From assembly GCF_018476525.1 (NCBI RefSeq), contig NZ_JAHCST010000052.1, positions 1 to 64,000 on the forward strand: DNA of 64,000 bases, given 5' to 3'. The first letter of the stretch is position 1. Each line of letters starts with the position of its first letter. The position numbers and the translations under genes were made by a program. The notes beneath the pieces were generated by a model. That model was not told the DNA's origin, did no database searches, and was given only the letters and a program-made list of their open reading frames with translations. Positions 1-64,000 of this stretch are shown one piece after another. The stretch comes from Acrocarpospora catenulata. Its GTDB lineage: Bacteria; Actinomycetota; Actinomycetes; Streptosporangiales; Streptosporangiaceae.

Positions 1-1
1 G

Positions 2-1702
2 ACTACGGTGAGCAACGGGTGTGCCTTCCCGACCGACGTTGGCGCGTCGGTCATGCTTGAGACTGGACATGATCATCGGGAAGGTACACCCCCTTCCCGA
101 CAGATCCACAGATTCCAAGCATTGCTCCTGGCGAACCTGGCGGTGGGGACTATTGACCAGGCGTTGCTGAGCGTCCTGCGGGGGCGCCACAACGTGCTGC
201 GAATGCTCGGTCTGGCCGGGAAGGTGCTGGTCATCGATGAGGTGCATGCTTATGACGCGTACATGCAGGGCCTGCTGAAGGTGCTGCTGCAATGGCTGGG
301 CTCGCTGAAGGTCCCAGTGGTGCTGTTGTCGGCGACCCTTCCGGTGGGTACAGGGCAGCGCCTGGCCAAGGCATACCTGGCCGGTGCCGGGTGTGAGGAC
401 GTGCAAGTGCCCGAGGTGACCTACCCGGGATGGTTGTACGTCAGCCCAAAGATGTCGGAGTCTATTCCGGTGCAGTCCCGTGAGCGCACACTGCACGTTG
501 AGTCCCGTAACGTCCTGGTCGGCCCGGATCGGCGCCCTGACCGTACGGCGGTGTTACGTGAAGTTCTGGAGCCGCTGGTTCGTGAGGGCGGCTGCGCGGC
601 GGTCATCTGCAACACCGTTGGCGAGGCGCAGCGTACTTACTTGGCGTTGAAGGCATGGCTCGACGAGCAGCGCGGTCCGTCTCCGGTGATCCGGCTGCTG
701 CATTCGAGGTTCCCCGCGTACCGTCGGGAGGAAATCACCCAGGAGGCGGTTCGCTGGTTCGGAAAGGACGCCGGGGGCGCCAGGCCGACGGCGGCGATCC
801 TGGTGGCTACTCAGGTGATCGAGCAGTCCTTGGATCTGGACTTCGATCTGGTCGTGAGCGACCTGGCTCCTATCGCCTTGTTGCTGCAGCGGGCGGGCCG
901 GTGCCAGCGGCATCCGATGTTCGACCGCTGGAGGCCCGACTGGGCAGTGGAGGAGGAGACGGCGCAGGCGACCGGCAGAATGCGACTGGTGGTCCTAATA
1001 CCGGTGGATGAGACCGGGGATTTGCGGATACCTGCCAGCTGGCCGTTCGTCTACCCGACTGCGCTGTTACGTCGGACGCGGACCGCTGTGGCTCACCTGC
1101 CCGGAGGGCAGGTGAACATTCCGGGCGACATCCAGCGTCTGGTGGACCAGGTCTACGACGAGACGTTCGGGGACGAGACCTCACCGATCACTGATGAGGA
1201 TCTGGCCAGGCTCGCGGACGAGCAGACCAAGGACATGTATGCGCAGATGGCCGCCATTCCCGTGCCGAGCGATGTCGACGATTTGAGCCAGCTCACGGGC
1301 GACGATTTCGTAACCGAGTACTCCACCCGCCTCGGCGCTGACTCGGCTCGGGTCGTCTGCTGTACGCCCGGCGCCGACGGTCGGCTAATGCTCGGCGACC
1401 GGCTGCTCCCCCTGGAACCGAAGGGCCGGAAGGGCGAGCGCACGTGGTTCACCAAGGAGCAGGTCAGGCACGTGCTGATGAACACCATCCCGGTTCCGGG
1501 TGCCTGGCTGCGCGGGCAGTCGCCGGACCACACCACCTCTGAGGTCAGGAAGTCCTGGGAGCAGAGTGCGCACCTGCGAGATCTTGTGGTGGTCTCACTG
1601 CCTGATCAGCAGTCGCCTGGGGTGCTGGGCGAACGGGAGGTATGGCTGTCGCCAGAACTCGGCCTATCGGACTTCAAGCCCGAAACCTCGACGAATAGCT
1701 AG
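2..1702 (+). CDS. cas3: CRISPR-associated helicase Cas3 (type I-E), 5' part outside the window or lost
   Basis: Cas3 is the ATP-dependent helicase-nuclease that Cascade recruits to shred target DNA. Visible SF2 motifs are the DEVH box (IDEVHAYD), SATLP, the VATQVIEQSLDLDFD segment and the QRAGRCQR arginine-finger motif, followed by a C-terminal domain of about 250 residues. The N-terminal HD nuclease and Walker A are not in the window. From LLANLAVGTIDQ (about nt 120) onward the protein is typical Cas3. The roughly 35 codons before that do not look like Cas3 and contain an inverted repeat, so the gene may be interrupted here rather than just cut by the window edge. It is followed 64 nt later by cse1, the usual I-E order. 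Confidence 0.9.
   Translation, partial: TTVSNGCAFPTDVGASVMLETGHDHREGTPPSRQIHRFQALLLANLAVGTIDQALLSVLRGRHNVLRMLGLAGKVLVIDEVHAYDAYMQGLLKVLLQWLGSLKVPVVLLSATLPVGTGQRLAKAYLAGAGCEDVQVPEVTYPGWLYVSPKMSESIPVQSRERTLHVESRNVLVGPDRRPDRTAVLREVLEPLVREGGCAAVICNTVGEAQRTYLALKAWLDEQRGPSPVIRLLHSRFPAYRREEITQEAVRWFGKDAGGARPTAAILVATQVIEQSLDLDFDLVVSDLAPIALLLQRAGRCQRHPMFDRWRPDWAVEEETAQATGRMRLVVLIPVDETGDLRIPASWPFVYPTALLRRTRTAVAHLPGGQVNIPGDIQRLVDQVYDETFGDETSPITDEDLARLADEQTKDMYAQMAAIPVPSDVDDLSQLTGDDFVTEYSTRLGADSARVVCCTPGADGRLMLGDRLLPLEPKGRKGERTWFTKEQVRHVLMNTIPVPGAWLRGQSPDHTTSEVRKSWEQSAHLRDLVVVSLPDQQSPGVLGEREVWLSPELGLSDFKPETSTNS
17..91. repeat. Imperfect inverted repeat at the 5' edge of cas3
   Basis: GGGTGTGCCTTCCCGA (17-32) is matched in inverted orientation by TCGGGAAGGTACACCC (76-91) with one mismatch. 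A smaller hairpin, CCGACG...CGTCGG, lies inside at about 33-52. Nested inverted repeats in a segment whose translation is not Cas3-like could be the end of a mobile element or an RNA hairpin. No terminal duplication can be seen because the left side is missing. Confidence 0.5.
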
Positions 1703-1766
1703 CGGGGTTAGCCGTCACGTGTCGTGAGCCACACCGCAGAACCGACTGAACTCCAGGCACCTCTCA

Positions 1767-3395
1767 ATGAATGAGAAAACGAAAGGTCTATCCGTCATGC
1801 CTCCCCCCGGGATCTCGCGCTCGGCACCCCCTCCTCACGTGGCCGACACCTACGACCTGTTGGAACGCCGCTGGGTGCCGGTCCGAGAGGGTGAGGCGCG
1901 GCGGAAGGTCGGGTTGCGGGAGCTGTTTGAGCAGGCTCATGTTCTGACTGATATCGAGGCGTCGCCGCCGCCGGGGGCTTCCGCGCTGTGGCGGGTGTTG
2001 ACGGTGATCGCTGCCCGTATGACGGGTCTTGATGACATGTCGTATGGGAGCGTCGCGTGGAATGACCGCCAGGCGGACGTCTTGGCGAAGGGCTGTTTCG
2101 ACCAGAACGCGATCACGGAGTATTTCGGTCGGTACGCGGGACGGTTCGCCCTCTTTGATCCGATTCGCCCATGGCTGCAGGATCCACGTCTACGGGACCA
2201 GTGCAAGACGAGTTCGGGTGTGAACAAGCTGGTCATGTTCCGGCCCGCAGGCAACAACCAGGTGTGGTTCAACCATTCCACGTCGCTCAGTCCGCCCCCG
2301 CTGCAAGCGGATGAGGCGGTGTTCCACCTGCTGACCCAGCTCTACTACGGGCCGTCGGGACAGTGCACTCCTCGTACGGCCGGGGCGGTGTCGGGCGGCA
2401 ACAGCAAAGCCGGGCCGTTGCGGCGGACGATCTCGTTCCACCCCGTTGGGAGCTCGGTTTTCGAGTCGCTGGTCGCAGGTATCCCGCCAGCGCACCAATA
2501 TCGCTCCGGCGGTCTTGACCATGCGCCATGGGAGGTCGATGACCTGCCCGATCCCAGTAGGTGGGCACCTCGGCTCAGCGGTGTCGGCGGTGTGCTGACC
2601 GGCCGGTTTCAGCACGCGGTGCTGCTGCAGCCCTCCGCAGATGGCGAGTATGTGACAGATGCGTGGATCACCTGGGCTTGGCGTGATCAGGAGTTCCCCG
2701 CCAAAGATCCCTACCTGATCTACCAGCAGAACAAGGAAGGGACCGAGTACGCCCGGCAGGCGGACGCGAGTCGTGCCCTGTGGCGGGACTTTGACGCGCT
2801 CCTCATGGAGGACACGGGCGACAATCACGCGCGTCGGCCTGCTGTTCTGGCTGCTGTCGAAGACCTGCGGGGCATTCTGCTGCCCGTGCTGCGAGCCCGC
2901 GCGTACGGCTTTGACCAGGACGGCCAGACACGAGACAAAGAGTGGACGACTGCTATCACCCCGGCGACGCTGGCCCTGGCAGTCGAAGACGACGTGCCTT
3001 ATCAGATCAGCACCATGCGCAAAACCGCCGAACTGCTTGAAGGGCAGCTTCGCTATGCGCTGCGCGAGGCCTGGCTAGCCATCAACGATCCGTCCAACGG
3101 CGAGGGCAAGGCGCAGCGCAGCAAAATCTCACCCGGCCCTTGGCCGGCGGATGGGTCCTTCCGGTACTGGCCCCGGGCGGAACGGCTGTTCTGGAAGCGA
3201 GTCCGGGAGCGCCGGTTCGACCAGCCATCAGCGGATTTCCGGCGGCTGGCGCTGGACGTCTACGACGAGGTGACCGACAGCACCACCGTGCCGCTCCCAC
3301 CCCGTCTCAAACGCGCCGTCGAACTCAAACGCGGGCTGATCAACGGCCGCAAGCCGCGGCAAGGCGGAAATGGCCAAGGAGGCGATGTGACGTGA
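1767..3395 (+). CDS. cse1: Cascade large subunit Cse1 (CasA/Cas8e)
   Basis: Large subunit of the type I-E Cascade complex, which recognises the PAM and recruits Cas3. At 542 aa it has the usual family length. The N-terminus has the family pattern (DTYDLLERRWVPV, then GLRELFEQAH), and the body contains the FNHSTSL and QCTPRT segments. It sits between cas3 and cse2, and its stop overlaps the cse2 start by one base (TGATG). The ATG at 1767 has a poor ribosome site. An in-frame ATG at 1797, with GAAAGG upstream, is an alternative that would remove ten residues. Confidence 0.93.
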   Translation: MNEKTKGLSVMPPPGISRSAPPPHVADTYDLLERRWVPVREGEARRKVGLRELFEQAHVLTDIEASPPPGASALWRVLTVIAARMTGLDDMSYGSVAWNDRQADVLAKGCFDQNAITEYFGRYAGRFALFDPIRPWLQDPRLRDQCKTSSGVNKLVMFRPAGNNQVWFNHSTSLSPPPLQADEAVFHLLTQLYYGPSGQCTPRTAGAVSGGNSKAGPLRRTISFHPVGSSVFESLVAGIPPAHQYRSGGLDHAPWEVDDLPDPSRWAPRLSGVGGVLTGRFQHAVLLQPSADGEYVTDAWITWAWRDQEFPAKDPYLIYQQNKEGTEYARQADASRALWRDFDALLMEDTGDNHARRPAVLAAVEDLRGILLPVLRARAYGFDQDGQTRDKEWTTAITPATLALAVEDDVPYQISTMRKTAELLEGQLRYALREAWLAINDPSNGEGKAQRSKISPGPWPADGSFRYWPRAERLFWKRVRERRFDQPSADFRRLALDVYDEVTDSTTVPLPPRLKRAVELKRGLINGRKPRQGGNGQGGDVT

Positions 3396-4084
3396 TGTCG
3401 ATTGAGACCGCGGACAAGTACGTGGCCCATGTCCGTAAGCAGGTCAAGGAGAACCCAGGTCGGCGCTCGGCGTTACGCCGGAGCCTGGGGCGGCCGGTAG
3501 AGGATGACCTGGCCCGCAAGGCCCACTCCGTGGTCGCTCCGTGGCTGCCGACCGACCGGCCCCCCCGGGCGGTGGAGCAGGCCTACTACTCGGTGGCGGC
3601 CCTGATCGCGGCACAGCCCCGCGGCCGCGCAGACCAGCACAGCACGGACACCGGAGCCGACCCGGGCCAGGAAACGGCTGCCGCCGTACTTCCCCTGACC
3701 GAGCAGGAACCGGCAGGCGAGCCTGAGGATGCAGACCAGCCCAAGAAGAAGACCGGGCGACAGACAACCAGCCTGGGGAGCACGCTCGGCCGGGCCGTCG
3801 TCGACAAGAAACTGACCGCCGACACAGTGGAGGCACGCCTGCACCTGCTGTGCCGTCAGAACGTGCCCGGTCTGCACCGCCATCTGCCCGGTCTGGTCCG
3901 CCGGCTGGCCACCGCGGAGGTCGAGCCTGACTGGGGACGCCTGCTGCGTGACCTCAGCCGCTGGGAGGGCGAACGCGGCCAGGTGACCAAGTGGTGGCTG
4001 CAGGACTTCTACCGGGCGATCAACAAGACCGAACACCCCGCCCCGACCGACGGGGACACCATTCCAGAAGGTGAGGACCAGTGA
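3395..4084 (+). CDS. cse2: Cascade small subunit Cse2 (CasB)
   Basis: Small subunit of type I-E Cascade, normally present as two copies along the crRNA-DNA hybrid. It is 229 aa from the ATG that overlaps the cse1 stop, with AAGGAGG-like sequence just upstream. The reading frame stays open further upstream, but that part lies inside cse1 and is not used here. The C-terminal half (RLHLLCRQNVPGLHRHLPGLVRRL, written here as two blocks: RLHLLCRQNVPG and LHRHLPGLVRRL) matches the helical core. The middle holds an acidic, lysine-rich, low-complexity insertion (about residues 85-130) that E. coli CasB lacks. It overlaps cas7e by four bases. Confidence 0.9.
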   Translation: MSIETADKYVAHVRKQVKENPGRRSALRRSLGRPVEDDLARKAHSVVAPWLPTDRPPRAVEQAYYSVAALIAAQPRGRADQHSTDTGADPGQETAAAVLPLTEQEPAGEPEDADQPKKKTGRQTTSLGSTLGRAVVDKKLTADTVEARLHLLCRQNVPGLHRHLPGLVRRLATAEVEPDWGRLLRDLSRWEGERGQVTKWWLQDFYRAINKTEHPAPTDGDTIPEGEDQ

Positions 4085-5202
4085 CCACCCCCCGCTACCT
4101 CGACGTGCACGTCCTGCAGACCGTGCCGTTCGCGAACCTCAACCGCGACGACCTCGGCTCACCCAAGAGCCTGGTCTACGGCGGGGCCACCCGTACCCGG
4201 GTCTCCAGCCAATGCTGGAAGCGCGCCGTACGCCTGGACGTGGAACGCGCCATCGGCGACCCGGCGGTCCGTACCCGGCGGGTGCCCGCAGAGGTCGCCG
4301 AGCGTCTGCAGCGGCGCGGCTGGTCCCAGGAGGCCGCCCTGGCGGCGGGCGCGCAGGTGGCGCTGTCGGCCAACAAGAAGGAAGGCCTGAAACTGGAGGA
4401 CAAGGGCGGGACATCGGTACTGCTGTACCTGCCTGAAGCGGCGCTGGACGCTCTGGCCGACCTGGCTGAGGAACACCGCGAGGCCATCGAGCAGACCGTG
4501 GGAGCCAAGAAGCCCAAGGCGGTACTGCCGACGGACAAGGTGGGCGAGTTGCTGTCGGAGCGCAACGGCGTGATTAACCTGTTCGGCCGGATGCTGGCCG
4601 AGCTGCCCGGCGCCGGCGTCGACGGCGTCGTACAGGTCGCTCACGCGTTCACCACGCACGAAGTCGCGCCTGAGATCGATTTCTTCACCGCGGTCGACGA
4701 CTGCCTGCCCGCGGACGCAGTGGGCAGCGGGCACATGAACAGCGCCGAGTTCAGCGCCGGGGTGTTCTACCGGTACGCCAGCCTGGACCTGGTTGGCCTG
4801 CGGACCAACCTGGGCGAGGACGTCCAGATGGCCGAGGAGCTTACGCGGGCGTTCCTGGCGGCGTTCATCGCTTCACTGCCTACCGGCAAGCAGACCAGCT
4901 CGGCGGCCAACACCCTGCCCGACCTTGTGCACGTCGCGGTGCGCGCGGACCGGCCCATCTCCTACGCCGCCGCGTTCGAGGCCCCGATCCGCCCGGAGCG
5001 CGGTCTGGCCGCTCCATCTCGTGACCAGCTCAGTCGCCACGCCGAACGGCTGGAGAAGCTCTGGGGCACTGCGGGTGTCCTGCACTCCGCGTACGCCTGC
5101 ATCGACGAGAAGCCGCTGAACGGGCTGGGCGACCCGGAGGACTCCTTCGCCGAACTGATCGCCGGAGCTGTGGGCGCGGCGTACCCGGGAGCCTCGCAGT
5201 GA
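4081..5202 (+). CDS. cas7: Cascade backbone subunit Cas7e (Cse4/CasC)
   Basis: Cas7e forms the six-subunit crRNA-binding backbone of type I-E Cascade. The 373-aa protein opens with YLDVHVLQTVPFANLNRDD and continues with GGATRTRVSSQCWKRAVR, the strongly conserved N-terminal signature of the family; EIDFFTAVDD and GSGHMNSAEFSAGVFYRYA are further family blocks. The GTG start overlaps the cse2 stop (GTGA) and the 3' end overlaps cas5e in the same way. Translational coupling of the whole Cascade operon is evident. Confidence 0.96.
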   Translation: MTTPRYLDVHVLQTVPFANLNRDDLGSPKSLVYGGATRTRVSSQCWKRAVRLDVERAIGDPAVRTRRVPAEVAERLQRRGWSQEAALAAGAQVALSANKKEGLKLEDKGGTSVLLYLPEAALDALADLAEEHREAIEQTVGAKKPKAVLPTDKVGELLSERNGVINLFGRMLAELPGAGVDGVVQVAHAFTTHEVAPEIDFFTAVDDCLPADAVGSGHMNSAEFSAGVFYRYASLDLVGLRTNLGEDVQMAEELTRAFLAAFIASLPTGKQTSSAANTLPDLVHVAVRADRPISYAAAFEAPIRPERGLAAPSRDQLSRHAERLEKLWGTAGVLHSAYACIDEKPLNGLGDPEDSFAELIAGAVGAAYPGASQ

Positions 5203-5939
5203 GCGGTCTGGTGCTGCGTCTGGCCGGGCCATTGCAGTCCTGGGGGGAGCACAGCGTCTTCGCCCAGCGCGACACGCTGCGTTTCCCCACCCGGTCCGGC
5301 CTGATCGGTCTGCTCGCCTCCGCTGAGGGGATAGAGCGCGGCCAGCCGTTGGGCGGCTATGACCTGCTGCGCTTCACCGTACGGATCGATCGGCCCGGCG
5401 TGCGGATGGTCGACTTCCACACCATCGGCGGCGGACTGCCCAGGGGCGTACCTCGGCCGGACGGCACCCAGCGACCACGGGAAACCGCGACGATGGTCAC
5501 CCGGCGTCAGTACCTCTCGGACGCGGCGTTCGCTGTGGCGGTCGAGGGGCCGGAAAAGAGGATCACAGAGATCGCTGAGGCGTTGCGGTGCCCTCGTTGG
5601 CAGCCGTACCTGGGACGACGGTCCTGCCCTCCGGACCAGCCGCTGCTGCTGCGCGCCTTCGCGGCCGATCCGGTGAACGAGTTGCGCACGCGTGTTCCGG
5701 TGGCGCGGCGGTTGCGCGAACGCGAGGCCCCCGAGGCCGAGTTCGTCACCGAAGGCGTCGCAGCGGCCGCCGAGGAGATCAGCGAACTGACTGACGTACC
5801 TGAGAACTTCAACCGCCACGACCGGAGGTACCGGACCCGCACCGTGAGCATCGCCACCCAGTTCCTGCCCCAGCACTTGTTCGTGACCGGAGAGAAGTTC
5901 TGGGGAGCCCTGCTCGCCTATGCGAAGGAGGAACAGTGA
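5199..5939 (+). CDS. cas5: Cascade subunit Cas5e (CasD)
   Basis: Cas5e binds the 5' handle of the crRNA in Cascade. The 246-aa protein starts LVLRLAGPLQSWGEHSVF and continues with TLRFPTRSGLIGLLASAEG, the family hallmark of an RRM fold with an SxxGLLA element. It also carries VDFHTIGGG and TRRQYLSDAAF, typical of type I-E Cas5. GTG start in a GTGA overlap with cas7e; the 3' end overlaps cas6e. Confidence 0.95.
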   Translation: MSGLVLRLAGPLQSWGEHSVFAQRDTLRFPTRSGLIGLLASAEGIERGQPLGGYDLLRFTVRIDRPGVRMVDFHTIGGGLPRGVPRPDGTQRPRETATMVTRRQYLSDAAFAVAVEGPEKRITEIAEALRCPRWQPYLGRRSCPPDQPLLLRAFAADPVNELRTRVPVARRLREREAPEAEFVTEGVAAAAEEISELTDVPENFNRHDRRYRTRTVSIATQFLPQHLFVTGEKFWGALLAYAKEEQ

Positions 5940-6565
5940 CAGCCTGGCTGATACGTATCCTCCCCGACCTGCGCCGACGGGATGTCAATAGCGACCTGGC
6001 CGATCCTGACCGCCTGCACAAGCGGATGATGCAGCTGGTCCCCGACGAGCTGGGGACGAACGCACGGTCACAGGCCGGGGTGCTGTTCCGGATCGAGGAC
6101 ACCCGGCAGGGCGTTCAACTGCTGGCCCAGAGCCGGATGAAGCCCGACCTCGGACGCCTGCCCGACGGCTACGGCGAGATGGCCGTACGTGAACTGGACG
6201 GCCTGCTACGCCAGTTGACCACCGGCCTGCCGGTGCACTATCGCATCGCCGCCAACCCCTCCAAACGGCTTGGTCGGACCGCGAGCAAGGACGCCGGGAA
6301 GATCAAAGCCCTGTACGGCGCCGCAGCCGAAGAGTGGTGGGTGACCCGCGCCGCCGCCCACGGGCTTGCTGTCACCACTGTCACCTCACACTCCCTGCAG
6401 GAGATCCGCGCCAAGGGAACTGTGCGCCACGCTGTGGTCCGATTCGACGGGCACGGAACTGTGAGCGATCCGTACGCGCTTCGCGCTGCGGTCCTGAAGG
6501 GCATCGGCCGCGGCAAGACCTACGGCTGCGGCCTGCTCAGCCTCGCCCCGGCGGCCCTGCGGTGA
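5936..6565 (+). CDS. cas6e: crRNA endoribonuclease Cas6e (Cse3/CasE)
   Basis: Cas6e cleaves the repeat hairpin to mature crRNAs and stays bound to the 3' handle. The 209-aa protein has the conserved DRLHKRMMQL segment; His28 corresponds in position to the catalytic histidine of characterised Cse3 enzymes. Near the C-terminus is the glycine-rich loop GIGRGKTYGCGLLSLAP. Both repeat variants in this window carry the same CCCCACG/CGTGGGG stem, so one Cas6e could process all four arrays. GTG start in a GTGA overlap with cas5e. Confidence 0.95.
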   Translation: MTAWLIRILPDLRRRDVNSDLADPDRLHKRMMQLVPDELGTNARSQAGVLFRIEDTRQGVQLLAQSRMKPDLGRLPDGYGEMAVRELDGLLRQLTTGLPVHYRIAANPSKRLGRTASKDAGKIKALYGAAAEEWWVTRAAAHGLAVTTVTSHSLQEIRAKGTVRHAVVRFDGHGTVSDPYALRAAVLKGIGRGKTYGCGLLSLAPAALR

Positions 6566-7557
6566 AGCGACCGCCATCCGACGCCAAACGCCGTCTCGGA
6601 CAGCCGACTTTGGCGATGCTGCCCCGCATCGCCGACTCGCTGTCGTTCTTGTACCTGGAGACCGTTCGCATCGTCCAGGACGACACCGGCGTGTGCGCTC
6701 AGGTCGACTCTCCGCGCGGTGTCGAACGGGTCTACCTGCCGACCGCGTCGCTGTCGTGCGCGCTGCTCGGCCCCGGCACCTCTATCACCCAGCCCGCGCT
6801 GGCCACCTTCGCCCGCCATGGCACCACCCTGGTCTGCGTCGGCGCGGGCGGTGTCCGGTCCTACGCAGGGATCCTGCCGGCACAGCTCACCACCGACTGG
6901 CTGGAACACCAAGCCCGTGCCTGGGCCGACGAAGGCGAACGTCTCCGGGTCGCGGTGCGGATGTACGAGCACCGCTTCGGCCCGGCCTCGGTTCCCGCCG
7001 GGACTTCCCTCGCTCAGTTACGCGGGCTGGAAGGGCAGCGGGTGAAGGCGCTGTATCGCCTGCTGGCCACCAAGCACGGCATCGCCCGGTTCCGTCGCAA
7101 TTACGACCCCGCCGCCTGGGACGACCAAGATCCGGTCAACCTGGCTCTGTCGGCGTCCAACGCCGCCCTGTACGGCGTCGTGCACGCCGCCATCTGTGCA
7201 CTGGGCTGTTCACCTGCCCTAGGTTTCATCCACGCCGGAACCCAGACCTCCTTCGTCTACGACATTGCCGACCTGTACAAAGCGAAGGTCACCATCCCGC
7301 TGGCATTCTCCTTGGCCGGCTCCACCCAGCCCGAACGCGAAGCCCGTGTCCGACTCCGCGAGGAGTTCCGACTGATCAAGCTCATGCCCACGATCGTCTC
7401 CGACATCCAGAAGGTCATCGCCCCCACGGCGGCAGCGCAACCACCTACCGCACAGACCGCCGACATCGTCCACCTGTGGGACCCCGACCTGGGCTCCCTG
7501 CCCGCAGGGGTCAACTACGCCGACGAGGCTGTCGGAGGAGCCGACATCCCGTGGTAA
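6562..7557 (+). CDS. cas1: CRISPR integrase Cas1 (type I-E)
   Basis: Metal-dependent integrase subunit for spacer acquisition, 331 aa. The three metal ligands of the E. coli enzyme are recognisable: Glu in LRGLEGQRVKALYR, His in GFIHAGTQTSFVYD, and Asp in VYDIADLYK. The block NLALSASNAALYGVVHAAI is a family signature. GTG start overlaps the cas6e stop. All active-site residues are present, so adaptation may still be possible. Confidence 0.96.
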   Translation: MKRPPSDAKRRLGQPTLAMLPRIADSLSFLYLETVRIVQDDTGVCAQVDSPRGVERVYLPTASLSCALLGPGTSITQPALATFARHGTTLVCVGAGGVRSYAGILPAQLTTDWLEHQARAWADEGERLRVAVRMYEHRFGPASVPAGTSLAQLRGLEGQRVKALYRLLATKHGIARFRRNYDPAAWDDQDPVNLALSASNAALYGVVHAAICALGCSPALGFIHAGTQTSFVYDIADLYKAKVTIPLAFSLAGSTQPEREARVRLREEFRLIKLMPTIVSDIQKVIAPTAAAQPPTAQTADIVHLWDPDLGSLPAGVNYADEAVGGADIPW

Positions 7558-7636
7558 CCGCCCCCCTGTCACCCCGGACCGCCCCTTTCACGCGCTCCGT
7601 GATGCTTAGGAGCGGCCCCCGCCAAGGAGCGTCACC

Positions 7637-7939
7637 ATGGCTTCGATGATCGTCATCTCCACCACCGCCGTACCCGACCACGTCCGCGGCGCCCTCAGCC
7701 GCTGGCTCATCGAACCAACCCCCGGCCTGTACGTCGGCACTGTCTCTGCCCGCGTCCGAGACCACCTCTGGGCCGCCGTCGCAGGCTGCGTCGACGACGG
7801 CGCGGCCACCTGCCTTCACCCAGCCGACAACGAACAAGGCTTCATCGTCCGCACAGCCGGCCACCGCCGCCGCCAGATCAGCGACTTCGACGGCCTCCAA
7901 CTGGTGCGCTTCCTCCCCGAACCCCCACCCGAGCAATGA
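7637..7939 (+). CDS. cas2: CRISPR-associated protein Cas2 (type I-E)
   Basis: Cas2 dimers scaffold the Cas1 integrase. This 100-aa protein has the ferredoxin-like MIVISTTAVPDHVRGALSRW start and the type I-E pattern LYVGTVSARVRDHLW, with the C-terminal QISDFDGLQLVRFLP block. The ATG at 7637 has a near-ideal AAGGAG site. It is separated from cas1 by 79 nt, the only gap in the operon besides cas3-cse1, and it directly precedes the leader of the first array. Confidence 0.93.
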   Translation: MASMIVISTTAVPDHVRGALSRWLIEPTPGLYVGTVSARVRDHLWAAVAGCVDDGAATCLHPADNEQGFIVRTAGHRRRQISDFDGLQLVRFLPEPPPEQ

Positions 7940-8041
7940 CGCTCCCGCCCTGCTGGCCTGAAACAGCACCTCTCGCAATCACCGACAAACTCCGACAAAC
8001 CTATCTATGCAGGTCAACCGAATTTCCCCAGCTCAGAAAGT
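7940..8041 (+). promoter_or_regulatory. CRISPR leader of array 1
   Basis: About 100 nt between cas2 and the first repeat. From 7977 it carries CAATCACCGACAAACTCC, another CCGACA, and later GCAGGTCA. This block lies about 65 nt from the first repeat, the same spacing as a clearly related block ahead of the three distal arrays. Leaders carry the crRNA promoter and the Cas1-Cas2 integration signal. Repeat decay at the far end of the array confirms that this is the leader side. Confidence 0.8.
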
Positions 8042-9121
8042 GTGGTCCCCACGCCCGTGGGGGTGAGCCGGCCGGTGTAGAGCTGGATGCCCTCGGTGTT
8101 GAGTGGTCCCCACGCCCGTGGGGGTGAGCCGCTTCCGCTCCTCCCTGATGTCCTTAAGGGTTTGTGGTCCCCACGCCCGTGGGGGTGAGCCGGCGAGCCA
8201 GCGGGTGGCCGTCTGCGCGAAGGCGTGGTCCCCACGCCCGTGGGGGTGAGCCGTACATGGGGCCGTTGGAGTCGGTGCCGCAGAAGTGGTCCCCACGCCC
8301 GTGGGGGTGAGCCGAGGGGATCATCCCGAAGCTTAGCCACAGCATCGTGGTCCCCACGCCCGTGGGGGTGAGCCGTAGCGTCATCTGGCCGCGAACCCAA
8401 GGGTTGAGTGGTCCCCACGCCCGTGGGGGTGAGCCGCCGGATTGGCAGGAGCACCACCGATGGAACCCGTGGTCCCCACGCCCGTGGGGGTGAGCCGCTC
8501 TACGGGGAGACCGCAGCCGCCAACCGCGCGTGGTCCCCACGCCCGTGGGGGTGAGCCGTCCGCCGAGCGGCTCGCCCCCATGCAGATGGCGTGGTCCCCA
8601 CGCCCGTGGGGGTGAGCCGGGCGTCCCGGCCGGGATCGACATCCGAGGGACGTGGTCCCCACGCCCGTGGGGGTGAGCCGTTCCGCTGCCTCTCGATCGA
8701 GAGCTTCAGCACGTGGTCCCCACGCCCGTGGGGGTGAGCCGCTCGCGCGGCGGGCGGCCGGGATCGCCGACGGGTGGTCCCCACGCCCGTGGGGGTGAGC
8801 CGGTCCGCTCGGCCGAATCCGCTGGCGAGGTGGAGTGGTCCCCACGCCCGTGGGGGTGAGCCGGCGGTGCCCGCGGGAACCCGGGTGCCGGTGGTGTGGT
8901 CCCCACGCCCGTGGGGGTGAGCCGAACTGCGCGTCGGCTGGCTTCCGGGTGCGGCCGTGGTCCCCACGCCCGTGGGGGTGAGCCGATCACTGTGGGGCTG
9001 GTGGCGCGGCTGACCAGGTGGTTCCCCACGCCCGTGAGGGTGAGCCGAACAGCAACGCCAGGCCAGGCGGGTATTGCGAGTGGTCCCCACAGGTGATCGT
9101 CTGATGGTGGGGGTGCAGCGG
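8042..9121 (+). CRISPR. CRISPR array 1 (cas-proximal), 18 repeats, GTGGT...GAGCCG type
   Basis: 29-nt repeats start at 8042, 8103, 8164, 8225, 8286, 8347, 8408, 8469, 8530, 8591, 8652, 8713, 8774, 8835, 8896, 8957, 9018 and 9080. Spacers are 32 nt (the last 33). The repeat begins GTGGT, contains the hairpin CCCCACGCCCGTGGGG and ends GAGCCG. Repeat 17 has two substitutions (GTTCC, GTGAGG). Repeat 18 keeps both arms (GTGGTCCCCAC and GTGGGGGTG) but its loop is replaced by 16 other bases (9091-9106). This terminal decay places the leader on the left. Confidence 0.98.
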
Positions 9122-9193
9122 AGAGTCCGCCGCACCTTCTACCAAGGTTCTGGGGATCGGGTGTCCCTTAGTCGGCAGGAAGGCGTTCAGCGT

Positions 9194-9433
9194 ATGGCGA
9201 GGCGGAGATGGCGGTGGGCCGGCATTGTCGCGGGTGCTCTCCTGCTGTCCGCGGTTGTTGGGTATCAGAACTGTCCCGACTGCCAGCTGGCGGGCTGCCA
9301 TTTCATCAACCCGGTGCAGCGGCACGTGCCTCTTCCGCCGGGAAACGCCGGTCCCGCCGAGGTCGTCGGTTCGGTGGGAAAGCAGCCTGCCGGCCGATCC
9401 TGGAGGATCGTGGGGTACGGCACGGGCGTGTAG
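9194..9433 (+). CDS. Small putative secreted or membrane-anchored protein
   Basis: 79-aa ORF with ATG preceded by AGGAAGG at about 10 nt. A basic N-terminus (MARRRWRW) is followed by one hydrophobic segment (about residues 9-23, AGIVAGALLLSAVVG). Then comes a short cysteine motif, NCPDCQLAGC. It resembles a signal peptide or single anchor with a tiny extracytoplasmic domain. I recognise no family. It lies between array 1 and the convergent exopolysaccharide operon, ending 19 nt from the spherulin-4 gene. It could be a chance ORF. Confidence 0.4.
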   Translation: MARRRWRWAGIVAGALLLSAVVGYQNCPDCQLAGCHFINPVQRHVPLPPGNAGPAEVVGSVGKQPAGRSWRIVGYGTGV

Positions 9434-9452
9434 TCCGAGGGCATGTCGGATC

Positions 9453-10088
9453 TCATCGGATCCGCTCGTAGTACGAGGGAAGGTCCCCCCAGGGGTTCGG
9501 CTGCCGGAACGTGGTGAGGAACCCCGTTCCCGCCAGCCGAGAGGCCGTGCGTTCGACGAAGCGACGAGCCCAGGCGGGTACCTCGTGCACCAGGTGGCAG
9601 AAGCTCGCTGGATTCCGGGCCCACGACGGCGGCCGTACGGAACGGTAGGAGGTCCAGGGCCCCTCGAAGGTCACCAGTAGATCTCCGAGGGAGGTGTAGT
9701 CGGGGTCGGGGTAGACGCCGGGGTTGAGGATCAGCCGGCCCTGTGGGCGTAACGCGGTGGTGGCGACTCGATAGTGCGATAAACGGTCGCCCCCGGAGGA
9801 GACCTGGTCGAGGAAGGTGCCGGAGGTGCCGTACCAGGAGCGGTAGCGCAATGCGTCCGCCACCAGTTCACGGACGGGGCGAGCGCCGTACGCGGTGTCG
9901 ATGTAGCCCAGGACCTCGACACCGGCGGCGTGCAAGGGCTTGAGGACGTGGGCGAAGTCGGGGTCGCGGGTGGTGCCGGGGCCGCCCGCGATGTTGAGGA
10001 TGATCGTGGAGGGTGGGCGGGCGGCCAGGCGGCGCCAGGCGGATTCCTGGGCGACGGGGTGGAAGTAGGCGGGGACGAGGGTGTTCAT
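9453..10088 (-). CDS. Spherulation-specific family 4 (Sph3/GH135-like) protein
   Basis: Member of the spherulin-4 family, whose characterised fungal member Sph3 is an endo-glycosidase acting on galactosaminogalactan during its synthesis. The 211-aa protein opens VPAYFHPVAQESAWRRL and has GYIDTAYGARP, SGTFLDQVSSGGD and VTFEGPW, the expected TIM-barrel strand ends. Fungal Sph3 has an Asp-Glu pair at the FLD position; here it reads Asp94-Gln95, while Glu142 in TFEGPW is kept. No signal peptide is visible, so it may act in the cytoplasm. The start ATG overlaps the stop of the upstream SDR gene. Last gene of the seven-gene operon. Confidence 0.85.
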   Translation of the reverse strand: MNTLVPAYFHPVAQESAWRRLAARPPSTIILNIAGGPGTTRDPDFAHVLKPLHAAGVEVLGYIDTAYGARPVRELVADALRYRSWYGTSGTFLDQVSSGGDRLSHYRVATTALRPQGRLILNPGVYPDPDYTSLGDLLVTFEGPWTSYRSVRPPSWARNPASFCHLVHEVPAWARRFVERTASRLAGTGFLTTFRQPNPWGDLPSYYERIR

Positions 10089-10957
10089 CAGGTCTGCCAG
10101 GCGTCGGCGAGGGTGGTGCGGAGGGGGATGGCCGGGCGCCAGGGCAGTGCCTGGGTGATGGCGGTGATGTCGGCGCAGGACCAAGGGAGGGTGGAGCCGC
10201 CTGCGGACGGGGTGGAGAGGACTCGGCCGGGCCATGCGGCCACCGAGATCATCGTGTCCACCAGTTCCTGTACGGGGACCGCGCGCCCGGTGCCCAGATT
10301 GAGCACCGGGGGCAGCGGACCGCGAGCCAGGGCGGCGGCCACGATGGCGGCCGCCGCGTCCCGGACGTCGATGAAGTCGCGTACGTCGGTGGTGACGCCG
10401 AGCAGGACCTCGTCGCCCGCGCGTAGCCCGGCGATCAGCCGCCCGGTGAGGCTGCCACCCGAAGCCCCGGGCCCTACCGGATTGAAGAGCCGGAGCACCA
10501 CGGCATCCAGCCCGTCCAGGGCCGCCGCGCGGACCAGTGCGGTCCCGGCCAGCTTGGTCAGGCCATACTCGCCGAGCGGGCGGCACTCAGCGTCCTCCCG
10601 CACCGGTACGGCATGCGCCCCGTACTCGGCGGCCGACCCCACATGCACCAGACGGGCGTCCGGCACCACATCGGCCATGGCCCGCAGCAGCCGCGCGGGA
10701 GCGGTGACGTTCCCCGCCACCAGCGCGGCCGACTCCCCGTGCACCACCCCGGCGCAGTTGACCACCACCGACGGCTCCGCCTCCGCGAGCACCCGGCAGA
10801 GCGCGTCGTACGGCCCTGCGGCCAGGTCGACCACCCGGCAATGCGTGAGCTCCCGGCGCCGGGTGAGGATCAACTCCACCCCCGGCGCCCCCGCCAGCAG
10901 CTCGGCCACATGCCGTCCCACGAACCCGGACGCACCGGTCAGCAGCACCCGCGTCAT
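10088..10957 (-). CDS. NAD(P)-dependent NDP-sugar epimerase/4-ketoreductase (SDR)
   Basis: 289-aa extended SDR. The N-terminus LLTGASGFVGRHVAELL is the Rossmann TGxxGxxG motif, and YGLTKLAG is the catalytic YxxxK. DVRDFIDVRDAAAAI and the LNLGTGRAVPVQELV block are typical of GDP-4-keto-6-deoxymannose reductases and NDP-sugar epimerases. It lies directly downstream of a nucleotidyltransferase and a dehydratase-type SDR, so it may complete an NDP-6-deoxyhexose. A UDP-hexose 4-epimerase role, as in galactosaminogalactan synthesis, cannot be excluded. Its stop overlaps the spherulin-4 start. Confidence 0.85.
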   Translation of the reverse strand: MTRVLLTGASGFVGRHVAELLAGAPGVELILTRRRELTHCRVVDLAAGPYDALCRVLAEAEPSVVVNCAGVVHGESAALVAGNVTAPARLLRAMADVVPDARLVHVGSAAEYGAHAVPVREDAECRPLGEYGLTKLAGTALVRAAALDGLDAVVLRLFNPVGPGASGGSLTGRLIAGLRAGDEVLLGVTTDVRDFIDVRDAAAAIVAAALARGPLPPVLNLGTGRAVPVQELVDTMISVAAWPGRVLSTPSAGGSTLPWSCADITAITQALPWRPAIPLRTTLADAWQT

Positions 10958-11671
10958 TCACGCCCCTCGCAGCAGAGCCGGCCGGAGTACGTCGAACTCG
11001 GCGTTGGCCCGGTCGTAGTCGTCGGGCCGTCCGATGTCCAGCCAGTGCCCGTCGAAGTCGTACTGCGCGGGATGGCGGCCCTTGCGGAGCAGGTCCAGCA
11101 CGAGTTCGTCGAAGCCGAGCGGCAACCCGGGCGAGTAGCCGTACAGGCACTGCTTGGAGAGGGCGTAGACGCCCATGCTGACCCGGTAGTCGATGGTCGG
11201 CTTCTCGGTGAACTCGACGATGCGGCCGTCGGCGGCGGTCAGGACGCCGAAGTCGATTTTGACCTCGCGGCGGTAGGTGGCGATGGTGAGCGGCGCCCGG
11301 CCCCGGATGTGGCCGCGGAGCAGGTCGCCGAAGTCGAGGTCGGTGAGGATGTCGCCGTTCATCACCAGGAACTGGGCGGGCAGGGTGTCGAGCATGGTGA
11401 GGAGCGGGCCCATGGTGCCGAGCGGGGCGGTTTCCAGGGCGTAGTCCACGCGCAGGCCCCACTGCGCGCCGTCGCCGACGTACGCCCGGATGAGATGCCC
11501 GAGATGTCCGATGGCCAGCGTGGCGGAGGTGAAGCCGCGTTCGGCGAGCTGGCGCATGATGATCTCCAGGATGGAGTACTGCTCGCCGATCGGCACCAGC
11601 GGCTTGGGCAGCGTGGTGGTGTACGGGCGGAGGCGGACCCCTTTGCCCCCGGCCAGGATCACTGCGTGCAC
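10958..11671 (-). CDS. Sugar-1-phosphate nucleotidyltransferase
   Basis: 237-aa NTP_transferase fold: VILAGGKGVRLRPYT followed by LPKPLVPIG is the nucleotide-binding signature, MNGDILTDLDF carries the metal-binding Asp, and EFTEKP and GHWLDIGRPDDYDRA are conserved blocks. It activates a sugar 1-phosphate, similar to mannose-1-phosphate guanylyltransferases or glucose-1-phosphate transferases; the nucleotide cannot be told by eye. The GTG at 11671 is chosen because GAGGACGG precedes it and the upstream gene ends 11 nt away. An in-frame extension into that gene is ignored. Confidence 0.88.
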   Translation of the reverse strand: MHAVILAGGKGVRLRPYTTTLPKPLVPIGEQYSILEIIMRQLAERGFTSATLAIGHLGHLIRAYVGDGAQWGLRVDYALETAPLGTMGPLLTMLDTLPAQFLVMNGDILTDLDFGDLLRGHIRGRAPLTIATYRREVKIDFGVLTAADGRIVEFTEKPTIDYRVSMGVYALSKQCLYGYSPGLPLGFDELVLDLLRKGRHPAQYDFDGHWLDIGRPDDYDRANAEFDVLRPALLRGA

Positions 11672-11682
11672 GGAATCCGTCC

Positions 11683-12660
11683 TCACACGTGGTAGATGGT
11701 CGTCTTGTAACGGTCCAAGTTCTCCGGGAACCAGGCCGCGCACGCCTTCAGCCCGTCCTCAAGCGTGTGCGCGGGCGCCCAGCCGCGTTCCCGGAGTTTG
11801 GTGCTGTCGCAGACCAGGCGCATCACCTCCGAGTCGGCGGGGCGGAGCCGTTCGGCCTTGCAGGTGAACTCCACCTCGGCGCCCATGATCTCGGCGATCT
11901 TCGAGGCCAGCTCGCCGACGGAGATCTCGACTCCGGTCCCGGCGTTGAACAGTTCCCCTTCCACGCCTTGGGCGGTGCCCAGGTGGGCGAAGGCGGCGGC
12001 GGTGTCCTTGACGTACAGGAAGTCGCGAGTGGGGGTGAGCGCGCCGAGCTGGACCGAGCGTGCCCCGGCGGCGATCTGGCTGATGATCGTGGGGATCACG
12101 GCGCGGGCCGACTGGCGGGGGCCGAAGGTGTTGAACGGGCGGAGGGTGACGGCGGGCAACCCGAAGCTGAGGTGGTAGCTCTCCACCAGTTTGTCGGCGC
12201 CCAGCTTGGAGGCCGCGTACGGCGACTGCGCCTGCAACGGGTGCGATTCAGTGATCGGCACCGACAGGGCGGTCCCGTACGTCTCGCTGGTCGAGGTGTG
12301 GACGAGCCGCCCGACCGCGGCCTCCCGTACGGCCTCCAGCACGTTGAGCGTGCCCAGCACGTTGGTCTCCAGGTACGACCGGGGAGCCAGGTAGGAGTAC
12401 GGGATGGCGATCAGCGCCGCCAGGTGGTAGACGACGTCGGCCCCGGCCACCAGCTTCCGTACGCTCGCCGGGTCGCGCACGTCCCCCGGCACCACCTCGA
12501 CGCCGGCCATCACCTCCGCCGGCAGCGTGTCCAGCCACCCCCAGGACCCGAAGGAGTTGTACTGGGCCATCGCCCGGACCCGATACCCCCGCTCGACCAG
12601 CAGTTCGACCAGGTGGGAGCCGATGAACCCATCGGCCCCCGTCACAGCATGCGTTATCAC
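11683..12660 (-). CDS. NDP-sugar 4,6-dehydratase-type SDR (LegB-like)
   Basis: 325-aa extended SDR with VTGADGFIGSHLVELL (Rossmann motif), HTSTSETYGTA, PYAASKLGADKL (YxxxK) and RPFNTFGPRQSARAVIP. The YNSFGSWGWLDTLP segment after the second beta-strand is characteristic of the LegB/GDP-mannose-dehydratase-like group, which makes 4-keto-6-deoxy sugars. The GTG at 12660 has GAGAGGAC just upstream; the open frame upstream runs into the membrane-protein gene and is not used. Its position next to a nucleotidyltransferase supports NDP-sugar supply for the polymer. Confidence 0.85.
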   Translation of the reverse strand: MITHAVTGADGFIGSHLVELLVERGYRVRAMAQYNSFGSWGWLDTLPAEVMAGVEVVPGDVRDPASVRKLVAGADVVYHLAALIAIPYSYLAPRSYLETNVLGTLNVLEAVREAAVGRLVHTSTSETYGTALSVPITESHPLQAQSPYAASKLGADKLVESYHLSFGLPAVTLRPFNTFGPRQSARAVIPTIISQIAAGARSVQLGALTPTRDFLYVKDTAAAFAHLGTAQGVEGELFNAGTGVEISVGELASKIAEIMGAEVEFTCKAERLRPADSEVMRLVCDSTKLRERGWAPAHTLEDGLKACAAWFPENLDRYKTTIYHV

Positions 12661-12679
12661 GAGATGTCCTCTCTTCTTC

Positions 12680-13918
12680 TTATTGATGGAGTGAAGGGCG
12701 AGCAACCGAGCTCCACGCGACGGCCACGACCCCGACCAGCAGCCCCAGATCCACGCCGAGCTGGAGACGGGGCAGGTGCACCCGTACCGCCAGCGCGGCG
12801 GCGAACAGCACGAGCACCGGCCGGTTGATCCCGAAGGACTGGAGGACGAGCGCCACCAGCACCGCCCCGCCGAGCGCGAGGTTGCCCACCGGCGCCAGGG
12901 TCCCGGACACCCAGACGACCAGCGCGGTGAGCAGGGCCAGCACCCCCAGGTACCGCCCGAGCGCCGCCACCAGCGCGACCCGGACCCCACGGGCGAACCG
13001 CCGAGCCGTCTCGGTACGGCGCAGCAGCAGGTGACCGCCCCGCCGGAACCGGTACACCGCCCACTCGGCGGCCCCCATGCTCAACGAGAGCGGCACCATC
13101 ACCAGCGCGCCGTCCTCCAGCGGGGCTCCGGCGGCCAGCAACCCCCCGCAGAGCGCCCCGAACAAAGCCGGAGCAACCGCCCCCGACAGGGGCAGCCGCC
13201 CGGGACGGGCCTTGGTCCTGCTCACCCACTCGGCCAGCACCAGCGCCTCAAGCACGGTCAGTGCCCCCGCCGCCCAGACCGCCCACACATGCGGCCAGCC
13301 CACGGCCAGGTACACCACGCTGAGCACACATCCGGGAACGAGCGCCGCCAGCAGCACCAGCTCCCCGCCCGCGACCAGGATCGCCCCAGCCGCCAGCAGG
13401 TAGACCACCTGCCCGGTCGCCAGCAGGACCGCCGCCAGGCTCGCGCCGGTCGCCCAGCCCGTCGCGGCGACCACCGGGACCAGCACCGCCAGCCCGATCC
13501 GCAGCCCGCGCCGCGCCACCGCCAGCCCCTCGTCCCGGTTCCCGTGCCCGATCGCGACGTACGCCAGGTACGCCGCCCCCTGCCCGTACGCCCAGGCCAG
13601 CAGCAACGAGACGAGTAGCACCAGGGTGGAGCCGGTGACCGCCTGGGCGGCGGTGACGTAACACAACCCCGGCAGCCCGAAGAGCACGCCGCGCACCGCA
13701 TGCCGTACCGGATCGCCCGCCCAGGGATCGGGCAACGGCTCGGCCGGTTCGACCGGGCGGCGCGGCACGGTCCGGTAGAGCGCCTCGGCGTAGGCGAACA
13801 CGTCCGGGTGCCCGTGGCTCGCGGCCCCCTCGTCGTTCAGGCCGTCGAACTCCAGCCCGGCCGCGATTTCCAGAGGATCGACGGCGTTGGCGCACAGCTC
13901 GGTGAGTTGGTCGTTCAC
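12680..13918 (-). CDS. Polytopic membrane protein of the exopolysaccharide operon (possible PelG-like exporter)
   Basis: 412 aa. A soluble N-terminus of about 60 residues is followed by roughly ten to twelve hydrophobic segments spaced in pairs, with short basic loops such as RFRRGGHLLLRRTETARRF. I do not recognise a definite family. Size, topology and its place directly after a PelF-like transferase fit PelG, the MOP-superfamily membrane protein that works with PelF in Pel polymer synthesis and transport, but no PelG motif could be confirmed by eye. GTG start overlaps the glycosyltransferase stop (GTGA), so the two are translationally coupled. Confidence 0.7.
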   Translation of the reverse strand: MNDQLTELCANAVDPLEIAAGLEFDGLNDEGAASHGHPDVFAYAEALYRTVPRRPVEPAEPLPDPWAGDPVRHAVRGVLFGLPGLCYVTAAQAVTGSTLVLLVSLLLAWAYGQGAAYLAYVAIGHGNRDEGLAVARRGLRIGLAVLVPVVAATGWATGASLAAVLLATGQVVYLLAAGAILVAGGELVLLAALVPGCVLSVVYLAVGWPHVWAVWAAGALTVLEALVLAEWVSRTKARPGRLPLSGAVAPALFGALCGGLLAAGAPLEDGALVMVPLSLSMGAAEWAVYRFRRGGHLLLRRTETARRFARGVRVALVAALGRYLGVLALLTALVVWVSGTLAPVGNLALGGAVLVALVLQSFGINRPVLVLFAAALAVRVHLPRLQLGVDLGLLVGVVAVAWSSVARPSLHQ

Positions 13919-15297
13919 GCCGTCACCACCCGGGGGTAGAGGGTGCGGAAGCTGTCCACGGCCTTGTCCACGGTGAACAGCCCGAGCGCCCGCTCCCGCG
14001 CCTGCGCGCCCAGCCGGGAGCGGAGCGCGCCGTCCTTGAGCAGGGTCAGGCAGGCCGCCGCCATCGCCCCGGGATCCCGCGGCGGCACCACCAGCCCGGT
14101 CCCCGCGACGGCCTCCCGTACCCCGCCGACGTCGGTGGCCACGGTCGCCCGCCCGGTCGCCATCGCCTCGATCAGCGTGTACGGAAACCCCTCCGAGATG
14201 CTCGACAACACGACCACATGCCCGGCCGTGTAGGCGTCCCGGATGTCGTCCACCCGTCCTTCGAAGCTGATCGGCAATCCCCCGGCCAGCTCCCTGCACC
14301 CCGCCAGGTACGCCTCCCGCCCCGCCGGTGTCCCCCCGAAGATCCGCAACCGGGCCTCGGGCAACTCTTCGTGCACCTGCCCGAAGGCCCGGATCAACGT
14401 CTCCAGATCCTTGATCGGATCGATCCGCCCGGCCCAGCTGAGCGTCGGCACCTCCGGCTCCCCCTCAGCCGGGGCGAACTGCCCGGGATCGACCCCGTTG
14501 TACACGGTCAGCAACCGCCCCGGATCGGCCCCGCAGCGCACCTCCCACCGGATGTTGTACTTGTTCCCCGGCGTGATCAGACTCGCCTCCAGGTACGCCG
14601 CCGAGCAGAGCATCCGCAGGAAACTCAGCAGCACCGCCTTCACCGGCCACCGGTACGGCGAGCGCCGCAATCCCAGATACCGCTCCCGCAGGTAGACCCC
14701 GTGCTCGGTGAGCACGAACGGCGTGCCCTCGATCCACTTGGCGGCCAGCGCCGGCAGCACCGCCAGCCCGTTGGCCACCACGTGGGTCACCTCCGCCCCG
14801 GTCGCCGGGAAGCGCAGCGGCCGGAGCGAGTGTTCGATCAGATCCACCGCCGTGACCGCGTCGTGCACGGTCGGCACCACGCCGATCGCCGCGTACTCCT
14901 CCCGCCGGGCCGCCCACACCTCCAGCAGGCAGCGCACCGCGGTGTCCCCGCAGAGCGGCGCGCCCAGGCGGAGCAGCTCGCGCAGCACCCCGGCGAACCG
15001 GGCCGCCGACCCCTGCCAGGGGTCCAGCATCAGGTCGAGCATCTCGCGGAACAGCTCCTCGAAACGGCGGCGGGCACGGCCCCGGGGCGGGCGGCCCGGT
15101 TGGGCGCCCCAGAGCGGGATGGGGGTGACGGTGGCGTTGGCGGGCAGGTCCCAGGCGAGCGATTCCCGGCCGGTGCCGACGATGGCGCGCAGGTCGAACC
15201 GGTACTCGGGCATGCCCCGGACCAGCTGGTCGCACCAGACGCTGACTCCGCCGTGGTGGTGCGGGTAGGTGCCCTCCGTCACCATGGTGACGCGCAT
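13915..15297 (-). CDS. PelF-like GT4 glycosyltransferase
   Basis: 460-aa glycosyltransferase predicted to polymerise the exopolysaccharide. The N-terminus VTMVTEGTYPHHHGGVSVW followed by CDQLVRGMPEYRFDL is characteristic of PelF-type enzymes with a DUF3492 N-terminal domain. The C-terminal GT4 half has SWAGRIDPIKDLETLIRAF, IFGGTP and the catalytic EX7E motif in SEGFPYTLIEA. PelF proteins are cytoplasmic and use UDP-hexosamines; the donor here is unknown. Start ATG lies six nt after the deacetylase stop, with no clear ribosome site, implying coupling. Confidence 0.88.
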   Translation of the reverse strand: MRVTMVTEGTYPHHHGGVSVWCDQLVRGMPEYRFDLRAIVGTGRESLAWDLPANATVTPIPLWGAQPGRPPRGRARRRFEELFREMLDLMLDPWQGSAARFAGVLRELLRLGAPLCGDTAVRCLLEVWAARREEYAAIGVVPTVHDAVTAVDLIEHSLRPLRFPATGAEVTHVVANGLAVLPALAAKWIEGTPFVLTEHGVYLRERYLGLRRSPYRWPVKAVLLSFLRMLCSAAYLEASLITPGNKYNIRWEVRCGADPGRLLTVYNGVDPGQFAPAEGEPEVPTLSWAGRIDPIKDLETLIRAFGQVHEELPEARLRIFGGTPAGREAYLAGCRELAGGLPISFEGRVDDIRDAYTAGHVVVLSSISEGFPYTLIEAMATGRATVATDVGGVREAVAGTGLVVPPRDPGAMAAACLTLLKDGALRSRLGAQARERALGLFTVDKAVDSFRTLYPRVVTA

Positions 15298-15303
15298 GGG
15301 GGG

Positions 15304-17316
15304 TTACGGCAGCAGGAGTTTGATCGGCTGGAGCAGCGCCGCCCGCTGGTAGGCCGAGAGTTCGCCGGCGTACGCGGTGCCGAACGGGCTGCTGCCCAGG
15401 TTGAGCAGGTTCGGGACGCGGGTGCCGTTGGGGGCGGTGAGCGGGACGTCCAGGGTGTCGGGGGCGTCCACGAACACCACGCCGCCCTGGATGTAGCCGG
15501 AGACCTGGTCGGCCTGGACGGCCTGCCGCCAGGCGGCCATGCGCTTCAGTTCGGCGCCGATCGCCGAGGTGCGCAGGTTGACGATGGGGGTGTTGGCCGC
15601 GTACAGGGACCGGTACTGGGCGAAGATCTGGTCGAGCACCTGGTAGGCCAGCCGGTCGCCGGTCAGGTTGGACTGGTGGGCGTAGTGCGGCCAGGGCAGG
15701 CCGCCGAGTACGTGCCGGAGCCCGTTGCGCACCTCGATCGGGAGGATGTGGCCGGTCCAGCCGGTGGCCGGGTCCAGCGGTGGGATGCAGGTGGTGGTGG
15801 CCGGGTTGTCCTCGCAGATCCCGGAGCCGCCGTCGGCCCTGCTGTTGTAGATCCAGTTGTACTCGTCCACCTCGTCGGCCACGGTGGCGACGTTGTAGAA
15901 GATGTTCATCGGGTACCTGGGCACGGTGGCCGCGTTGCCGACCGCGCGCTGCACGGGGTCCCGGGAGGCGTCGCTGCCGATCCACTTCACACCGGTGTTG
16001 TTCAGGGCGGGTGCCAGGTTGGGGTTGTCGACCGGCTGGCGGGGCTGCAGGAAGAGGCCGGAGTGCTCGCCGGTGACCAGTTCGGTGGTGTCCAGGGGCA
16101 GGCCGTGCTGGGTGGCGAACTGCTTGTTGCGGTTGATCTCGTCCTCGATGGTGGCCCGGGTGGTCCAGACGATCTGGCCCTGCGCGTTGGTGGCGCACCG
16201 CCAGGGGTTGACCGAGAAGTCCTGGGCGCAGCCGAGGTACGGGTGGGTGTAGGTGTGGTTGGCCCAGCGGAACTTGGCCTTGTTGGCCTTCAGGCTGGGG
16301 AGCAGCGGGTCGGTGCCGCCGTGCTCGGCCGCGTAGACGGCGCTGCCGCCGCCGTTGTAGTAGAAGTCCAGGGTGAAGCCGCTGGTGTTGGTCCACTGGA
16401 CGGCGGCGTTGACGTCGTCCGGGGTCATGCGGATGCCGGTCTCGGGTACGCCCGGGGGGCAGTCGCTGGCCGGGGTGCAGTTGTACTCGGCGTTCCATCG
16501 GGTGTCGTCGCCGAACACGTCGTCCACGTGCAGGGCGAAGTAGTTGCGGTCGTAGCCGAAGTGCACGCCCTTGGTCAGCCAGGTGAGCAGGCCGTGGGAG
16601 ATCATCTGGAACTGCCGCTGGTTCGGGTTGGCGGCGGCGGTGACCACCAGCTCGCTCCGGCCGTCGTGGGTGTACACGCCCGCGACCACGCCCTGGTTGG
16701 CGCTGTTCGGGATCGGCATGGTGAGCAGCGGCTGGAAGCTCTTCCCGGTGGCCGGGTCGTTCGGGAGCGGCGTGGCCAGGTACCCCCAGGTCTCCGCGGC
16801 CACCGGCGACTCGTCGTCGAACGGCACCTGCCCCGCGAGGTACGGGAACGGCCCACCCGGGCTCATGGTCGCCGTCATGCCGTCCAGCGGGCCGGCGTAT
16901 TCCGGATAATTCAGCCCCACGTCCGGGTACGCGTACACGTACGCGCTGATCTGCCGTATCCCAAACCTCCGCTCATAATCCACTAAGGCGGACATTTCCG
17001 ATGGATTGGTAAATGGATTGGCGTTCGGCAGAATCACCCCCTGAAACTTGGCCCGATCCGCGGCCCCCATCCGATCCGCCAGGAACGCCGCGTTAATCAC
17101 CGGCCGCCCCGGACTAGTGAGATCCACCTTCTGGTACGGAATCCCCTCCGAATCCATCGCGGCGGCGATCGCGTCCGTGGCCGTCGACCCATCCGAAACC
17201 AGCAGAACCTTCATATTGATCATCGGCTCCACGGCATGCGCCGCAGTCGCAGGAACGAGCGCGAAGATCGAGCTCAGACCAACCGTAACCAGACCAAAAC
17301 GACGAAAAGCCGCCAC
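15304..17316 (-). CDS. Secreted Agd3-like exopolysaccharide deacetylase
   Basis: 670 aa with a Sec signal peptide (basic start, hydrophobic core to about residue 24, likely cleavage after AHA). The body resembles fungal Agd3 (CE18), which partially deacetylates GalNAc in galactosaminogalactan. An N-terminal domain (about 35-250) is followed by a deacetylase domain with HVDDVF (263-268, metal/acid motif) and NHTYTH (His354 and His358). Later blocks include GEHSGL and LPWPHYAHQSNL. NodB-type deacetylases show TFDD and HxxxxH; the HVDD form is the Agd3 variant as I remember it. First gene of the operon: GTG start with AGGAGG upstream. It would act outside the cell. Confidence 0.85.
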   Translation of the reverse strand: MAAFRRFGLVTVGLSSIFALVPATAAHAVEPMINMKVLLVSDGSTATDAIAAAMDSEGIPYQKVDLTSPGRPVINAAFLADRMGAADRAKFQGVILPNANPFTNPSEMSALVDYERRFGIRQISAYVYAYPDVGLNYPEYAGPLDGMTATMSPGGPFPYLAGQVPFDDESPVAAETWGYLATPLPNDPATGKSFQPLLTMPIPNSANQGVVAGVYTHDGRSELVVTAAANPNQRQFQMISHGLLTWLTKGVHFGYDRNYFALHVDDVFGDDTRWNAEYNCTPASDCPPGVPETGIRMTPDDVNAAVQWTNTSGFTLDFYYNGGGSAVYAAEHGGTDPLLPSLKANKAKFRWANHTYTHPYLGCAQDFSVNPWRCATNAQGQIVWTTRATIEDEINRNKQFATQHGLPLDTTELVTGEHSGLFLQPRQPVDNPNLAPALNNTGVKWIGSDASRDPVQRAVGNAATVPRYPMNIFYNVATVADEVDEYNWIYNSRADGGSGICEDNPATTTCIPPLDPATGWTGHILPIEVRNGLRHVLGGLPWPHYAHQSNLTGDRLAYQVLDQIFAQYRSLYAANTPIVNLRTSAIGAELKRMAAWRQAVQADQVSGYIQGGVVFVDAPDTLDVPLTAPNGTRVPNLLNLGSSPFGTAYAGELSAYQRAALLQPIKLLLP

Positions 17317-17604
17317 CGTGCCTCCTACCAGGGAATCCAGACATAAATGCGCCCTTTTGACGATGAAGGCGCAAAATGGCTATCCGACGAGATCGCAAGG
17401 CCTAGTTATATCCGGCCATTCTCAATTGACGGGGGCACTCAAAAAATTCCACCACTATTGACTACGCACCATCCCCCGAACACAACAAATCCAACAATCC
17501 CGACAAACCCTGATTGGCCCACTATCACCCACACATCCCGCCGATATCTTCGGTCCCCGACTGAAGCGGTACGGCATCTGCTACAGATTGTGTGGAGGTT
17601 CCCG
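17317..17604. other. Intergenic region between the exopolysaccharide operon and the distal CRISPR block
   Basis: 288 nt, visibly richer in A and T than its surroundings. It must hold the promoter of the minus-strand seven-gene operon and of the plus-strand antitoxin remnant. CCCGACAAACCC near 17500 resembles the CCGACAAAC elements of the array 1 leader, but the match is short. No gene or clear hairpin seen. Confidence 0.5.
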
Positions 17605-17861
17605 ATGTCCAGCAGAGTGAGCGAAGCCCGGCGCCGAGTGCTGCCGCTCATCAACGAGGTCACTGAGGAGGGCAAGGCTGTGGAGATCACCGCCAGGAAC
17701 AACCGTGTCTCCCCGGTGCTGGCCGGCGAGCATGAGGCACTGGTGAGACGGCACACCTTTTGCGGTCCCCGGCCAACATGCGCAGACTCCTCGCCTCCTA
17801 TCAGCACGCCCAGGAAGGCCGCCACGAAATCCGCGAACTCATCGACGACACCCAGGAATGA
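17605..17861 (+). pseudogene. Frameshifted Phd/YefM-type antitoxin (copy 1)
   Basis: ATG with GGAGG upstream opens a protein starting MSSRVSEARRRVLPLINEV, then AVEITARNN and HEALVRR, the N-terminal DNA-binding half of Phd/YefM antitoxins. Near 17745 the frame shifts by one base; the adjacent frame continues with LLRSPANMRRLLASYQHA and ends EIRELIDDTQE before TGA at 17859. The two intact copies of this 3' part downstream show the same junction in frame, so a small deletion explains the break. No toxin gene follows: a CRISPR leader and array start directly after the stop. Confidence 0.8.
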
Positions 17862-17930
17862 AGCTCGATCACCGACAATTCCCGACATTCACGTCACCGC
17901 AGGTCAGTTGTATTCTCCCTGCTAGGGAAG
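17862..17930 (+). promoter_or_regulatory. CRISPR leader of array 2
   Basis: 69 nt from the antitoxin stop to the first repeat. It contains ATCACCGACAATTCCCGACA, then GTCACCGCAGGTCAGTTG and TATTCTCCCTGCTAGG. Closely related to the leaders at 18517 and 20544 and recognisably to the array 1 leader. Confidence 0.75.
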
Positions 17931-18264
17931 CTGCTCCCCACGCCCGTGGGGGTGAACCGCCGGTCAGGATGCCGCCCTGGATCCAGGGCCCCTGCTCCCC
18001 ACACCCGTGGGGGTGAAACGTACTACCTTGGCGTCAACGGGGAGGCGTACGGTTGCCCCTTACGCCCGTGGGGGTGAACCGGGTGGTATCGGTAAAACCA
18101 CCATCGCAACCAACTGCTCCCCACGCCCGTGGAGGTGAATCGCGTTGCGGCGCGCGGCCACCACCACGGCGAGCCTGCTCCTCACGCCCGTGGGGGTGAA
18201 CCGCCATTTCGGCACATTGCGGGCGTATCGCTCCTCTGCTCCCCACGCCCGTGAGGGTGAACCG
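17931..18264 (+). CRISPR. CRISPR array 2, six partly decayed repeats, CTGCT...GAACCG type
   Basis: Repeats start at 17931, 17992, 18053, 18114, 18175 and 18236, with 32-nt spacers. Only the first matches the consensus. Others carry changes such as CACACCC with GAAACG, TTGCCCCTTACG, GTGGAGG with GAATCG, CTCCTCACG, and GTGAGGG. Many changes disturb the hairpin arms. It looks like a small, old array no longer kept uniform. Confidence 0.95.
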
Positions 18265-18269
18265 TGGTG

Positions 18270-18516
18270 AGGGCATCCTCAAACCAGCCGCCGGATGTTC
18301 TCTCCCATTGACGAGGTCACGGAGGACTGCCAGGCCGTGGAGATCACCACCAGGAACAACTACCGCATGCCCGCCGCCGAGTACAAGGCACTGGAGGAGA
18401 CAACGCACCTGCTGCGCTCCCCGACCAACGCGAGCAGGCTCATCGCCTCTTATCGGTACGCCCTGGAAGGCCACCACGAAATCCGCAAAGCCATCGACGG
18501 CGAGATCCAAGAGTGA
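18270..18516 (+). pseudogene. 5'-truncated Phd/YefM-type antitoxin (copy 2)
   Basis: An ATG at 18295 opens a 73-codon frame: FSPIDEVTEDCQAVEITTRN, then YRMPAAEYKALEETTHLL, ending EGHHEIRKAIDGEIQE and TGA at 18514. It lines up with copy 1 from the LINEV position onward, but the N-terminal SEARRR segment is degraded and merges with the last spacer of array 2 (about 18265-18294). A short product could still be made, but without the DNA-binding N-terminus. It is followed at once by a leader and array 3. Confidence 0.75.
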
Positions 18517-18586
18517 ACCTCAATCACCGACAATCTCCGACATTCGCGTCACCGCAGGTCAGTTGTATTCTCCCTGCTAAGGAAGT
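18517..18586 (+). promoter_or_regulatory. CRISPR leader of array 3
   Basis: 70 nt with CAATCACCGACAATCTCC, a further CCGACA, GTCACCGCAGGTCAGTTG and TATTCTCCCTGCTAAGGAAG. It differs from the leader at 20544 at a single position (CATTCGCG versus CATTTGCG), which indicates a recent duplication. Confidence 0.8.
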
Positions 18587-20253
18587 CTGCTCCCCACGCC
18601 CGTGGGGGTGAACCGTCCTACCTCGGCTACGCCGACCAGCAACTCCACTGCTCCCCACGCCCGTGGGGGTGAACCGACCGAGGAGATCTCGGCGTCCTTG
18701 AAGTGCCGGCTGCTCCCCACGCCCGTGGGGGTGAACCGTGCACAACCAGGTGCATGGCACGATGGGAGAGCTGCTCCCCACGCCCGTGGGGGTGAACCGT
18801 CCCCGCCGGGCAGGGCATCCTCACCCAGTCGCTGCTCCCCACGCCCGTGGGGGTGAACCGTAGTCGGACACGAACGCGTCCTTCTCCTTCGACTGCTCCC
18901 CACGCCCGTGGGGGTGAACCGGTTGGTAAGGTGCGCCCTGAATGAGCGACTTTCTGCTCCCCACGCCCGTGGGGGTGAACCGGACTTCGCGTTCGTGGTG
19001 AGGCCGGTGGCGTACTGCTCCCCACGCCCGTGGGGGTGAACCGGTTGCCACCCTCACACCCTTAGTAGTCCCGATCTGCTCCCCACGCCCGTGGGGGTGA
19101 ACCGGCGGTCTTCGCGACCTTCAACACCATCGACAGCTGCTCCCCACGCCCGTGGGGGTGAACCGGCGTCGGCGATCCGCTTCTGACTGTCCGGCCCTGC
19201 TCCCCACGCCCGTGGGGGTGAACCGCTAACTAAATGGGCTTGGCGTCCAGAAGAACGCTGCTCCCCACGCCCGTGGGGGTGAACCGCCTCTCGGAGACCT
19301 CCGAGAGGGCGATCAGGTCTGCTCCCCACGCCCGTGGGGGTGAACCGGTAGATCGCGTCCGTATCGAACCCCAGCACCGCTGCTCCCCACGCCCGTGGGG
19401 GTGAACCGCCCGCGCTGTAGAGGCGGTCATGCTGGGCCTGCTGCTCCCCACGCCCGTGGGGGTGAACCAGCACGGGAAGTGCCGGAAGACGGAGACGAAG
19501 ATCTGCTCCCCACGCCCGTGGGGGTGAACCTCTGCCGTCGGGGTCTTCGGCCCACATTTGGCACTGCTCCCCACGCCCGTGGGGGTGAACCGGTACCTAC
19601 CGGACCGAGCTGGATAAGGCGATGCTGCTCCCCACGCCCGTGGGGGTGAACCGCCGTACACCTGAACAACCCATGGTCGGGAATGCTGCTCCCCACGCCC
19701 GTGGGGGTGAACCGCCGTACACCTGAACAACCCATGGTCGGGAATGCTGCTCCCCACGCCCGTGGGGGTGAACCGTCCACCGGCGATGGGGTGCTGGACA
19801 GCCTGGACTGCTCCCCACGCCCGTGGGGGTGAACCGCGCACTCGCGCCCGGCCCCAGGAACGCGCCCACGCCCGTGGGGGTGAACCGTCCGCCGGTCTCT
19901 ACCGGGCGGTGGGTGTCGACTGCTCCCCACGCCCGTGGGGGTGAACCGCAGCGGACGGGATGGGCATGTGGTTCTCAGTCCTGCTCCCCACGCCCGTGGG
20001 GGTGAACCGGCGTGGATGGCGCTGGTCTATCTGTGGTCGGCCTGCTCCCCACGCCCGTGGGGGTGAACCGAACACGGTGGTGATGCCTGCCGGGGTGGGC
20101 AGCTGCTCCCCACGCCCGTGGGGGTGAACCGGAGGACGTGACGGATCAGCTCCAGCTGCCGGGCTGCTCCCCACGCCCGTGGGGGTGAACCGACGTCAGC
20201 CCATCTGTGCAAGGAGTGTCATATCTGCTCCCCACGCCCGTGGGGGTGAACCG
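18587..20253 (+). CRISPR. CRISPR array 3, 28 repeats, CTGCT...GAACCG type
   Basis: Repeats start at 18587, 18648, 18710, 18771, 18832, 18893, 18954, 19015, 19076, 19137, 19197, 19258, 19319, 19380, 19441, 19503, 19564, 19625, 19686, 19747, 19808, 19859, 19920, 19981, 20042, 20103, 20164 and 20225. Spacers are mostly 32 nt (31-33). The repeats are almost all identical, so this array looks maintained. The unit at 19859 has lost its first bases and part of its spacer (51-nt period). Spacers 19654-19685 and 19715-19746 are identical. The spacer at 19532-19563 recurs in array 4. Confidence 0.98.
19654..19746 (+). repeat. Tandemly duplicated repeat-spacer unit in array 3
   Basis: The 32-nt spacer beginning CCGTACACCTGAACAACCC is present twice in a row (19654-19685 and 19715-19746), separated by one consensus repeat. 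This is a single-unit tandem duplication, most simply by slippage or unequal recombination between repeats. Confidence 0.95.
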
Positions 20254-20543
20254 ACGGCAGCAGTCCCTGCAGTGGCAACAATGGCGGGAACTGTGTCGAG
20301 GTCGCACACAACCTCCCAGGAGGCGTCGCTGTCAGCGACAGCAAGAACACAGCCGGCCAGGCCGTGGAGATCACCACCAAGAACAACTACCGCATGCCCG
20401 CCGCTGAGTACGAGGCACTGGAGGAGACAACGCACCTGCTGCGCTCCCCGACCAACGTGCGCAGGCTCATCGCCTCTTATCGGTACGCCCTGGAAGGTCA
20501 CCACAAAATCCGCAAAGCTATCGACGGCGAGATCCAAGAGTGA
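20254..20543 (+). pseudogene. Chimeric remnant: DUF397 fragment fused in frame to antitoxin C-terminus (copy 3)
   Basis: From about 20271 the frame reads SGNNGGNCVEVAHNLPGGVA and SDSKNTAG, plainly a DUF397 core: the intact gene at 23811 has SGNGGGNCVEVAANLPGIVA and RDSKNPAG. It then passes in frame to QAVEITTKNN, YRMPAAEYEALEETTHLLRS and IRKAIDGEIQE, the antitoxin C-terminus, with TGA at 20541. There is no good start codon after the in-frame stop in the preceding repeat (20247), and the DUF397 N-terminus is missing, so I regard it as a fossil. The joint lies at GGCCAGGCCGTGGAG, where the intact DUF397 gene also has GCCGGCC, suggesting microhomology. Confidence 0.8.
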
Positions 20544-20613
20544 ACCTCAATCACCGACAATCTCCGACATTTGCGTCACCGCAGGTCAGTTGTATTCTCC
20601 CTGCTAAGGAAGT
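20544..20613 (+). promoter_or_regulatory. CRISPR leader of array 4
   Basis: 70 nt, identical to the array 3 leader apart from one base. It starts right after the antitoxin stop and ends at the first repeat. Confidence 0.8.
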
Positions 20614-21680
20614 CTGCTCCCCACGCCCGTGGGGGTGAACCGGTCGAGACCATCAGTTTCGGCGTAGACGTTAACTGCTCCCCACGCCCGTGGGGGTGAA
20701 CCGATCACCGTCCAGCAGTCCAGCAGCGCCGACGCCTGCTCCCCACGCCCGTGGGGGTGAACCGTGCTCGAACGCCTGGGCCTGGACCCATGTGACCTGC
20801 TCCCCACGCCCGTGGGGGTGAACCGGCGGCGATGTCCACGGTGGGCCGGTCGAGCCCTGCTCCCCACGCCCGTGGGGGTGAACCCAAGCCCGCCGCCGCC
20901 ACGCCAGAACGGGAGGAGACCTGCTCCCCACGCCCGTGGGGGTGAACCTCTGCCGTCGGGGTCTTCGGCCCACATTTGGCACTGCTCCCCACGCCCGTGG
21001 GGGTGAACCCGAATCTGGGACGCCCAGAGAGCGGAGCCAACCCTGCTCCCCACGCCCGTGGGGGTGAACCGTGGAGCAGAACGGCGCTCGCGCTTCCGAG
21101 GTCCTGCTCCCCACGCCCGTGGGGGTGAACCGACGCTCTGGCAAAGACCCGGGCATTGGAGGCGCTGCTCCCCACGCCCGTGAGGGTGAACCGAACTCCC
21201 CCATGGTCCGGATGCTGACGGGAGGCTGCTCCCCACGCCCGTGGGGGTGAACCGGTGTTCGTGAACTCCCTCTCGGACCTGTTCCACTGCTCCCCACGCC
21301 CGTGGGGGTGAACCGACGTTTCCGGAGGCGCCGAAACTGGCCCGCGCCTGCTCCCCACGCCCGTGGGGGTGAACCGACCATCCCTGGTTGGGCCGGCGTT
21401 GGTGGGCCTGCTCCCCACGCCGTGGGGGTGAACCGTGGATCACGGCGAGCAGGCCGCTAACCTGTCCCTGCTCACCACTCCCGTGGGGGTGAACCGACGC
21501 GACGCAGATCGACAACCCGACCAGCACCCCTGCTCCCCACGCCGGTGGGGGTGAACCGTTCAGCTGCACTGGGGAGGTGAGAACCCTGGACTGCTGCCCA
21601 CGCCCGTGGGGGTGAACCGGCGATCGACACCGCAGCCCACGTGCGGTTGTTCTGCTCCCCACGCCCGTGTGGTGAGCTGG
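20614..21680 (+). CRISPR. CRISPR array 4, 18 repeats, decaying at the distal end
   Basis: Repeats start at 20614, 20675, 20736, 20797, 20857, 20921, 20982, 21043, 21104, 21165, 21226, 21287, 21348, 21408, 21468, 21530, 21591 and 21652. Spacers are mostly 32 nt, one is 35. The last five repeats are degenerate: a missing C (21408), CTCACCACTC (21468), GCCGG (21530), CTGCTGCCC (21591), and GTGTGGTGAGCTGG (21652). The spacer at 20950-20981 is identical to 19532-19563 of array 3, including the atypical T that ends the preceding repeat. Confidence 0.98.
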
Positions 21681-21682
21681 CA

Positions 21683-22345
21683 TCAGTCCTCGTTGCGGTC
21701 GTGTCGGCCCTCAGCACAGTGCAGGAAGTCGTGGTTGGGAACGGGTATCGCTTGCGGTTTGTCTGTGTGTGGAAAGCCCAGGTGGACGGCCAGTCGGCTT
21801 TCGAGGGCTTGCATGGTGGTGCATCCCGTTAGGTTTAGCTTTTCGGGGGAGACCCCGTTGGGGCTTTCTGTTGGCCAGAGGTGTTTGGGTACGGCGAAGG
21901 TGCCTCGGTTCGGGACGGTGTAGACCCAGCCCATTGTGGTGAGTGCTGTGATCACCTTTTTGGCCGTCCGTACGCTCACGTCGTACTGGCTGCTCAGGCC
22001 CCGCAGGCTTGCCGCGCGGCGATGAGGTCCGATCTCGCCGGTCCGGATTCTGTCGATGATCACGTTGACGGCCTCGTCGATCTGCTGTGACTCCGGCATC
22101 AGAGCGGTGAGCCTGGCCAGATCGGAGGGACCGATCACGATGGCCCGGTCGTTCTCCGGGCGGACCAAGCCCATGCGTAGCAGACGGTGGTACACCAGCG
22201 CCGCGACGCCCCTGTTGATCCGGTAGGTCCGGACTAACTCCCAGCCGCGTGGAAACGGATCACCTGGCGCCAGCTCGCCGTTTCTGATCTTTTCGACCAG
22301 GGTCGCGGTTACGTGATGCGTCGCGCCGCTCTTCTCCGTGGTCAC
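21683..22345 (-). CDS. GntR-family regulator with two winged-helix domains
   Basis: 220 aa. Two GntR-type winged-helix segments in tandem can be traced: residues about 5-70 (LVEKIRNGELAPGDPFPRGW, then LVRTYRINRGVAALVYHRLL) and about 85-155 (IIDRIRTGEIGPHRRAASLR, then LSSQYDVSVRTAKKVITALT). The rest, about 60 residues, shows no effector domain. GTG at 22345 is chosen because it overlaps the stop of the upstream ATPase gene (GTGA); an ATG further upstream lies inside that gene. It ends within a few bases of the last CRISPR repeat of array 4. Confidence 0.8.
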   Translation of the reverse strand: MTTEKSGATHHVTATLVEKIRNGELAPGDPFPRGWELVRTYRINRGVAALVYHRLLRMGLVRPENDRAIVIGPSDLARLTALMPESQQIDEAVNVIIDRIRTGEIGPHRRAASLRGLSSQYDVSVRTAKKVITALTTMGWVYTVPNRGTFAVPKHLWPTESPNGVSPEKLNLTGCTTMQALESRLAVHLGFPHTDKPQAIPVPNHDFLHCAEGRHDRNED

Positions 22346-22746
22346 AGCAGCTCTACCTGGAACCACACGACCTGGCTTCCCCAGTCCTCGTAGTAGCCCC
22401 AGGAGGAGGCGAGTCGGTCCACCAGTTGCAAACCGCGGCCGCTCGGGCTTTCCCCGTCCGATGTCCTGAGCTCGGGCTTGGTGTGCGGCGATCCCGCGTC
22501 GACCACGCTCACCCGTACTGCCGCGTCCGTAGGGCGGGCCACCTTCACCCGTACCGATCCGCCCTCGATCCGACCCGAGTCGGTGTGCTTGATGGCGTTG
22601 GTGAACACCTCGGTGAGGAGCAGGAGCGCGTCATCGATGTGTGTACAGCCCGCGCTCAGCAGGACGCCGTGGACAAACCGCCGCATAATCGGCACGGACG
22701 CGGTCACACCTGGCAATTCGGCCTGCCCCAGCAACGAGCCGTTCAC
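22342..22746 (-). CDS. ATP-binding regulator of the anti-sigma/HATPase_c_2 type
   Basis: 134-aa stand-alone GHKL ATPase domain like the anti-sigma-factor kinases common in actinomycetes. The N-box is LTEVFTNAIKHT, the G1 region VSVVDAGS, and the second glycine motif GRGLQLVDRLASSWG. The N-terminus PGVTASVPIMRRFVHGVL is typical. It is translationally coupled to the downstream GntR gene, so both may belong to one regulatory unit. No cognate sigma or anti-anti-sigma gene is nearby. Confidence 0.85.
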   Translation of the reverse strand: MNGSLLGQAELPGVTASVPIMRRFVHGVLLSAGCTHIDDALLLLTEVFTNAIKHTDSGRIEGGSVRVKVARPTDAAVRVSVVDAGSPHTKPELRTSDGESPSGRGLQLVDRLASSWGYYEDWGSQVVWFQVELL

Positions 22747-22992
22747 CGGCCGCGTCCCTGATGTTTACAGACACCGAAGATCGAAACCGTCATTTCCGAC
22801 TCCATGGACGTGTTCAGCTGTCGAGTGTTCTGTGGGGTTCGTCTTCACTGTGATTCAATGCCACTTAGAGTGCCGGTTTGACGGGCAAGATTCAGCGATG
22901 ATGTGGCGACATTCTGTGGACAGATATCTTCAGAACAGGTAGATGGTTGTCGATTTTTGTAGGCGGATGTAGACAACAGTCAGGTGGCGACG

Positions 22993-23829
22993 ATGGAAAA
23001 CGATCGGGAGACCGGCTTGTCAGCCGCTGCGCGTTTCGGGCGTGAACTGGCCAGACATCGTCGGGAACGGGGTCTTACCCAACGGAGTCTGGCCGCTCAC
23101 ATCGGCTGCTCACCGTCGCTTGTAGGGCACATCGAAACCGGTAGTCGCAACCCACAACTGGACCTGGCGGAGGCGTGTGATCGCTTCTTCGCCCTCCCCG
23201 AGCCCGAATACTTCACACGGTTATGCCGCAGGATCCATTACTCTCCCACCGGTCCGGGATGGTTTCTACGGTGGCGTGAGGAGATCGAGCCCAGCGCTGT
23301 CACCCTCAGGACCTGGGACCCCCTGCTGGTCCCCGGTCTCCTCCAGACCAAGGCGTACGCGCGAGCGGTCTTCCTCGGTCACTTCTCCACTCCCGAGTCC
23401 GAGATCCAGGAGCAGGTGGCGGCCCGGATGGAGCGGCAGCGGATTTTCAGTCGTGAGAACCCTCCCGAGTTGTACGCACTGATGGATGAGTGGGTCCTCA
23501 AGCGCCCGATCGGCGGCAAATCCGTCATGTACGAACAGTTCCGCCATTTGGCAAACGCCGCACGCAACCGCCGGATAATGATCCAAATCGTTCCTTATGA
23601 CACCGCGTGCACAGATGGGCTGACATCATCATTTGTCATCGCGGAACTGGCGGAAGCGCCGACCACCGTATCCATAGAATCCGCAGGAAGAGGTGAGGTG
23701 TCTGCCGACAACGAAGTGGTTTCGCTGATCTTGGATAGGTATGACAAACTTCGGACCGAGGCTTACCGAGTCGGTGAGTCACTCGCGATGATCGAGGAAG
23801 CAGCGGAGCAATGGCATCCAAGGACCTGA
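22993..23829 (+). CDS. XRE-family regulator with DUF5753 (Scr1-type)
   Basis: 278 aa. An N-terminal helix-turn-helix (about residues 8-65: ELARHRRERGLTQRSLAAHI, GCSPSLVGHIETG) is followed by a DUF5753 domain with LVPGLLQTKAYARAVF and DEWVLKRPIGGKSVMYEQF. This class is nearly always paired with a DUF397 protein, as here: the downstream gene overlaps by 19 nt. ATG at 22993 is preferred over a GTG nine bases upstream because AGGTGG sits five nt before it. Likely a developmental or stress regulator; targets unknown. Confidence 0.9.
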   Translation: MENDRETGLSAAARFGRELARHRRERGLTQRSLAAHIGCSPSLVGHIETGSRNPQLDLAEACDRFFALPEPEYFTRLCRRIHYSPTGPGWFLRWREEIEPSAVTLRTWDPLLVPGLLQTKAYARAVFLGHFSTPESEIQEQVAARMERQRIFSRENPPELYALMDEWVLKRPIGGKSVMYEQFRHLANAARNRRIMIQIVPYDTACTDGLTSSFVIAELAEAPTTVSIESAGRGEVSADNEVVSLILDRYDKLRTEAYRVGESLAMIEEAAEQWHPRT

Positions 23830-24035
23830 CCCACACCGACCTCGCCGGAGCGATGTGGAAGAAGAGCTCTCTCAGTGGCAATGGCGGTGGGAACTGCGTC
23901 GAGGTCGCCGCTAACCTCCCCGGTATCGTCGCTGTCCGCGACAGTAAGAACCCGGCCGGCCCAGCGCTGGTCTTCACCCCCGCTGAATGGGTTGCCTTCC
24001 TGGACGGCGTGCGATCCGGAGAGTTCGACCTCTGA
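23811..24035 (+). CDS. DUF397 protein
   Basis: 74 aa, complete DUF397: WKKSSLSGNGGGNCVEVAA, VAVRDSKNPAGPALVFTP and AEWVAFLDGVRSGEFDL. DUF397 proteins are thought to antagonise or partner the adjacent XRE/DUF5753 protein; a coupled overlap supports that. A decayed copy of its core is fused to an antitoxin remnant at 20271-20352. Confidence 0.92.
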   Translation: MASKDLTHTDLAGAMWKKSSLSGNGGGNCVEVAANLPGIVAVRDSKNPAGPALVFTPAEWVAFLDGVRSGEFDL

Positions 24036-24043
24036 AATTTTCG

Positions 24044-24060
24044 TCCCCGCCCTTCGGGGA
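24044..24060. terminator. Short GC hairpin after DUF397
   Basis: CCCCGCCCTTCGGGG forms a five-base-pair stem a few bases downstream of the DUF397 stop. No T-run follows, so a terminator role is only possible. Confidence 0.35.
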
Positions 24061-24129
24061 GAGGTGGCTGGGGATGGTTCCCTCGGGCTGTCCTTCCCTT
24101 GGAGAGCGCTCTCATGACACGATCTGGTC

Positions 24130-24663
24130 ATGGAGTGGATCAATGAGCCGGCCGGCTGGTCGGTAGAAGGCGACGCGCTGACCGTTGCGGTCGGGGGCAA
24201 GACGGACCTGTGGCAGAAGACGCACTACGGGTACGCCTTCGACAACGCGCCCATGTACGGGCGGGTGGTCGAAGGGGACATGCGGGTCACGGTGACCTTC
24301 GAGGCCGACTACGCCGAGCAGTACGACCAGGCCGGGGCGATCCTGCGGATTGACGAGGCGAACTGGATCAAGGCGGGGACCGAGTTCGTCGACGGGGCGT
24401 TGCAGATCAGTGTCGTGGTGACGCGGGGGTTCTCGGACTGGTCGGTGAAGGCGGCGCCGGGGATGCCGAGGTCGTTCACCATCGATCTGCTCCGGGAGGG
24501 GGACGCGGTGACCGTGCGGTACGGGATGGACGGGGAAGAGCCGGACACCCTGATCCGGCTGGCCTACTTCCCGCCGGGGGTGCCCGCGCTCGGTGGCGCG
24601 ATGGCCGCCGCGCCGGTCGGGCCGGGGTTCGAGGCCCGGTTCAGCAAGGTGTCCGTTATCTGA
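24130..24663 (+). CDS. DUF1349 domain protein
   Basis: 177 aa of the DUF1349 family, a concanavalin-like beta-sandwich fold found in yeast Ree1 and many bacterial proteins. Visible blocks are WSVEGDALTVAVGGKTDLWQ, YGYAFDNAPMYG, YDQAGAILRIDEANWIKAG, EFVDGALQISVVVTRGFSDW and the C-terminal FEARFSKVSVI. Full family length. Single gene with no clear operon; cytoplasmic, as no signal peptide is seen. Function in the family is poorly known. Confidence 0.88.
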   Translation: MEWINEPAGWSVEGDALTVAVGGKTDLWQKTHYGYAFDNAPMYGRVVEGDMRVTVTFEADYAEQYDQAGAILRIDEANWIKAGTEFVDGALQISVVVTRGFSDWSVKAAPGMPRSFTIDLLREGDAVTVRYGMDGEEPDTLIRLAYFPPGVPALGGAMAAAPVGPGFEARFSKVSVI

Positions 24664-24722
24664 TTCGGGCCCGCCCGCCCCTGGAGCCCGGAGGGTAAAT
24701 TCAAGAAAAGGGGGCGGATGCG

Positions 24723-25967
24723 GTGGTGGTGAAATATCCGGATCGTATCCCCGGCGAAGGCATGTACGTCGTCGGTCTCGACGTCGCGCCGGGGCAGTAC
24801 CTTTGTCGGACTCCGGGTGACGGGCACTGGGTCCGGTATCCGGCGAGTGGGGATGGTCCGGTCGTCATCCGGCACCGGGGTGCGGGCACGGTCGCCGTGG
24901 TGATCGAGCCTGGGGATGCGGCGTTCGGCAGTCAGATGCCCGCCGAGTGGGTCAGGGTCACGGCGGCGGCCCTGGTCCCCGAAGATCCGCTGGACCTCAA
25001 CGTCGCGCATGGTCCGGCGGTCCAGGATGCCGCAAATGGTCCAGCGGAACAGGACACCGCGTACGGTCCGGCCCCGGAGAAGAGCCGGTCGACGGGGAAG
25101 AAGGCCGGGCGGGTAAGGACGATCTTCGATCCGGACATGCCGCCCGACGTGCGTAAAGGGCTGGAAGCCGCGCCCGCCCTGGTGTGGCATGTGCGCACCG
25201 GCAGCCCTTGGAGGTCGCCGGACCGGCGGGACGGTAAACACACCCATCCCGTGGTGCCCATGATCTTGATCTACTTCGTGTTCAGCCTCATGTTCGGCAT
25301 GTCCATGATCCTGTTCGTGATGGTGCTGGTGATCACGATCGTTGCCGGGGCGAACCACCGTCGCCGGAACTCGGTCCACCGGCTGGCCGCCCTGGCCCGC
25401 GCCAACCCCGGCTGGTTCCTGGTGGAGAAGGACTTCGACGACCAGACCCGCCGCCTGATGGCGAGGACCCAGCGGGCGATCCGCCGTATCCAGGCGGCCA
25501 CGGTCTACCAGCGGGGCCTCGTGGACGTGGCCGACCACGAGCTGATCCTGCCCGTGGAGGAGTGGGAGATCGCCAAGGCGCTGAACAAGGTGACGGTGCT
25601 CCGCGCCGAGCAGGCCGCGATGACCGGCGACGGGGTGGCCGACCCGGTGGCGGCGGCGCTCGCGCCCTACCGGGCCACCCTGGACACGGTGGTGTCCTCG
25701 GTGACCGGCAGGATCGAGGCGCTGGAGCGGTACGCGGCCAAGATCCTCGAAGCCGACCGGCTCTACAAGGCCCACGACCAGCTGCGGCTGCTGTCCGAAC
25801 GCACCGGTGAGTACCGGGACCTGCTGGCCGGGACGGTACGGGACGACCTGGCCAGGGCCGAGATCGAACGGCTCGGCAGGAACCTGGAGCAGCTGAAGCT
25901 GGCCCTGGAGGAGAGCCTGGTCGCCGCCCGGCTGGCCGCATTGGAGGTCAAACCGGAGCACATCTAG
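24723..25967 (+). CDS. Membrane protein with C-terminal coiled coil, unknown function
   Basis: 414 aa, GTG start (a second GTG follows) with AAAAGGGGGC upstream. Residues about 1-80 look like a small beta-rich domain (GMYVVGLDVAPGQYLC, GDGHWVRYPASGDGPVVIR). A linker with a loose GPA-x-QD repeat follows (about 95-120). Two close hydrophobic stretches (about 180-210, ILIYFVFSLMFGM and ILFVMVLVITIVAG) form one or two membrane passes. The C-terminal 170 residues are helical and charged, likely a coiled coil (ERYAAKILEADRLYKAHDQL). I recognise no named family. It ends 10 nt before an M20 peptidase gene and may be co-transcribed. Confidence 0.8.
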   Translation: MVVKYPDRIPGEGMYVVGLDVAPGQYLCRTPGDGHWVRYPASGDGPVVIRHRGAGTVAVVIEPGDAAFGSQMPAEWVRVTAAALVPEDPLDLNVAHGPAVQDAANGPAEQDTAYGPAPEKSRSTGKKAGRVRTIFDPDMPPDVRKGLEAAPALVWHVRTGSPWRSPDRRDGKHTHPVVPMILIYFVFSLMFGMSMILFVMVLVITIVAGANHRRRNSVHRLAALARANPGWFLVEKDFDDQTRRLMARTQRAIRRIQAATVYQRGLVDVADHELILPVEEWEIAKALNKVTVLRAEQAAMTGDGVADPVAAALAPYRATLDTVVSSVTGRIEALERYAAKILEADRLYKAHDQLRLLSERTGEYRDLLAGTVRDDLARAEIERLGRNLEQLKLALEESLVAARLAALEVKPEHI

Positions 25968-25977
25968 TGTTTCCGGC

Positions 25978-27228
25978 ATGGACTGGGAAGCGCGTGTGCT
26001 GGACGCCATCGACGAGGCCGCGACCGTACGGCTCCTGGCCGACCTGGTCAGGGTGCCGAGCGTGACCGGCGGGGACGCCGAATCGGATCTGCAGGATCGG
26101 TGCGCCCGGCAGCTGGCCGAGCTGGACCTCGACGTGGACCTGTGGAAGCTGGACCTGCCCGCGCTCCGCGCCCACGACGGCTACCCGGGTACGGAGGCCC
26201 CCAGGGAAGAGGGGTACGGCCTGGTCGCCACCACCGAGGGGGAGGGCGAGCCCGCGCTGATCCTCCAGGGCCACGTGGACGTGGTGCCCACCGGGGACCT
26301 GGCCAAATGGGAGGGCAACGACCCGTTCGGGGCGCGTGCCACCGCGACCACCCTGTACGGCCGGGGCGCCTGCGACATGAAAGCGGGCCTGGCCGCCAAC
26401 CTGGCCGTGGTGACCGCGCTGCGGCGGGCCGGTGTGCGGCTGGCCCGCCCGCTGGCCCTGCACTGTGTGATCAGCGAGGAGGACGGCGGCCTGGGCGCGT
26501 TCGCCACCATGGTGCGCGGGCACCGCGGCGAGGCGGCGGTGATCACCGAGCCGACCGGCGGACAGCTCATCACCGCCAACGCGGGTTCGCTGACGTTCCG
26601 GCTGGAAGTGGCCGGGCGGGCCGCGCACGGGGCCACCCGGTACGAGGGTGTGAACGCGATCGAGGCGTTCTACCCGGTGCTGCGGGCGATCAGGGAGCTG
26701 GAGGCGGAGCGCAACCGCGATCCGCATCCGCTGTTCGCCGGCAACGTCCTGCCGTACCCGATCGAGGTGGGGACGGTACGGGCGGGGGACTGGGCGAGCA
26801 GTGTGCCGGACCTGCTGGTGGCCGAGGGGCGTCTCGGGGTGCGGCTGGGGGAGGACCCGGACGACGCGGCGGCGGCGCTGGAGACGGTGCTGGCGGGGAT
26901 CGACGACCCGTGGCTGCGGGACAATCCGGTCACGGTGACCTGGCCGGGCGGGCGGTTCGCCAGCGGGCGGCTGCCGGAAGGACATCCCCTGCTGGGGGAG
27001 ACCGCCGACGCGATCGAGGCGGTGACGGGGACGCGTCCCGCCACCACGGCCGCGCCGTACGGCAGCGATCTGCGCATCTACGCAGGGGCGGGCATCCCCA
27101 CCCTGCACTACGGCCCCGGGGACGTACGGTTCGCGCACGCCCCGCGCGAGCAGGTGGAACTGCGCGAACTGCGCGACGTCACCCGGGCGCTGGCGCTGCT
27201 GGTGGTACGGCGATGCGGGGTCCGCTAG
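25978..27228 (+). CDS. M20-family metallopeptidase/deacylase (ArgE/DapE-like)
   Basis: 416 aa. Zinc-binding and catalytic elements of M20 enzymes are present: LQGHVDVVPTGD (His and catalytic Asp), GRGACDMKAGLA (bridging Asp), ISEEDGGLG (catalytic and ligand Glu) and a C-terminal YGPGDVRFAHAPREQVEL (ligand His). ARATATTLYG and the dimerisation-domain AAHGATRYEGVNAIEAF segment fit ArgE/DapE or carboxypeptidase G2-like members. Substrate unknown: an N-acyl amino acid or a dipeptide. Cytoplasmic. Ten nt downstream of the membrane-protein gene. Confidence 0.9.
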   Translation: MDWEARVLDAIDEAATVRLLADLVRVPSVTGGDAESDLQDRCARQLAELDLDVDLWKLDLPALRAHDGYPGTEAPREEGYGLVATTEGEGEPALILQGHVDVVPTGDLAKWEGNDPFGARATATTLYGRGACDMKAGLAANLAVVTALRRAGVRLARPLALHCVISEEDGGLGAFATMVRGHRGEAAVITEPTGGQLITANAGSLTFRLEVAGRAAHGATRYEGVNAIEAFYPVLRAIRELEAERNRDPHPLFAGNVLPYPIEVGTVRAGDWASSVPDLLVAEGRLGVRLGEDPDDAAAALETVLAGIDDPWLRDNPVTVTWPGGRFASGRLPEGHPLLGETADAIEAVTGTRPATTAAPYGSDLRIYAGAGIPTLHYGPGDVRFAHAPREQVELRELRDVTRALALLVVRRCGVR

Positions 27229-27280
27229 ACGGCCAGGCGGCCTACGGCTCCGACCATCGGTAGGAGGCTAGAGTCCCGCT

Positions 27281-27874
27281 ATGGAGCAGCAGCACGAGCT
27301 GGTGCAAATCTTCCGGGAGGCGCCGCTCCGGGAGCGGGCCGACGCGGCCAGGAACCGGGAGAAGGTGCTGGCGGCGGCGGTAAAGCTGTTCCGCGAGCAC
27401 GGGGTCGAGAACGTCTCGATGGACGCGGTCGCTACGGAGGCCGGTGTCGGCAAAGGCACGCTCTTCCGCAGATTCGGCGATAAATCCGGGCTTGTTTTCG
27501 CACTGCTGGACAACAAGGAGCGCCTGCTCCAGGAGGCGGTCCTCAGCGGCCCACCCCCACTCGGCCCCGGCGCGCCCCCAGGCGAACGGGTGATGGGCTT
27601 CCTCGACGCCTACAGCGACTACCTGTTCGGCAACATCGACCTGCTCCGCGTCTCGGAGACCGCCACCCCAGGCGCCCGCTACCGAATCGCCTCCTACCGC
27701 TTCTGGCACACCCACCTACGCATGCTCCTCACCCAGCTGCGCCCCGCATCCGACCCCGACGCCCTCGCCCACGCCCTGCTGGCCCTCTTGGGTGCCGAGC
27801 ATGTGGCGGCCGTGGGGGAGCAGGCGGCCCGCGTGGGCGCCCGGGAACTGGCGGTGGCCCTTGTCAGCGGATAG
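27281..27874 (+). CDS. TetR-family transcriptional regulator
   Basis: 197 aa. The N-terminal helix-turn-helix spans about residues 20-65 (KVLAAAVKLFREHGVENVSM, DAVATEAGVGKGTLFRRFG). The C-terminal ligand domain (PPGERVMGFLDAYSDYLFGN) resembles the TetR subgroup with a SbtR-like C-terminus. It lies 77 nt upstream of the penicillin-acylase-family gene on the same strand, so it may control it; no operator could be identified. Confidence 0.9.
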   Translation: MEQQHELVQIFREAPLRERADAARNREKVLAAAVKLFREHGVENVSMDAVATEAGVGKGTLFRRFGDKSGLVFALLDNKERLLQEAVLSGPPPLGPGAPPGERVMGFLDAYSDYLFGNIDLLRVSETATPGARYRIASYRFWHTHLRMLLTQLRPASDPDALAHALLALLGAEHVAAVGEQAARVGARELAVALVSG

Positions 27875-27951
27875 GTCCGTGTCCGAATAGCTACCGCCGA
27901 GTAATCAAGCTCCTGAATACTGTGACGAGCAAAACCAGGAAAGGTTCGGGA

Positions 27952-30486
27952 ATGGTCAGGTTAGCGCCGTTTGCACGATTTGCTTGGCCGCTTCGCTGGT
28001 TGTTCCGGATCCTGACCCTGCTGGTGATCCTCGCCCTGCTGCTGGCCGGGACCGTGACGTGGACCGTGCGCCGGTCCTTCCCGCAGACCTCCGGCGAGCT
28101 CACGCTGCCCGGTCTAACCAAGCCGGTGACCGTGTACCGCGACGCGTACGGTGTCCCGCAGATCTACGCCGACACGCCTGATGACCTCTTCCGCGCCCAG
28201 GGCTACGTGCACGCCCAGGACCGGTTCTGGGAGATGGACTTCCGCCGGAAGACTACGGCGGGACGCCTTTCCGAGTTGTTCGGCGAGGCCACGCTCGACA
28301 TCGACAAGGTGGTCCGCACGCTCGGCTGGCGGCGGGTCGCCGAGCGGGAGTTCGCTCTGCTCGACCCGGAGGCGCAGCGCGGTCTGGAGGCGTACGCGGC
28401 GGGGGTGAACGCCTGGCTGGACCAGAACGACGGGTTCGCCGACCGGAGCCTGGAGTACGCGGTGCTCAAGCTCACCAACGGCGCCTACCGCCCCGAGCCG
28501 TGGACCCCGGCCGACTCCCTGGCCTGGATGAAGGCGATGGCCTGGGACCTGCGCTCCAACATGGACGACGAGCTCGAACGCGCCCTGGACGCCGGCGCGC
28601 TCCCGGTCGCCCGGGTCGACGAGCTCTTCCCCGCCTACCCGTACGACCGCCACCGGCCGATCGTGACCGCTGGGGCGGTCCAGGACACCAAGTTCGACCC
28701 GGCTGCTCCCGTGACCGCCGCCTCGGCGGCGCTCACCCGGGTCTCCCGGGTGCTGCGCACGGTCCCGTCCCTGCTCGGTACGGACGGAGCCGACCGGAAG
28801 GGCATCGGCTCCAACTCCTGGGTGGTCGCGGGGAAGTTCACCGACACCGGGAAGCCGCTGCTGGCCAACGACCCGCACCTCGGGCCCCGGATTCCATCGA
28901 TCTGGTACCAGGCGGGGCTGCACTGCCGCACCCGCTCGGCGGCCTGCCCGTACGACGTGGCGGGGTTCACCTTCTCCGGGCTGCCCGGGGTGGTGATCGG
29001 CCACAACCACCGGGTCGCCTGGGGGTTCACCAACCTCGGGCCGGACGTCACCGACCTGTACGTCGAGCGGATCCAGGGGGAGACCTACCAGACCGAAACC
29101 GGCTGGGTGCCGTTCCAGACCCTCACCGAGCAGATCAAGGTCGCCGGAGGCGCGCCGGTGGAGCTGAAGGTCAGATCCACCCGGCATGGGCCGATCATCT
29201 CGGAGGTGCTGGAGAGCGCCGGGAAATCCCTGCCGGGGGCCGGCAAGAATCTCGGTGAAGGCGCACCGGCGGACTCGCAGGCGATCGCACTGCGCTGGAC
29301 CGCGTTGGAGCCCAGCATTACCGCCAACGCCATCTTCCTGCTGAACACGGCCGAGAACTGGGATCAGTTCCGCAAGGCGGCCTCCTACTTCGAAGCGCCC
29401 TCCCAGAACCTGATTTATGCCGATGTGGACGGAAACATCGGCTACCAGGCGCCGGGGAAGATCCCGATCAGGTCGAGTGGCGACGGGCGGTGGCCCAGCG
29501 CGGGCTGGACCGGTGAGCAGGAATGGACCGGATACATCCCGTTCGAGGAACTGCCTTACGCCTACAACCCTCCGGAAGGCTGGATCGCCACCGCCAACAA
29601 CGCCGCCATCGGCCCCGGCTACCGCCATTTCCTCACCAGCGACTGGGCCTACGGCTACCGGTCACAGCGCATAGCCGACCGCCTCAAAGCCCTCACGGCC
29701 GCAGGAAAGGTCACCCTCCAGTCGATGGCCGACCTCCAGATGGACGACACGAACGGCCTGGCCCCAACCCTGGTTCCGCACCTGCTTCGGGTCGGCGGCG
29801 GCCACACCGCCCTGCTCAAGGACTGGAACCACACCCAGTCCAGAGACTCCGCGCCCGCCGCCTACTTCAACGTGATCTGGCGCAACCTGCTGGCCCGCGT
29901 CTTCCACGACGAACTGCCCGAGGGCGCCCGCCCTCAGGGCGGTGACAGGTGGTGGGAGATCATGCGCGCCGTCCTCGACGACCCCGACGCGGCCTGGTGG
30001 GACGACGTACGCACCAAGAACGGCGTGGAAACCAGGGACGACATGCTCAGAGCGGCCATCGCCGACGCCGACGCCGAGATCGCCGAACGCCTCGGCGACG
30101 ACCCCGCCGACTGGCGCTGGGGCGACCTGCACACCCTGGAGCTCACCCACGAGACCTTCGGCACCTCCGGCATCGCCCCGATCGAATGGCTCTTCAACCG
30201 GGGCCCGCTGCCCGCCGCCGGCAGCAAGGACGCGGTCAACGCGACCGGCTGGTCCACGGAGGACGGCTACGAGGTCGACTGGGTCCCCTCCATGCGCATG
30301 GTCGTGGACCTCGCCGACCTCGACCGCTCCCGCTGGATCAACCTGACCGGCGCCTCCGGCCACGCCTTCCACTCGTCGTACGCGGACCAGGCCGAACTTT
30401 GGGCGGACGGCGCCACCACACCCTGGCCGTTCACCAAACGGGCGACCGAGACCGCGGCCGCCGACACGCTGACCCTGAAGCCCTGA
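27952..30486 (+). CDS. Penicillin acylase family protein (Ntn hydrolase)
   Basis: 844-aa precursor. A single membrane anchor or uncleaved signal (about residues 10-37, WLFRILTLLVILALLLAG) precedes the alpha-chain region (YADTPDDLFRAQGYVHAQDR, WEMDFRRKTTAGRLSELFG). The autoprocessing site is G/SNSW, with Ser287 as N-terminal nucleophile of the beta chain. NDPHLGPRIPSIWYQ and GHNHRVAWGFTN are family blocks, and NNAAIGPGYRHFL carries the catalytic Asn region. Such enzymes hydrolyse amides: beta-lactam side chains, acyl-homoserine lactones, or lipopeptide acyl groups (PvdQ). ATG at 27952 has AGGAAAGG upstream; a GTG at 27922 is less likely. It is convergent with, and three nt from, the NRPS cluster. 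Confidence 0.92.
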   Translation: MVRLAPFARFAWPLRWLFRILTLLVILALLLAGTVTWTVRRSFPQTSGELTLPGLTKPVTVYRDAYGVPQIYADTPDDLFRAQGYVHAQDRFWEMDFRRKTTAGRLSELFGEATLDIDKVVRTLGWRRVAEREFALLDPEAQRGLEAYAAGVNAWLDQNDGFADRSLEYAVLKLTNGAYRPEPWTPADSLAWMKAMAWDLRSNMDDELERALDAGALPVARVDELFPAYPYDRHRPIVTAGAVQDTKFDPAAPVTAASAALTRVSRVLRTVPSLLGTDGADRKGIGSNSWVVAGKFTDTGKPLLANDPHLGPRIPSIWYQAGLHCRTRSAACPYDVAGFTFSGLPGVVIGHNHRVAWGFTNLGPDVTDLYVERIQGETYQTETGWVPFQTLTEQIKVAGGAPVELKVRSTRHGPIISEVLESAGKSLPGAGKNLGEGAPADSQAIALRWTALEPSITANAIFLLNTAENWDQFRKAASYFEAPSQNLIYADVDGNIGYQAPGKIPIRSSGDGRWPSAGWTGEQEWTGYIPFEELPYAYNPPEGWIATANNAAIGPGYRHFLTSDWAYGYRSQRIADRLKALTAAGKVTLQSMADLQMDDTNGLAPTLVPHLLRVGGGHTALLKDWNHTQSRDSAPAAYFNVIWRNLLARVFHDELPEGARPQGGDRWWEIMRAVLDDPDAAWWDDVRTKNGVETRDDMLRAAIADADAEIAERLGDDPADWRWGDLHTLELTHETFGTSGIAPIEWLFNRGPLPAAGSKDAVNATGWSTEDGYEVDWVPSMRMVVDLADLDRSRWINLTGASGHAFHSSYADQAELWADGATTPWPFTKRATETAAADTLTLKP

Positions 30487-30500
30487 GCCTTACGAAGGCT
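30486..30500. terminator. Compact hairpin between convergent genes
   Basis: AGCCTTACGAAGGCT has a six-base-pair stem and a three-base loop. It spans the junction of the acylase gene and the convergent condensation-domain gene, including the TAA of the latter. It has no T-run; a bidirectional terminator is possible. Confidence 0.4.
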
Positions 30501-31863
30501 GCAGGCACAGCCGCGGGATCTCGGCCATCGGAACCTCCTCGGTGAGGCTGCGGACCAGGATGGTCTCGATGGCGAGGAGCAACGTGGTCGCGGTGTCCCG
30601 CGTCAGGTAGGCGGTGTCGATGATGAGGCTGAGCTGACCGGTGTCGGTGGCAGTGCCCACGGTGAAGAACGCCTTGAAGCGGACCCCCGGCCAGGCGTTC
30701 GTGACGTACGTGCGGGTCTTCCCGGTGAGGACGGACAGGTCCTGGCCGGGTGCGAACCGGGGCAGGGAGGGCCAGTCGCCGATGCCCCGGCGGTCGTTGA
30801 AGAAGGCGTCCAGGTCGGGTTCGCGGCCTCGGCGGCGGCCGATCTCCTCGCGCATGGACTGCATCGCGAACGGGTCGTAGTGCGCGTTCCGGTAGGCCTG
30901 CAGGGCGGCACGGTGCGCGTCCCGGCAGGCGGCGGCGAAGTCCGTGGCCGGGAGGTCGAGCACGAGCAGGCCGTCCTGCCCGACGGTGCCGACCATGGTG
31001 CGGGTACGGGCGTCGCGGCGGTTGCTGTGGACGAGCTGCATGACCGCCCTCGGGCGCCCGCTCACCACGGCCAGCACGGTCGCGCAGGAGGCGATCAGGA
31101 TGCTGGTGGTGCTGACGGTCCAGCGTTCTGCCAGTCTCTCCGCCGCGGCGGCGAGCGCGACCGACTCCATGCCGACCTCGATGAACCGCGGGTCCTCCGG
31201 CTCGCGGGGAGCGTGGTCGAAGACGTCCAGGGGGACCTCTTCGAGAACCGAGCGCCAGTGCTCGATGGACCTGCCGGAACGGGCCTGCCAGGATTCCTCC
31301 CGTTCCAGGGCCGCCTGGTCCATCGGCTGCCAGCCGGCCGGCGGCAGGTCCTCGCCCTTGAGCAGCGCCCTCCACTCCTCGGCCAGCAGGCTCAGCGCCT
31401 GGTAGTCCACCGCCAGGTGGGAGAAGCAGAACGCGAGCGCCATCGGACGCCCGCCCTTGAGGACGACGGCGCAACGCAGCGGCAGGTCCTCGCCGTGCGC
31501 GAAGGCGGTGCGGCTCATCTCCGCGGCGAGGCGCTCGGCCACCTGGAGTCCGCGCTCCGGGCCGGCCTCGACCAGGTGGACGGTCAGTTCCCCGTCGCGC
31601 GTCACCCGTTGCACCGGGCCGTCCGGCGTGGCGGTGAAGGTGGTGCGCAGGCTCTCGTGGCGTTCGAGCAGTACGCGGAGCGCGGCCAGCACGGTGGTGA
31701 GGTCGCGCCTGCCGTAGACGGCGAGCACCCAAGGGCAGTTGAGGAAGGTCTGGCTGTCCCCCATCAGGTGCACGGCCCGCCACATCAGCCGCTGGCCCCA
31801 GGTCAGCGCCGCCTCGCCGTCCCGCGCCCCGTGGAACGGCACCCGCGCCGTGCCCGCGCTCAC
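30490..31863 (-). CDS. Stand-alone NRPS condensation-domain protein
   Basis: 457 aa, one condensation domain with no attached carrier. The family's HHxxxDG motif appears as SHLAVDY: the second (catalytic) His and the Asp remain, the first His is Ser and the Gly is Tyr. Other features are LTWGQRLMWRAVHLMGD at the N-terminus and MVGTVGQDGLLVLDLP in place of the usual latch region. Such free C domains can catalyse amide or ester formation, or act on a discrete carrier protein. Its GTG start overlaps the stop of the free carrier-protein gene, so the two are probable partners. Last gene of the NRPS operon. Confidence 0.85.
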   Translation of the reverse strand: MSAGTARVPFHGARDGEAALTWGQRLMWRAVHLMGDSQTFLNCPWVLAVYGRRDLTTVLAALRVLLERHESLRTTFTATPDGPVQRVTRDGELTVHLVEAGPERGLQVAERLAAEMSRTAFAHGEDLPLRCAVVLKGGRPMALAFCFSHLAVDYQALSLLAEEWRALLKGEDLPPAGWQPMDQAALEREESWQARSGRSIEHWRSVLEEVPLDVFDHAPREPEDPRFIEVGMESVALAAAAERLAERWTVSTTSILIASCATVLAVVSGRPRAVMQLVHSNRRDARTRTMVGTVGQDGLLVLDLPATDFAAACRDAHRAALQAYRNAHYDPFAMQSMREEIGRRRGREPDLDAFFNDRRGIGDWPSLPRFAPGQDLSVLTGKTRTYVTNAWPGVRFKAFFTVGTATDTGQLSLIIDTAYLTRDTATTLLLAIETILVRSLTEEVPMAEIPRLCLQPS

Positions 31864-32137
31864 CGCGGCGGTCCCGCCGGATCCCCGGCGCCCAGGCGTG
31901 CGAGGTGGGTGGCGAGGACGTCGAGGTACTCGAAGGACGCCAGCGGGCCGCCGAGGTCGATCTGGCAGTCGAAGGCGTCCTCGACGGCGTCGATGAGGCT
32001 GATCCTGGCCAGCGAGGTGAGGCCGAGCGCGGAGAGCGGGTGGTCACCCGCGAGCACGTCCTCGGCGCGGAGTTCCCGGCCGGACGCCTCGACGATCATG
32101 TCGGCCAGCCGTGCCCTGATCGGGTCCGTCCCGGCCG

Positions 32138-32141
<4 letters not shown>
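31860..32141 (-). CDS. Discrete acyl/peptidyl carrier protein
   Basis: 93 aa. The phosphopantetheine site is the Ser in LGLTSLARISLIDAVEDAF, in the expected position between helices I and II. ELRAEDVLAGDHPL and the acidic helix II are typical. It could carry the acyl or amino-acyl group made by the ligase at 43974-45467, or the substrate of the adjoining free C domain. It overlaps the upstream NRPS gene and the downstream C-domain gene by four bases each. Confidence 0.88.
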
Positions 32142-37731
<5,590 letters not shown>

Positions 37732-37735
<4 letters not shown>

Positions 37736-40700
37736 CGGAGCACCTCCGTGTCCAGCAGGTGCGCCGCCTCCGTCTCGGAGAGACCGGAGAGCTGCTCGAT
37801 CAGCAGGCCCTCCACCGCGTCGGCCAGTCCGGCGACGGTCGGCCGGTCGAACACCGTGCGGATCGGCACCTCCACGTCGAGCGCGTTGCGCAGCAGCGCC
37901 GCCACCCGGGTGGCGAGCAGCGAGTGGCCGCCGAGGGCGAAGAAGTCGTCGAGCGCGCCGACGCTTCCCGGGTCGAGGCCGAGCACGTCGGTCCAGACTC
38001 CGGCGACCAGCGTCTCCGCGTCGGTGCGGGGGTGGACGAACTCGGCGGCGGGCACGGGGTCGGGCGCGGGCAGCGCCGCCAGGTCCACCTTGCCGGTGAT
38101 GGTGAGCGGCAGGGCCTCCAACGGCACCCAGGCCGTGGGCACCAGGTGCGGCGGCAGGGTGGCCGACAGGCGCCGACGCAGGTCGTCCGGGTCGGCGGTG
38201 CCTGTCAGGTACGCCACCAGCCGGTCGCCGTCGGCGGTCACCACCGCCTGGCGCACCCGGGGGTCGGCCAGCAGGGCCGCTTCTACCTCTCCCGGTTCGA
38301 CCCGGAAGCCGCGCACCTTGACCTGACCGTCCAGGCGGCCCAGGAATTCGAGCGTCCCGTCGGACCGTCGACGTACCCGGTCACCGGTCCGGTAGAGCCG
38401 GGAGCCCGGCGGGCCGTCCGGGTCGGGGATGAACCGCTGCGCGGTCAGCGCCGGGCTGCCGAGGTAGCCGCGGGCCAGCCCGGCCCCGCCCAGGCACAGC
38501 TCGCCGGGGATGCCGGGGGGCACCGGCTCGCCGTACGGGCCGAGGATGTGCGCGGTCGCGCCGCCGATGGGCCGTCCGATGGCCGGTCGGCGGCCAGTGT
38601 CCGCCGCGCCGAGTGTGGCGGCCGTGGCGATGATGGTCGCCTCCGTCGGGCCATAGGTGTTGACCAGCGGTATCCGGTCGCCGAAGCGGTCCCGCCAGCG
38701 GGCCACGGCGGCGGCGTGCGCCTGCTCGCCGCCGATGATCACCAGTCGCAGCCGCTCCGGCCAGGTCAGGTCATCGAGCGACTCGGTGAGCCGGTGCCAG
38801 TAGGCGGTCGGCAGGTCGAGCACGGTGACCTGCCGACCGGCGGGTGCGCGGAGCACGTCCGGCAGGGTCGCGGCCCCCTCGGGCAGCAGCAGCACCGCCG
38901 CCCCGGCCGTCAGCGCCGGGTACAGCTCCTCGGCGTGGGTGTCGAAGCTGAGCGAGGCGAACTGGACGACCCTGTCCGCAGGGCCGATGCCGTACGCCTC
39001 CCGCATCCAGCGCACCCGCCCGGCCAGGGTGCCATGCTCGACCAGCACCCCCTTGGGACGGCCCGTCGAGCCGGAGGTGTAGATCACGTACGCCGGGTCG
39101 CCGGGCGCGGGCCACGCGACGCCGTCATCACTCTCGCCCGGCTCGACCGGGGTGGTGAGAAGAGGAGTCCCCGACGGCAGCCGCTGGGCGTGGGACTGGT
39201 CGGCCACGACCAGGCGGGCACCGCTGTCGGCGATCAGGAAGGCGAGGCGTTCGTCCGGATAATCCGGATCGAGCGGCAGATACGCGGCCCCGGCCCGCCA
39301 CACGGCCAGCAGCGCGACCACCGCCTCGACCGAGCGACCGAGACAGACGCCGACGACCGCGCCGGACCCGACCCCGTGCCCCCGCAGCACAGTGGCCAGC
39401 CGCGCCGCCCTGGTGTCCAGTTCCCCGTAGGTCACCCGCTCGTCGCCGCAGACCAGCGCCGTGGCGTCGGGAGCCATGGCCGCCGCCCCGGCCAGCAGCG
39501 CGGGGACCGTCTCTATGACCTCAAGGGAAGCCTCGGGCGTACGCCACGCCGCCAGGGCCGCCTCGTCGGCGGGGGTCAGCATCGGCAGGCGGGAGACACG
39601 GGTGGCGGGAGCCTCGGCGATGCCGCTCAGCAGCGCGGCGAACCGGTCGGCGAGGGCCTCGACGGTCGCGGCGTGGAACAGCGTGGCGTCGTAGCCGAGC
39701 ACGGCCAGCAGGCCGTCGTCCTTGCGCCAGGTCTCCAGGGCCAGATCGAACTTGGCCTGCCGGTAACCGCCGTCGAACAGCTCCACCGCCAGATCGCCGA
39801 CCCGCTCGGGCGGCTCGCCGTCCCCGGCCTGGCTGTGCAGGATCACCATGGTCGACAGCAGCGGGTTGTGCTGGACGTCCCTGGGCACGCCCAACTGCCC
39901 GACCAGCCGCTCGAACGGGACGGTGCGGTGCGCGTGCGCCTCCAGCACGCTGCGGCGGGTGGCGTCCAGCAGGTCGGCGAAGGCCGGATCCCCGGTGAGG
40001 TCGCCGCGCAGCACCAGGGTGTCGGTGAGGTAGCCGACGACCGGTTCCAGCTCGACCCGGTCGCGGACCGCCCACGGCGTGCCGACCAGGATGTCCTCCT
40101 GCCCGCTGTGCCTGGCCAGCAGCACCTGGTACGCGGCGACCAGCACCATGAACAGGGACGCGCCGTGCTCCTGCGCCAGCCGTTCCAGCCGGGCGACGAC
40201 CCGCTCGGGGATGGGGAACGGGTGGAAGGCCCCCTCGGGCCGTGGCCCCCTGGGCAGGTCGGCGGGCAGCTCCGGCACGGGCGGTTCGGCGAGGCGGCGC
40301 CGCCAGTAGTCCAGCGCCTGGTCGGCGTCCTGGCCCGACTCGCGTTCCCGCTGCCACAGCGCGACGTCGCCGTACTGGACCGGCAGCGCGGGCAGGATGG
40401 CCGGGCGGCCCGCGACCCCCGCCTCGTAGAGGGCGAACAGGTCGTCCAGCAGGACGCCGAGGGACCAGCCGTCGGCGATGATGTGGTGCAGCACGAAGCA
40501 GAGCACGTGCTCGTCCGGGCCGAGCGCGAGCAGGCTGACCCGCAGCGGCGGCGACCCGGCCAGGTCGAACGGCGCGTTGGTCCGCGCGGCGACCAGGCGC
40601 CGCGCCCGCTCCTCGGCGTCGGCGTACGCGGTGAGGTCGAGCCGTTCGACGGGAACCGGTCCCGCCGGGTGGATGACCATCACCGGTTCGCCCTCGGCGC

Positions 40701-43700
40701 CGTCGGCGAAGGAGGTCCGCAGGCTCTCGTGCCGGGCCACCACGGCGGTCAGGGCGGCGTCGAGCGCGCCCTTGTTCAGCGGGCCGCGTAACCGCAGCAC
40801 CAGGTACATGTTGTAGGAGGCGTCCTCGGGATCGAAGCGCTGGAGGAACCACAGCCGCTGCTGCGCGGGCGACAGCGGCGGGTTCACTCCGGCCGGTCGG
40901 GGCCGTACGCCTTCCGGCCCGGCCGCCGAAGGGCTCAGGCCGGTGATCTCCCGGGCGACCCCGGCGAGGGTGGGGTTGTCGAAGACGGCGTCCAGAGACA
41001 CCTCGAAGCCCAGGCGTTCCCTGATCCGCGCGGTGATCTGGGTGATGGTGAGCGAGTCCCCGCCGAGGTCGAACAGATCGTCGTCGTCGCCGAACTCCTC
41101 GAGTTCCAGGACCTCCCGCCAGATCAGCCGGAGCTCCCCGGTGAGTCCGGCGTCGCCGGTCGCCGAGGGAGGGGCGGGGGCGGCAGCCGGTTCCGGCAGG
41201 GCCGCGCGGTCGAGTTTGCCGACGGGGTTCAGCGGGAGGGCGTCGAGCGTGACGTACGCGCCGGGCAGCATCGGCCGGGGCAGGGTCCTGGACAGGTGGG
41301 CGGTGAGCGCGCCGGGCTCGGGATCCGCGCCGGGGACCGGCACGAGGTAGGCGACCAGGCGGGCCTCCTCGGCTCCGGTGACCACCACGGCCGCCTCGGC
41401 GACCTCGGGGTGGTCGAGCAGCCGGGACTCGATCTCGCCGAGTTCGATCCGGTGGCCGAGCAGCTTGACCTGGCCGTCCTGGCGGCCGAGGAACTCCAGC
41501 TCGCCGTCCGGGCGGTGGCGGGCCAGGTCGCCGGTCCGGTACAGCCGCGCCCCCGGCGGCCCGAACGGGTCGGGCACGAACCGCTCGGCCGTGCGGGCCG
41601 GTCTGTCCCGGTAGCCGCGGGCCACCCCTGCCCCGCCGACGCACAGTTCACCGGCCACGCCGACGGGCACCGGGCGCAGCGCCGCGTCGAGCAGATACAC
41701 CTGGGTGTTGGCGATCGGGCGGCCGATGGTGACGGTCTCCGCCGGCTCGCCGAGGGTGCTCCAGATGGTCGTCTCGGTCGGGCCGTACACGTTGACGACC
41801 CGGTCGAACCGGGACCGCAGTTCGCCCGCGAGCCGGGCCGGCAACGCCTCCCCGCCGGTCAGCGCGGTCGCCCCGGCGATGCCGCCCGGCAGCAGCAGCC
41901 GCCACACCGACGGGGTGGCCTGCACGTAGCCGACGCCCTGCTCGGCGACCAGCCGGGCCAGCGCCTCGGGGCGGCGCACCGCGCCGTGCGGGGCGACGAC
42001 CACCCTGCCGCCGGTGACCAGCGGCAGGAAGAGCTCCAGGGCGCTGATGTCGAACGCGGGCGAGGTGAGGGCGAGCCAGCTGTCCCCAGGCTCCGAGCCG
42101 AGCCGGTCGCGCATCGAGAGCAGCAGGTTGGCCAGGTTGCGGTGCTCGACTTCGACGCCCTTCGGGCGGCCGGTGGAGCCCGAGGTGTAGATCACGTAGG
42201 CGAGTTCCTCCGGGGCCGCCGGATCCACCTCTTCCAGCGGCAGGTCGGGCTCCACCTCTCCCAGGAGGAGAACCGGTCCCGGCAGGTCACAGGGCGTGTC
42301 CGAGAGCAGCAGCCGTGGCCGGGCGTCCGACATGATCATGTTGAGGCGTTCCACCGGATGGTCCGGATCCAGCGGCAGGTACGCGGCGCCGGCCTTATGC
42401 ACCGCGAGCAGGGCGACCGGCAGGTTCTCCGATCGCGGCAGGAGCACCGCGACCACGTCGCCGCGGCGCACTCCGGCCCGCCGCAGCCGCCGGGCCAGCC
42501 GGTCGGCCGCCGCGTCCAGTTCGGCGTAAGTGAGTGAACGGCACTCGCAGGTCACGGCGACCGCGCCCGGACGGGCCCGCACCTGTTCCGCGAACAGGCC
42601 GGGCAGCGTCGCGTCCTCGGGGTAGGCCACCGTGGTGGCGTTCCACTCGACCAGCGAGCGCGTCCGCTCGGCCGGGGAGACGACGTCCAGCTCGGCCAGG
42701 CGTACGCCGGGGTCGGCGGCGGCGTGGCGGAGCAGCGCGCGCAGGCCGTCGCGGAAGCTCTCGACGGTGGCCAGGTCGAGGGCGGCGGGGTTGAACCGCA
42801 GGCAGGTGGCGAGACCGTCGGGGCCGTCCACGAACTGCAGGTGCAGGGCGTTCCGCACGCCCCCGCCGAACATCGTCCAGTCCACGGACAGGCCGAGACC
42901 GGGGAACTCCGGCTCGGCGCCCCGCCTGCGGTAGCTGATCGACACGGGGGCCACGGCGGCGCGCGGTCCGCTGCCGAGCGCGCGGGCGAACGGCACTTCC
43001 CGGTAGGCGTACAGGTCGCGCAGGTCGCTCCGGACGGCCCGGACGAACTCGTGGAAGCGCTGCCCGGGCTCCGGCCGCGCCACGGCGGGCAGCTCGTTGA
43101 CGAACGGGCCGATGTGATCGCGGGTCGCGGGTGCGCGCGTGGTCACGTCGATCATGACGGTCGGGTGCTCCCCGCCGTACCGGAAAAGCAGCGCCTGCAC
43201 GGCGGCGAGCAGCGTCTCGAAGGTCGTCGCGCCGGCCGCCTCCGCCACCTCGGCGGCGGCGCGGCCCAGCTCGGCGTCCACGCCGCCGCCGACCTGCGCA
43301 CCGGGGCCGTACCGCCCGGCCGTGCGCCGCTGTCCCGGTAGCACGAGCTCGGCGGGCTCGGTCCGGCGTCCCGCCCAGAACTCGCGCGCGGCGGGCAGCG
43401 CGGCCCGCACCCGCTCCCGCTCGGCGCGGGCGGCGTCGGCGAAGGACAACGGCTCCCGGGGGTCGGTCCGCTCGGCGTAGTACCGGGCCAGGTCGCGGAC
43501 CAGGATGTCCTTGGACATGCCGTCGAAGACGAGATGGTGGGCGACGAACAGCAACAGGTGCCGTCGCCAGCCCGCCGGCACCAGGACGAACCTGGCCAGC
43601 GGCCCCTTCTCCAGATCGAAGGGGCGGGCGGTCTCCTCGGCGACGAGCCGGTCGAGGGCCCGCGGCGTGGGGTCGGGCAGGTCGGCGACGGTGACCGGCG

Positions 43701-43935
43701 GCGCGGCCGCCTCGGCTAAGTGGAGCCCGTCGCCGTCCTCCGCGACGGTGGCGGCGAGCACCGGGTGCCTGGCCACCACGCCGTCGCACGCCGCCAGCAG
43801 CGCGGGCACGTCGAGGTCGCCGTCGAACCACAGGGCGAGCGGCATGTGGTACGCCGCGCCGGCGCCCAGCCGCTCGCTGATCCAGATGCCCTGCTGGGCG
43901 AAGGAAGCCGCGATGCTTTCCTGCAGGTGGGTCAT
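37732..43935 (-). CDS. Non-ribosomal peptide synthetase C-A-T-C-A-T
   Basis: 2067 aa. Module 1: C (about 1-430, AHHLVFDGM), A (about 450-925), carrier Ser961 in LGGDSLTITQ. Module 2: C (about 1015-1450, LHHIIADGW), A (about 1475-1965), carrier Ser2005 in LGGHSLLATR. No epimerase or methyltransferase domain. By-eye pocket residues are D-I-L-Q-L-G-V-I-W-K for A1, nearly the glycine code DILQLGLIWK, and D-T-E-D-I-G-T-I-I-K for A2, which I cannot assign; two acidic residues hint at a basic side chain. The starting C domain implies an acyl starter. ATG at 43935; a longer open frame upstream overlaps the ligase gene and is not used. Confidence 0.94.
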
Positions 43936-43973
43936 GTGCGTTCTCTCTGTTCCGTACGCGGAGGCCGCCGGGA

Positions 43974-45467
43974 TCAGGGCGCCGGGGATGAGTCGGCCTG
44001 ATCGAGCAGGTCGAGCAGGCGCTGCTTCACCACTTTCCCGAGGTGGTTCTTGGGCAGTTCTGGGACCAACAGCAGCCGGCTCGGCATCTCGTGTCCCGCG
44101 AGCCGGTCCAGCAGGAAGGTCCGCAGGTCGGTGGCGGTGACCGGGTGGCGCGCGACGACGGCGGCGCCGGTGACCCGGCCGAGCACCGGATGGGGCAGGC
44201 CGACCACCGCCGCCTCGGCCACCGCGGGATGCTCGTACAGCGCGGCCTCCACCTGGAGCGTGGACACCTTGTGCGCGCCCGACTTGATGACGTCGCTCTC
44301 CCGGTCGACCAGGTACAGGTAGCCGTCCCGGTCGAGGTAGCCGAGGTCGCCCATGCGCACCCAGCCGTCCCTGAAGATGTGGTCGGTCAACCGCCGGTCG
44401 CCGTAGTACGCGCGGGTGCCCGCGGGGGAGCGGAGCCACACCTCGCCCGTCTCGCCGGTCGCGGCGGACCCGCCGCCGGCCGTGACGATCCTGAGGTCGC
44501 CTCCGGCCGTCGGGCGTCCGACGGAGGTGGGCCTGGCCGGATCAACGACCATCACGGTCTGCGCGGGGGCGGCCTCGGTCGAGGTGTAGTAGTTGACGAT
44601 CGTCGCCTTCGGGAACGCCTTCGCCATGCCCGCGGCGACGGCCGGTGGCAGGCTGGCCGCGGTGGAGCCGAGCAGCCGTACGCTCGACAGGTCGTACCGC
44701 TCGTGGACCTCCGCGTTGAGCAGCTGGATGGCCATCGCGGGCACCAGGAAGACCGTCCCTACCCGGTAGGTCACGATGAGCCGGGCGAAGCGGCCCGGCG
44801 TGAAGAGCGGCAGGGTCAACGCGGCCGGGCGGGAGTCCAGCGCGTTCACCAGCATCGTCTGGCCGGCGTTGGTCCCGATGGGGAAGGCGTGCAGGAAATG
44901 CCGCGAATGCGAGAGTTTGCGCCGCGGATTGGCGGCGGTCCCGTAGGCGAGGTTGGCGTGGGTGGCGCCCACGCCCTTGGCCCGGCCGGTCGTGCCGGAG
45001 GTGTAGATGATCTGCGCGAGCCGCTCGGGGGTGATCCTGCGCCGGACGGGGTTGTCGTCACCCGGGCCCAACTCGGCCAGGGTGGACCGCCAGCCACCCA
45101 CCTCGGGCGGGGCCGCGTCGGCACCGTGCAGGACCGCGGCCACGGAGCAGTCCAGCAGCGCGTGCCGCACCTCGGCGGGCGCCAGCCGATCCGACAGCGG
45201 CACGGCCACGCAGCCCGCGCGCAGGACGGCGCACCAGGCGACGGCGTAGTCGATCCAGTCACGCTCGCCGAACAGGAGTCCGACCCGGTCGCCGGGTGAC
45301 AGCCCGCGCTCGATCAGCGCGTGCGCGGTCGCGTTGGCGCGCCTGTCCCAGTCGCCGAACGAGATCTCCCCCACGTCGGCCACCACGATGGCCGGACTGT
45401 CGGACTGCTCCCTCGCACGGCCCGCGAGCAGGTCAGGAAGGGGGAGCCACAGATCAACACCCACCAC
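43974..45467 (-). CDS. Adenylate-forming acyl ligase of the NRPS cluster
   Basis: 497 aa, ANL superfamily. Motifs: IIYTSGTTGRAKGV (P-loop), NYYTSTEAAPA, GWVRMGDLGYLDRDGYLYLV and KNHLGKVVKQ (catalytic Lys). It resembles acyl-CoA ligases or free-standing carrier loaders. It has no fused carrier and probably loads an acyl or aryl group onto the discrete carrier protein or CoA to prime module 1. GTG at 45467, with GGAG upstream, is preferred; another GTG at 45533 would add 22 residues. First gene of the NRPS operon, 38 nt ahead of the next. Confidence 0.85.
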   Translation of the reverse strand: MVGVDLWLPLPDLLAGRAREQSDSPAIVVADVGEISFGDWDRRANATAHALIERGLSPGDRVGLLFGERDWIDYAVAWCAVLRAGCVAVPLSDRLAPAEVRHALLDCSVAAVLHGADAAPPEVGGWRSTLAELGPGDDNPVRRRITPERLAQIIYTSGTTGRAKGVGATHANLAYGTAANPRRKLSHSRHFLHAFPIGTNAGQTMLVNALDSRPAALTLPLFTPGRFARLIVTYRVGTVFLVPAMAIQLLNAEVHERYDLSSVRLLGSTAASLPPAVAAGMAKAFPKATIVNYYTSTEAAPAQTVMVVDPARPTSVGRPTAGGDLRIVTAGGGSAATGETGEVWLRSPAGTRAYYGDRRLTDHIFRDGWVRMGDLGYLDRDGYLYLVDRESDVIKSGAHKVSTLQVEAALYEHPAVAEAAVVGLPHPVLGRVTGAAVVARHPVTATDLRTFLLDRLAGHEMPSRLLLVPELPKNHLGKVVKQRLLDLLDQADSSPAP

Positions 45468-45710
45468 ATCACTCCGAAATATTTCGGGACGCGAGACCAA
45501 CGTTTCGGCCTCCGCGCTCTGTGCCGTGGGCACGGAAAGGCCAGGTTGCTCTGATTTGGAGCACCCCGGAACGTCTCGTATAGGGCAGGATAGGCAACCG
45601 GGCCACGAAGGAACAGAGAAACTTTGGAAGTGTGATCAGAAAACTTTCGGGCCGTCGAGGCATGGCTGGACCCGTGATCGACCTGTAGCGCCCGCGGGGG
45701 ACTCCAGGGA

Positions 45711-48089
45711 TCAGGAAGAGGCCGTCACCGAGGCGATCTCGTTTAACGGGAACTCCAGGTAATCCCCGGCCTCCTCACACCAGGCGTCCAGCACGCCGCT
45801 GTGCAGCTCCCCATGGCTGACCGTCGCGGTCACCCCGTCGGAGAGCGTGATCAGCGCCCGTACCCCGCGATCCACCACGAACCCGAGCAGCGACTGCTCC
45901 GCGGTCGGCAGCCGGGTCGCCAGCCGCCCGATCAGCGCCCAGGTCTGCCCGTTCTGCCGGGCCTCCTCCCGGCTGGTGATCAGCCGCTTGGCGTGCTCGT
46001 GCGGATCCGGCGGCGGCTCGGTCAGCGGCGGCATCGGGTCCAGTTGGGCCACCCGGCCGCCGGGCAGCAGGATCAGCCGCCCGCTCTGCGGCTCCCGCCG
46101 GATCTCGATCTCGCCGGTGTCGTTGACCGGGACCGGGGCGTACCCGGCCTCGCGCAGCGCCGCCAGGGTGCGCTCGGCGGTGGCCGCGCTGGCCAGCACC
46201 GAGGAGGCCAGCAGCCGCAGCCCCAGCTTGGCCAGCCGCCGGTGCGCGGCGATCTCGGCCAGCAGGGCGGGATCGTTGCCCTGGATGATGCAGCCGACCG
46301 TGGTCACCGTGACCTCGCCGTGCCGGCGCGCGACGTCCCTGATCAGGTAGGTCAGCGGCTGCGGCAGGGTGCCCACCTGGGCCAGCTGGTCCAGCAGCGC
46401 CTCCGCGCCGGCCCCGGCGTCCAGCGCCCGCCGCACGCTGGCCGGGCTGAACCGCCAGACCGAGGCAGCGCCCTTGGACTCCCGGTCGGCCACCCGGTCG
46501 AGCAGCGAGGCCAGCTCGGCGGCCGGAGGGCCGGTCACCACGGCGGTCAGGTCGGCGCCGAACAGCGCGGTGCGCTGCGCGCTGGCCAGGGCCCGGGTGG
46601 AGCGCTCGGCCAGCACCGGGTCGTACTCCACCTCGGGTACGGTCTCGTCGCTCTCCGCCCCTGCCCCCGAGCCGAGAGCGGCCAGCGCGCGGCCCAGGTC
46701 GGTGAGGGAGTCGTAGGCGGCCAGACCGAGCAGCCGGGCCTCCTCCAGGATGCCGGCCGCGCACTCGGCCAGCAGCTCCCGGTCCAGCAGCGGCGCCCGC
46801 CAGTGCACCGACTGCACCAGCTCCTGGAGGGTGGCGAAGGCCTGCCCCTCCGGCACCTCGGTGAGCGCGCCGAGCACCGCCCACCGGATCCGGGCGATGG
46901 TCTCCCCGGCCGGATCGTCGCCGAGCACCGCCGGGTAGCGGCCCTCGGCCCGGCGCAGCGACGAGCGCTCCATCCGCCACCAGGCCGCCAGCAGCGTACG
47001 CAGCCGGGCCGGGGCGTCCTCAAGCCGCCAGGCGTCGAACCGGTCGGTGGGCACCAGGCCCCCGGCGCCCTCGTCCAGCGCCACCAGCCGGGCGACCGCG
47101 GCCACCTCCAGCAGCAGCCGGGTCTCCTCCTCCGAGCAGCCGGTCTCCTTGGCCACCCGGCGCACCTCGCGCACCCCGACCCCGCCGTTCTTCAGCAGCG
47201 GCAGCGGCGTCTTGTCGGTGTTCTCCAGCAGCGCGGTGGCCCGGTCGAGCACGTGCGGAGCGGCCAGGCACATGGCGTAGTCGACCGCGCCGGCGTCCAC
47301 CTCGATGGTGGCCAGATCCGGCGGGTACGGGGTGAACGGCCCGTGGTACTCGGGACCGCGCAGCGCCAGCGCCACCTCGCGGGGCATCTCGGCCACATCC
47401 CACTGGGTGCGGAAGAGCAGTCCCCGGTCGGCGGCCCACTTCTCGGGGGTGCCCGGGTTCAGGAAGCGGTTGCCGTCCACACTGCGGACCGGGCCGTCCC
47501 AGGCGAAGTCGTCGAGGACGCCGACCGTGCCGTCCGGCGCGTCCTCGATCAGCTCGGTCAGCCGCTCGGGGTCGCTGAGCAGGGCGGTCGCCCGGGCCAC
47601 CATCTGGCGCTTGCCGCCCTGCGGGGCCAGCCCCAGGGTGCGGCAGATGCGGCGCAGGCCCTCGGTGTTCAGCATCCAGGAGTCGAGGTAGGTGGCGAGC
47701 GGCTCGCCGAGGCCGCAGGGCGCCGTCCACCAGCGGGCCACCGCCTCGGCCAGGTGGATGCGGCCGTCCAGGCCGGGCCAGGCCAGCGCGCAGTCGTACA
47801 GGCGCTCCAGCCAGGGCAGCACCTCGGAGGTGCTCACCCCGAGGAAGCGGGCCAGCTCGTCCTCGGTCGGGCGGCCGCCGATGACCAGGCAGGCCTGCAG
47901 GAGCTCCAGCGGCGGCAGCGGCAGGCCGCGCATGACCTCCATGACGGCGAAGGTGTTGCCCAGGCGGTGGGCGAGCGCGTCCAGCCGGCGGGGCCAGGGC
48001 GCGGCGATGGCGTCCGGGCGGTTGGCCAGGACGCGGGCGAGTCGATCTTCGTCGAGAGTTGTCAGCCAGGCGATTAGGTGATCGTCCAT
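45711..48089 (-). CDS. Helicase-associated (Helicase_C_3-type) protein, 792 aa
   Basis: Large conserved actinobacterial protein with a C-terminal helicase-C-like domain (VTVTTVGCIIQGNDPALLAE, then LLASSVLASAATAERTLAAL) but no Walker A/DEAD motifs. The N-terminal part (LARFLGVSTSEVLPWLERLY) looks like a string of winged-helix elements. From memory it matches the mycobacterial Rv0862c type, often encoded beside the XPB helicase; no XPB gene is in this window. A role with DNA repair or transcription machinery is inferred only from that family. ATG at 48089 is the start of family similarity; the frame is open further upstream. Confidence 0.75.
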   Translation of the reverse strand: MDDHLIAWLTTLDEDRLARVLANRPDAIAAPWPRRLDALAHRLGNTFAVMEVMRGLPLPPLELLQACLVIGGRPTEDELARFLGVSTSEVLPWLERLYDCALAWPGLDGRIHLAEAVARWWTAPCGLGEPLATYLDSWMLNTEGLRRICRTLGLAPQGGKRQMVARATALLSDPERLTELIEDAPDGTVGVLDDFAWDGPVRSVDGNRFLNPGTPEKWAADRGLLFRTQWDVAEMPREVALALRGPEYHGPFTPYPPDLATIEVDAGAVDYAMCLAAPHVLDRATALLENTDKTPLPLLKNGGVGVREVRRVAKETGCSEEETRLLLEVAAVARLVALDEGAGGLVPTDRFDAWRLEDAPARLRTLLAAWWRMERSSLRRAEGRYPAVLGDDPAGETIARIRWAVLGALTEVPEGQAFATLQELVQSVHWRAPLLDRELLAECAAGILEEARLLGLAAYDSLTDLGRALAALGSGAGAESDETVPEVEYDPVLAERSTRALASAQRTALFGADLTAVVTGPPAAELASLLDRVADRESKGAASVWRFSPASVRRALDAGAGAEALLDQLAQVGTLPQPLTYLIRDVARRHGEVTVTTVGCIIQGNDPALLAEIAAHRRLAKLGLRLLASSVLASAATAERTLAALREAGYAPVPVNDTGEIEIRREPQSGRLILLPGGRVAQLDPMPPLTEPPPDPHEHAKRLITSREEARQNGQTWALIGRLATRLPTAEQSLLGFVVDRGVRALITLSDGVTATVSHGELHSGVLDAWCEEAGDYLEFPLNEIASVTASS

Positions 48090-48417
48090 CACAGATCTCT
48101 CAGGCCATCGGGAAGCCGCGGTGGTGACGCACGCGAGATCAAGATATTCTGCGCAGTTCGCTCCGAAAAGGTCATTCTCCTGTTCTCCCGCTCCGCAGCC
48201 GCAGCGTGCTCGACTCCACCTCAGCACACCGGAACGCGATCGGAAGGAAATCCCGGATATACGGCCGGGATTTCCGGTCAGCGGATTCCCATACGTCACA
48301 CCCGTCGCAATTGATCGCCTCGCGGCTCCGAAGCGCCCCGGAAACGTCATCGGCCGGAGGATGCCCCCGTGCGGTCCGGGCCGCACGGAGGCACCCCCCG
48401 GCCGACGAAGCTGTGGA
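48090..48417. other. Intergenic region without recognised gene
   Basis: 328 nt between two minus-strand genes. It should contain the promoter of the helicase-associated gene. It has a moderately AT-rich centre (about 48130-48310). No RNA gene, strong hairpin or clear promoter was recognised. Confidence 0.4.
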
Positions 48418-48978
48418 TCAGGCGGCGAGCACCGCCCAGACGGTCTTGCCGCCCGGAGTGAGCGGGCACCAGCCCCAGCGCACGCTGAGCGACTCCACGA
48501 TGTGCAGCCCGAGGCCACCCGGTTCGAAGGGGGAGGGGTCGCGGAGCACCGGTGCGGCCGAGCCGGGGTCGGTGAGCCCGCACGTCACCAGCGGCCCCCG
48601 GCGGATCATGGAGAGCCCGATCAGCTCCCGGCGGCGGGGCGCGCCCAGGGCCAGGCCGTGCCGGAGCGCGTTGGTGGCGAGTTCGGAGACCACCAGCTCC
48701 ATGCTCTCGCCGAGTTCGGCGAGGCCCCAGCCGGCCAGTGTGCCGATGGCGAAACTGCGGGCAGAATGCACGGAATCCGCGCGTGGGGGTAGCAGGAAGG
48801 TGGCACTGGCCGTGCACGCGGCGTTCTGGGCGGGCCGGGCGGTGAGCAGATCCCTCGCGGGCTCGGGCCACCAACCCACGGGAGGCCACCAGTCATGGGT
48901 GGACCACTGGAGGGTGGAGTGCACGGGATCATGATGGTGCAAGCTCCCGTGCACATGCAATAGCGAATGCACGTGCAT
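48418..48978 (-). CDS. ATP-binding regulator of the anti-sigma/HATPase_c_2 type
   Basis: 186 aa. The GHKL ATPase fold occupies about residues 65-185: SARSFAIGTLAGWGLAEL, ELVVSELATNALRHG (N-box), CGLTDPGSAAP and GGLGLHIVESLSVRWGW (glycine motif). The first 60 residues are rich in His, Trp and Pro and do not resemble the family, so the start is uncertain. The ATG at 48978 lies inside a perfect 12-bp palindrome. The gene is divergent from the XRE/DUF5753 gene at 49080, mirroring the ATPase-XRE arrangement at 22342-23829. Confidence 0.8.
   Translation of the reverse strand: MHVHSLLHVHGSLHHHDPVHSTLQWSTHDWWPPVGWWPEPARDLLTARPAQNAACTASATFLLPPRADSVHSARSFAIGTLAGWGLAELGESMELVVSELATNALRHGLALGAPRRRELIGLSMIRRGPLVTCGLTDPGSAAPVLRDPSPFEPGGLGLHIVESLSVRWGWCPLTPGGKTVWAVLAA
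48967..48978. promoter_or_regulatory. Perfect palindrome ATGCACGTGCAT in a divergent promoter region
   Basis: 12-bp perfect palindrome between the divergent ATPase and XRE genes. Further GTGCAC elements lie at about 48921 and 48951 on the same side. Repeated GTGCAC elements suggest an operator, perhaps for the adjoining XRE protein. It also coincides with the putative ATPase start codon. Confidence 0.35.
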
Positions 48979-49079
48979 ATGGCCCCGGCACGCGCTACGG
49001 TTACTTCTAAACGACCCTGGGATGAAGGGGGCGATCTTTGACAGACTGTGAGTCAGTCCACTTACCGGAGGAATGACAC

Positions 49080-49961
49080 GTGTCCATCGATCCGCCGGGA
49101 TCCGGCTCCACTGTTCGGCGCATCATGCTCGGCGCCAGCCTGCGGAGGCTGCGTGAGGAGCGGGATCTCACCCGGGAAGAGGCCGGATTCCACATCCGCG
49201 CCTCCGAGTCCAAGATCAGCCGCATGGAACTCGGTCGGGTCGGCTTCAAGACACGTGATGTCGAGGATCTGCTCACGCTGTACGGCGTTCTGGACGACGC
49301 CGATCGACGTGCCCTCCTGGAGATGGTCCGGGAGGCCAACACGCCGGGGTGGTGGCACAAGTTCGGTGAGGTCCTGCCGAACTGGTTCGTGACGTACGTG
49401 GGACTGGAGGAGGCGGCCAGCGTGATCCGCACCTACGAGGTGCAGTTCGTGCCAGGCCTGCTGCAGACCGCCGCGTACACGCGGGCCGTCGTGCAACTCG
49501 GATATCCGGACGCCTCGGATGACGCGATCGATCAGCGCGTGCATCTGCGCATGCAGCGACAGGAACGGCTCAAGCAGAAGGACGGGCCGCGACTGTGGGC
49601 GGTTATCGACGAGGCGGCGCTCCGCCGGCCCATCGGGGGGCCGAAGATCATGCACGAGCAGATCGAGCATCTGCTCGAGGTGGCCAGGCTGCCCAACATC
49701 ACGCTGCAGGTGATGCCGTTCCGCTTCGGGATGCACGCTGCCGAAGGCGGGGCGTTCACGATCCTGCGCTTTCCGGAGTCCGACTTGTCGGACGTGGTCT
49801 ACGTCGAGCAACTCTGGGGTGCTCTATACCTGGACAAACGTGAGGATGTTGATCCCTACCTCACGGCCATGGAGCAGCTGTGCGTGGAGAGCACCACGCC
49901 GGGCGGCACCCGGGATCTGCTCGAGGATCTTCTCAGAGAGAACATGTATGCAGACATATAA
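49080..49961 (+). CDS. XRE-family regulator with DUF5753 (Scr1-type)
   Basis: 293 aa. Helix-turn-helix at about residues 18-75 (LRRLREERDLTREEAGFHIR, ASESKISRMELGR), then DUF5753 (FVPGLLQTAAYTRAVVQLGY, LWAVIDEAALRRPIGGPKIM, VVYVEQLWGALYLDK). GTG start with a strong GGAGGA site. The downstream DUF397 gene overlaps by 14 nt. Second such pair in the window; the first is at 22993-24035. Confidence 0.92.
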   Translation: MSIDPPGSGSTVRRIMLGASLRRLREERDLTREEAGFHIRASESKISRMELGRVGFKTRDVEDLLTLYGVLDDADRRALLEMVREANTPGWWHKFGEVLPNWFVTYVGLEEAASVIRTYEVQFVPGLLQTAAYTRAVVQLGYPDASDDAIDQRVHLRMQRQERLKQKDGPRLWAVIDEAALRRPIGGPKIMHEQIEHLLEVARLPNITLQVMPFRFGMHAAEGGAFTILRFPESDLSDVVYVEQLWGALYLDKREDVDPYLTAMEQLCVESTTPGGTRDLLEDLLRENMYADI

Positions 49962-50181
49962 CGGCATGCCCGCAAATGACCTTGAGGGTGTCCTTTGGCG
50001 GAAGAGCCTCTACAGCAACTCGACCGGTAACTGCGTCGAACTGGCCGAGCTTCCCGACGGCGGCGTTGCCGTCAGGAACTCACGGTTTCCCGAGGGTCCC
50101 GCCCTGATCTACACCCGCGACGAGATCCGTGCGCTGGTGCTGGGCGTCAAGGACGGCGAGTTTGACACGCTCCTCGTGTAA
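49948..50181 (+). CDS. DUF397 protein
   Basis: 77 aa: VLWRKSLYSNSTGNCVELAE, GGVAVRNSRFPEGPALIYTR and ALVLGVKDGEFDTLL form a complete DUF397 domain. ATG at 49948 overlaps the XRE gene; an internal ATG at 49966 is an equally possible start. Partner of the upstream XRE/DUF5753 protein by context. Confidence 0.9.
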   Translation: MQTYNGMPANDLEGVLWRKSLYSNSTGNCVELAELPDGGVAVRNSRFPEGPALIYTRDEIRALVLGVKDGEFDTLLV

Positions 50182-50307
50182 CGCCGTCTTAACACGGAGC
50201 GCACGCGCGTAACGGTCCGGGACGGGTGGTGTAACACTGATCCGGCAGAGTAAGTCCCAGTCAATCCCAGACGGTCAATCCCGGTCGTGGGCAAGAGGGG
50301 GCTTGTG

Positions 50308-50577
50308 ATGCTGGACCAGATGACCCTGTACCCGGTGGCGGACGACGTCCTGTTCGCCCCCGGAGGACGCGTCGTGATCCGAACCTACGGTGTGGCGTCG
50401 GCCGCGGAGCCGGTCGACGGGCAGCCGCGCCCGGTGGCCTATCGGACCTGGGTCACCGGGGTGCGGGACCAGCCGCGCTACTGGCGGTGGGGCCACTTCG
50501 AGGACGCCCGCAGGGGGCACCGCAAGGTCCTGGAGTGGCTGACCGGCCGGGGGCCGCAGCCCGCACCCGTCGGCTAA
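50308..50577 (+). CDS. Small conserved-looking protein, unknown function
   Basis: 89 aa, ATG with AGGGGGC upstream. Soluble, with aromatic-rich segments (RVVIRTYGV, AYRTWVTGVRDQPRYWRWGH). The C-terminal GHRKVLEWLTGRGP suggests a short helix. I recognise no family. It follows the XRE/DUF397 pair on the same strand by 126 nt and is convergent with the phosphatase gene, whose stop is 10 nt away. Confidence 0.65.
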   Translation: MLDQMTLYPVADDVLFAPGGRVVIRTYGVASAAEPVDGQPRPVAYRTWVTGVRDQPRYWRWGHFEDARRGHRKVLEWLTGRGPQPAPVG

Positions 50578-50587
50578 CTCAGTCAGC

Positions 50588-51205
50588 TCAACGCTCGGCG
50601 GGCACGTTCCAGCGCAGGATGACCCGCTCGCCGTGCTCGAAGCCGAGCACCGAATAGGTGCCGGTGTCCAACCGCAGGAACCGCCCATGGTCGGCCTGCA
50701 GGCCCAGCCAGCGGGCGGAGAGCACCCGCAGATAGTGGCCGTGCGCGATGAGCAGCACGGCGCACCGCCCGGTCGGCCCGGGCTCCCCGTCGGTCCGCAT
50801 CATCGCCAGGGCACGGGCGATCGCCCGGTCCGCGCGCAGCCCCACGTGCTCCACGCTCTCCCCGGGATGGCCCGCATCGCCGGGCACCACCCCGTCCCGC
50901 CAGATGTACCAGCCCGGCAGGGTCTCCCGGATCTGGGCGGTGGTGAGGCCCTCATAGCCGCCGTAGTCCCACTCCCACAGGTCGGGATCGACCTCGTAGG
51001 ACTCCACCCCGGCCAACTCGGCCGTACGGCGGGCCCGGCGGGCCGGGCTCACCAGCGCCATCGCGAAGTGGTGCTCCTTGACCACGGACGCGACGCGCCG
51101 GGCCTCCTCCTCGCCGTGCTCGGTCAGCGGCAGGTCGGTGCGCCCCGTGTGCCGCCCCGCCCTGCTCCACTCGGTCTCGCCGTGCCGCAGCAGTATGAGT
51201 TCCAT
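50588..51205 (-). CDS. Histidine phosphatase family protein
   Basis: 205 aa. LLRHGETEWSRAGRHTG is the catalytic RHG motif, followed by LPLTEHGEEEARRVA; DLWEWDYGGYEG contains the acid residue region and LLIAHGHYLRVL the second His. Phosphoglycerate-mutase fold, substrate unknown; the short form resembles the GpmB/acid-phosphatase group common in actinobacteria. ATG at 51205 has GGGAG upstream. Confidence 0.9.
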   Translation of the reverse strand: MELILLRHGETEWSRAGRHTGRTDLPLTEHGEEEARRVASVVKEHHFAMALVSPARRARRTAELAGVESYEVDPDLWEWDYGGYEGLTTAQIRETLPGWYIWRDGVVPGDAGHPGESVEHVGLRADRAIARALAMMRTDGEPGPTGRCAVLLIAHGHYLRVLSARWLGLQADHGRFLRLDTGTYSVLGFEHGERVILRWNVPAER

Positions 51206-51308
51206 CGCACTCCCATCATCCCCGGCCGTTGTCAAACTACCCCGGCGCCCACGATGATCCTTCGGCGGTTAGTCTCGCTCGGGGATATCAGCGGAAGGGA
51301 GCCGTCAG

Positions 51309-52181
51309 GTGGAACCGGTAACGGTGGGACTGGTGGGTGCGGGGCCCTGGGCCGACATGGTGCACGCGCCGGCGCTGGCGGCCGGTCCGCACACCCGGCT
51401 GGCGGGCGTCTGGGCCCGCCGCCCGGCCGCCGCGGCCGAGCTGGGCGGCAAGCACGGGGTGCCCGCCTTCGACCGGCTGGAGGAGCTCTACGAGGTCTGC
51501 GAAGCGGTCGCCTTCTGTGTTCCCCCGGGGGTGCAGGCCGAGCTGGGCGTGTCCGCCGCCAAGGCGGGCAAGGCGCTGCTGCTGGAGAAGCCGCTGGCGG
51601 CCGACCTGGCGGGGGCGCGGCGGCTGGCCGACGCGGTGGGCGAGGCCGGGGTGCCCAGCCAGCTGGCCCTCACCTTCCGCTACTCCCCGGCGACCACCGC
51701 CTTCCTGGCGCAGGCCCGCGCCCTGCGCCCGTTCGGCGGCTACGCCTCCAACATCTCCGGCGCCCTGTGCGGCGGGCCGTTCGCCACCCCCTGGCGGCTG
51801 GAGCGCGGCGCCATCCTGGACCTCGGCCCGCACATGATCGACCTGCTGGACGCCGCGCTCGGCCCGGTGGCCTCGGTGCGCGCGCACGGGCACCCGCTGG
51901 GCTGGGCAGGCCTGCTGCTGGAGCACGAGACCGGCGCGGTCAGCGAGGCGTCGCTGAGCATGGCCGCCACCGGCGAGCTGCCGCCCTCCCGGATCGACGT
52001 GTACGGCCGGGAGGGCAGCGCCTCCCTGGTCGGCAGCGAGCTGGGCGACGGCGTGTTCGCCCGCCTGGTGGCCTCCTTCGCGGAGACCGTGCGGGCCGGG
52101 GGCGGCCACGAGCTGGACGCGGCGCACGGCCTGCGGCTCCAGCGCGTCATCGACGAGGCCGAGCGGCAGCTGGTCTCCTGA
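51309..52181 (+). CDS. Gfo/Idh/MocA-family oxidoreductase
   Basis: 290 aa. N-terminal Rossmann fold (VGLVGAGPWADMVHAPAL) with LLLEKPLAADLAGARRLADA, the EKP motif holding the catalytic Lys. ERGAILDLGPHMIDLLDAAL is the conserved C-terminal substrate-domain block (DxGxHxxD). NAD(P)-dependent, substrate unknown, likely a sugar or inositol derivative. GTG start with GGAAGG upstream. Its 3' end overlaps the convergent acyltransferase gene by 35 nt. Confidence 0.9.
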   Translation: MEPVTVGLVGAGPWADMVHAPALAAGPHTRLAGVWARRPAAAAELGGKHGVPAFDRLEELYEVCEAVAFCVPPGVQAELGVSAAKAGKALLLEKPLAADLAGARRLADAVGEAGVPSQLALTFRYSPATTAFLAQARALRPFGGYASNISGALCGGPFATPWRLERGAILDLGPHMIDLLDAALGPVASVRAHGHPLGWAGLLLEHETGAVSEASLSMAATGELPPSRIDVYGREGSASLVGSELGDGVFARLVASFAETVRAGGGHELDAAHGLRLQRVIDEAERQLVS

Positions 52182-53397
52182 CCGGGCCGGGCACCAGGGC
52201 CAGCGCCAGGGCGGCGGCGGCCAGCACCGGCAGCGGGCCGGGCTGGAAGCCCGTGACGGTCAGCACCGTGAGCGCCGCGCCGACCAGCGCCACCCGGACG
52301 GGCACCAGCCCGTCGCAGGTGCCGCGCGGCTCCTCGTACCGGCCGAACAGGCGGACCAGCGCGGCCAGCACCGCGGCCAGGCAGGCCAGCCAGAGCGGGG
52401 TGAGCGCCAGCCAGGCGGCCGACCCGAACTCCGGGGTCCGCCGGCCGAGGCCGACCACGCTCACCCCGGCCACGGCGAGCAGCGCAGGCATGTGCCAGAG
52501 GTAGATCGTCATCATCCGGGGCGCCAGCGCGGCCAGCAGCGCAGCAGGGCGCGGCCGGGCGACCAGCCGGTCCAGCGCCGGGCGCAGCGCCATGGCCAGG
52601 CCGAGCTGCCCGGCGAACAGGGCCAGCAGGACGGCGCTCGGCGGGGCCATGTTGGACACCGCCCCCGGCATCCCGATCATGCTCACCGGGTACGGCCCCG
52701 CCGCGACCACCGCCGCCACCAGGCCGAACCCCGCCCCCGCCAGCGCCCACGCGCGCCGCCCGGACAGCCACGCCAGGCGGCCTTCTGCGTACCGGAACCC
52801 GATCTGGTGCACGGCCAGCCAGACGAACACCACGTTGAGGTACCCGGCCCCCTCGAACCCGGCGAACCGTACGGCGTCCGCCGCCACCGCGCCCCCGCCC
52901 AGCACGGGCAGCACCACCCCGGCCCTGGCCCGGATCAGGTACGGCGTGGCCACCACCGCCAGCAGATACACGGCCAGGAACCAGAGCAACTGCCCGGCCA
53001 GCCGCGCCCCGACCTGCACCGGCTGCTCCGGCACCCCCAGCGCCACCAGCAGGTACGGCACCGGCACCCAGACCAGCGCCAGCGGCACCACCGGCCAGGC
53101 CAGCCGCGCCAACCGGCGGCCCACCCACCCGTCGGGGGACTTCCGGAAACTGATCGCGTTGGCCGCGCCCCCGGCGAAGAAGACCAGCGGCATGACCTGG
53201 CTCACCCAGGTGACCAGCGGAATCGCGGCCAGCGCGTTGCCGGTGGTGATCCGGCCGTCGGCGTAGGCGAGCACCGGCATGGTCCAGTGCTGCACGACCA
53301 CCAGCACCATGCCGAAAACGCGGAGCACGTCGATGAAACGGTCGCGGGGCACGGGGGCGACCGGCCGCGTGGCCGGGGGAAGCAGGGTGAGGGACAT
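52147..53397 (-). CDS. Acyltransferase-3 family membrane protein
   Basis: 416 aa with about ten membrane segments. The N-terminus RFIDVLRVFGMVLVVVQHW carries the conserved Arg and His of acyltransferase-3 (OafA/NodX-like) proteins, followed by VFFAGGAANAISFRKSP. Such proteins O-acylate surface glycans or secondary metabolites at the membrane. The target is unknown, and there is no glycan gene next to it. The C-terminus ends in basic residues (RRPAAARPRR). Confidence 0.85.
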   Translation of the reverse strand: MSLTLLPPATRPVAPVPRDRFIDVLRVFGMVLVVVQHWTMPVLAYADGRITTGNALAAIPLVTWVSQVMPLVFFAGGAANAISFRKSPDGWVGRRLARLAWPVVPLALVWVPVPYLLVALGVPEQPVQVGARLAGQLLWFLAVYLLAVVATPYLIRARAGVVLPVLGGGAVAADAVRFAGFEGAGYLNVVFVWLAVHQIGFRYAEGRLAWLSGRRAWALAGAGFGLVAAVVAAGPYPVSMIGMPGAVSNMAPPSAVLLALFAGQLGLAMALRPALDRLVARPRPAALLAALAPRMMTIYLWHMPALLAVAGVSVVGLGRRTPEFGSAAWLALTPLWLACLAAVLAALVRLFGRYEEPRGTCDGLVPVRVALVGAALTVLTVTGFQPGPLPVLAAAALALALVPGPVRRPAAARPRR

Positions 53398-53514
53398 CAG
53401 GGATTCCTTCGCTGGGGGCCGACCCCCTCAGCGTCCCGCGCAGCAGGCCCTCGGCGCGGCGGGGCGCACCCCATCTTGATCGTGGGGCGGAGGGAACCCC
53501 GATGGTGTAGCCCG

Positions 53515-54162
53515 CTACACCTTCTGCAGGTAGCTCAGCACCGCGAGCACCCGTCGATGCCCGCTGTCACTCGGCGGCAGGCCCAGCTTCACGAAGATGT
53601 TCCCGACGTGCTTGTGCACCGCCCGCTCGGTCACCGTGAGCAGCCCGGCGATGTCCCCGTTGGACCGGCCCTCCGCCATCAGCCCGAGCACCTCGCGCTC
53701 GCGTGGGGAGAGCGCGTCCACCGGGTGCCCGGCTCGCCGCCGGGTGAGCAGCTGGGAGATCACCTCGGGGTCCATCGCGGTGCCGCCGCCGGCCACCCGG
53801 CGCAGCGCGTCCACGAACTCCGAGACCCGGCTCACCCGGTCCTTGAGCAGGTAGCCGATGCCGCCGCCGCCCTCGGCCAGCAGTTCGGCGGCGTAGGTCT
53901 GCTCGACGTACTGGGACAGGACCAGGATCGGCTGGCGCGGGTGGCGGCGGCGGACCTCGACGGCGGCCCGCACGCCCTCGTCCCGGTAGGTGGGCGGCAG
54001 CCGGATGTCGACCACGGCGATGTCGGGCCGGTGCTCGGCCACCGCGGTCAGGAAGCCCTCGGCGGTGTCCACGGTGGCCACCACCTGGTGGCCCTCGGTG
54101 CGCAGCAGCAGTGCCAGGCCCTCGGCCAGCAACACGTTGTCCTCGACGATGACTACGCGCAC
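53515..54162 (-). CDS. NarL/LuxR-family response regulator
   Basis: 215 aa. Receiver domain with VVIVEDNVLLAEGL, phospho-acceptor Asp in AVVDIRLPP and the LLKDR lysine; C-terminal LuxR helix-turn-helix (LSPREREVLGLMAEGRSNGD, then TERAVHKHVGNIFVKLGL). The gene starts 10 nt inside the 3' end of a histidine kinase that is now a deletion pseudogene, so it is probably orphaned or controlled otherwise. Confidence 0.93.
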   Translation of the reverse strand: MRVVIVEDNVLLAEGLALLLRTEGHQVVATVDTAEGFLTAVAEHRPDIAVVDIRLPPTYRDEGVRAAVEVRRRHPRQPILVLSQYVEQTYAAELLAEGGGGIGYLLKDRVSRVSEFVDALRRVAGGGTAMDPEVISQLLTRRRAGHPVDALSPREREVLGLMAEGRSNGDIAGLLTVTERAVHKHVGNIFVKLGLPPSDSGHRRVLAVLSYLQKV

Positions 54163-54631
54163 GGGAGCTCCACGGTCAGGACGGTCGGGCCGCCGGGCGG
54201 GCTGGTCAGGCTGAGTACGCCGTCGAAGGCGGCCACCCGGCGGCGGATGCCGGCCAGGCCGCTGCCGGCGGACTCGTCGGCGCCGCCCCGGCCGTCGTCG
54301 GTCACGGTGAGGGTGAGCGCCGTCTCGTCCCCGTGCACGTGCACCGAGGCGCTGGTGGCCCCGCTGTGCCTGGCCACGTTGGTGAGCGTCTCCGCCACCA
54401 CGAAGTAGGCCGCCGCCTCGACCGCCGCGGGCAGCCGGCCCACCCCGTCCACGGAGGCCGTCACCGGGACCGGGCAGCGGGCGGCCAGCGCCGCCACCGC
54501 CCCCGGCAGGCCGCGGTCGGCCAGGATCGGACCACCAGGCCGAACAGGCAGAGCAGGGCCGGCGGCAGGCTGAGCACCAGCCGCCAGGTGGCCCTGGCGG
54601 CCTGCCTGATCCGACCTTTGAGCCCCCGCAC
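54153..54631 (-). pseudogene. Sensor histidine kinase with large internal deletion and frameshift
   Basis: The 5' part reads VRGLKGRIRQAARATWRLVL and LSLPPALLCLFGLVV, a typical start of a NarL-type sensor kinase with its first membrane segment. It then joins, in another frame, ILADRGLPGAVAALAARCPV and a complete ATPase end (AETLTNVARHSGA N-box, DDGRGG, GLAGIRRRV). The remaining membrane segments and the HisKA_3 phospho-acceptor helix are missing. The joint is near 54527. A 114-residue ATPase stub could still be translated from an internal start. Confidence 0.8.
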
Positions 54632-54689
54632 GCCGACCACCCTACTCAGCAGGGCCGCCCGAAAGCCGTTGGCAAAAGGTTGGTAATGT

Positions 54690-54790
54690 GACCGGTCGAT
54701 GCGCTTCGAGTAGCGAAGTCCGGTGTGAGTCCGGCGCTGTCCCGCAACTGTCATTCCCGTTCTCGGGTGAGCCAGGTCGCCTGCTCGACG
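54690..54790 (+). promoter_or_regulatory. Cobalamin riboswitch
   Basis: The segment has the B12-riboswitch signature: GAAGTCCGGTGTGAGTCCGG followed by CGCTGTCCCGCAACTG (54715-54750), then GTGAGCCAGGTC with the 3' helix CGCCTGCTCGACGC. It stands directly upstream of a btuFCD-like operon, which it would repress when adenosylcobalamin is bound. Boundaries are approximate. Confidence 0.92.
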
Positions 54791-54869
54791 CGCGACGCCG
54801 TCAACCCTCGTGGAAAGGGTGATCCGTCATGTGCCGGGTCCCTTGTCCCAGGCGACCCTGGAGGCTCTT

Positions 54870-55802
54870 GTGAGGCGACTCGCCTCGGCCGGCTTGGTGC
54901 TGGCCCTTCTCGTCCTGCCCGGATGCGGCCAGAGCGCCGCCCCCGAGCCCACCCCGGCGGGGTCGGCGCCGGCAGCCGCCGGCGCGTTCCCGGTGACCGT
55001 CAACGCAGGGAACGGCTCGGTCACCATCGCCGAGCGGCCGACCCGCATCATCTCGCTCTCCCCGACCGCCACCGAGACGCTCTTCGCCATCGGCGCCGGG
55101 CCCCAGGTGGTGGCCGTGGACGACCAGTCCGACTACCCGGCGGAGGCGCCCAAGTCGGAGCTGTCGGGCTTCAAGCCCAACGTCGAGGCGATCGTCGCCC
55201 AGAAGCCCGACCTGGTGGTGCTCGCCAACGACCTGGAAGGCGTGCTGGACGGCCTGTCCAAGGTGGGCGTGCCCGTGCTGCTGGAACCCGCCCCCACCAC
55301 CTTCGACGCCGCCTACGACGAGATCAACGACCTGGGGGTGGCCACCGGCAACGCCCAGCAGGCCACCGAGCTGGTCACCAAGATGAAGAACGAGCTGGAG
55401 CAGCTCGTGGCGGCGGCCCCGCAGGGCAAGGGCCTCACCTACTACCACGAGCTGGACGCCACCCCGTACGCGGCGACCTCCACCACCTTCATCGGCCAGA
55501 TCTACGCGCTGTTCGGCCTGGAGAACATCGCCGACGCCGCGCCTGACGCGGCCGGCGGCTACCCCAAGCTGTCCGCCGAGTTCGTGGCCAAGGCCGACCC
55601 CGACCTGATCTTCCTGGCCGACACCAAGTGCTGCGGGGAGAACGCGAAGACCGTGGCCAAGCGCCCCGGCTGGGGCGGGCTGAGCGCGGTCAAGAAGGGC
55701 CGGGTCGTCGAACTGGACGACGCGATGGCCTCCCGCTGGGGGCCGAGGATCGTGGACCTGGCCAAGGCGATCAGCGACGCCGTTCAGGACACGGCGGCCT
55801 GA
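54870..55802 (+). CDS. btuF: ABC transporter substrate-binding lipoprotein (BtuF-like)
   Basis: 310 aa. Lipoprotein signal peptide with lipobox LPGC at about residues 15-18. The mature part is a class III binding protein: RPTRIISLSPTATETLFAIG, VVAVDDQSDYPAEAPK, NVEAIVAQKPDLVV and the C-terminal AMASRWGPRIVDLAKAI. The family also binds ferric siderophores, but the cobalamin riboswitch upstream argues for corrinoid uptake. GTG at 54870 with GGAGG upstream gives the proper signal peptide. Confidence 0.88.
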   Translation: MRRLASAGLVLALLVLPGCGQSAAPEPTPAGSAPAAAGAFPVTVNAGNGSVTIAERPTRIISLSPTATETLFAIGAGPQVVAVDDQSDYPAEAPKSELSGFKPNVEAIVAQKPDLVVLANDLEGVLDGLSKVGVPVLLEPAPTTFDAAYDEINDLGVATGNAQQATELVTKMKNELEQLVAAAPQGKGLTYYHELDATPYAATSTTFIGQIYALFGLENIADAAPDAAGGYPKLSAEFVAKADPDLIFLADTKCCGENAKTVAKRPGWGGLSAVKKGRVVELDDAMASRWGPRIVDLAKAISDAVQDTAA

Positions 55803-55806
55803 GCGC

Positions 55807-56820
55807 GTGAACTGGCCCAGGCTCGGCGCCCTCGCCGCCGGGTTCGCACTCCTGATCGCCTGCATGGCGGCCGGGATCCTGGTCGGCGCGGCCGGCCTCG
55901 ACCCGAAGGGGGTGCTGCTCGCGCTGCTCGACCGGCTGCCGTTCGTCTCGGTGGACTCCGGGCTCGCGGTGGTCGAGGAGGGCGTGCTCTTCCAGCTGCG
56001 GGTGCCGCGGGTGCTGCTGGCGGCCCTGGTGGGCGGGCTGCTGGCGGTGGCCGGGGCCGGGTACCAGGGCGTGTTCCGCAACCCGCTGGCCGATCCGTAC
56101 CTGCTGGGCGCGGGCGCCGGTGCCGGGCTCACGGTGACCCTGGTGATCGTGGCGGTCGGCGACACGGTGGCGGTGCCGGTCGCCGCGTTCGCCGGGGCCG
56201 TGGGCGGGGTCTTCCTGGCGTACGCGCTGGGCAGCGCCGCCGGGCGGGGGAGCGGCACCGCCAACCTGGTGCTCGCCGGGGTGGCCGTCAGCTCCTTCCT
56301 GGCGGCCATCCAGACCTTCGTGCAGCAGCTGAAGGTCGACCAGCTGGCCCGGGTGTATTCGTGGATCCTCGGCGACGTGGGGGGCGGCTGGCCGCAACTG
56401 GCCATGGTCGCCCCGTACGCGGCCGTCTCCGCCGTGGCCCTGCTGGCCCACGGGCGGCTGCTGGACGTGCTCTCGGTGGGCGAGGAGGAGGCCAGCGGGC
56501 TCGGGCTGCCGGCGGCCCGGGTGCGGTTCGCCGTGCTGCTTGCGGCCTCCCTGGCCACCGCCTCGGCGGTCGCGGTGAGCGGGCTGATCGCGTTCGTGGG
56601 CATCGTGGTGCCGCACGTGGTGCGGCGGCTGGCCGGGTGGTCCTACCGGATCGTGCTGCCGCTCTCGCTGCTCGGCGGGGCGGCCTTCCTGGTTCTGGCC
56701 GACCTGGTGGCGCGGACCGTGCTGGCCCCGGCCGAGCTGCCCATCGGGGTCGTCACCGCGTTCGTGGGCGCGCCGTTCTTCGTGACCGTGCTCCGGATGA
56801 CCCGGCGGGTGGACACATGA
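55807..56820 (+). CDS. btuC: FecCD-family ABC permease (BtuC-like)
   Basis: 337 aa, about ten membrane helices. Family blocks are FQLRVPRVLLAALVGGLLAV, AGAGYQGVFRNPLADPYLLG and GLIAFVGIVVPHVVRRLAG, the last contacting the ATPase. Permease for cobalamin by context (riboswitch and BtuF-like neighbour). GTG start four nt after the binding-protein stop; the 3' end overlaps the ATPase start by four bases. Confidence 0.92.
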   Translation: MNWPRLGALAAGFALLIACMAAGILVGAAGLDPKGVLLALLDRLPFVSVDSGLAVVEEGVLFQLRVPRVLLAALVGGLLAVAGAGYQGVFRNPLADPYLLGAGAGAGLTVTLVIVAVGDTVAVPVAAFAGAVGGVFLAYALGSAAGRGSGTANLVLAGVAVSSFLAAIQTFVQQLKVDQLARVYSWILGDVGGGWPQLAMVAPYAAVSAVALLAHGRLLDVLSVGEEEASGLGLPAARVRFAVLLAASLATASAVAVSGLIAFVGIVVPHVVRRLAGWSYRIVLPLSLLGGAAFLVLADLVARTVLAPAELPIGVVTAFVGAPFFVTVLRMTRRVDT

Positions 56821-57596
56821 CGCCGGAGCTGACGGCGCGCGGGCTCGGGGTGCGCCTGGACGGGCGAACGGTGCTCGCCGAGGTGGGCCTGACCGTGCCC
56901 GGCGGGTCCTGGCTGGGGATCGTCGGGCCCAACGGGGCCGGGAAGTCCACCCTGCTCAAGGCCATGCTGGGGCTGCTGCCGCACACGGGCGAGGTGCTGG
57001 TGGGCGGCCGGTCGGTCCGGCGGCTGCGGCCCAGGGAACGGGCCCGGCTGATCGCGTACGCGCCGCAGGCGCCGTCCCTGCCGACGGACATGACGGTGGG
57101 GGAGTACGCGCTGCTCGGGCGCACGCCGTACATCGCCTATCTGGGGCGGGAGAGCCGCACGGACCGGGAGGTGACCGGATCGGTGCTGGCCAGGCTGGAC
57201 CTGGACGGCTTCGCCGACCGGCCGCTCGGCCACCTGTCCGGCGGGGAGCGCCAGCGGGTGGTGCTGGCGCGGGCGCTGGCCCAGCAGGCGCCCATCCTGA
57301 TCCTGGACGAGCCCACCACCGCGCTCGACCTCGGCCACCAGCAGCAGGCGCTCGACCTGCTGGACCGGCTCCGGCTGACCGACGGCCTCACCGTGCTCAC
57401 CACCCTGCACGACCTCAGCCTGGCCGGGCAGTACGCCGACAGCCTGCTGCTGCTGGCGGACGGGCGGGCGGTGGCCGCCGGCACCCCCGGCCAGGTGCTC
57501 ACCGAGGAGCTGATCACCCGGCACTTCGGCGCCCGGGTCCGCGTGTCGGGCGGCCCCGGACGCCCGGTCGTGCACCTGACCCGGGCTAGCCCGTGA
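56817..57596 (+). CDS. btuD: ABC transporter ATPase (BtuD-like)
   Basis: 259 aa. Walker A GPNGAGKST, signature LSGGERQRVVLARALAQQ, Walker B LILDEPTTALDL and the switch His in TLHDLSLAGQYAD. Energises cobalamin import with the two upstream proteins. The 3' end overlaps the convergent protein-kinase gene by 11 nt, within a 12-bp palindrome CGGGCTAGCCCG (57582-57593). Confidence 0.93.
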   Translation: MTPELTARGLGVRLDGRTVLAEVGLTVPGGSWLGIVGPNGAGKSTLLKAMLGLLPHTGEVLVGGRSVRRLRPRERARLIAYAPQAPSLPTDMTVGEYALLGRTPYIAYLGRESRTDREVTGSVLARLDLDGFADRPLGHLSGGERQRVVLARALAQQAPILILDEPTTALDLGHQQQALDLLDRLRLTDGLTVLTTLHDLSLAGQYADSLLLLADGRAVAAGTPGQVLTEELITRHFGARVRVSGGPGRPVVHLTRASP

Positions 57597-59301
57597 ACTT
57601 CACGCTGTTCACGATCGTGGTGATCAGCGTGTCGTCGCACTTGGCCGGCGGGCAGAAGAACGTGATCAGCCCCGACGGGCTGCCAGGCCGGGCCACCAGG
57701 AAGGTCCGGAAGTCCAGCCGCCCGGTGCCCTGACCGTCGCTGAGCACGCCGGTCACCTTGAACGCCGGGTTCCCGCCCACCGAGGTGGCCTGCGGCGCGC
57801 CCGGGATCGCCACCGAGCCAGGCAGCGTCGCCTGCAGGCCGGTCTGCAGGTCCTCCACCGAGTCGGAGGTGCTGATCGTCTCGGTGGTCTGGGCGACCAT
57901 GCCGGTGGCCCGGTTCGGCGAGCTGCCGATGATCGGGTTGACCGCGCTCCAGTCGGTGTTGCCCGGCACCGCGAACAGGCCGTCGAACTCCTCCACCGCC
58001 GCCGCGGCCGTCACGTGCTGGTCGGCGTACTCCTTGAGGGTCCAGGTGGAGGGGTAGTTGAAGGTGTACGGGGCCGCCACGTTGCCCTTGAAGGTGTTCC
58101 AGCTGGCCGACTCGTCGCCGCCGCTCTGCGTGATCACGTACACCACCGCCGCGGTGACCAGCGCCAGCGCCGACACGCCGCCCACCACCGCGCCCAGCGG
58201 GAACTTCTTCTTCGGCGCGAGCTGCGGCTGCGGCGCGTACGTCGGGTAGGACGCGTGCGGGTACGACTGCGCGTAGGACGGGTGCTGCGAGAGCGACGGG
58301 TAGGAGACGGGCGGGTTGGAGATCGGCGGATTCGAGATCGGCGGGTTGGAGATCGGCCCCGAGTACTGCCCCCCGTAGTAGGGATGCGACGGGGTGCCCG
58401 CCGGGGGCCAGCTGGGCCGCCCGGAGACCGGGCTGAGGTCCGAGGAGTCCCCTTCGATGCCGCTGATCGCGTCCCGCAACGCGTTCACGAAGGCCGTGCA
58501 GGTCGGGAAGCGGTCCACCGGCGACTTGGCCAGCGCCCGCTGCATGACCTGGTTGACCGCGTGCGGCAGGTCGGGCCGGTACGGCGTGAGCGGCGGCGGG
58601 TCGTGCGAGACGTGCGCGTACAGCAGCGCCAGCTCGGTGTCCCGCTGGAACGGGGGCTGCCCGGTCAGCGCCTCGTAGACCACGCAGGCGAAGGCGTATC
58701 CGTCGCTGCGGCCGTCCACGGGCAGGCCGCGGATCTGCTCGGGGGCCACGTACCGCGGGGTGCCCATGAAGTGGCCGTGGCTGGTCAGACCCGCCTCCGC
58801 GGAGGCGCTCTTGGTCAGCCCGAAGTCGGTCAGGTAGACGTGGTCGGCCTCGGTGACCAGGATGTTGGCCGGTTTCACGTCCCGGTGCACCAGGCCGTTG
58901 GCGTGCGCCGCGTCCAGCGCGGAGGCGATCTGCGCGAACAGCCGGTTGGCCCGGGCCACCGGGAGCGGCCCGGTGGACTGCACCAGGCGGCGCATGTCGC
59001 TGCCCTCCACGTAGCGCATCGCGATGAAGAGCAGGTCCTCGCTCTCGCTGGCCTCGTAGATCGGGATGATGTGCGGGTGGTCGATCCCGGCCACCAGCCG
59101 CGACTCCCGGACGAACCGGTCACGGAACCGGGCGTCGTGGGCCAGCTGGGGGGCCAGCACCTTCAGCGCCACCGCCCGGCCGAGGCGCTGGTCCCTGGCC
59201 CGGTACACGGTCGCCATGCCGCCCCGGCCGATCACCGCCTCGATGGTGTAGTCGCCCACCTGCTGGCCGACGAGCGCCGGAATCGGCGTGCCTTCGGTCA
59301 T
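57586..59301 (-). CDS. Transmembrane Ser/Thr protein kinase (PknB-type)
   Basis: 571 aa. Kinase domain (about 15-275): GRGGMATVYRARD glycine loop, VALKVL lysine, VHRDVKPANILV catalytic loop, LTDFGLTKS, and the GTPRYVAPEQIRG activation segment. A Pro/Ser/Tyr-rich juxtamembrane linker holds repeats of the unit ISNPP. One membrane helix (about 372-394, GAVVGGVSALALVTAAVVYV) is followed by an extracytoplasmic domain of about 170 residues with no PASTA repeats. ATG overlaps the stop of the upstream gene (ATGA), so the two are translationally coupled. Confidence 0.93.
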   Translation of the reverse strand: MTEGTPIPALVGQQVGDYTIEAVIGRGGMATVYRARDQRLGRAVALKVLAPQLAHDARFRDRFVRESRLVAGIDHPHIIPIYEASESEDLLFIAMRYVEGSDMRRLVQSTGPLPVARANRLFAQIASALDAAHANGLVHRDVKPANILVTEADHVYLTDFGLTKSASAEAGLTSHGHFMGTPRYVAPEQIRGLPVDGRSDGYAFACVVYEALTGQPPFQRDTELALLYAHVSHDPPPLTPYRPDLPHAVNQVMQRALAKSPVDRFPTCTAFVNALRDAISGIEGDSSDLSPVSGRPSWPPAGTPSHPYYGGQYSGPISNPPISNPPISNPPVSYPSLSQHPSYAQSYPHASYPTYAPQPQLAPKKKFPLGAVVGGVSALALVTAAVVYVITQSGGDESASWNTFKGNVAAPYTFNYPSTWTLKEYADQHVTAAAAVEEFDGLFAVPGNTDWSAVNPIIGSSPNRATGMVAQTTETISTSDSVEDLQTGLQATLPGSVAIPGAPQATSVGGNPAFKVTGVLSDGQGTGRLDFRTFLVARPGSPSGLITFFCPPAKCDDTLITTIVNSVKFTG

Positions 59302-60836
59302 GGCGCGTCCGTCGGGTGTCCGCAGAACCCGCAGAACCGGTGGCCGTGCCCGAGCCGCATGCCGCACTGGGTGCAGAACTTCACCTGTGGGTGCCCCATC
59401 TGGCCTACCTGGATCGGCTGCCCCACGTGGGCCTGCCCGCGCGGGGGTGACAGGTCCGACGGAGGCGGTTGATGCGGGACGGGCGGCTGCGAGGTCACAC
59501 CGATCCCGCCCATCCCACCGGGCACGCCGGGCACTCCCATCCCACCTGGGGGGAACATCTCGGTCTGGGCCGGCCACGAGGTGACCAGGGCCGCGTTCTC
59601 CATCGGCGGCTCCCCGCCGACGGTCCCGTTCCCGGCGCGCCGCCGCTTCAGCAGGATCGGCACGGCGATGCCCACCGCGGCCCCCGCCAGCACCACGCCG
59701 CCGGCCACCCAGATCCAGGGGGAGACCCCGTTGCTCTGCTTGGCCGCCGGGGGCGCCGACTTCTTCTGGGTGGCGGCGTCCTCGGCGGTGCCCGCCTTGC
59801 TCCGGGCCACCTTGAGGTAGTTCAGGGCCACCGCGTGGTCCTGGCGCAGGGTCAGCACCTGCTGGAGCACCGGCACCGCGGCCGCGTACAGCTTGTTGTG
59901 GTAGGAGGCCAGGGCGTTCTCGTACACCACGTCCACCGGGCCGCGGCGCGGCGAGACGCCCGCGGCGACCATGGCCGAGCGGATGTCCTCCACCGGGGTG
60001 ACCGTGGTGGGCAGGCCGGGACCGCCGGCCAGCAGCGCGACGACCTCGCTCTTGCCGTCGTCGATGATCGCGGCGCCGATGCCGTCGGCGGCGGCGGCCT
60101 TCTCGACCTTGGCCCGCTCGGCCTCCTTGAAGGAGCGGCTGCCTGGCGGGTCGAAGTGGGCGGTGTCCAGCTTCGGCGGGGCCTTGGGGGTGGGCCGCTG
60201 CGGCAGGCCCATGATGTCCACCGACTCCACGGTGGCGGTCAGCGTGGTGCCCAGCGGCACGGTCGGCAGGTTGTCCTTGCCGCCCGGGTCCACCTTGAGC
60301 ACGGCCGGGGCGGCGGGGGAGTCGCCGGTGGTGAGCACCTCCGCCTTCAGGCCCTGCGGCAGCGGCGGGTCCAGGTACGGGAAGACCGTGACCTTGGTGG
60401 TCACCGTGGCGTTGCAGGTGGAGTTCTGGGTCCGCGGCGGGTAGCAGGCCTGGAGCCGGATGTTCAGGTCGGGGTCGTCCAGGGTGTGCCGTTCGAAGTC
60501 GGCCGGGACCTTGACCTTGAAGTATTCGGCGAAGACCCGGTTGGCGGCGTACACCCGTACGTCCAGGTCCGACTGGACCACCGAGGTGGCGGTGACGATC
60601 ACTCCGTCCGGGGTCACCGTGAACCCGCTCCCCTTGGCGAGATCGGTGTCGTACTCCCGGACGACCTGCTGCAGTTTGCTGCGGTCGTCGAATAACGTGA
60701 TCGAAACGTGGGACTCGGACTCCACGCGTACGGCCCCCGGGGTCACCCGGTCCGTCGAGCCGCTGGGGTGGGGGTGCATGGGCATGCCCAGCATGCCAAG
60801 GGCGCCGAGCCCCGCTAGAACCGCCAGGCGGGGCAT
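59298..60836 (-). CDS. Membrane protein with degenerate trypsin-like domain and C-terminal zinc ribbon
   Basis: 512 aa. A hydrophobic N-terminus (LAVLAGLGALGMLGM) is a likely signal peptide. A trypsin-like fold begins with LAKGSGFTVTPDGVIVTATS; the position of the catalytic His (usual NAHVV) reads TSVV, so proteolysis is unlikely. A TPR-like segment follows (YHNKLYAAAVPVLQQVLTLR), then one membrane helix (WIWVAGGVVLAGAAVGIAV), a Gly/Pro/Met-rich linker, and a double CxxC zinc ribbon (FCTQCGMRLGHGHRFCGFCG). Coupled to the downstream kinase gene, it may be its sensor partner or substrate. ATG at 60836 has GGAGGCGGAG. Confidence 0.82.
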   Translation of the reverse strand: MPRLAVLAGLGALGMLGMPMHPHPSGSTDRVTPGAVRVESESHVSITLFDDRSKLQQVVREYDTDLAKGSGFTVTPDGVIVTATSVVQSDLDVRVYAANRVFAEYFKVKVPADFERHTLDDPDLNIRLQACYPPRTQNSTCNATVTTKVTVFPYLDPPLPQGLKAEVLTTGDSPAAPAVLKVDPGGKDNLPTVPLGTTLTATVESVDIMGLPQRPTPKAPPKLDTAHFDPPGSRSFKEAERAKVEKAAAADGIGAAIIDDGKSEVVALLAGGPGLPTTVTPVEDIRSAMVAAGVSPRRGPVDVVYENALASYHNKLYAAAVPVLQQVLTLRQDHAVALNYLKVARSKAGTAEDAATQKKSAPPAAKQSNGVSPWIWVAGGVVLAGAAVGIAVPILLKRRRAGNGTVGGEPPMENAALVTSWPAQTEMFPPGGMGVPGVPGGMGGIGVTSQPPVPHQPPPSDLSPPRGQAHVGQPIQVGQMGHPQVKFCTQCGMRLGHGHRFCGFCGHPTDAP

Positions 60837-61028
60837 CTCCGCCTCCTCTTCGGATCGGAACAGATCTAGACTCGCAGCGCGTACAGGGCCCGGCAAGGGC
60901 TCGCACGGTGCCGACATTCAGTTGATACCCGCCCAGGATCGCGTACAGGCTTGCAAAACACTTGTAAGTGGATTGAAGCGGTCCATCCGCTGCTACGCGG
61001 GAAGGCGGAGACAGATTAATCTGCGGAC

Positions 61029-62165
61029 ATGTCCCTCCGCATCTCCAAAACCGATCTCCTCATCGGCGCCGCCGTGGCGGCGATCGGCGTCGTCGAGGCG
61101 TTCACCACGGCGACCAGTCATGGCGCGGCGCAGAACCCCGAGCTGTGGTGGATTCCGCAGGCCCTGCTCGCGGGCGCTCTGCTGGTGCTGCGGGGCAGGT
61201 GGCCGGTGGTGGTGTTCATCGGCACCATCCTTCTGCAGTACCTGTGGCACCGTCAGGGGCACGAGAGCTGTCAGGTGCACCAGCTGATCTCGCTGCTGAT
61301 CGCCTTCCACTCGGTCGGCGCCAATCTGCCGTTCCGGCGTGGGGGGCCGTGGGGGCTGGTCGGCATCCTGATCTTCGACTCGGGCGCGGTGGACCACCGG
61401 GTGCTGCCGATCGACGAGGTGATCTACCTCACCGTGCTGTTCGGCTTCGCCTACCTGACGGGGGTCGGCCTGCGCGCCTACCTGGTCCGGGTGCACCGGA
61501 TGGCCGAGCGGGCCGCCCACCTGGAGCTGGAACGGGAGCGCCAGGCCGCCGAGGCGGTGGCCGCCGAGCGGAACCGGATCGCCAGGGAACTGCACGACGT
61601 GGTCGCGCACAGTGTCAGCATGATGGTCATGCAGGCCGGGGTGCTGCGCCGGACCCTGGGCGGGGACAACCCGGTGCTGCTCGGCATCGAGCAGACCGGC
61701 CGGGAGGCCGTCAACGAGCTGCGGGTCATGCTCGGCGCGCTCCGCATGCCGCAGGACGAGGCGCTGCCGCAGCCCGGCCTGGACCTGGTCGGCCACCTGA
61801 TCTCCACCGTGCAGCACACCCGCCTGCGGGTCCACCACGTCGTGGAGGGTGACCCGGTACGGCTGGCGCCCGGCCTGGACCTGTCCGCGTACCGGATCGT
61901 CCAGGAGGCCCTCACCAACGCGGTCAAGTACGCCGGGGAGGCGGACGTGACGATCCGCATCGCCTACCACCCGCTCTCGATCACCCTCGAGGTGACCGAC
62001 AACGGCACGGGCGTCCCCGCCAAGCTCGGCACCGGCCACGGGCTGATCGGCATGCGGGAGCGGGCCGAGCTGTTCGGCGGCACCCTGGAGGCGGGGCCGC
62101 GACCCGAGGGCGGCTTCCGGGTCTGTGCGGTGCTGCCCACCTCGCAGGGAGTTGTACTGGTATGA
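61029..62165 (+). CDS. NarL-type sensor histidine kinase
   Basis: 378 aa. Four to five membrane helices in the first 150 residues, then a HisKA_3 helix with ARELHDVVAHSVSMMVMQAG (phospho-acceptor His) and the ATPase domain (VQEALTNAVKYAG, EVTDNGTGVP, GHGLIGMRERAELFGG). It forms a two-component system with the next gene, whose ATG overlaps its stop. Signal unknown. It is divergent from the zinc-ribbon membrane protein gene, with 192 nt between. Confidence 0.93.
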   Translation: MSLRISKTDLLIGAAVAAIGVVEAFTTATSHGAAQNPELWWIPQALLAGALLVLRGRWPVVVFIGTILLQYLWHRQGHESCQVHQLISLLIAFHSVGANLPFRRGGPWGLVGILIFDSGAVDHRVLPIDEVIYLTVLFGFAYLTGVGLRAYLVRVHRMAERAAHLELERERQAAEAVAAERNRIARELHDVVAHSVSMMVMQAGVLRRTLGGDNPVLLGIEQTGREAVNELRVMLGALRMPQDEALPQPGLDLVGHLISTVQHTRLRVHHVVEGDPVRLAPGLDLSAYRIVQEALTNAVKYAGEADVTIRIAYHPLSITLEVTDNGTGVPAKLGTGHGLIGMRERAELFGGTLEAGPRPEGGFRVCAVLPTSQGVVLV

Positions 62166-62830
62166 GCAACAGCATTCGGATCGTGCTCGCCGACGACCAG
62201 GCCATGATTCGGGCCGGGCTGCGCATGGTGGTGGAGAGCGAACCGGGCATGGAGGTGGTGGGCGAGGCGGGAGACGGTGTGGAGGCGGTCGCGCTGGCCC
62301 GCCGGATCCGGCCCAACGTGGTGCTGATGGACATCTCGATGCCCCGCCTGGACGGCCTGTCCGCGGCCCGCCAGCTGCTGGAGGATCCGCATCCGCCGAA
62401 GATCATCATGCTCACCACCTTCGACACCGACGAGAACCTGTACGCCGCGCTGCGCGCCGGGACCAGCGGCTTCCTGCTCAAGGTCTCCCCGCCGGAGCAA
62501 CTGGTGGAAGCGATCCGGGTGGTGGCCGCCGGGGACGGGCTGCTCGACCCGGCCGTGACCACCCGGGTGATCGCCTCCTTCGCCGGGCGGCACGACCCGG
62601 TGCGGCCGCCCCAGCTGGCCGAGCTGACCCCGCGCGAGCTGGAGGTGCTCCGCATGCTGGCGCGTGGCCTCACCAACGCCGAGATCGCCCAGGAGCTCTT
62701 CGTCGGGGAGGCCACGGTCAAGACGCATGTGGCCAGGGTGCTCATGAAGCTCAGCCTGCGCGACCGCGCTCAGGCGGTGGTCTTCGCGTACGAGTCGGGC
62801 GTGGTGACCCCGGGGGCGGCGCTCGGGTAG
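62162..62830 (+). CDS. NarL-type response regulator
   Basis: 222 aa. Receiver domain: IVLADDQAMIRAGLRMVVES, phospho-Asp in VVLMDISMPRLDG, LTTFD and LLKVS. LuxR-type helix-turn-helix: LTPRELEVLRMLARGLTNAE, then GEATVKTHVARVLMKLSLRD. Cognate regulator of the upstream kinase through ATGA overlap. Its 3' end overlaps the convergent small membrane protein gene by 61 nt. Confidence 0.94.
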   Translation: MSNSIRIVLADDQAMIRAGLRMVVESEPGMEVVGEAGDGVEAVALARRIRPNVVLMDISMPRLDGLSAARQLLEDPHPPKIIMLTTFDTDENLYAALRAGTSGFLLKVSPPEQLVEAIRVVAAGDGLLDPAVTTRVIASFAGRHDPVRPPQLAELTPRELEVLRMLARGLTNAEIAQELFVGEATVKTHVARVLMKLSLRDRAQAVVFAYESGVVTPGAALG

Positions 62831-63480
62831 TTCGAGATCCACTCCTCGCGGCTCATCCGCAGGACCTTGACGCCCAGGTAGCCGAACCCGGCCACCGGGA
62901 GCCCCCAGAGCAGGACGGTCGCCGGGCCGTACTCGACGAAGAAGCCGACCAGCCAGCCGCCGACGACCGTGCCGACCACCCACCACGGCGCGATGCCGGC
63001 GCGGCGGGCCGCGAACATGACCAGGCTGGCGCCGAGCGGGCCGAGGAACACCCAGGGCATCTGGAAGCCGAAGACGACGCCGGGCAGGTTGAACATGTCA
63101 TCGAAGATCTTCGCAGCCTGTTCCGGGCTGTAGTGCTGCCCCAGGTACCATTCAACTGGGTCGCCCATGAGCAGGCCGGACAGGGCGAGGAAGCCCGCGG
63201 TGCTGAGCGCGCCGCCGATGTGCCCGAGCACCACGCCGCGCTTCCTGACCAGGTGCAGCAGGCCGAGGATGGCCACCGGAAGCATGATCCAGGCCCAGTG
63301 GTAGAGGGCGGACTGGGTCTGGGCGAGCGCCGGGTTGTCGCCGAAGCTGACCGATTCGCGATCGTCGCCCCAGGTGCCGGGGTCGATCAGGACCGCGATG
63401 AACTGGAGCAGCGGAGCCAGGATCAGCAGCACGCCGGTGACGGACTTCCGGAAACCGGCCGAGTCGTTGAGTTTGAACAT
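62770..63480 (-). CDS. Multi-pass membrane protein, unknown function
   Basis: 236 aa, six or so hydrophobic segments (for example VTGVLLILAPLLQFIAVLI, WAWIMLPVAILGLLHLVR, IAPWWVVGTVVGGWLVGFF). No catalytic motif recognised; a DUF4386-like or general integral membrane protein is possible. ATG at 63480 with GAGGGGGAAC upstream; the open frame beyond it is not used. It overlaps the response regulator 3' end by 61 nt, so its C-terminal 20 codons are antisense to that gene. Confidence 0.8.
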   Translation of the reverse strand: MFKLNDSAGFRKSVTGVLLILAPLLQFIAVLIDPGTWGDDRESVSFGDNPALAQTQSALYHWAWIMLPVAILGLLHLVRKRGVVLGHIGGALSTAGFLALSGLLMGDPVEWYLGQHYSPEQAAKIFDDMFNLPGVVFGFQMPWVFLGPLGASLVMFAARRAGIAPWWVVGTVVGGWLVGFFVEYGPATVLLWGLPVAGFGYLGVKVLRMSREEWISNYPSAAPGVTTPDSYAKTTA

Positions 63481-63696
63481 TGTTCCCCCTCGGAAGTGGT
63501 TGACGGCGCTGGACGTTACGCGCCGGAACACGGAGGGTTCGTCACCCTCGCGGGTGAATCCGCATCCGCCGCGCGACGGTGGGGAACCCGTCCGGCGTAG
63601 ATCGTGCGCGGGATCACACGGTGGGGGGACTTCCGGATCAGTGGGGATGACTGTGTATATTTTTCGACAGATGGCGCTTTTGGCGGGAGATATTTC

Positions 63697-64000
63697 ATGA
63701 GGGTGTTGTTCGACGAGGCGCACAGCGAGGCTTGGACCATCCGCCGGGAGACGGCGGAGGCCATGAATCCGGGGCATCCCGACGACAACGGCTACGTGCG
63801 CGCGGCGGAGTTGCTGCGCTGGCGCGGAGCCACGGTGACCGCGCACACCGAGGGGCCGCTGACGCCCGAACGGCTGGCCGGGCAGGACGTGCTGGTGATC
63901 GCGCATCCGTCCGCGGACCGCTGGGAGCGCACCACCGGCCTGGGCAGCCCCGTCTTCACGGAGGCGGAGCTGGCGGCCGTGGCGGATCACGTGCGGGACG
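63697..64000 (+). CDS. Partial gene, class-I glutamine-amidotransferase-like/DUF4350-type protein
   Basis: The first 101 codons are visible before the right edge. MRVLFDEAHSEAWTIRRET and YVRAAELLRWRGATVTAH, then LAGQDVLVIAHPSADRWERT and TEAELAAVADHVRD, have the alternating beta/alpha pattern of the GATase1-like fold and resemble actinobacterial proteins starting with the same FDEAHSE segment. ATG with GGGAGA upstream. Function cannot be given from this fragment. Confidence 0.65.
   Translation, partial: MRVLFDEAHSEAWTIRRETAEAMNPGHPDDNGYVRAAELLRWRGATVTAHTEGPLTPERLAGQDVLVIAHPSADRWERTTGLGSPVFTEAELAAVADHVRD

Follow-up and report, generated by a model that had tools for sequence, protein, structure and literature searches.

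The window, the 64,000 nucleotides of Acrocarpospora DNA analyzed here, carries seven ORFs on its minus strand between positions 9453 and 17316 (Table 1). Neighboring genes overlap or almost abut, with a widest gap of 19 bases: genes 2 and 3 share 4 bases (13918–13915), and genes 6 and 7 a TGATG at 10088. The same-strand arrangement with overlaps or short gaps described in an earlier note on this DNA is thus borne out. A scan for sigma-70 promoters found none, and five terminator-like sites were seen where 2.1 are expected, each within a gene or at a gene start; these scans are uninformative. By Pfam, gene 2 is the only glycosyltransferase among the seven. The host genome assembly is in 181 contigs and 98% complete.

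Table 1. Genes of the locus, in order of transcription (positions in the window).
Gene	Assignment	Length (aa)	Position	Strand	Basis
1	Agd3-like polysaccharide de-N-acetylase	670	15304..17316	-	fold and catalytic residues
2	PelF-like GT4 glycosyltransferase, presumed polymerase	460	13915..15297	-	PelF and DUF3492 profiles
3	12-helix membrane protein with MOP-flippase fold, PelG-like in role	412	12680..13918	-	predicted structure
4	LegB-like NDP-sugar 4,6-dehydratase	325	11683..12660	-	TIGR04180 score and signature residues
5	sugar-1-phosphate nucleotidyltransferase	237	10958..11671	-	NTP_transferase profile, PDB matches
6	SDR, likely NDP-4-keto-6-deoxyhexose reductase	289	10088..10957	-	2pk3 match
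7	Spherulin-4 / GH135-type protein	211	9453..10088	-	PF12138, Sph3 5c5g

The kinship of gene 1 to Agd3 is visible in its predicted fold rather than by sequence search. The Pfam models Agd3_CE (PF25115) and CBM87_Agd3 (PF25116) give it 16 and 17 bits, both under the gathering score of 27.6, and phmmer against PDB sequences yields no match at E ≤ 0.001. The top PDB structure for its model (pLDDT 88.5), however, is Agd3 itself (6nwz; Foldseek E 3.6e-31), with a superposition at Z 29.9 over 543 residues at 2.7 Å. Model residues 30–670 align with 142–801 of the 6nwz chain, matching all three domains; the CBM87 domain falls within this range despite the sub-threshold PF25116 score. By the motif definitions in the accessible portions of PMC7229062, CM1 (D265 D266), CM2 (HxxxH; H354, H358) and CM4 (H547) are present, and all five residues are kept in 41 of 42 aligned rows; for the CM3 arginine (R613 of Agd3), sequence alignment, the only method applied here, assigns no counterpart. 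The N-terminus reads as a Sec-type signal peptide. The Agd3/CE18 assignment proposed in the earlier note therefore fails at the level of Pfam profiles and holds at that of fold and catalytic residues, which support a predicted secreted polysaccharide deacetylase of Agd3 type.

At the other end of the operon, gene 7 matches PF12138 at 106.5 bits (cut-off 30.2), as had been anticipated, and Sph3 in the PDB (5c5g) at E 7.5e-9. The catalytic Asp and Glu of Sph3, whose roles are described in the accessible portions of PMC12054363, align with D94 and E142 of gene 7; all 27 rows of this operon type (type II) retain both. The Asp-Glu pair of the first motif is Asp-Gln in gene 7. The Glu beside the catalytic Asp, which presumably has a role in this motif of Sph3, is replaced in type II rows by Q (19/27) or R (8/27). 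The idea that Glu-to-Gln tracks the 6-deoxy cassette described below was dropped, since cassette-less type I rows lack the Glu too (DQE 4, DRE 1, DCE 1). The protein begins MNTLVPAYFHP, which reads as neither a hydrophobic N-terminus nor a signal peptide; its relatives align from the same start, but their starts were picked as those nearest to that of gene 7. The extracellular trimming suggested in the earlier note is therefore doubtful; gene 7 probably encodes a glycosidase acting on chains in the cytosol, by trimming or termination.

Gene 2 scores well above the cut-offs of both the PelF equivalog NF038011 (144.7 bits, cut-off 100) and DUF3492 (168.5 bits, cut-off 23.3), in agreement with its earlier assignment, and is the only DUF3492 match genome-wide. 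For gene 3, neither Pfam nor NCBIfam gives a match at E ≤ 0.01; this includes the PelG family PF16933, which is not found elsewhere in the genome either (E ≤ 0.001). Its model (pLDDT 87) retrieves MOP/MATE transporters and the lipid III flippase WzxE as the leading Foldseek rows, the best at E 8.9e-5 and TM 0.47. PelG is taken here to belong to the MOP superfamily; gene 3 has the 12-helix MOP fold by its model and would be PelG-like in role.

Between these genes lies what appears to be a sugar-donor cassette. Gene 4 scores 452.5 bits against TIGR04180 (LegB), just under the cut-off of 475, as compared with 141.5 against GalE (TIGR01179) and 96.3 against GDP-mannose 4,6-dehydratase (TIGR01472), which favors a LegB-like enzyme. 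No other LegB-type match is found in the host genome at E ≤ 1e-60. According to the accessible portions of PMC7439481, the substrate of Campylobacter jejuni LegB is GDP-GlcNAc. Gene 5 matches NTP_transferase at 128 bits, has PDB matches, and has as its top NCBIfam model a mannose-1-phosphate guanylyltransferase (NF052502; 123.5 bits, cut-off 440). The best solved structure for gene 6 is 2pk3, a GDP-6-deoxy-D-lyxo-4-hexulose reductase (75.6 bits), but the type IV loci, which lack the cassette, have an SDR that also matches 2pk3 best (77.9 bits), so that this match is unspecific and by itself no proof of a reductase. Gene 6 is a reductase/epimerase-type SDR, likely an NDP-4-keto-6-deoxyhexose reductase. 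Its GalE score is 76.7 bits; neither it nor gene 4 reaches the TIGR01179 cut-off of 262.3. The cassette comprises 4,6-dehydratase, nucleotidyltransferase and SDR but nothing at the level of GalE, so that there are simpler readings of the operon than a GalNAc polymer.

Taken together, the folds, catalytic signatures, linkage and conservation found by computation suggest a self-contained, synthase-dependent exopolysaccharide system that is akin to those for Pel and galactosaminogalactan and supplies its own sugar, a 6-deoxy-N-acetylhexosamine being polymerized by the PelF-like transferase and partly deacetylated by the Agd3-like enzyme; this reading is given a probability of about 0.45. The following account of the sugar, of the direction in which each step runs, and of the product and its role is inferred. 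Gene 5 would activate a hexosamine-1-phosphate, probably as the GDP- or UDP-sugar; 4,6-dehydration by gene 4 would remove the C6 hydroxyl, and gene 6 would reduce the 4-keto group, yielding an NDP-2-acetamido-2,6-dideoxyhexose of the N-acetyl-fucosamine or N-acetyl-quinovosamine type. The sole PelF-like transferase could then polymerize this donor at the cytosolic face, the MOP-fold protein export the chain, and secreted gene 1 strip acetyl groups to leave a cationic, adhesive polymer, with gene 7 trimming or terminating chains in the cytosol. Of the product proposed in the earlier note, an exported, deacetylated amino-sugar polymer is retained and its GalNAc identity is not, given the lack of a GalE-level match in genes 4–6.

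The catalytic signature of gene 4 bears on the choice of sugar. T124, S125 and E126, with Y148xxxK152, are kept in 30 of 30 rows. In the accessible portions of PMC8987622, [ST]SE...Yx3K is given for GDP-mannose 4,6-dehydratase; retaining UDP-GlcNAc 4,6-dehydratases are given [ST]DE, not [ST]SE; GalE is without the acid/base pair; and no LegB row was found in the signature listing. The SDR of all four type III loci carries TSE as well, so the motif does not single out gene 4. On these residues, GDP-mannose-type chemistry would be favored at least as much, which lowers the standing of the 6-deoxy-N-acetylhexosamine reading and raises that of a rival: that genes 4–6 make a neutral NDP-6-deoxyhexose from GDP-mannose, resembling GDP-D-rhamnose or 6-deoxy-D-talose, for a chain mixed with N-acetylhexosamine, gene 1 acting on the amino-sugar units. 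The nearest relatives of gene 5 (mannose-1-phosphate guanylyltransferases) and gene 6 (GDP-6-deoxy-D-mannose-type reductases) point the same way, and the galactose and GalNAc mix of galactosaminogalactan is a precedent. Against this rival, the LegB score of gene 4 far exceeds that for TIGR01472, and a single transferase would need to accept two donors. It is less likely than the preferred reading but is a serious rival.

Conservation of the gene set was surveyed in loci picked by their match to gene 1, 2 or 5, so that the linkage counts are from a biased survey; for gene 5, 20 of 22 matches were fetched, the two left out being the Acrocarpospora locus itself and G419. The full colinear seven-gene order is found in 23 of 28 fetched LegB + PelF loci, which argues against a chance association and agrees with the conservation expected in the earlier note. 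Its range extends from Acrocarpospora to a large genus, probably Streptomyces, and covers several actinobacterial families. Other operons are cassette-less, or have a nucleotide-sugar dehydrogenase and a different SDR (type III), which suggests a common synthase/exporter/deacetylase chassis with donor swapping. A LegB match (E ≤ 1e-60) is missing from all four tested genomes with deep cassette-less operons (L026, L028, L030, L076), and in the GT4 tree the operon types cluster, with four changes for four labels as compared with a shuffled mean of 22.1. The trees are without L027, L036, L040, L041, L055, L061 and L063 (GT4 neighborhood absent or cut), GT4 hits under 150 bits, and too-short rows; L030 is left out of the gene 1 tree, and L077, on the same contig as L030, out of trees and residue counts. 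The Streptomyces-like paralogues L064–L066, cassette-less in genomes that also hold a type II cassette, might seem to prove that donors are swapped inside a single genome, but this argument was dropped: the trees put them inside type II, and they show no independent donor choice.

The survey also bears on a second rival: that the product is a GalNAc polymer after all, of the galactosaminogalactan/Pel kind, partly deacetylated by gene 1 and drawing UDP-GalNAc from housekeeping enzymes, with genes 4–6 supplying only a side or terminal sugar. The Agd3 fold of gene 1 and the Sph3 match of gene 7 are consistent with this. GH114 galactosaminidase genes are present in 14 of 28 fetched LegB + PelF stretches (11 of the 23 colinear loci) and speak for a GalN-like polymer there; these counts also led to the idea that GH114 and cassette are mutually exclusive being dropped. 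Three cassette-less relatives (L026, L028, L076) have genes 1, 2 and 7 together with GH114. Against it, the host genome has no GH114 (Ega3, PF03537) match at E ≤ 0.001, the cassette is kept between genes 3 and 7 in the 23 loci, GalE-level matches are lacking in genes 4 and 6, and the operon lacks a further glycosyltransferase that could attach a side sugar. A GalNAc product is judged unlikely.

Conceivably the cassette feeds another glycoconjugate, for instance a nonulosonic acid of legionaminic type or a decorated natural product, and its linkage to the polysaccharide genes reflects common descent alone. NeuB is matched strongly at two other places in the host genome, once within a frame that fuses CMP-transferase, phosphatase and NeuB, so that a LegB-like gene 4 could also serve a nonulosonic acid; and L063 has LegB and nucleotidyltransferase genes with no PelF-like match. 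No aminotransferase family is matched in Pfam by any of the seven, however, the gene order is conserved across several actinobacterial families, and a scan of 10 of the proteins encoded near the two NeuB genes gave no LegB match at E ≤ 1e-15. This explanation is very improbable.

A more specific form of the preferred 6-deoxy amino-sugar reading is tentative: a partly deacetylated N-acetylfucosamine or N-acetylquinovosamine homopolymer, made by a PelF-like synthase from a dedicated NDP-donor, as one member of a donor-cassette family whose dehydrogenase + SDR version perhaps gives a uronic or pentose amino-sugar polymer. If true, cationic adhesive polymers of the Pel/galactosaminogalactan kind would extend beyond galactosamine, with Gram-positive soil bacteria using this machinery for amino-sugar variants of the 6-deoxy and perhaps further types, and new matrix polymers would be predicted in mycelial bacteria. 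Each operon would hold two or three assayable enzymes that can name its sugar, and the set would be a natural experiment on donor selectivity in PelF-like enzymes and substrate selectivity in Agd3-, Sph3- and Ega3-like ones.

Among known systems, the Aspergillus fumigatus galactosaminogalactan cluster (Sph3, Gtb3, Ega3, Agd3) likewise combines an Agd3-type deacetylase, a Spherulin-4 glycosidase, one glycosyltransferase, and one or more sugar-nucleotide enzymes. In place of its 4-epimerase, presumably the GalE-type Uge3, the operon has a 4,6-dehydratase, nucleotidyltransferase and SDR; it also has a PelF-like GT4 with a separate MOP-fold protein, and its spherulin shows neither signal peptide nor membrane anchor. 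The Agd3 fold and Spherulin-4 support the idea of a bacterial counterpart to the fungal system, but the host genome has no match to Ega3/GH114.

Bacterial operons bearing agd3 were described by Bamford et al. (2020; PMC7229062), with a CE18-like gene, a cytoplasmic glycosyltransferase and a multi-spanning membrane protein as here, Spherulin-4 in some actinobacterial ones, and GH114 as a highly consistent member. The general Agd3, glycosyltransferase, membrane protein and spherulin-4 operon, of which the earlier note knew no characterized example, is thus already known. What appears to be new is the donor cassette: the accessible portions of that paper do not mention LegB, nucleotidyltransferase and reductase genes, and no published account of the cassette was noticed in searches of the open-licence literature.

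The Gram-positive Pel locus pelDEADAFG (PMC7112168, accessible portions) shares PelF, and a MOP-type partner stands here in the place of PelG; its accessory enzyme is GalE rather than a 4,6-dehydratase. In the seven proteins Pfam finds no PelD, PelE or Pel deacetylase family, and PF16933 is absent from the host genome (E ≤ 0.001). Finally, the pairing of a nucleotidyltransferase with a LegB-type 4,6-dehydratase resembles the start of the Campylobacter legionaminic acid pathway, whose guanylyltransferase is presumably PtmE. Unlike that pathway, the operon has no aminotransferase or later Leg genes; its cassette instead continues with an SDR and sits inside a PelF operon.

The seven genes are packed closely on one strand: genes 2 and 3 overlap by four bases, genes 5 and 6 abut, and genes 6 and 7 have a TGATG in common (all read from the sequence), with remaining gaps of 6, 19, and 11 bases. 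This is a real, widely conserved exopolysaccharide operon of the Pel/galactosaminogalactan (GAG) kind. The earlier note had expected the neighbourhood to recur in other actinobacteria, and it does: of 28 retrieved loci with LegB and PelF-like genes (window excluded), 23 keep the full set of seven colinear and on a single strand. These 28 are from four Acrocarpospora, Actinocorallia, Streptoalloteichus, Kitasatospora, other members of the window's family, and one large genus (g85), probably Streptomyces. Of the rest, L050 and L053 lack gene 1; L033, near the end of its stretch, and L059 lack gene 7; and L060 has gene 1 after gene 7.

The window's gene 1 is 80-83% identical to those of four named Acrocarpospora species, which places the window in Acrocarpospora or a near relative. 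Gene 1 is matched in 17 of 150 genomes of the family sample. Gene 5 is matched (E <= 1e-60) in 22 of 394 genomes of the class sample, the window's own 10.3 Mb, 181-contig genome being counted in both. Gene 4 is matched (E <= 1e-115) in 47 of 199 g85 genomes, a count of the gene alone, with operon context examined in a minority. Twenty of the 22 gene 5 loci were examined: a PelF-like gene scoring 150 bits or more is present in 17 and missing from two, and the remaining one is truncated by a contig end.

Positions of features in the window and, where a locus handle is given, in other loci
Feature	Position	Strand	Remark
Operon, genes 1 to 7	17316 down to 9453	-	frames from window sequence
Gene 3 start	13918	-	read from sequence
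Gene 4 start	12660	-	read from sequence
Gene 5 start	11671	-	read from sequence
CRISPR system	8-9053 and 17931-18994		type I-E-like
Cas3, Cse1, CT1975 (Cas7), Cas5, Cas1, Cas2 matches	within 8-7939
CRISPR repeats	8046-9053		17 repeats
CRISPR repeats	17931-18994		13 repeats (search up to 19000)
Apparently duplicated segment	17439-17930 and about 18300-18600
Its 31-base flank	17900-17930 and 18555-18585		97% identical
Two long frames	32138-44439	-	1865 and 2235 aa
Cobalamin riboswitch	54691-54802	+	above Rfam gathering score
Frame after riboswitch	54810
Second Spherulin-4 gene	L043 1441-3027		own genome, contig C162
Three-gene set	L063 8083-10682
Fused NeuB frame	L086 7472-9550		own genome
NeuB-like frame	L087 about 8500-9400		own genome

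The Agd3 relationship proposed for gene 1, the deacetylase, is below threshold in Pfam (16 and 17 bits for the Agd3 domains, cut-off 27.6) but clear in the predicted fold. A heparan sulfate N-deacetylase domain (21.4 bits) is likewise under its cut-off, and phmmer matched no PDB sequence. The AlphaFold2 model (20-row alignment; pLDDT 88.5, confident) has Agd3 6nwz as its top PDB match (Foldseek E 3.6e-31, TM 0.69/0.70; Z 29.9 over 543 residues at 2.7 A), with human NDST1 second (Z 24.2). Catalytic residues D265, D266, H354, H358, and H547 are predicted by motif definitions in the available portions of PMC7229062, and all five are kept in 41 of 42 alignment rows; the alignment offered no assignable counterpart of the CM3 arginine. 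The N-terminal sequence looks like a Sec signal.

The naming of gene 2 as PelF-like was upheld by the NCBIfam PelF profile (144.7 bits, cut-off 100) and by DUF3492, of which it is the only match in the genome. PelG is a member of the MOP superfamily. The PelG family has no match anywhere in the genome, and gene 3 matches no Pfam or NCBIfam family; its model (pLDDT 87) shows twelve long helices, and the leading Foldseek hits are MOP/MATE transporters and the flippase WzxE (best E 8.9e-5, TM 0.47).

Gene 7 is a spherulin, as supposed, with 106.5 bits for Pfam Spherulin-4 and E 7.5e-9 for Sph3 (PDB 5c5g). All 27 rows from operons of the window's type (type II) retain Sph3's catalytic Asp and Glu; the position following that Asp holds Gln or Arg, never Glu. 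That the protein trims outside the cell is doubtful. The window's copy begins MNTLVPAYFHP via the TGATG coupling, with no hydrophobic stretch at the N-terminus (read from sequence); its relatives align from the same start, their starts having been picked nearest the window's, and one copy, in L040, has a hydrophobic N-terminal stretch. The protein is probably cytosolic, which favours intracellular trimming, or release of the chain, over extracellular trimming. A second Spherulin-4 gene in the genome has a long C-terminal part and keeps the Asp-Glu pair.

What is new in the operon is a predicted 6-deoxyhexosamine donor cassette, genes 4-6. Gene 4 scores 452.5 bits for LegB (TIGR04180, cut-off 475), with dTDP-glucose dehydratase at 178, GalE at 141.5, and GDP-mannose dehydratase at 96.3, and all 30 of its rows contain T-S-E and YxxxK. 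The available portions of a dehydratase review (PMC8987622) give [ST]SE...Yx3K for GDP-mannose 4,6-dehydratase, and [ST]DE for retaining UDP-GlcNAc 4,6-dehydratases; GalE is given there as without an acid/base pair, and LegB has no row. The substrate of C. jejuni LegB is GDP-GlcNAc, according to excerpts of PMC7439481. Gene 4 is thus LegB by profile, and GDP-mannose-like or LegB by signature. We infer an amino sugar as product, because the profile is LegB and a deacetylase is encoded alongside. A similar three-gene set, LegB-type dehydratase (473.6 bits), nucleotidyltransferase, and second SDR, is found in L063, with a GT4 nearby and no PelF-like match.

The nucleotidyltransferase, gene 5, has mannose-1-phosphate guanylyltransferase as best NCBIfam match, all models listed being under their cut-offs; its best PDB rows are glucose-1-phosphate uridylyltransferase and mannose-1-phosphate guanylyltransferase beta. 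Gene 6, an SDR missing the dehydratase acid/base pair, aligns best with 2pk3, a GDP-6-deoxy-D-lyxo-4-hexulose reductase (75.6 bits). The SDR of type IV loci, which have no dehydratase, also matches 2pk3 best, and gene 6 may therefore be an epimerase instead. The standard path to a 6-deoxyhexose donor is activation, dehydration, and reduction, in that order. The cassette would most simply feed the PelF-like protein, since this is the only glycosyltransferase among the seven genes.

Against a 6-deoxyhexosamine stand the GH114 genes of type II. Of the 28 stretches of this type, 14 carry them (among the 23 colinear ones, 11), suggesting that the backbone there resembles galactosamine; the closest compromise would be 6-deoxygalactosamine. 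The window's own genome has no GH114 match. It has two strong NeuB matches, with no LegB match among 10 proteins scanned around them. Two of its loci contain, respectively, a fused CMP-transferase/phosphatase/NeuB frame and a NeuB-like frame near 4-hydroxyphenylpyruvate dioxygenase-, lactate dehydrogenase-, and transketolase-like genes.

Other operon types share parts of this set. In type I, genes 1 and 2 are present and the cassette is absent; by tblastn, four deep loci (L026, L028, L030, L076) have gene 3 in two cases, gene 7 in three, and GH114 in four. Type III (L037, L038, L039, L062) has genes 1, 2, and 3, a nucleotidyltransferase (61-65% identical to gene 5) and a window-like SDR, followed by a nucleotide-sugar dehydrogenase (TIGR03026, 291.8 bits in L062) and a TSE-motif SDR (4 of 4), with no LegB; the partner SDR has YxxxH instead of YxxxK in all four. 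In L062 the TSE SDR has dTDP-glucose dehydratase as top profile (103 bits), then LegB and UDP-xylose synthase, all under cut-off; from the adjoining dehydrogenase, our guess is a decarboxylase. A small protein comes next in type III loci and matches GH114 in one of three scanned, under cut-off. Type IV (L067-L075) has genes 2, 3, and a 6-like gene, no gene 1, and a 7-like gene in eight of nine. In the Streptomyces-like members (L067-L073, L075) the catalytic Glu of the Spherulin-4 protein is gone from all eight rows and the Asp from two; these are probably dead hydrolases retained next to the PelF-like gene.

In a GT4 tree of 53 rows, types III and IV form one clade each (100/100), and the four type labels take 4 changes where shuffling gives 22.1 on average; type I as labelled here includes four remote loci (L078-L081) with few other operon genes. 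In a gene 1 tree of 38 rows, three labels take 5 against 10.5. The program flags long branches and the clustering of labels by near-copies. At E <= 1e-60, gene 4 has no match in four tested deep type I genomes or four type III genomes; of the type IV genomes tested that lack type II, four in number, one has a copy elsewhere (53%). We infer possible donor swapping on a common chassis, which would be expected to give such a distribution. Against it stand paralogues lacking the cassette (L064-L066): they originated within type II, and their genomes retain the cassette.

CRISPR arrays lie on both sides of the operon. Their exact repeat core is without a match in 79 of 81 loci, including the operon regions of the four named Acrocarpospora, and the other two are pieces of the window's own contig; this neighbourhood looks incidental. 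A short segment, an open frame without a Pfam family plus its flank, seems to occur twice between the repeats. Elsewhere in the window, a cobalamin riboswitch directly precedes an open frame, and two adjoining very long frames are possibly a multi-domain synthase cluster.

The core of the earlier note's idea is already in print: the available portions of PMC7229062 report Agd3 homologues in 45 bacterial species, in operons with a cytoplasmic glycosyltransferase and a multi-spanning membrane protein, frequently GH114, and in some actinobacteria spherulin-4. The gene set is thus not without precedent in general form; the LegB/nucleotidyltransferase/SDR cassette has no mention in those portions. 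In fungi, Sph3 is bound to the membrane and believed to cleave the chain during emergence (PMC12054363, in part), whereas the window's gene 7 has no hydrophobic N-terminus; and Gram-positive pel loci have GalE accessories, according to excerpts of PMC7112168, where this operon has the LegB-like gene 4.
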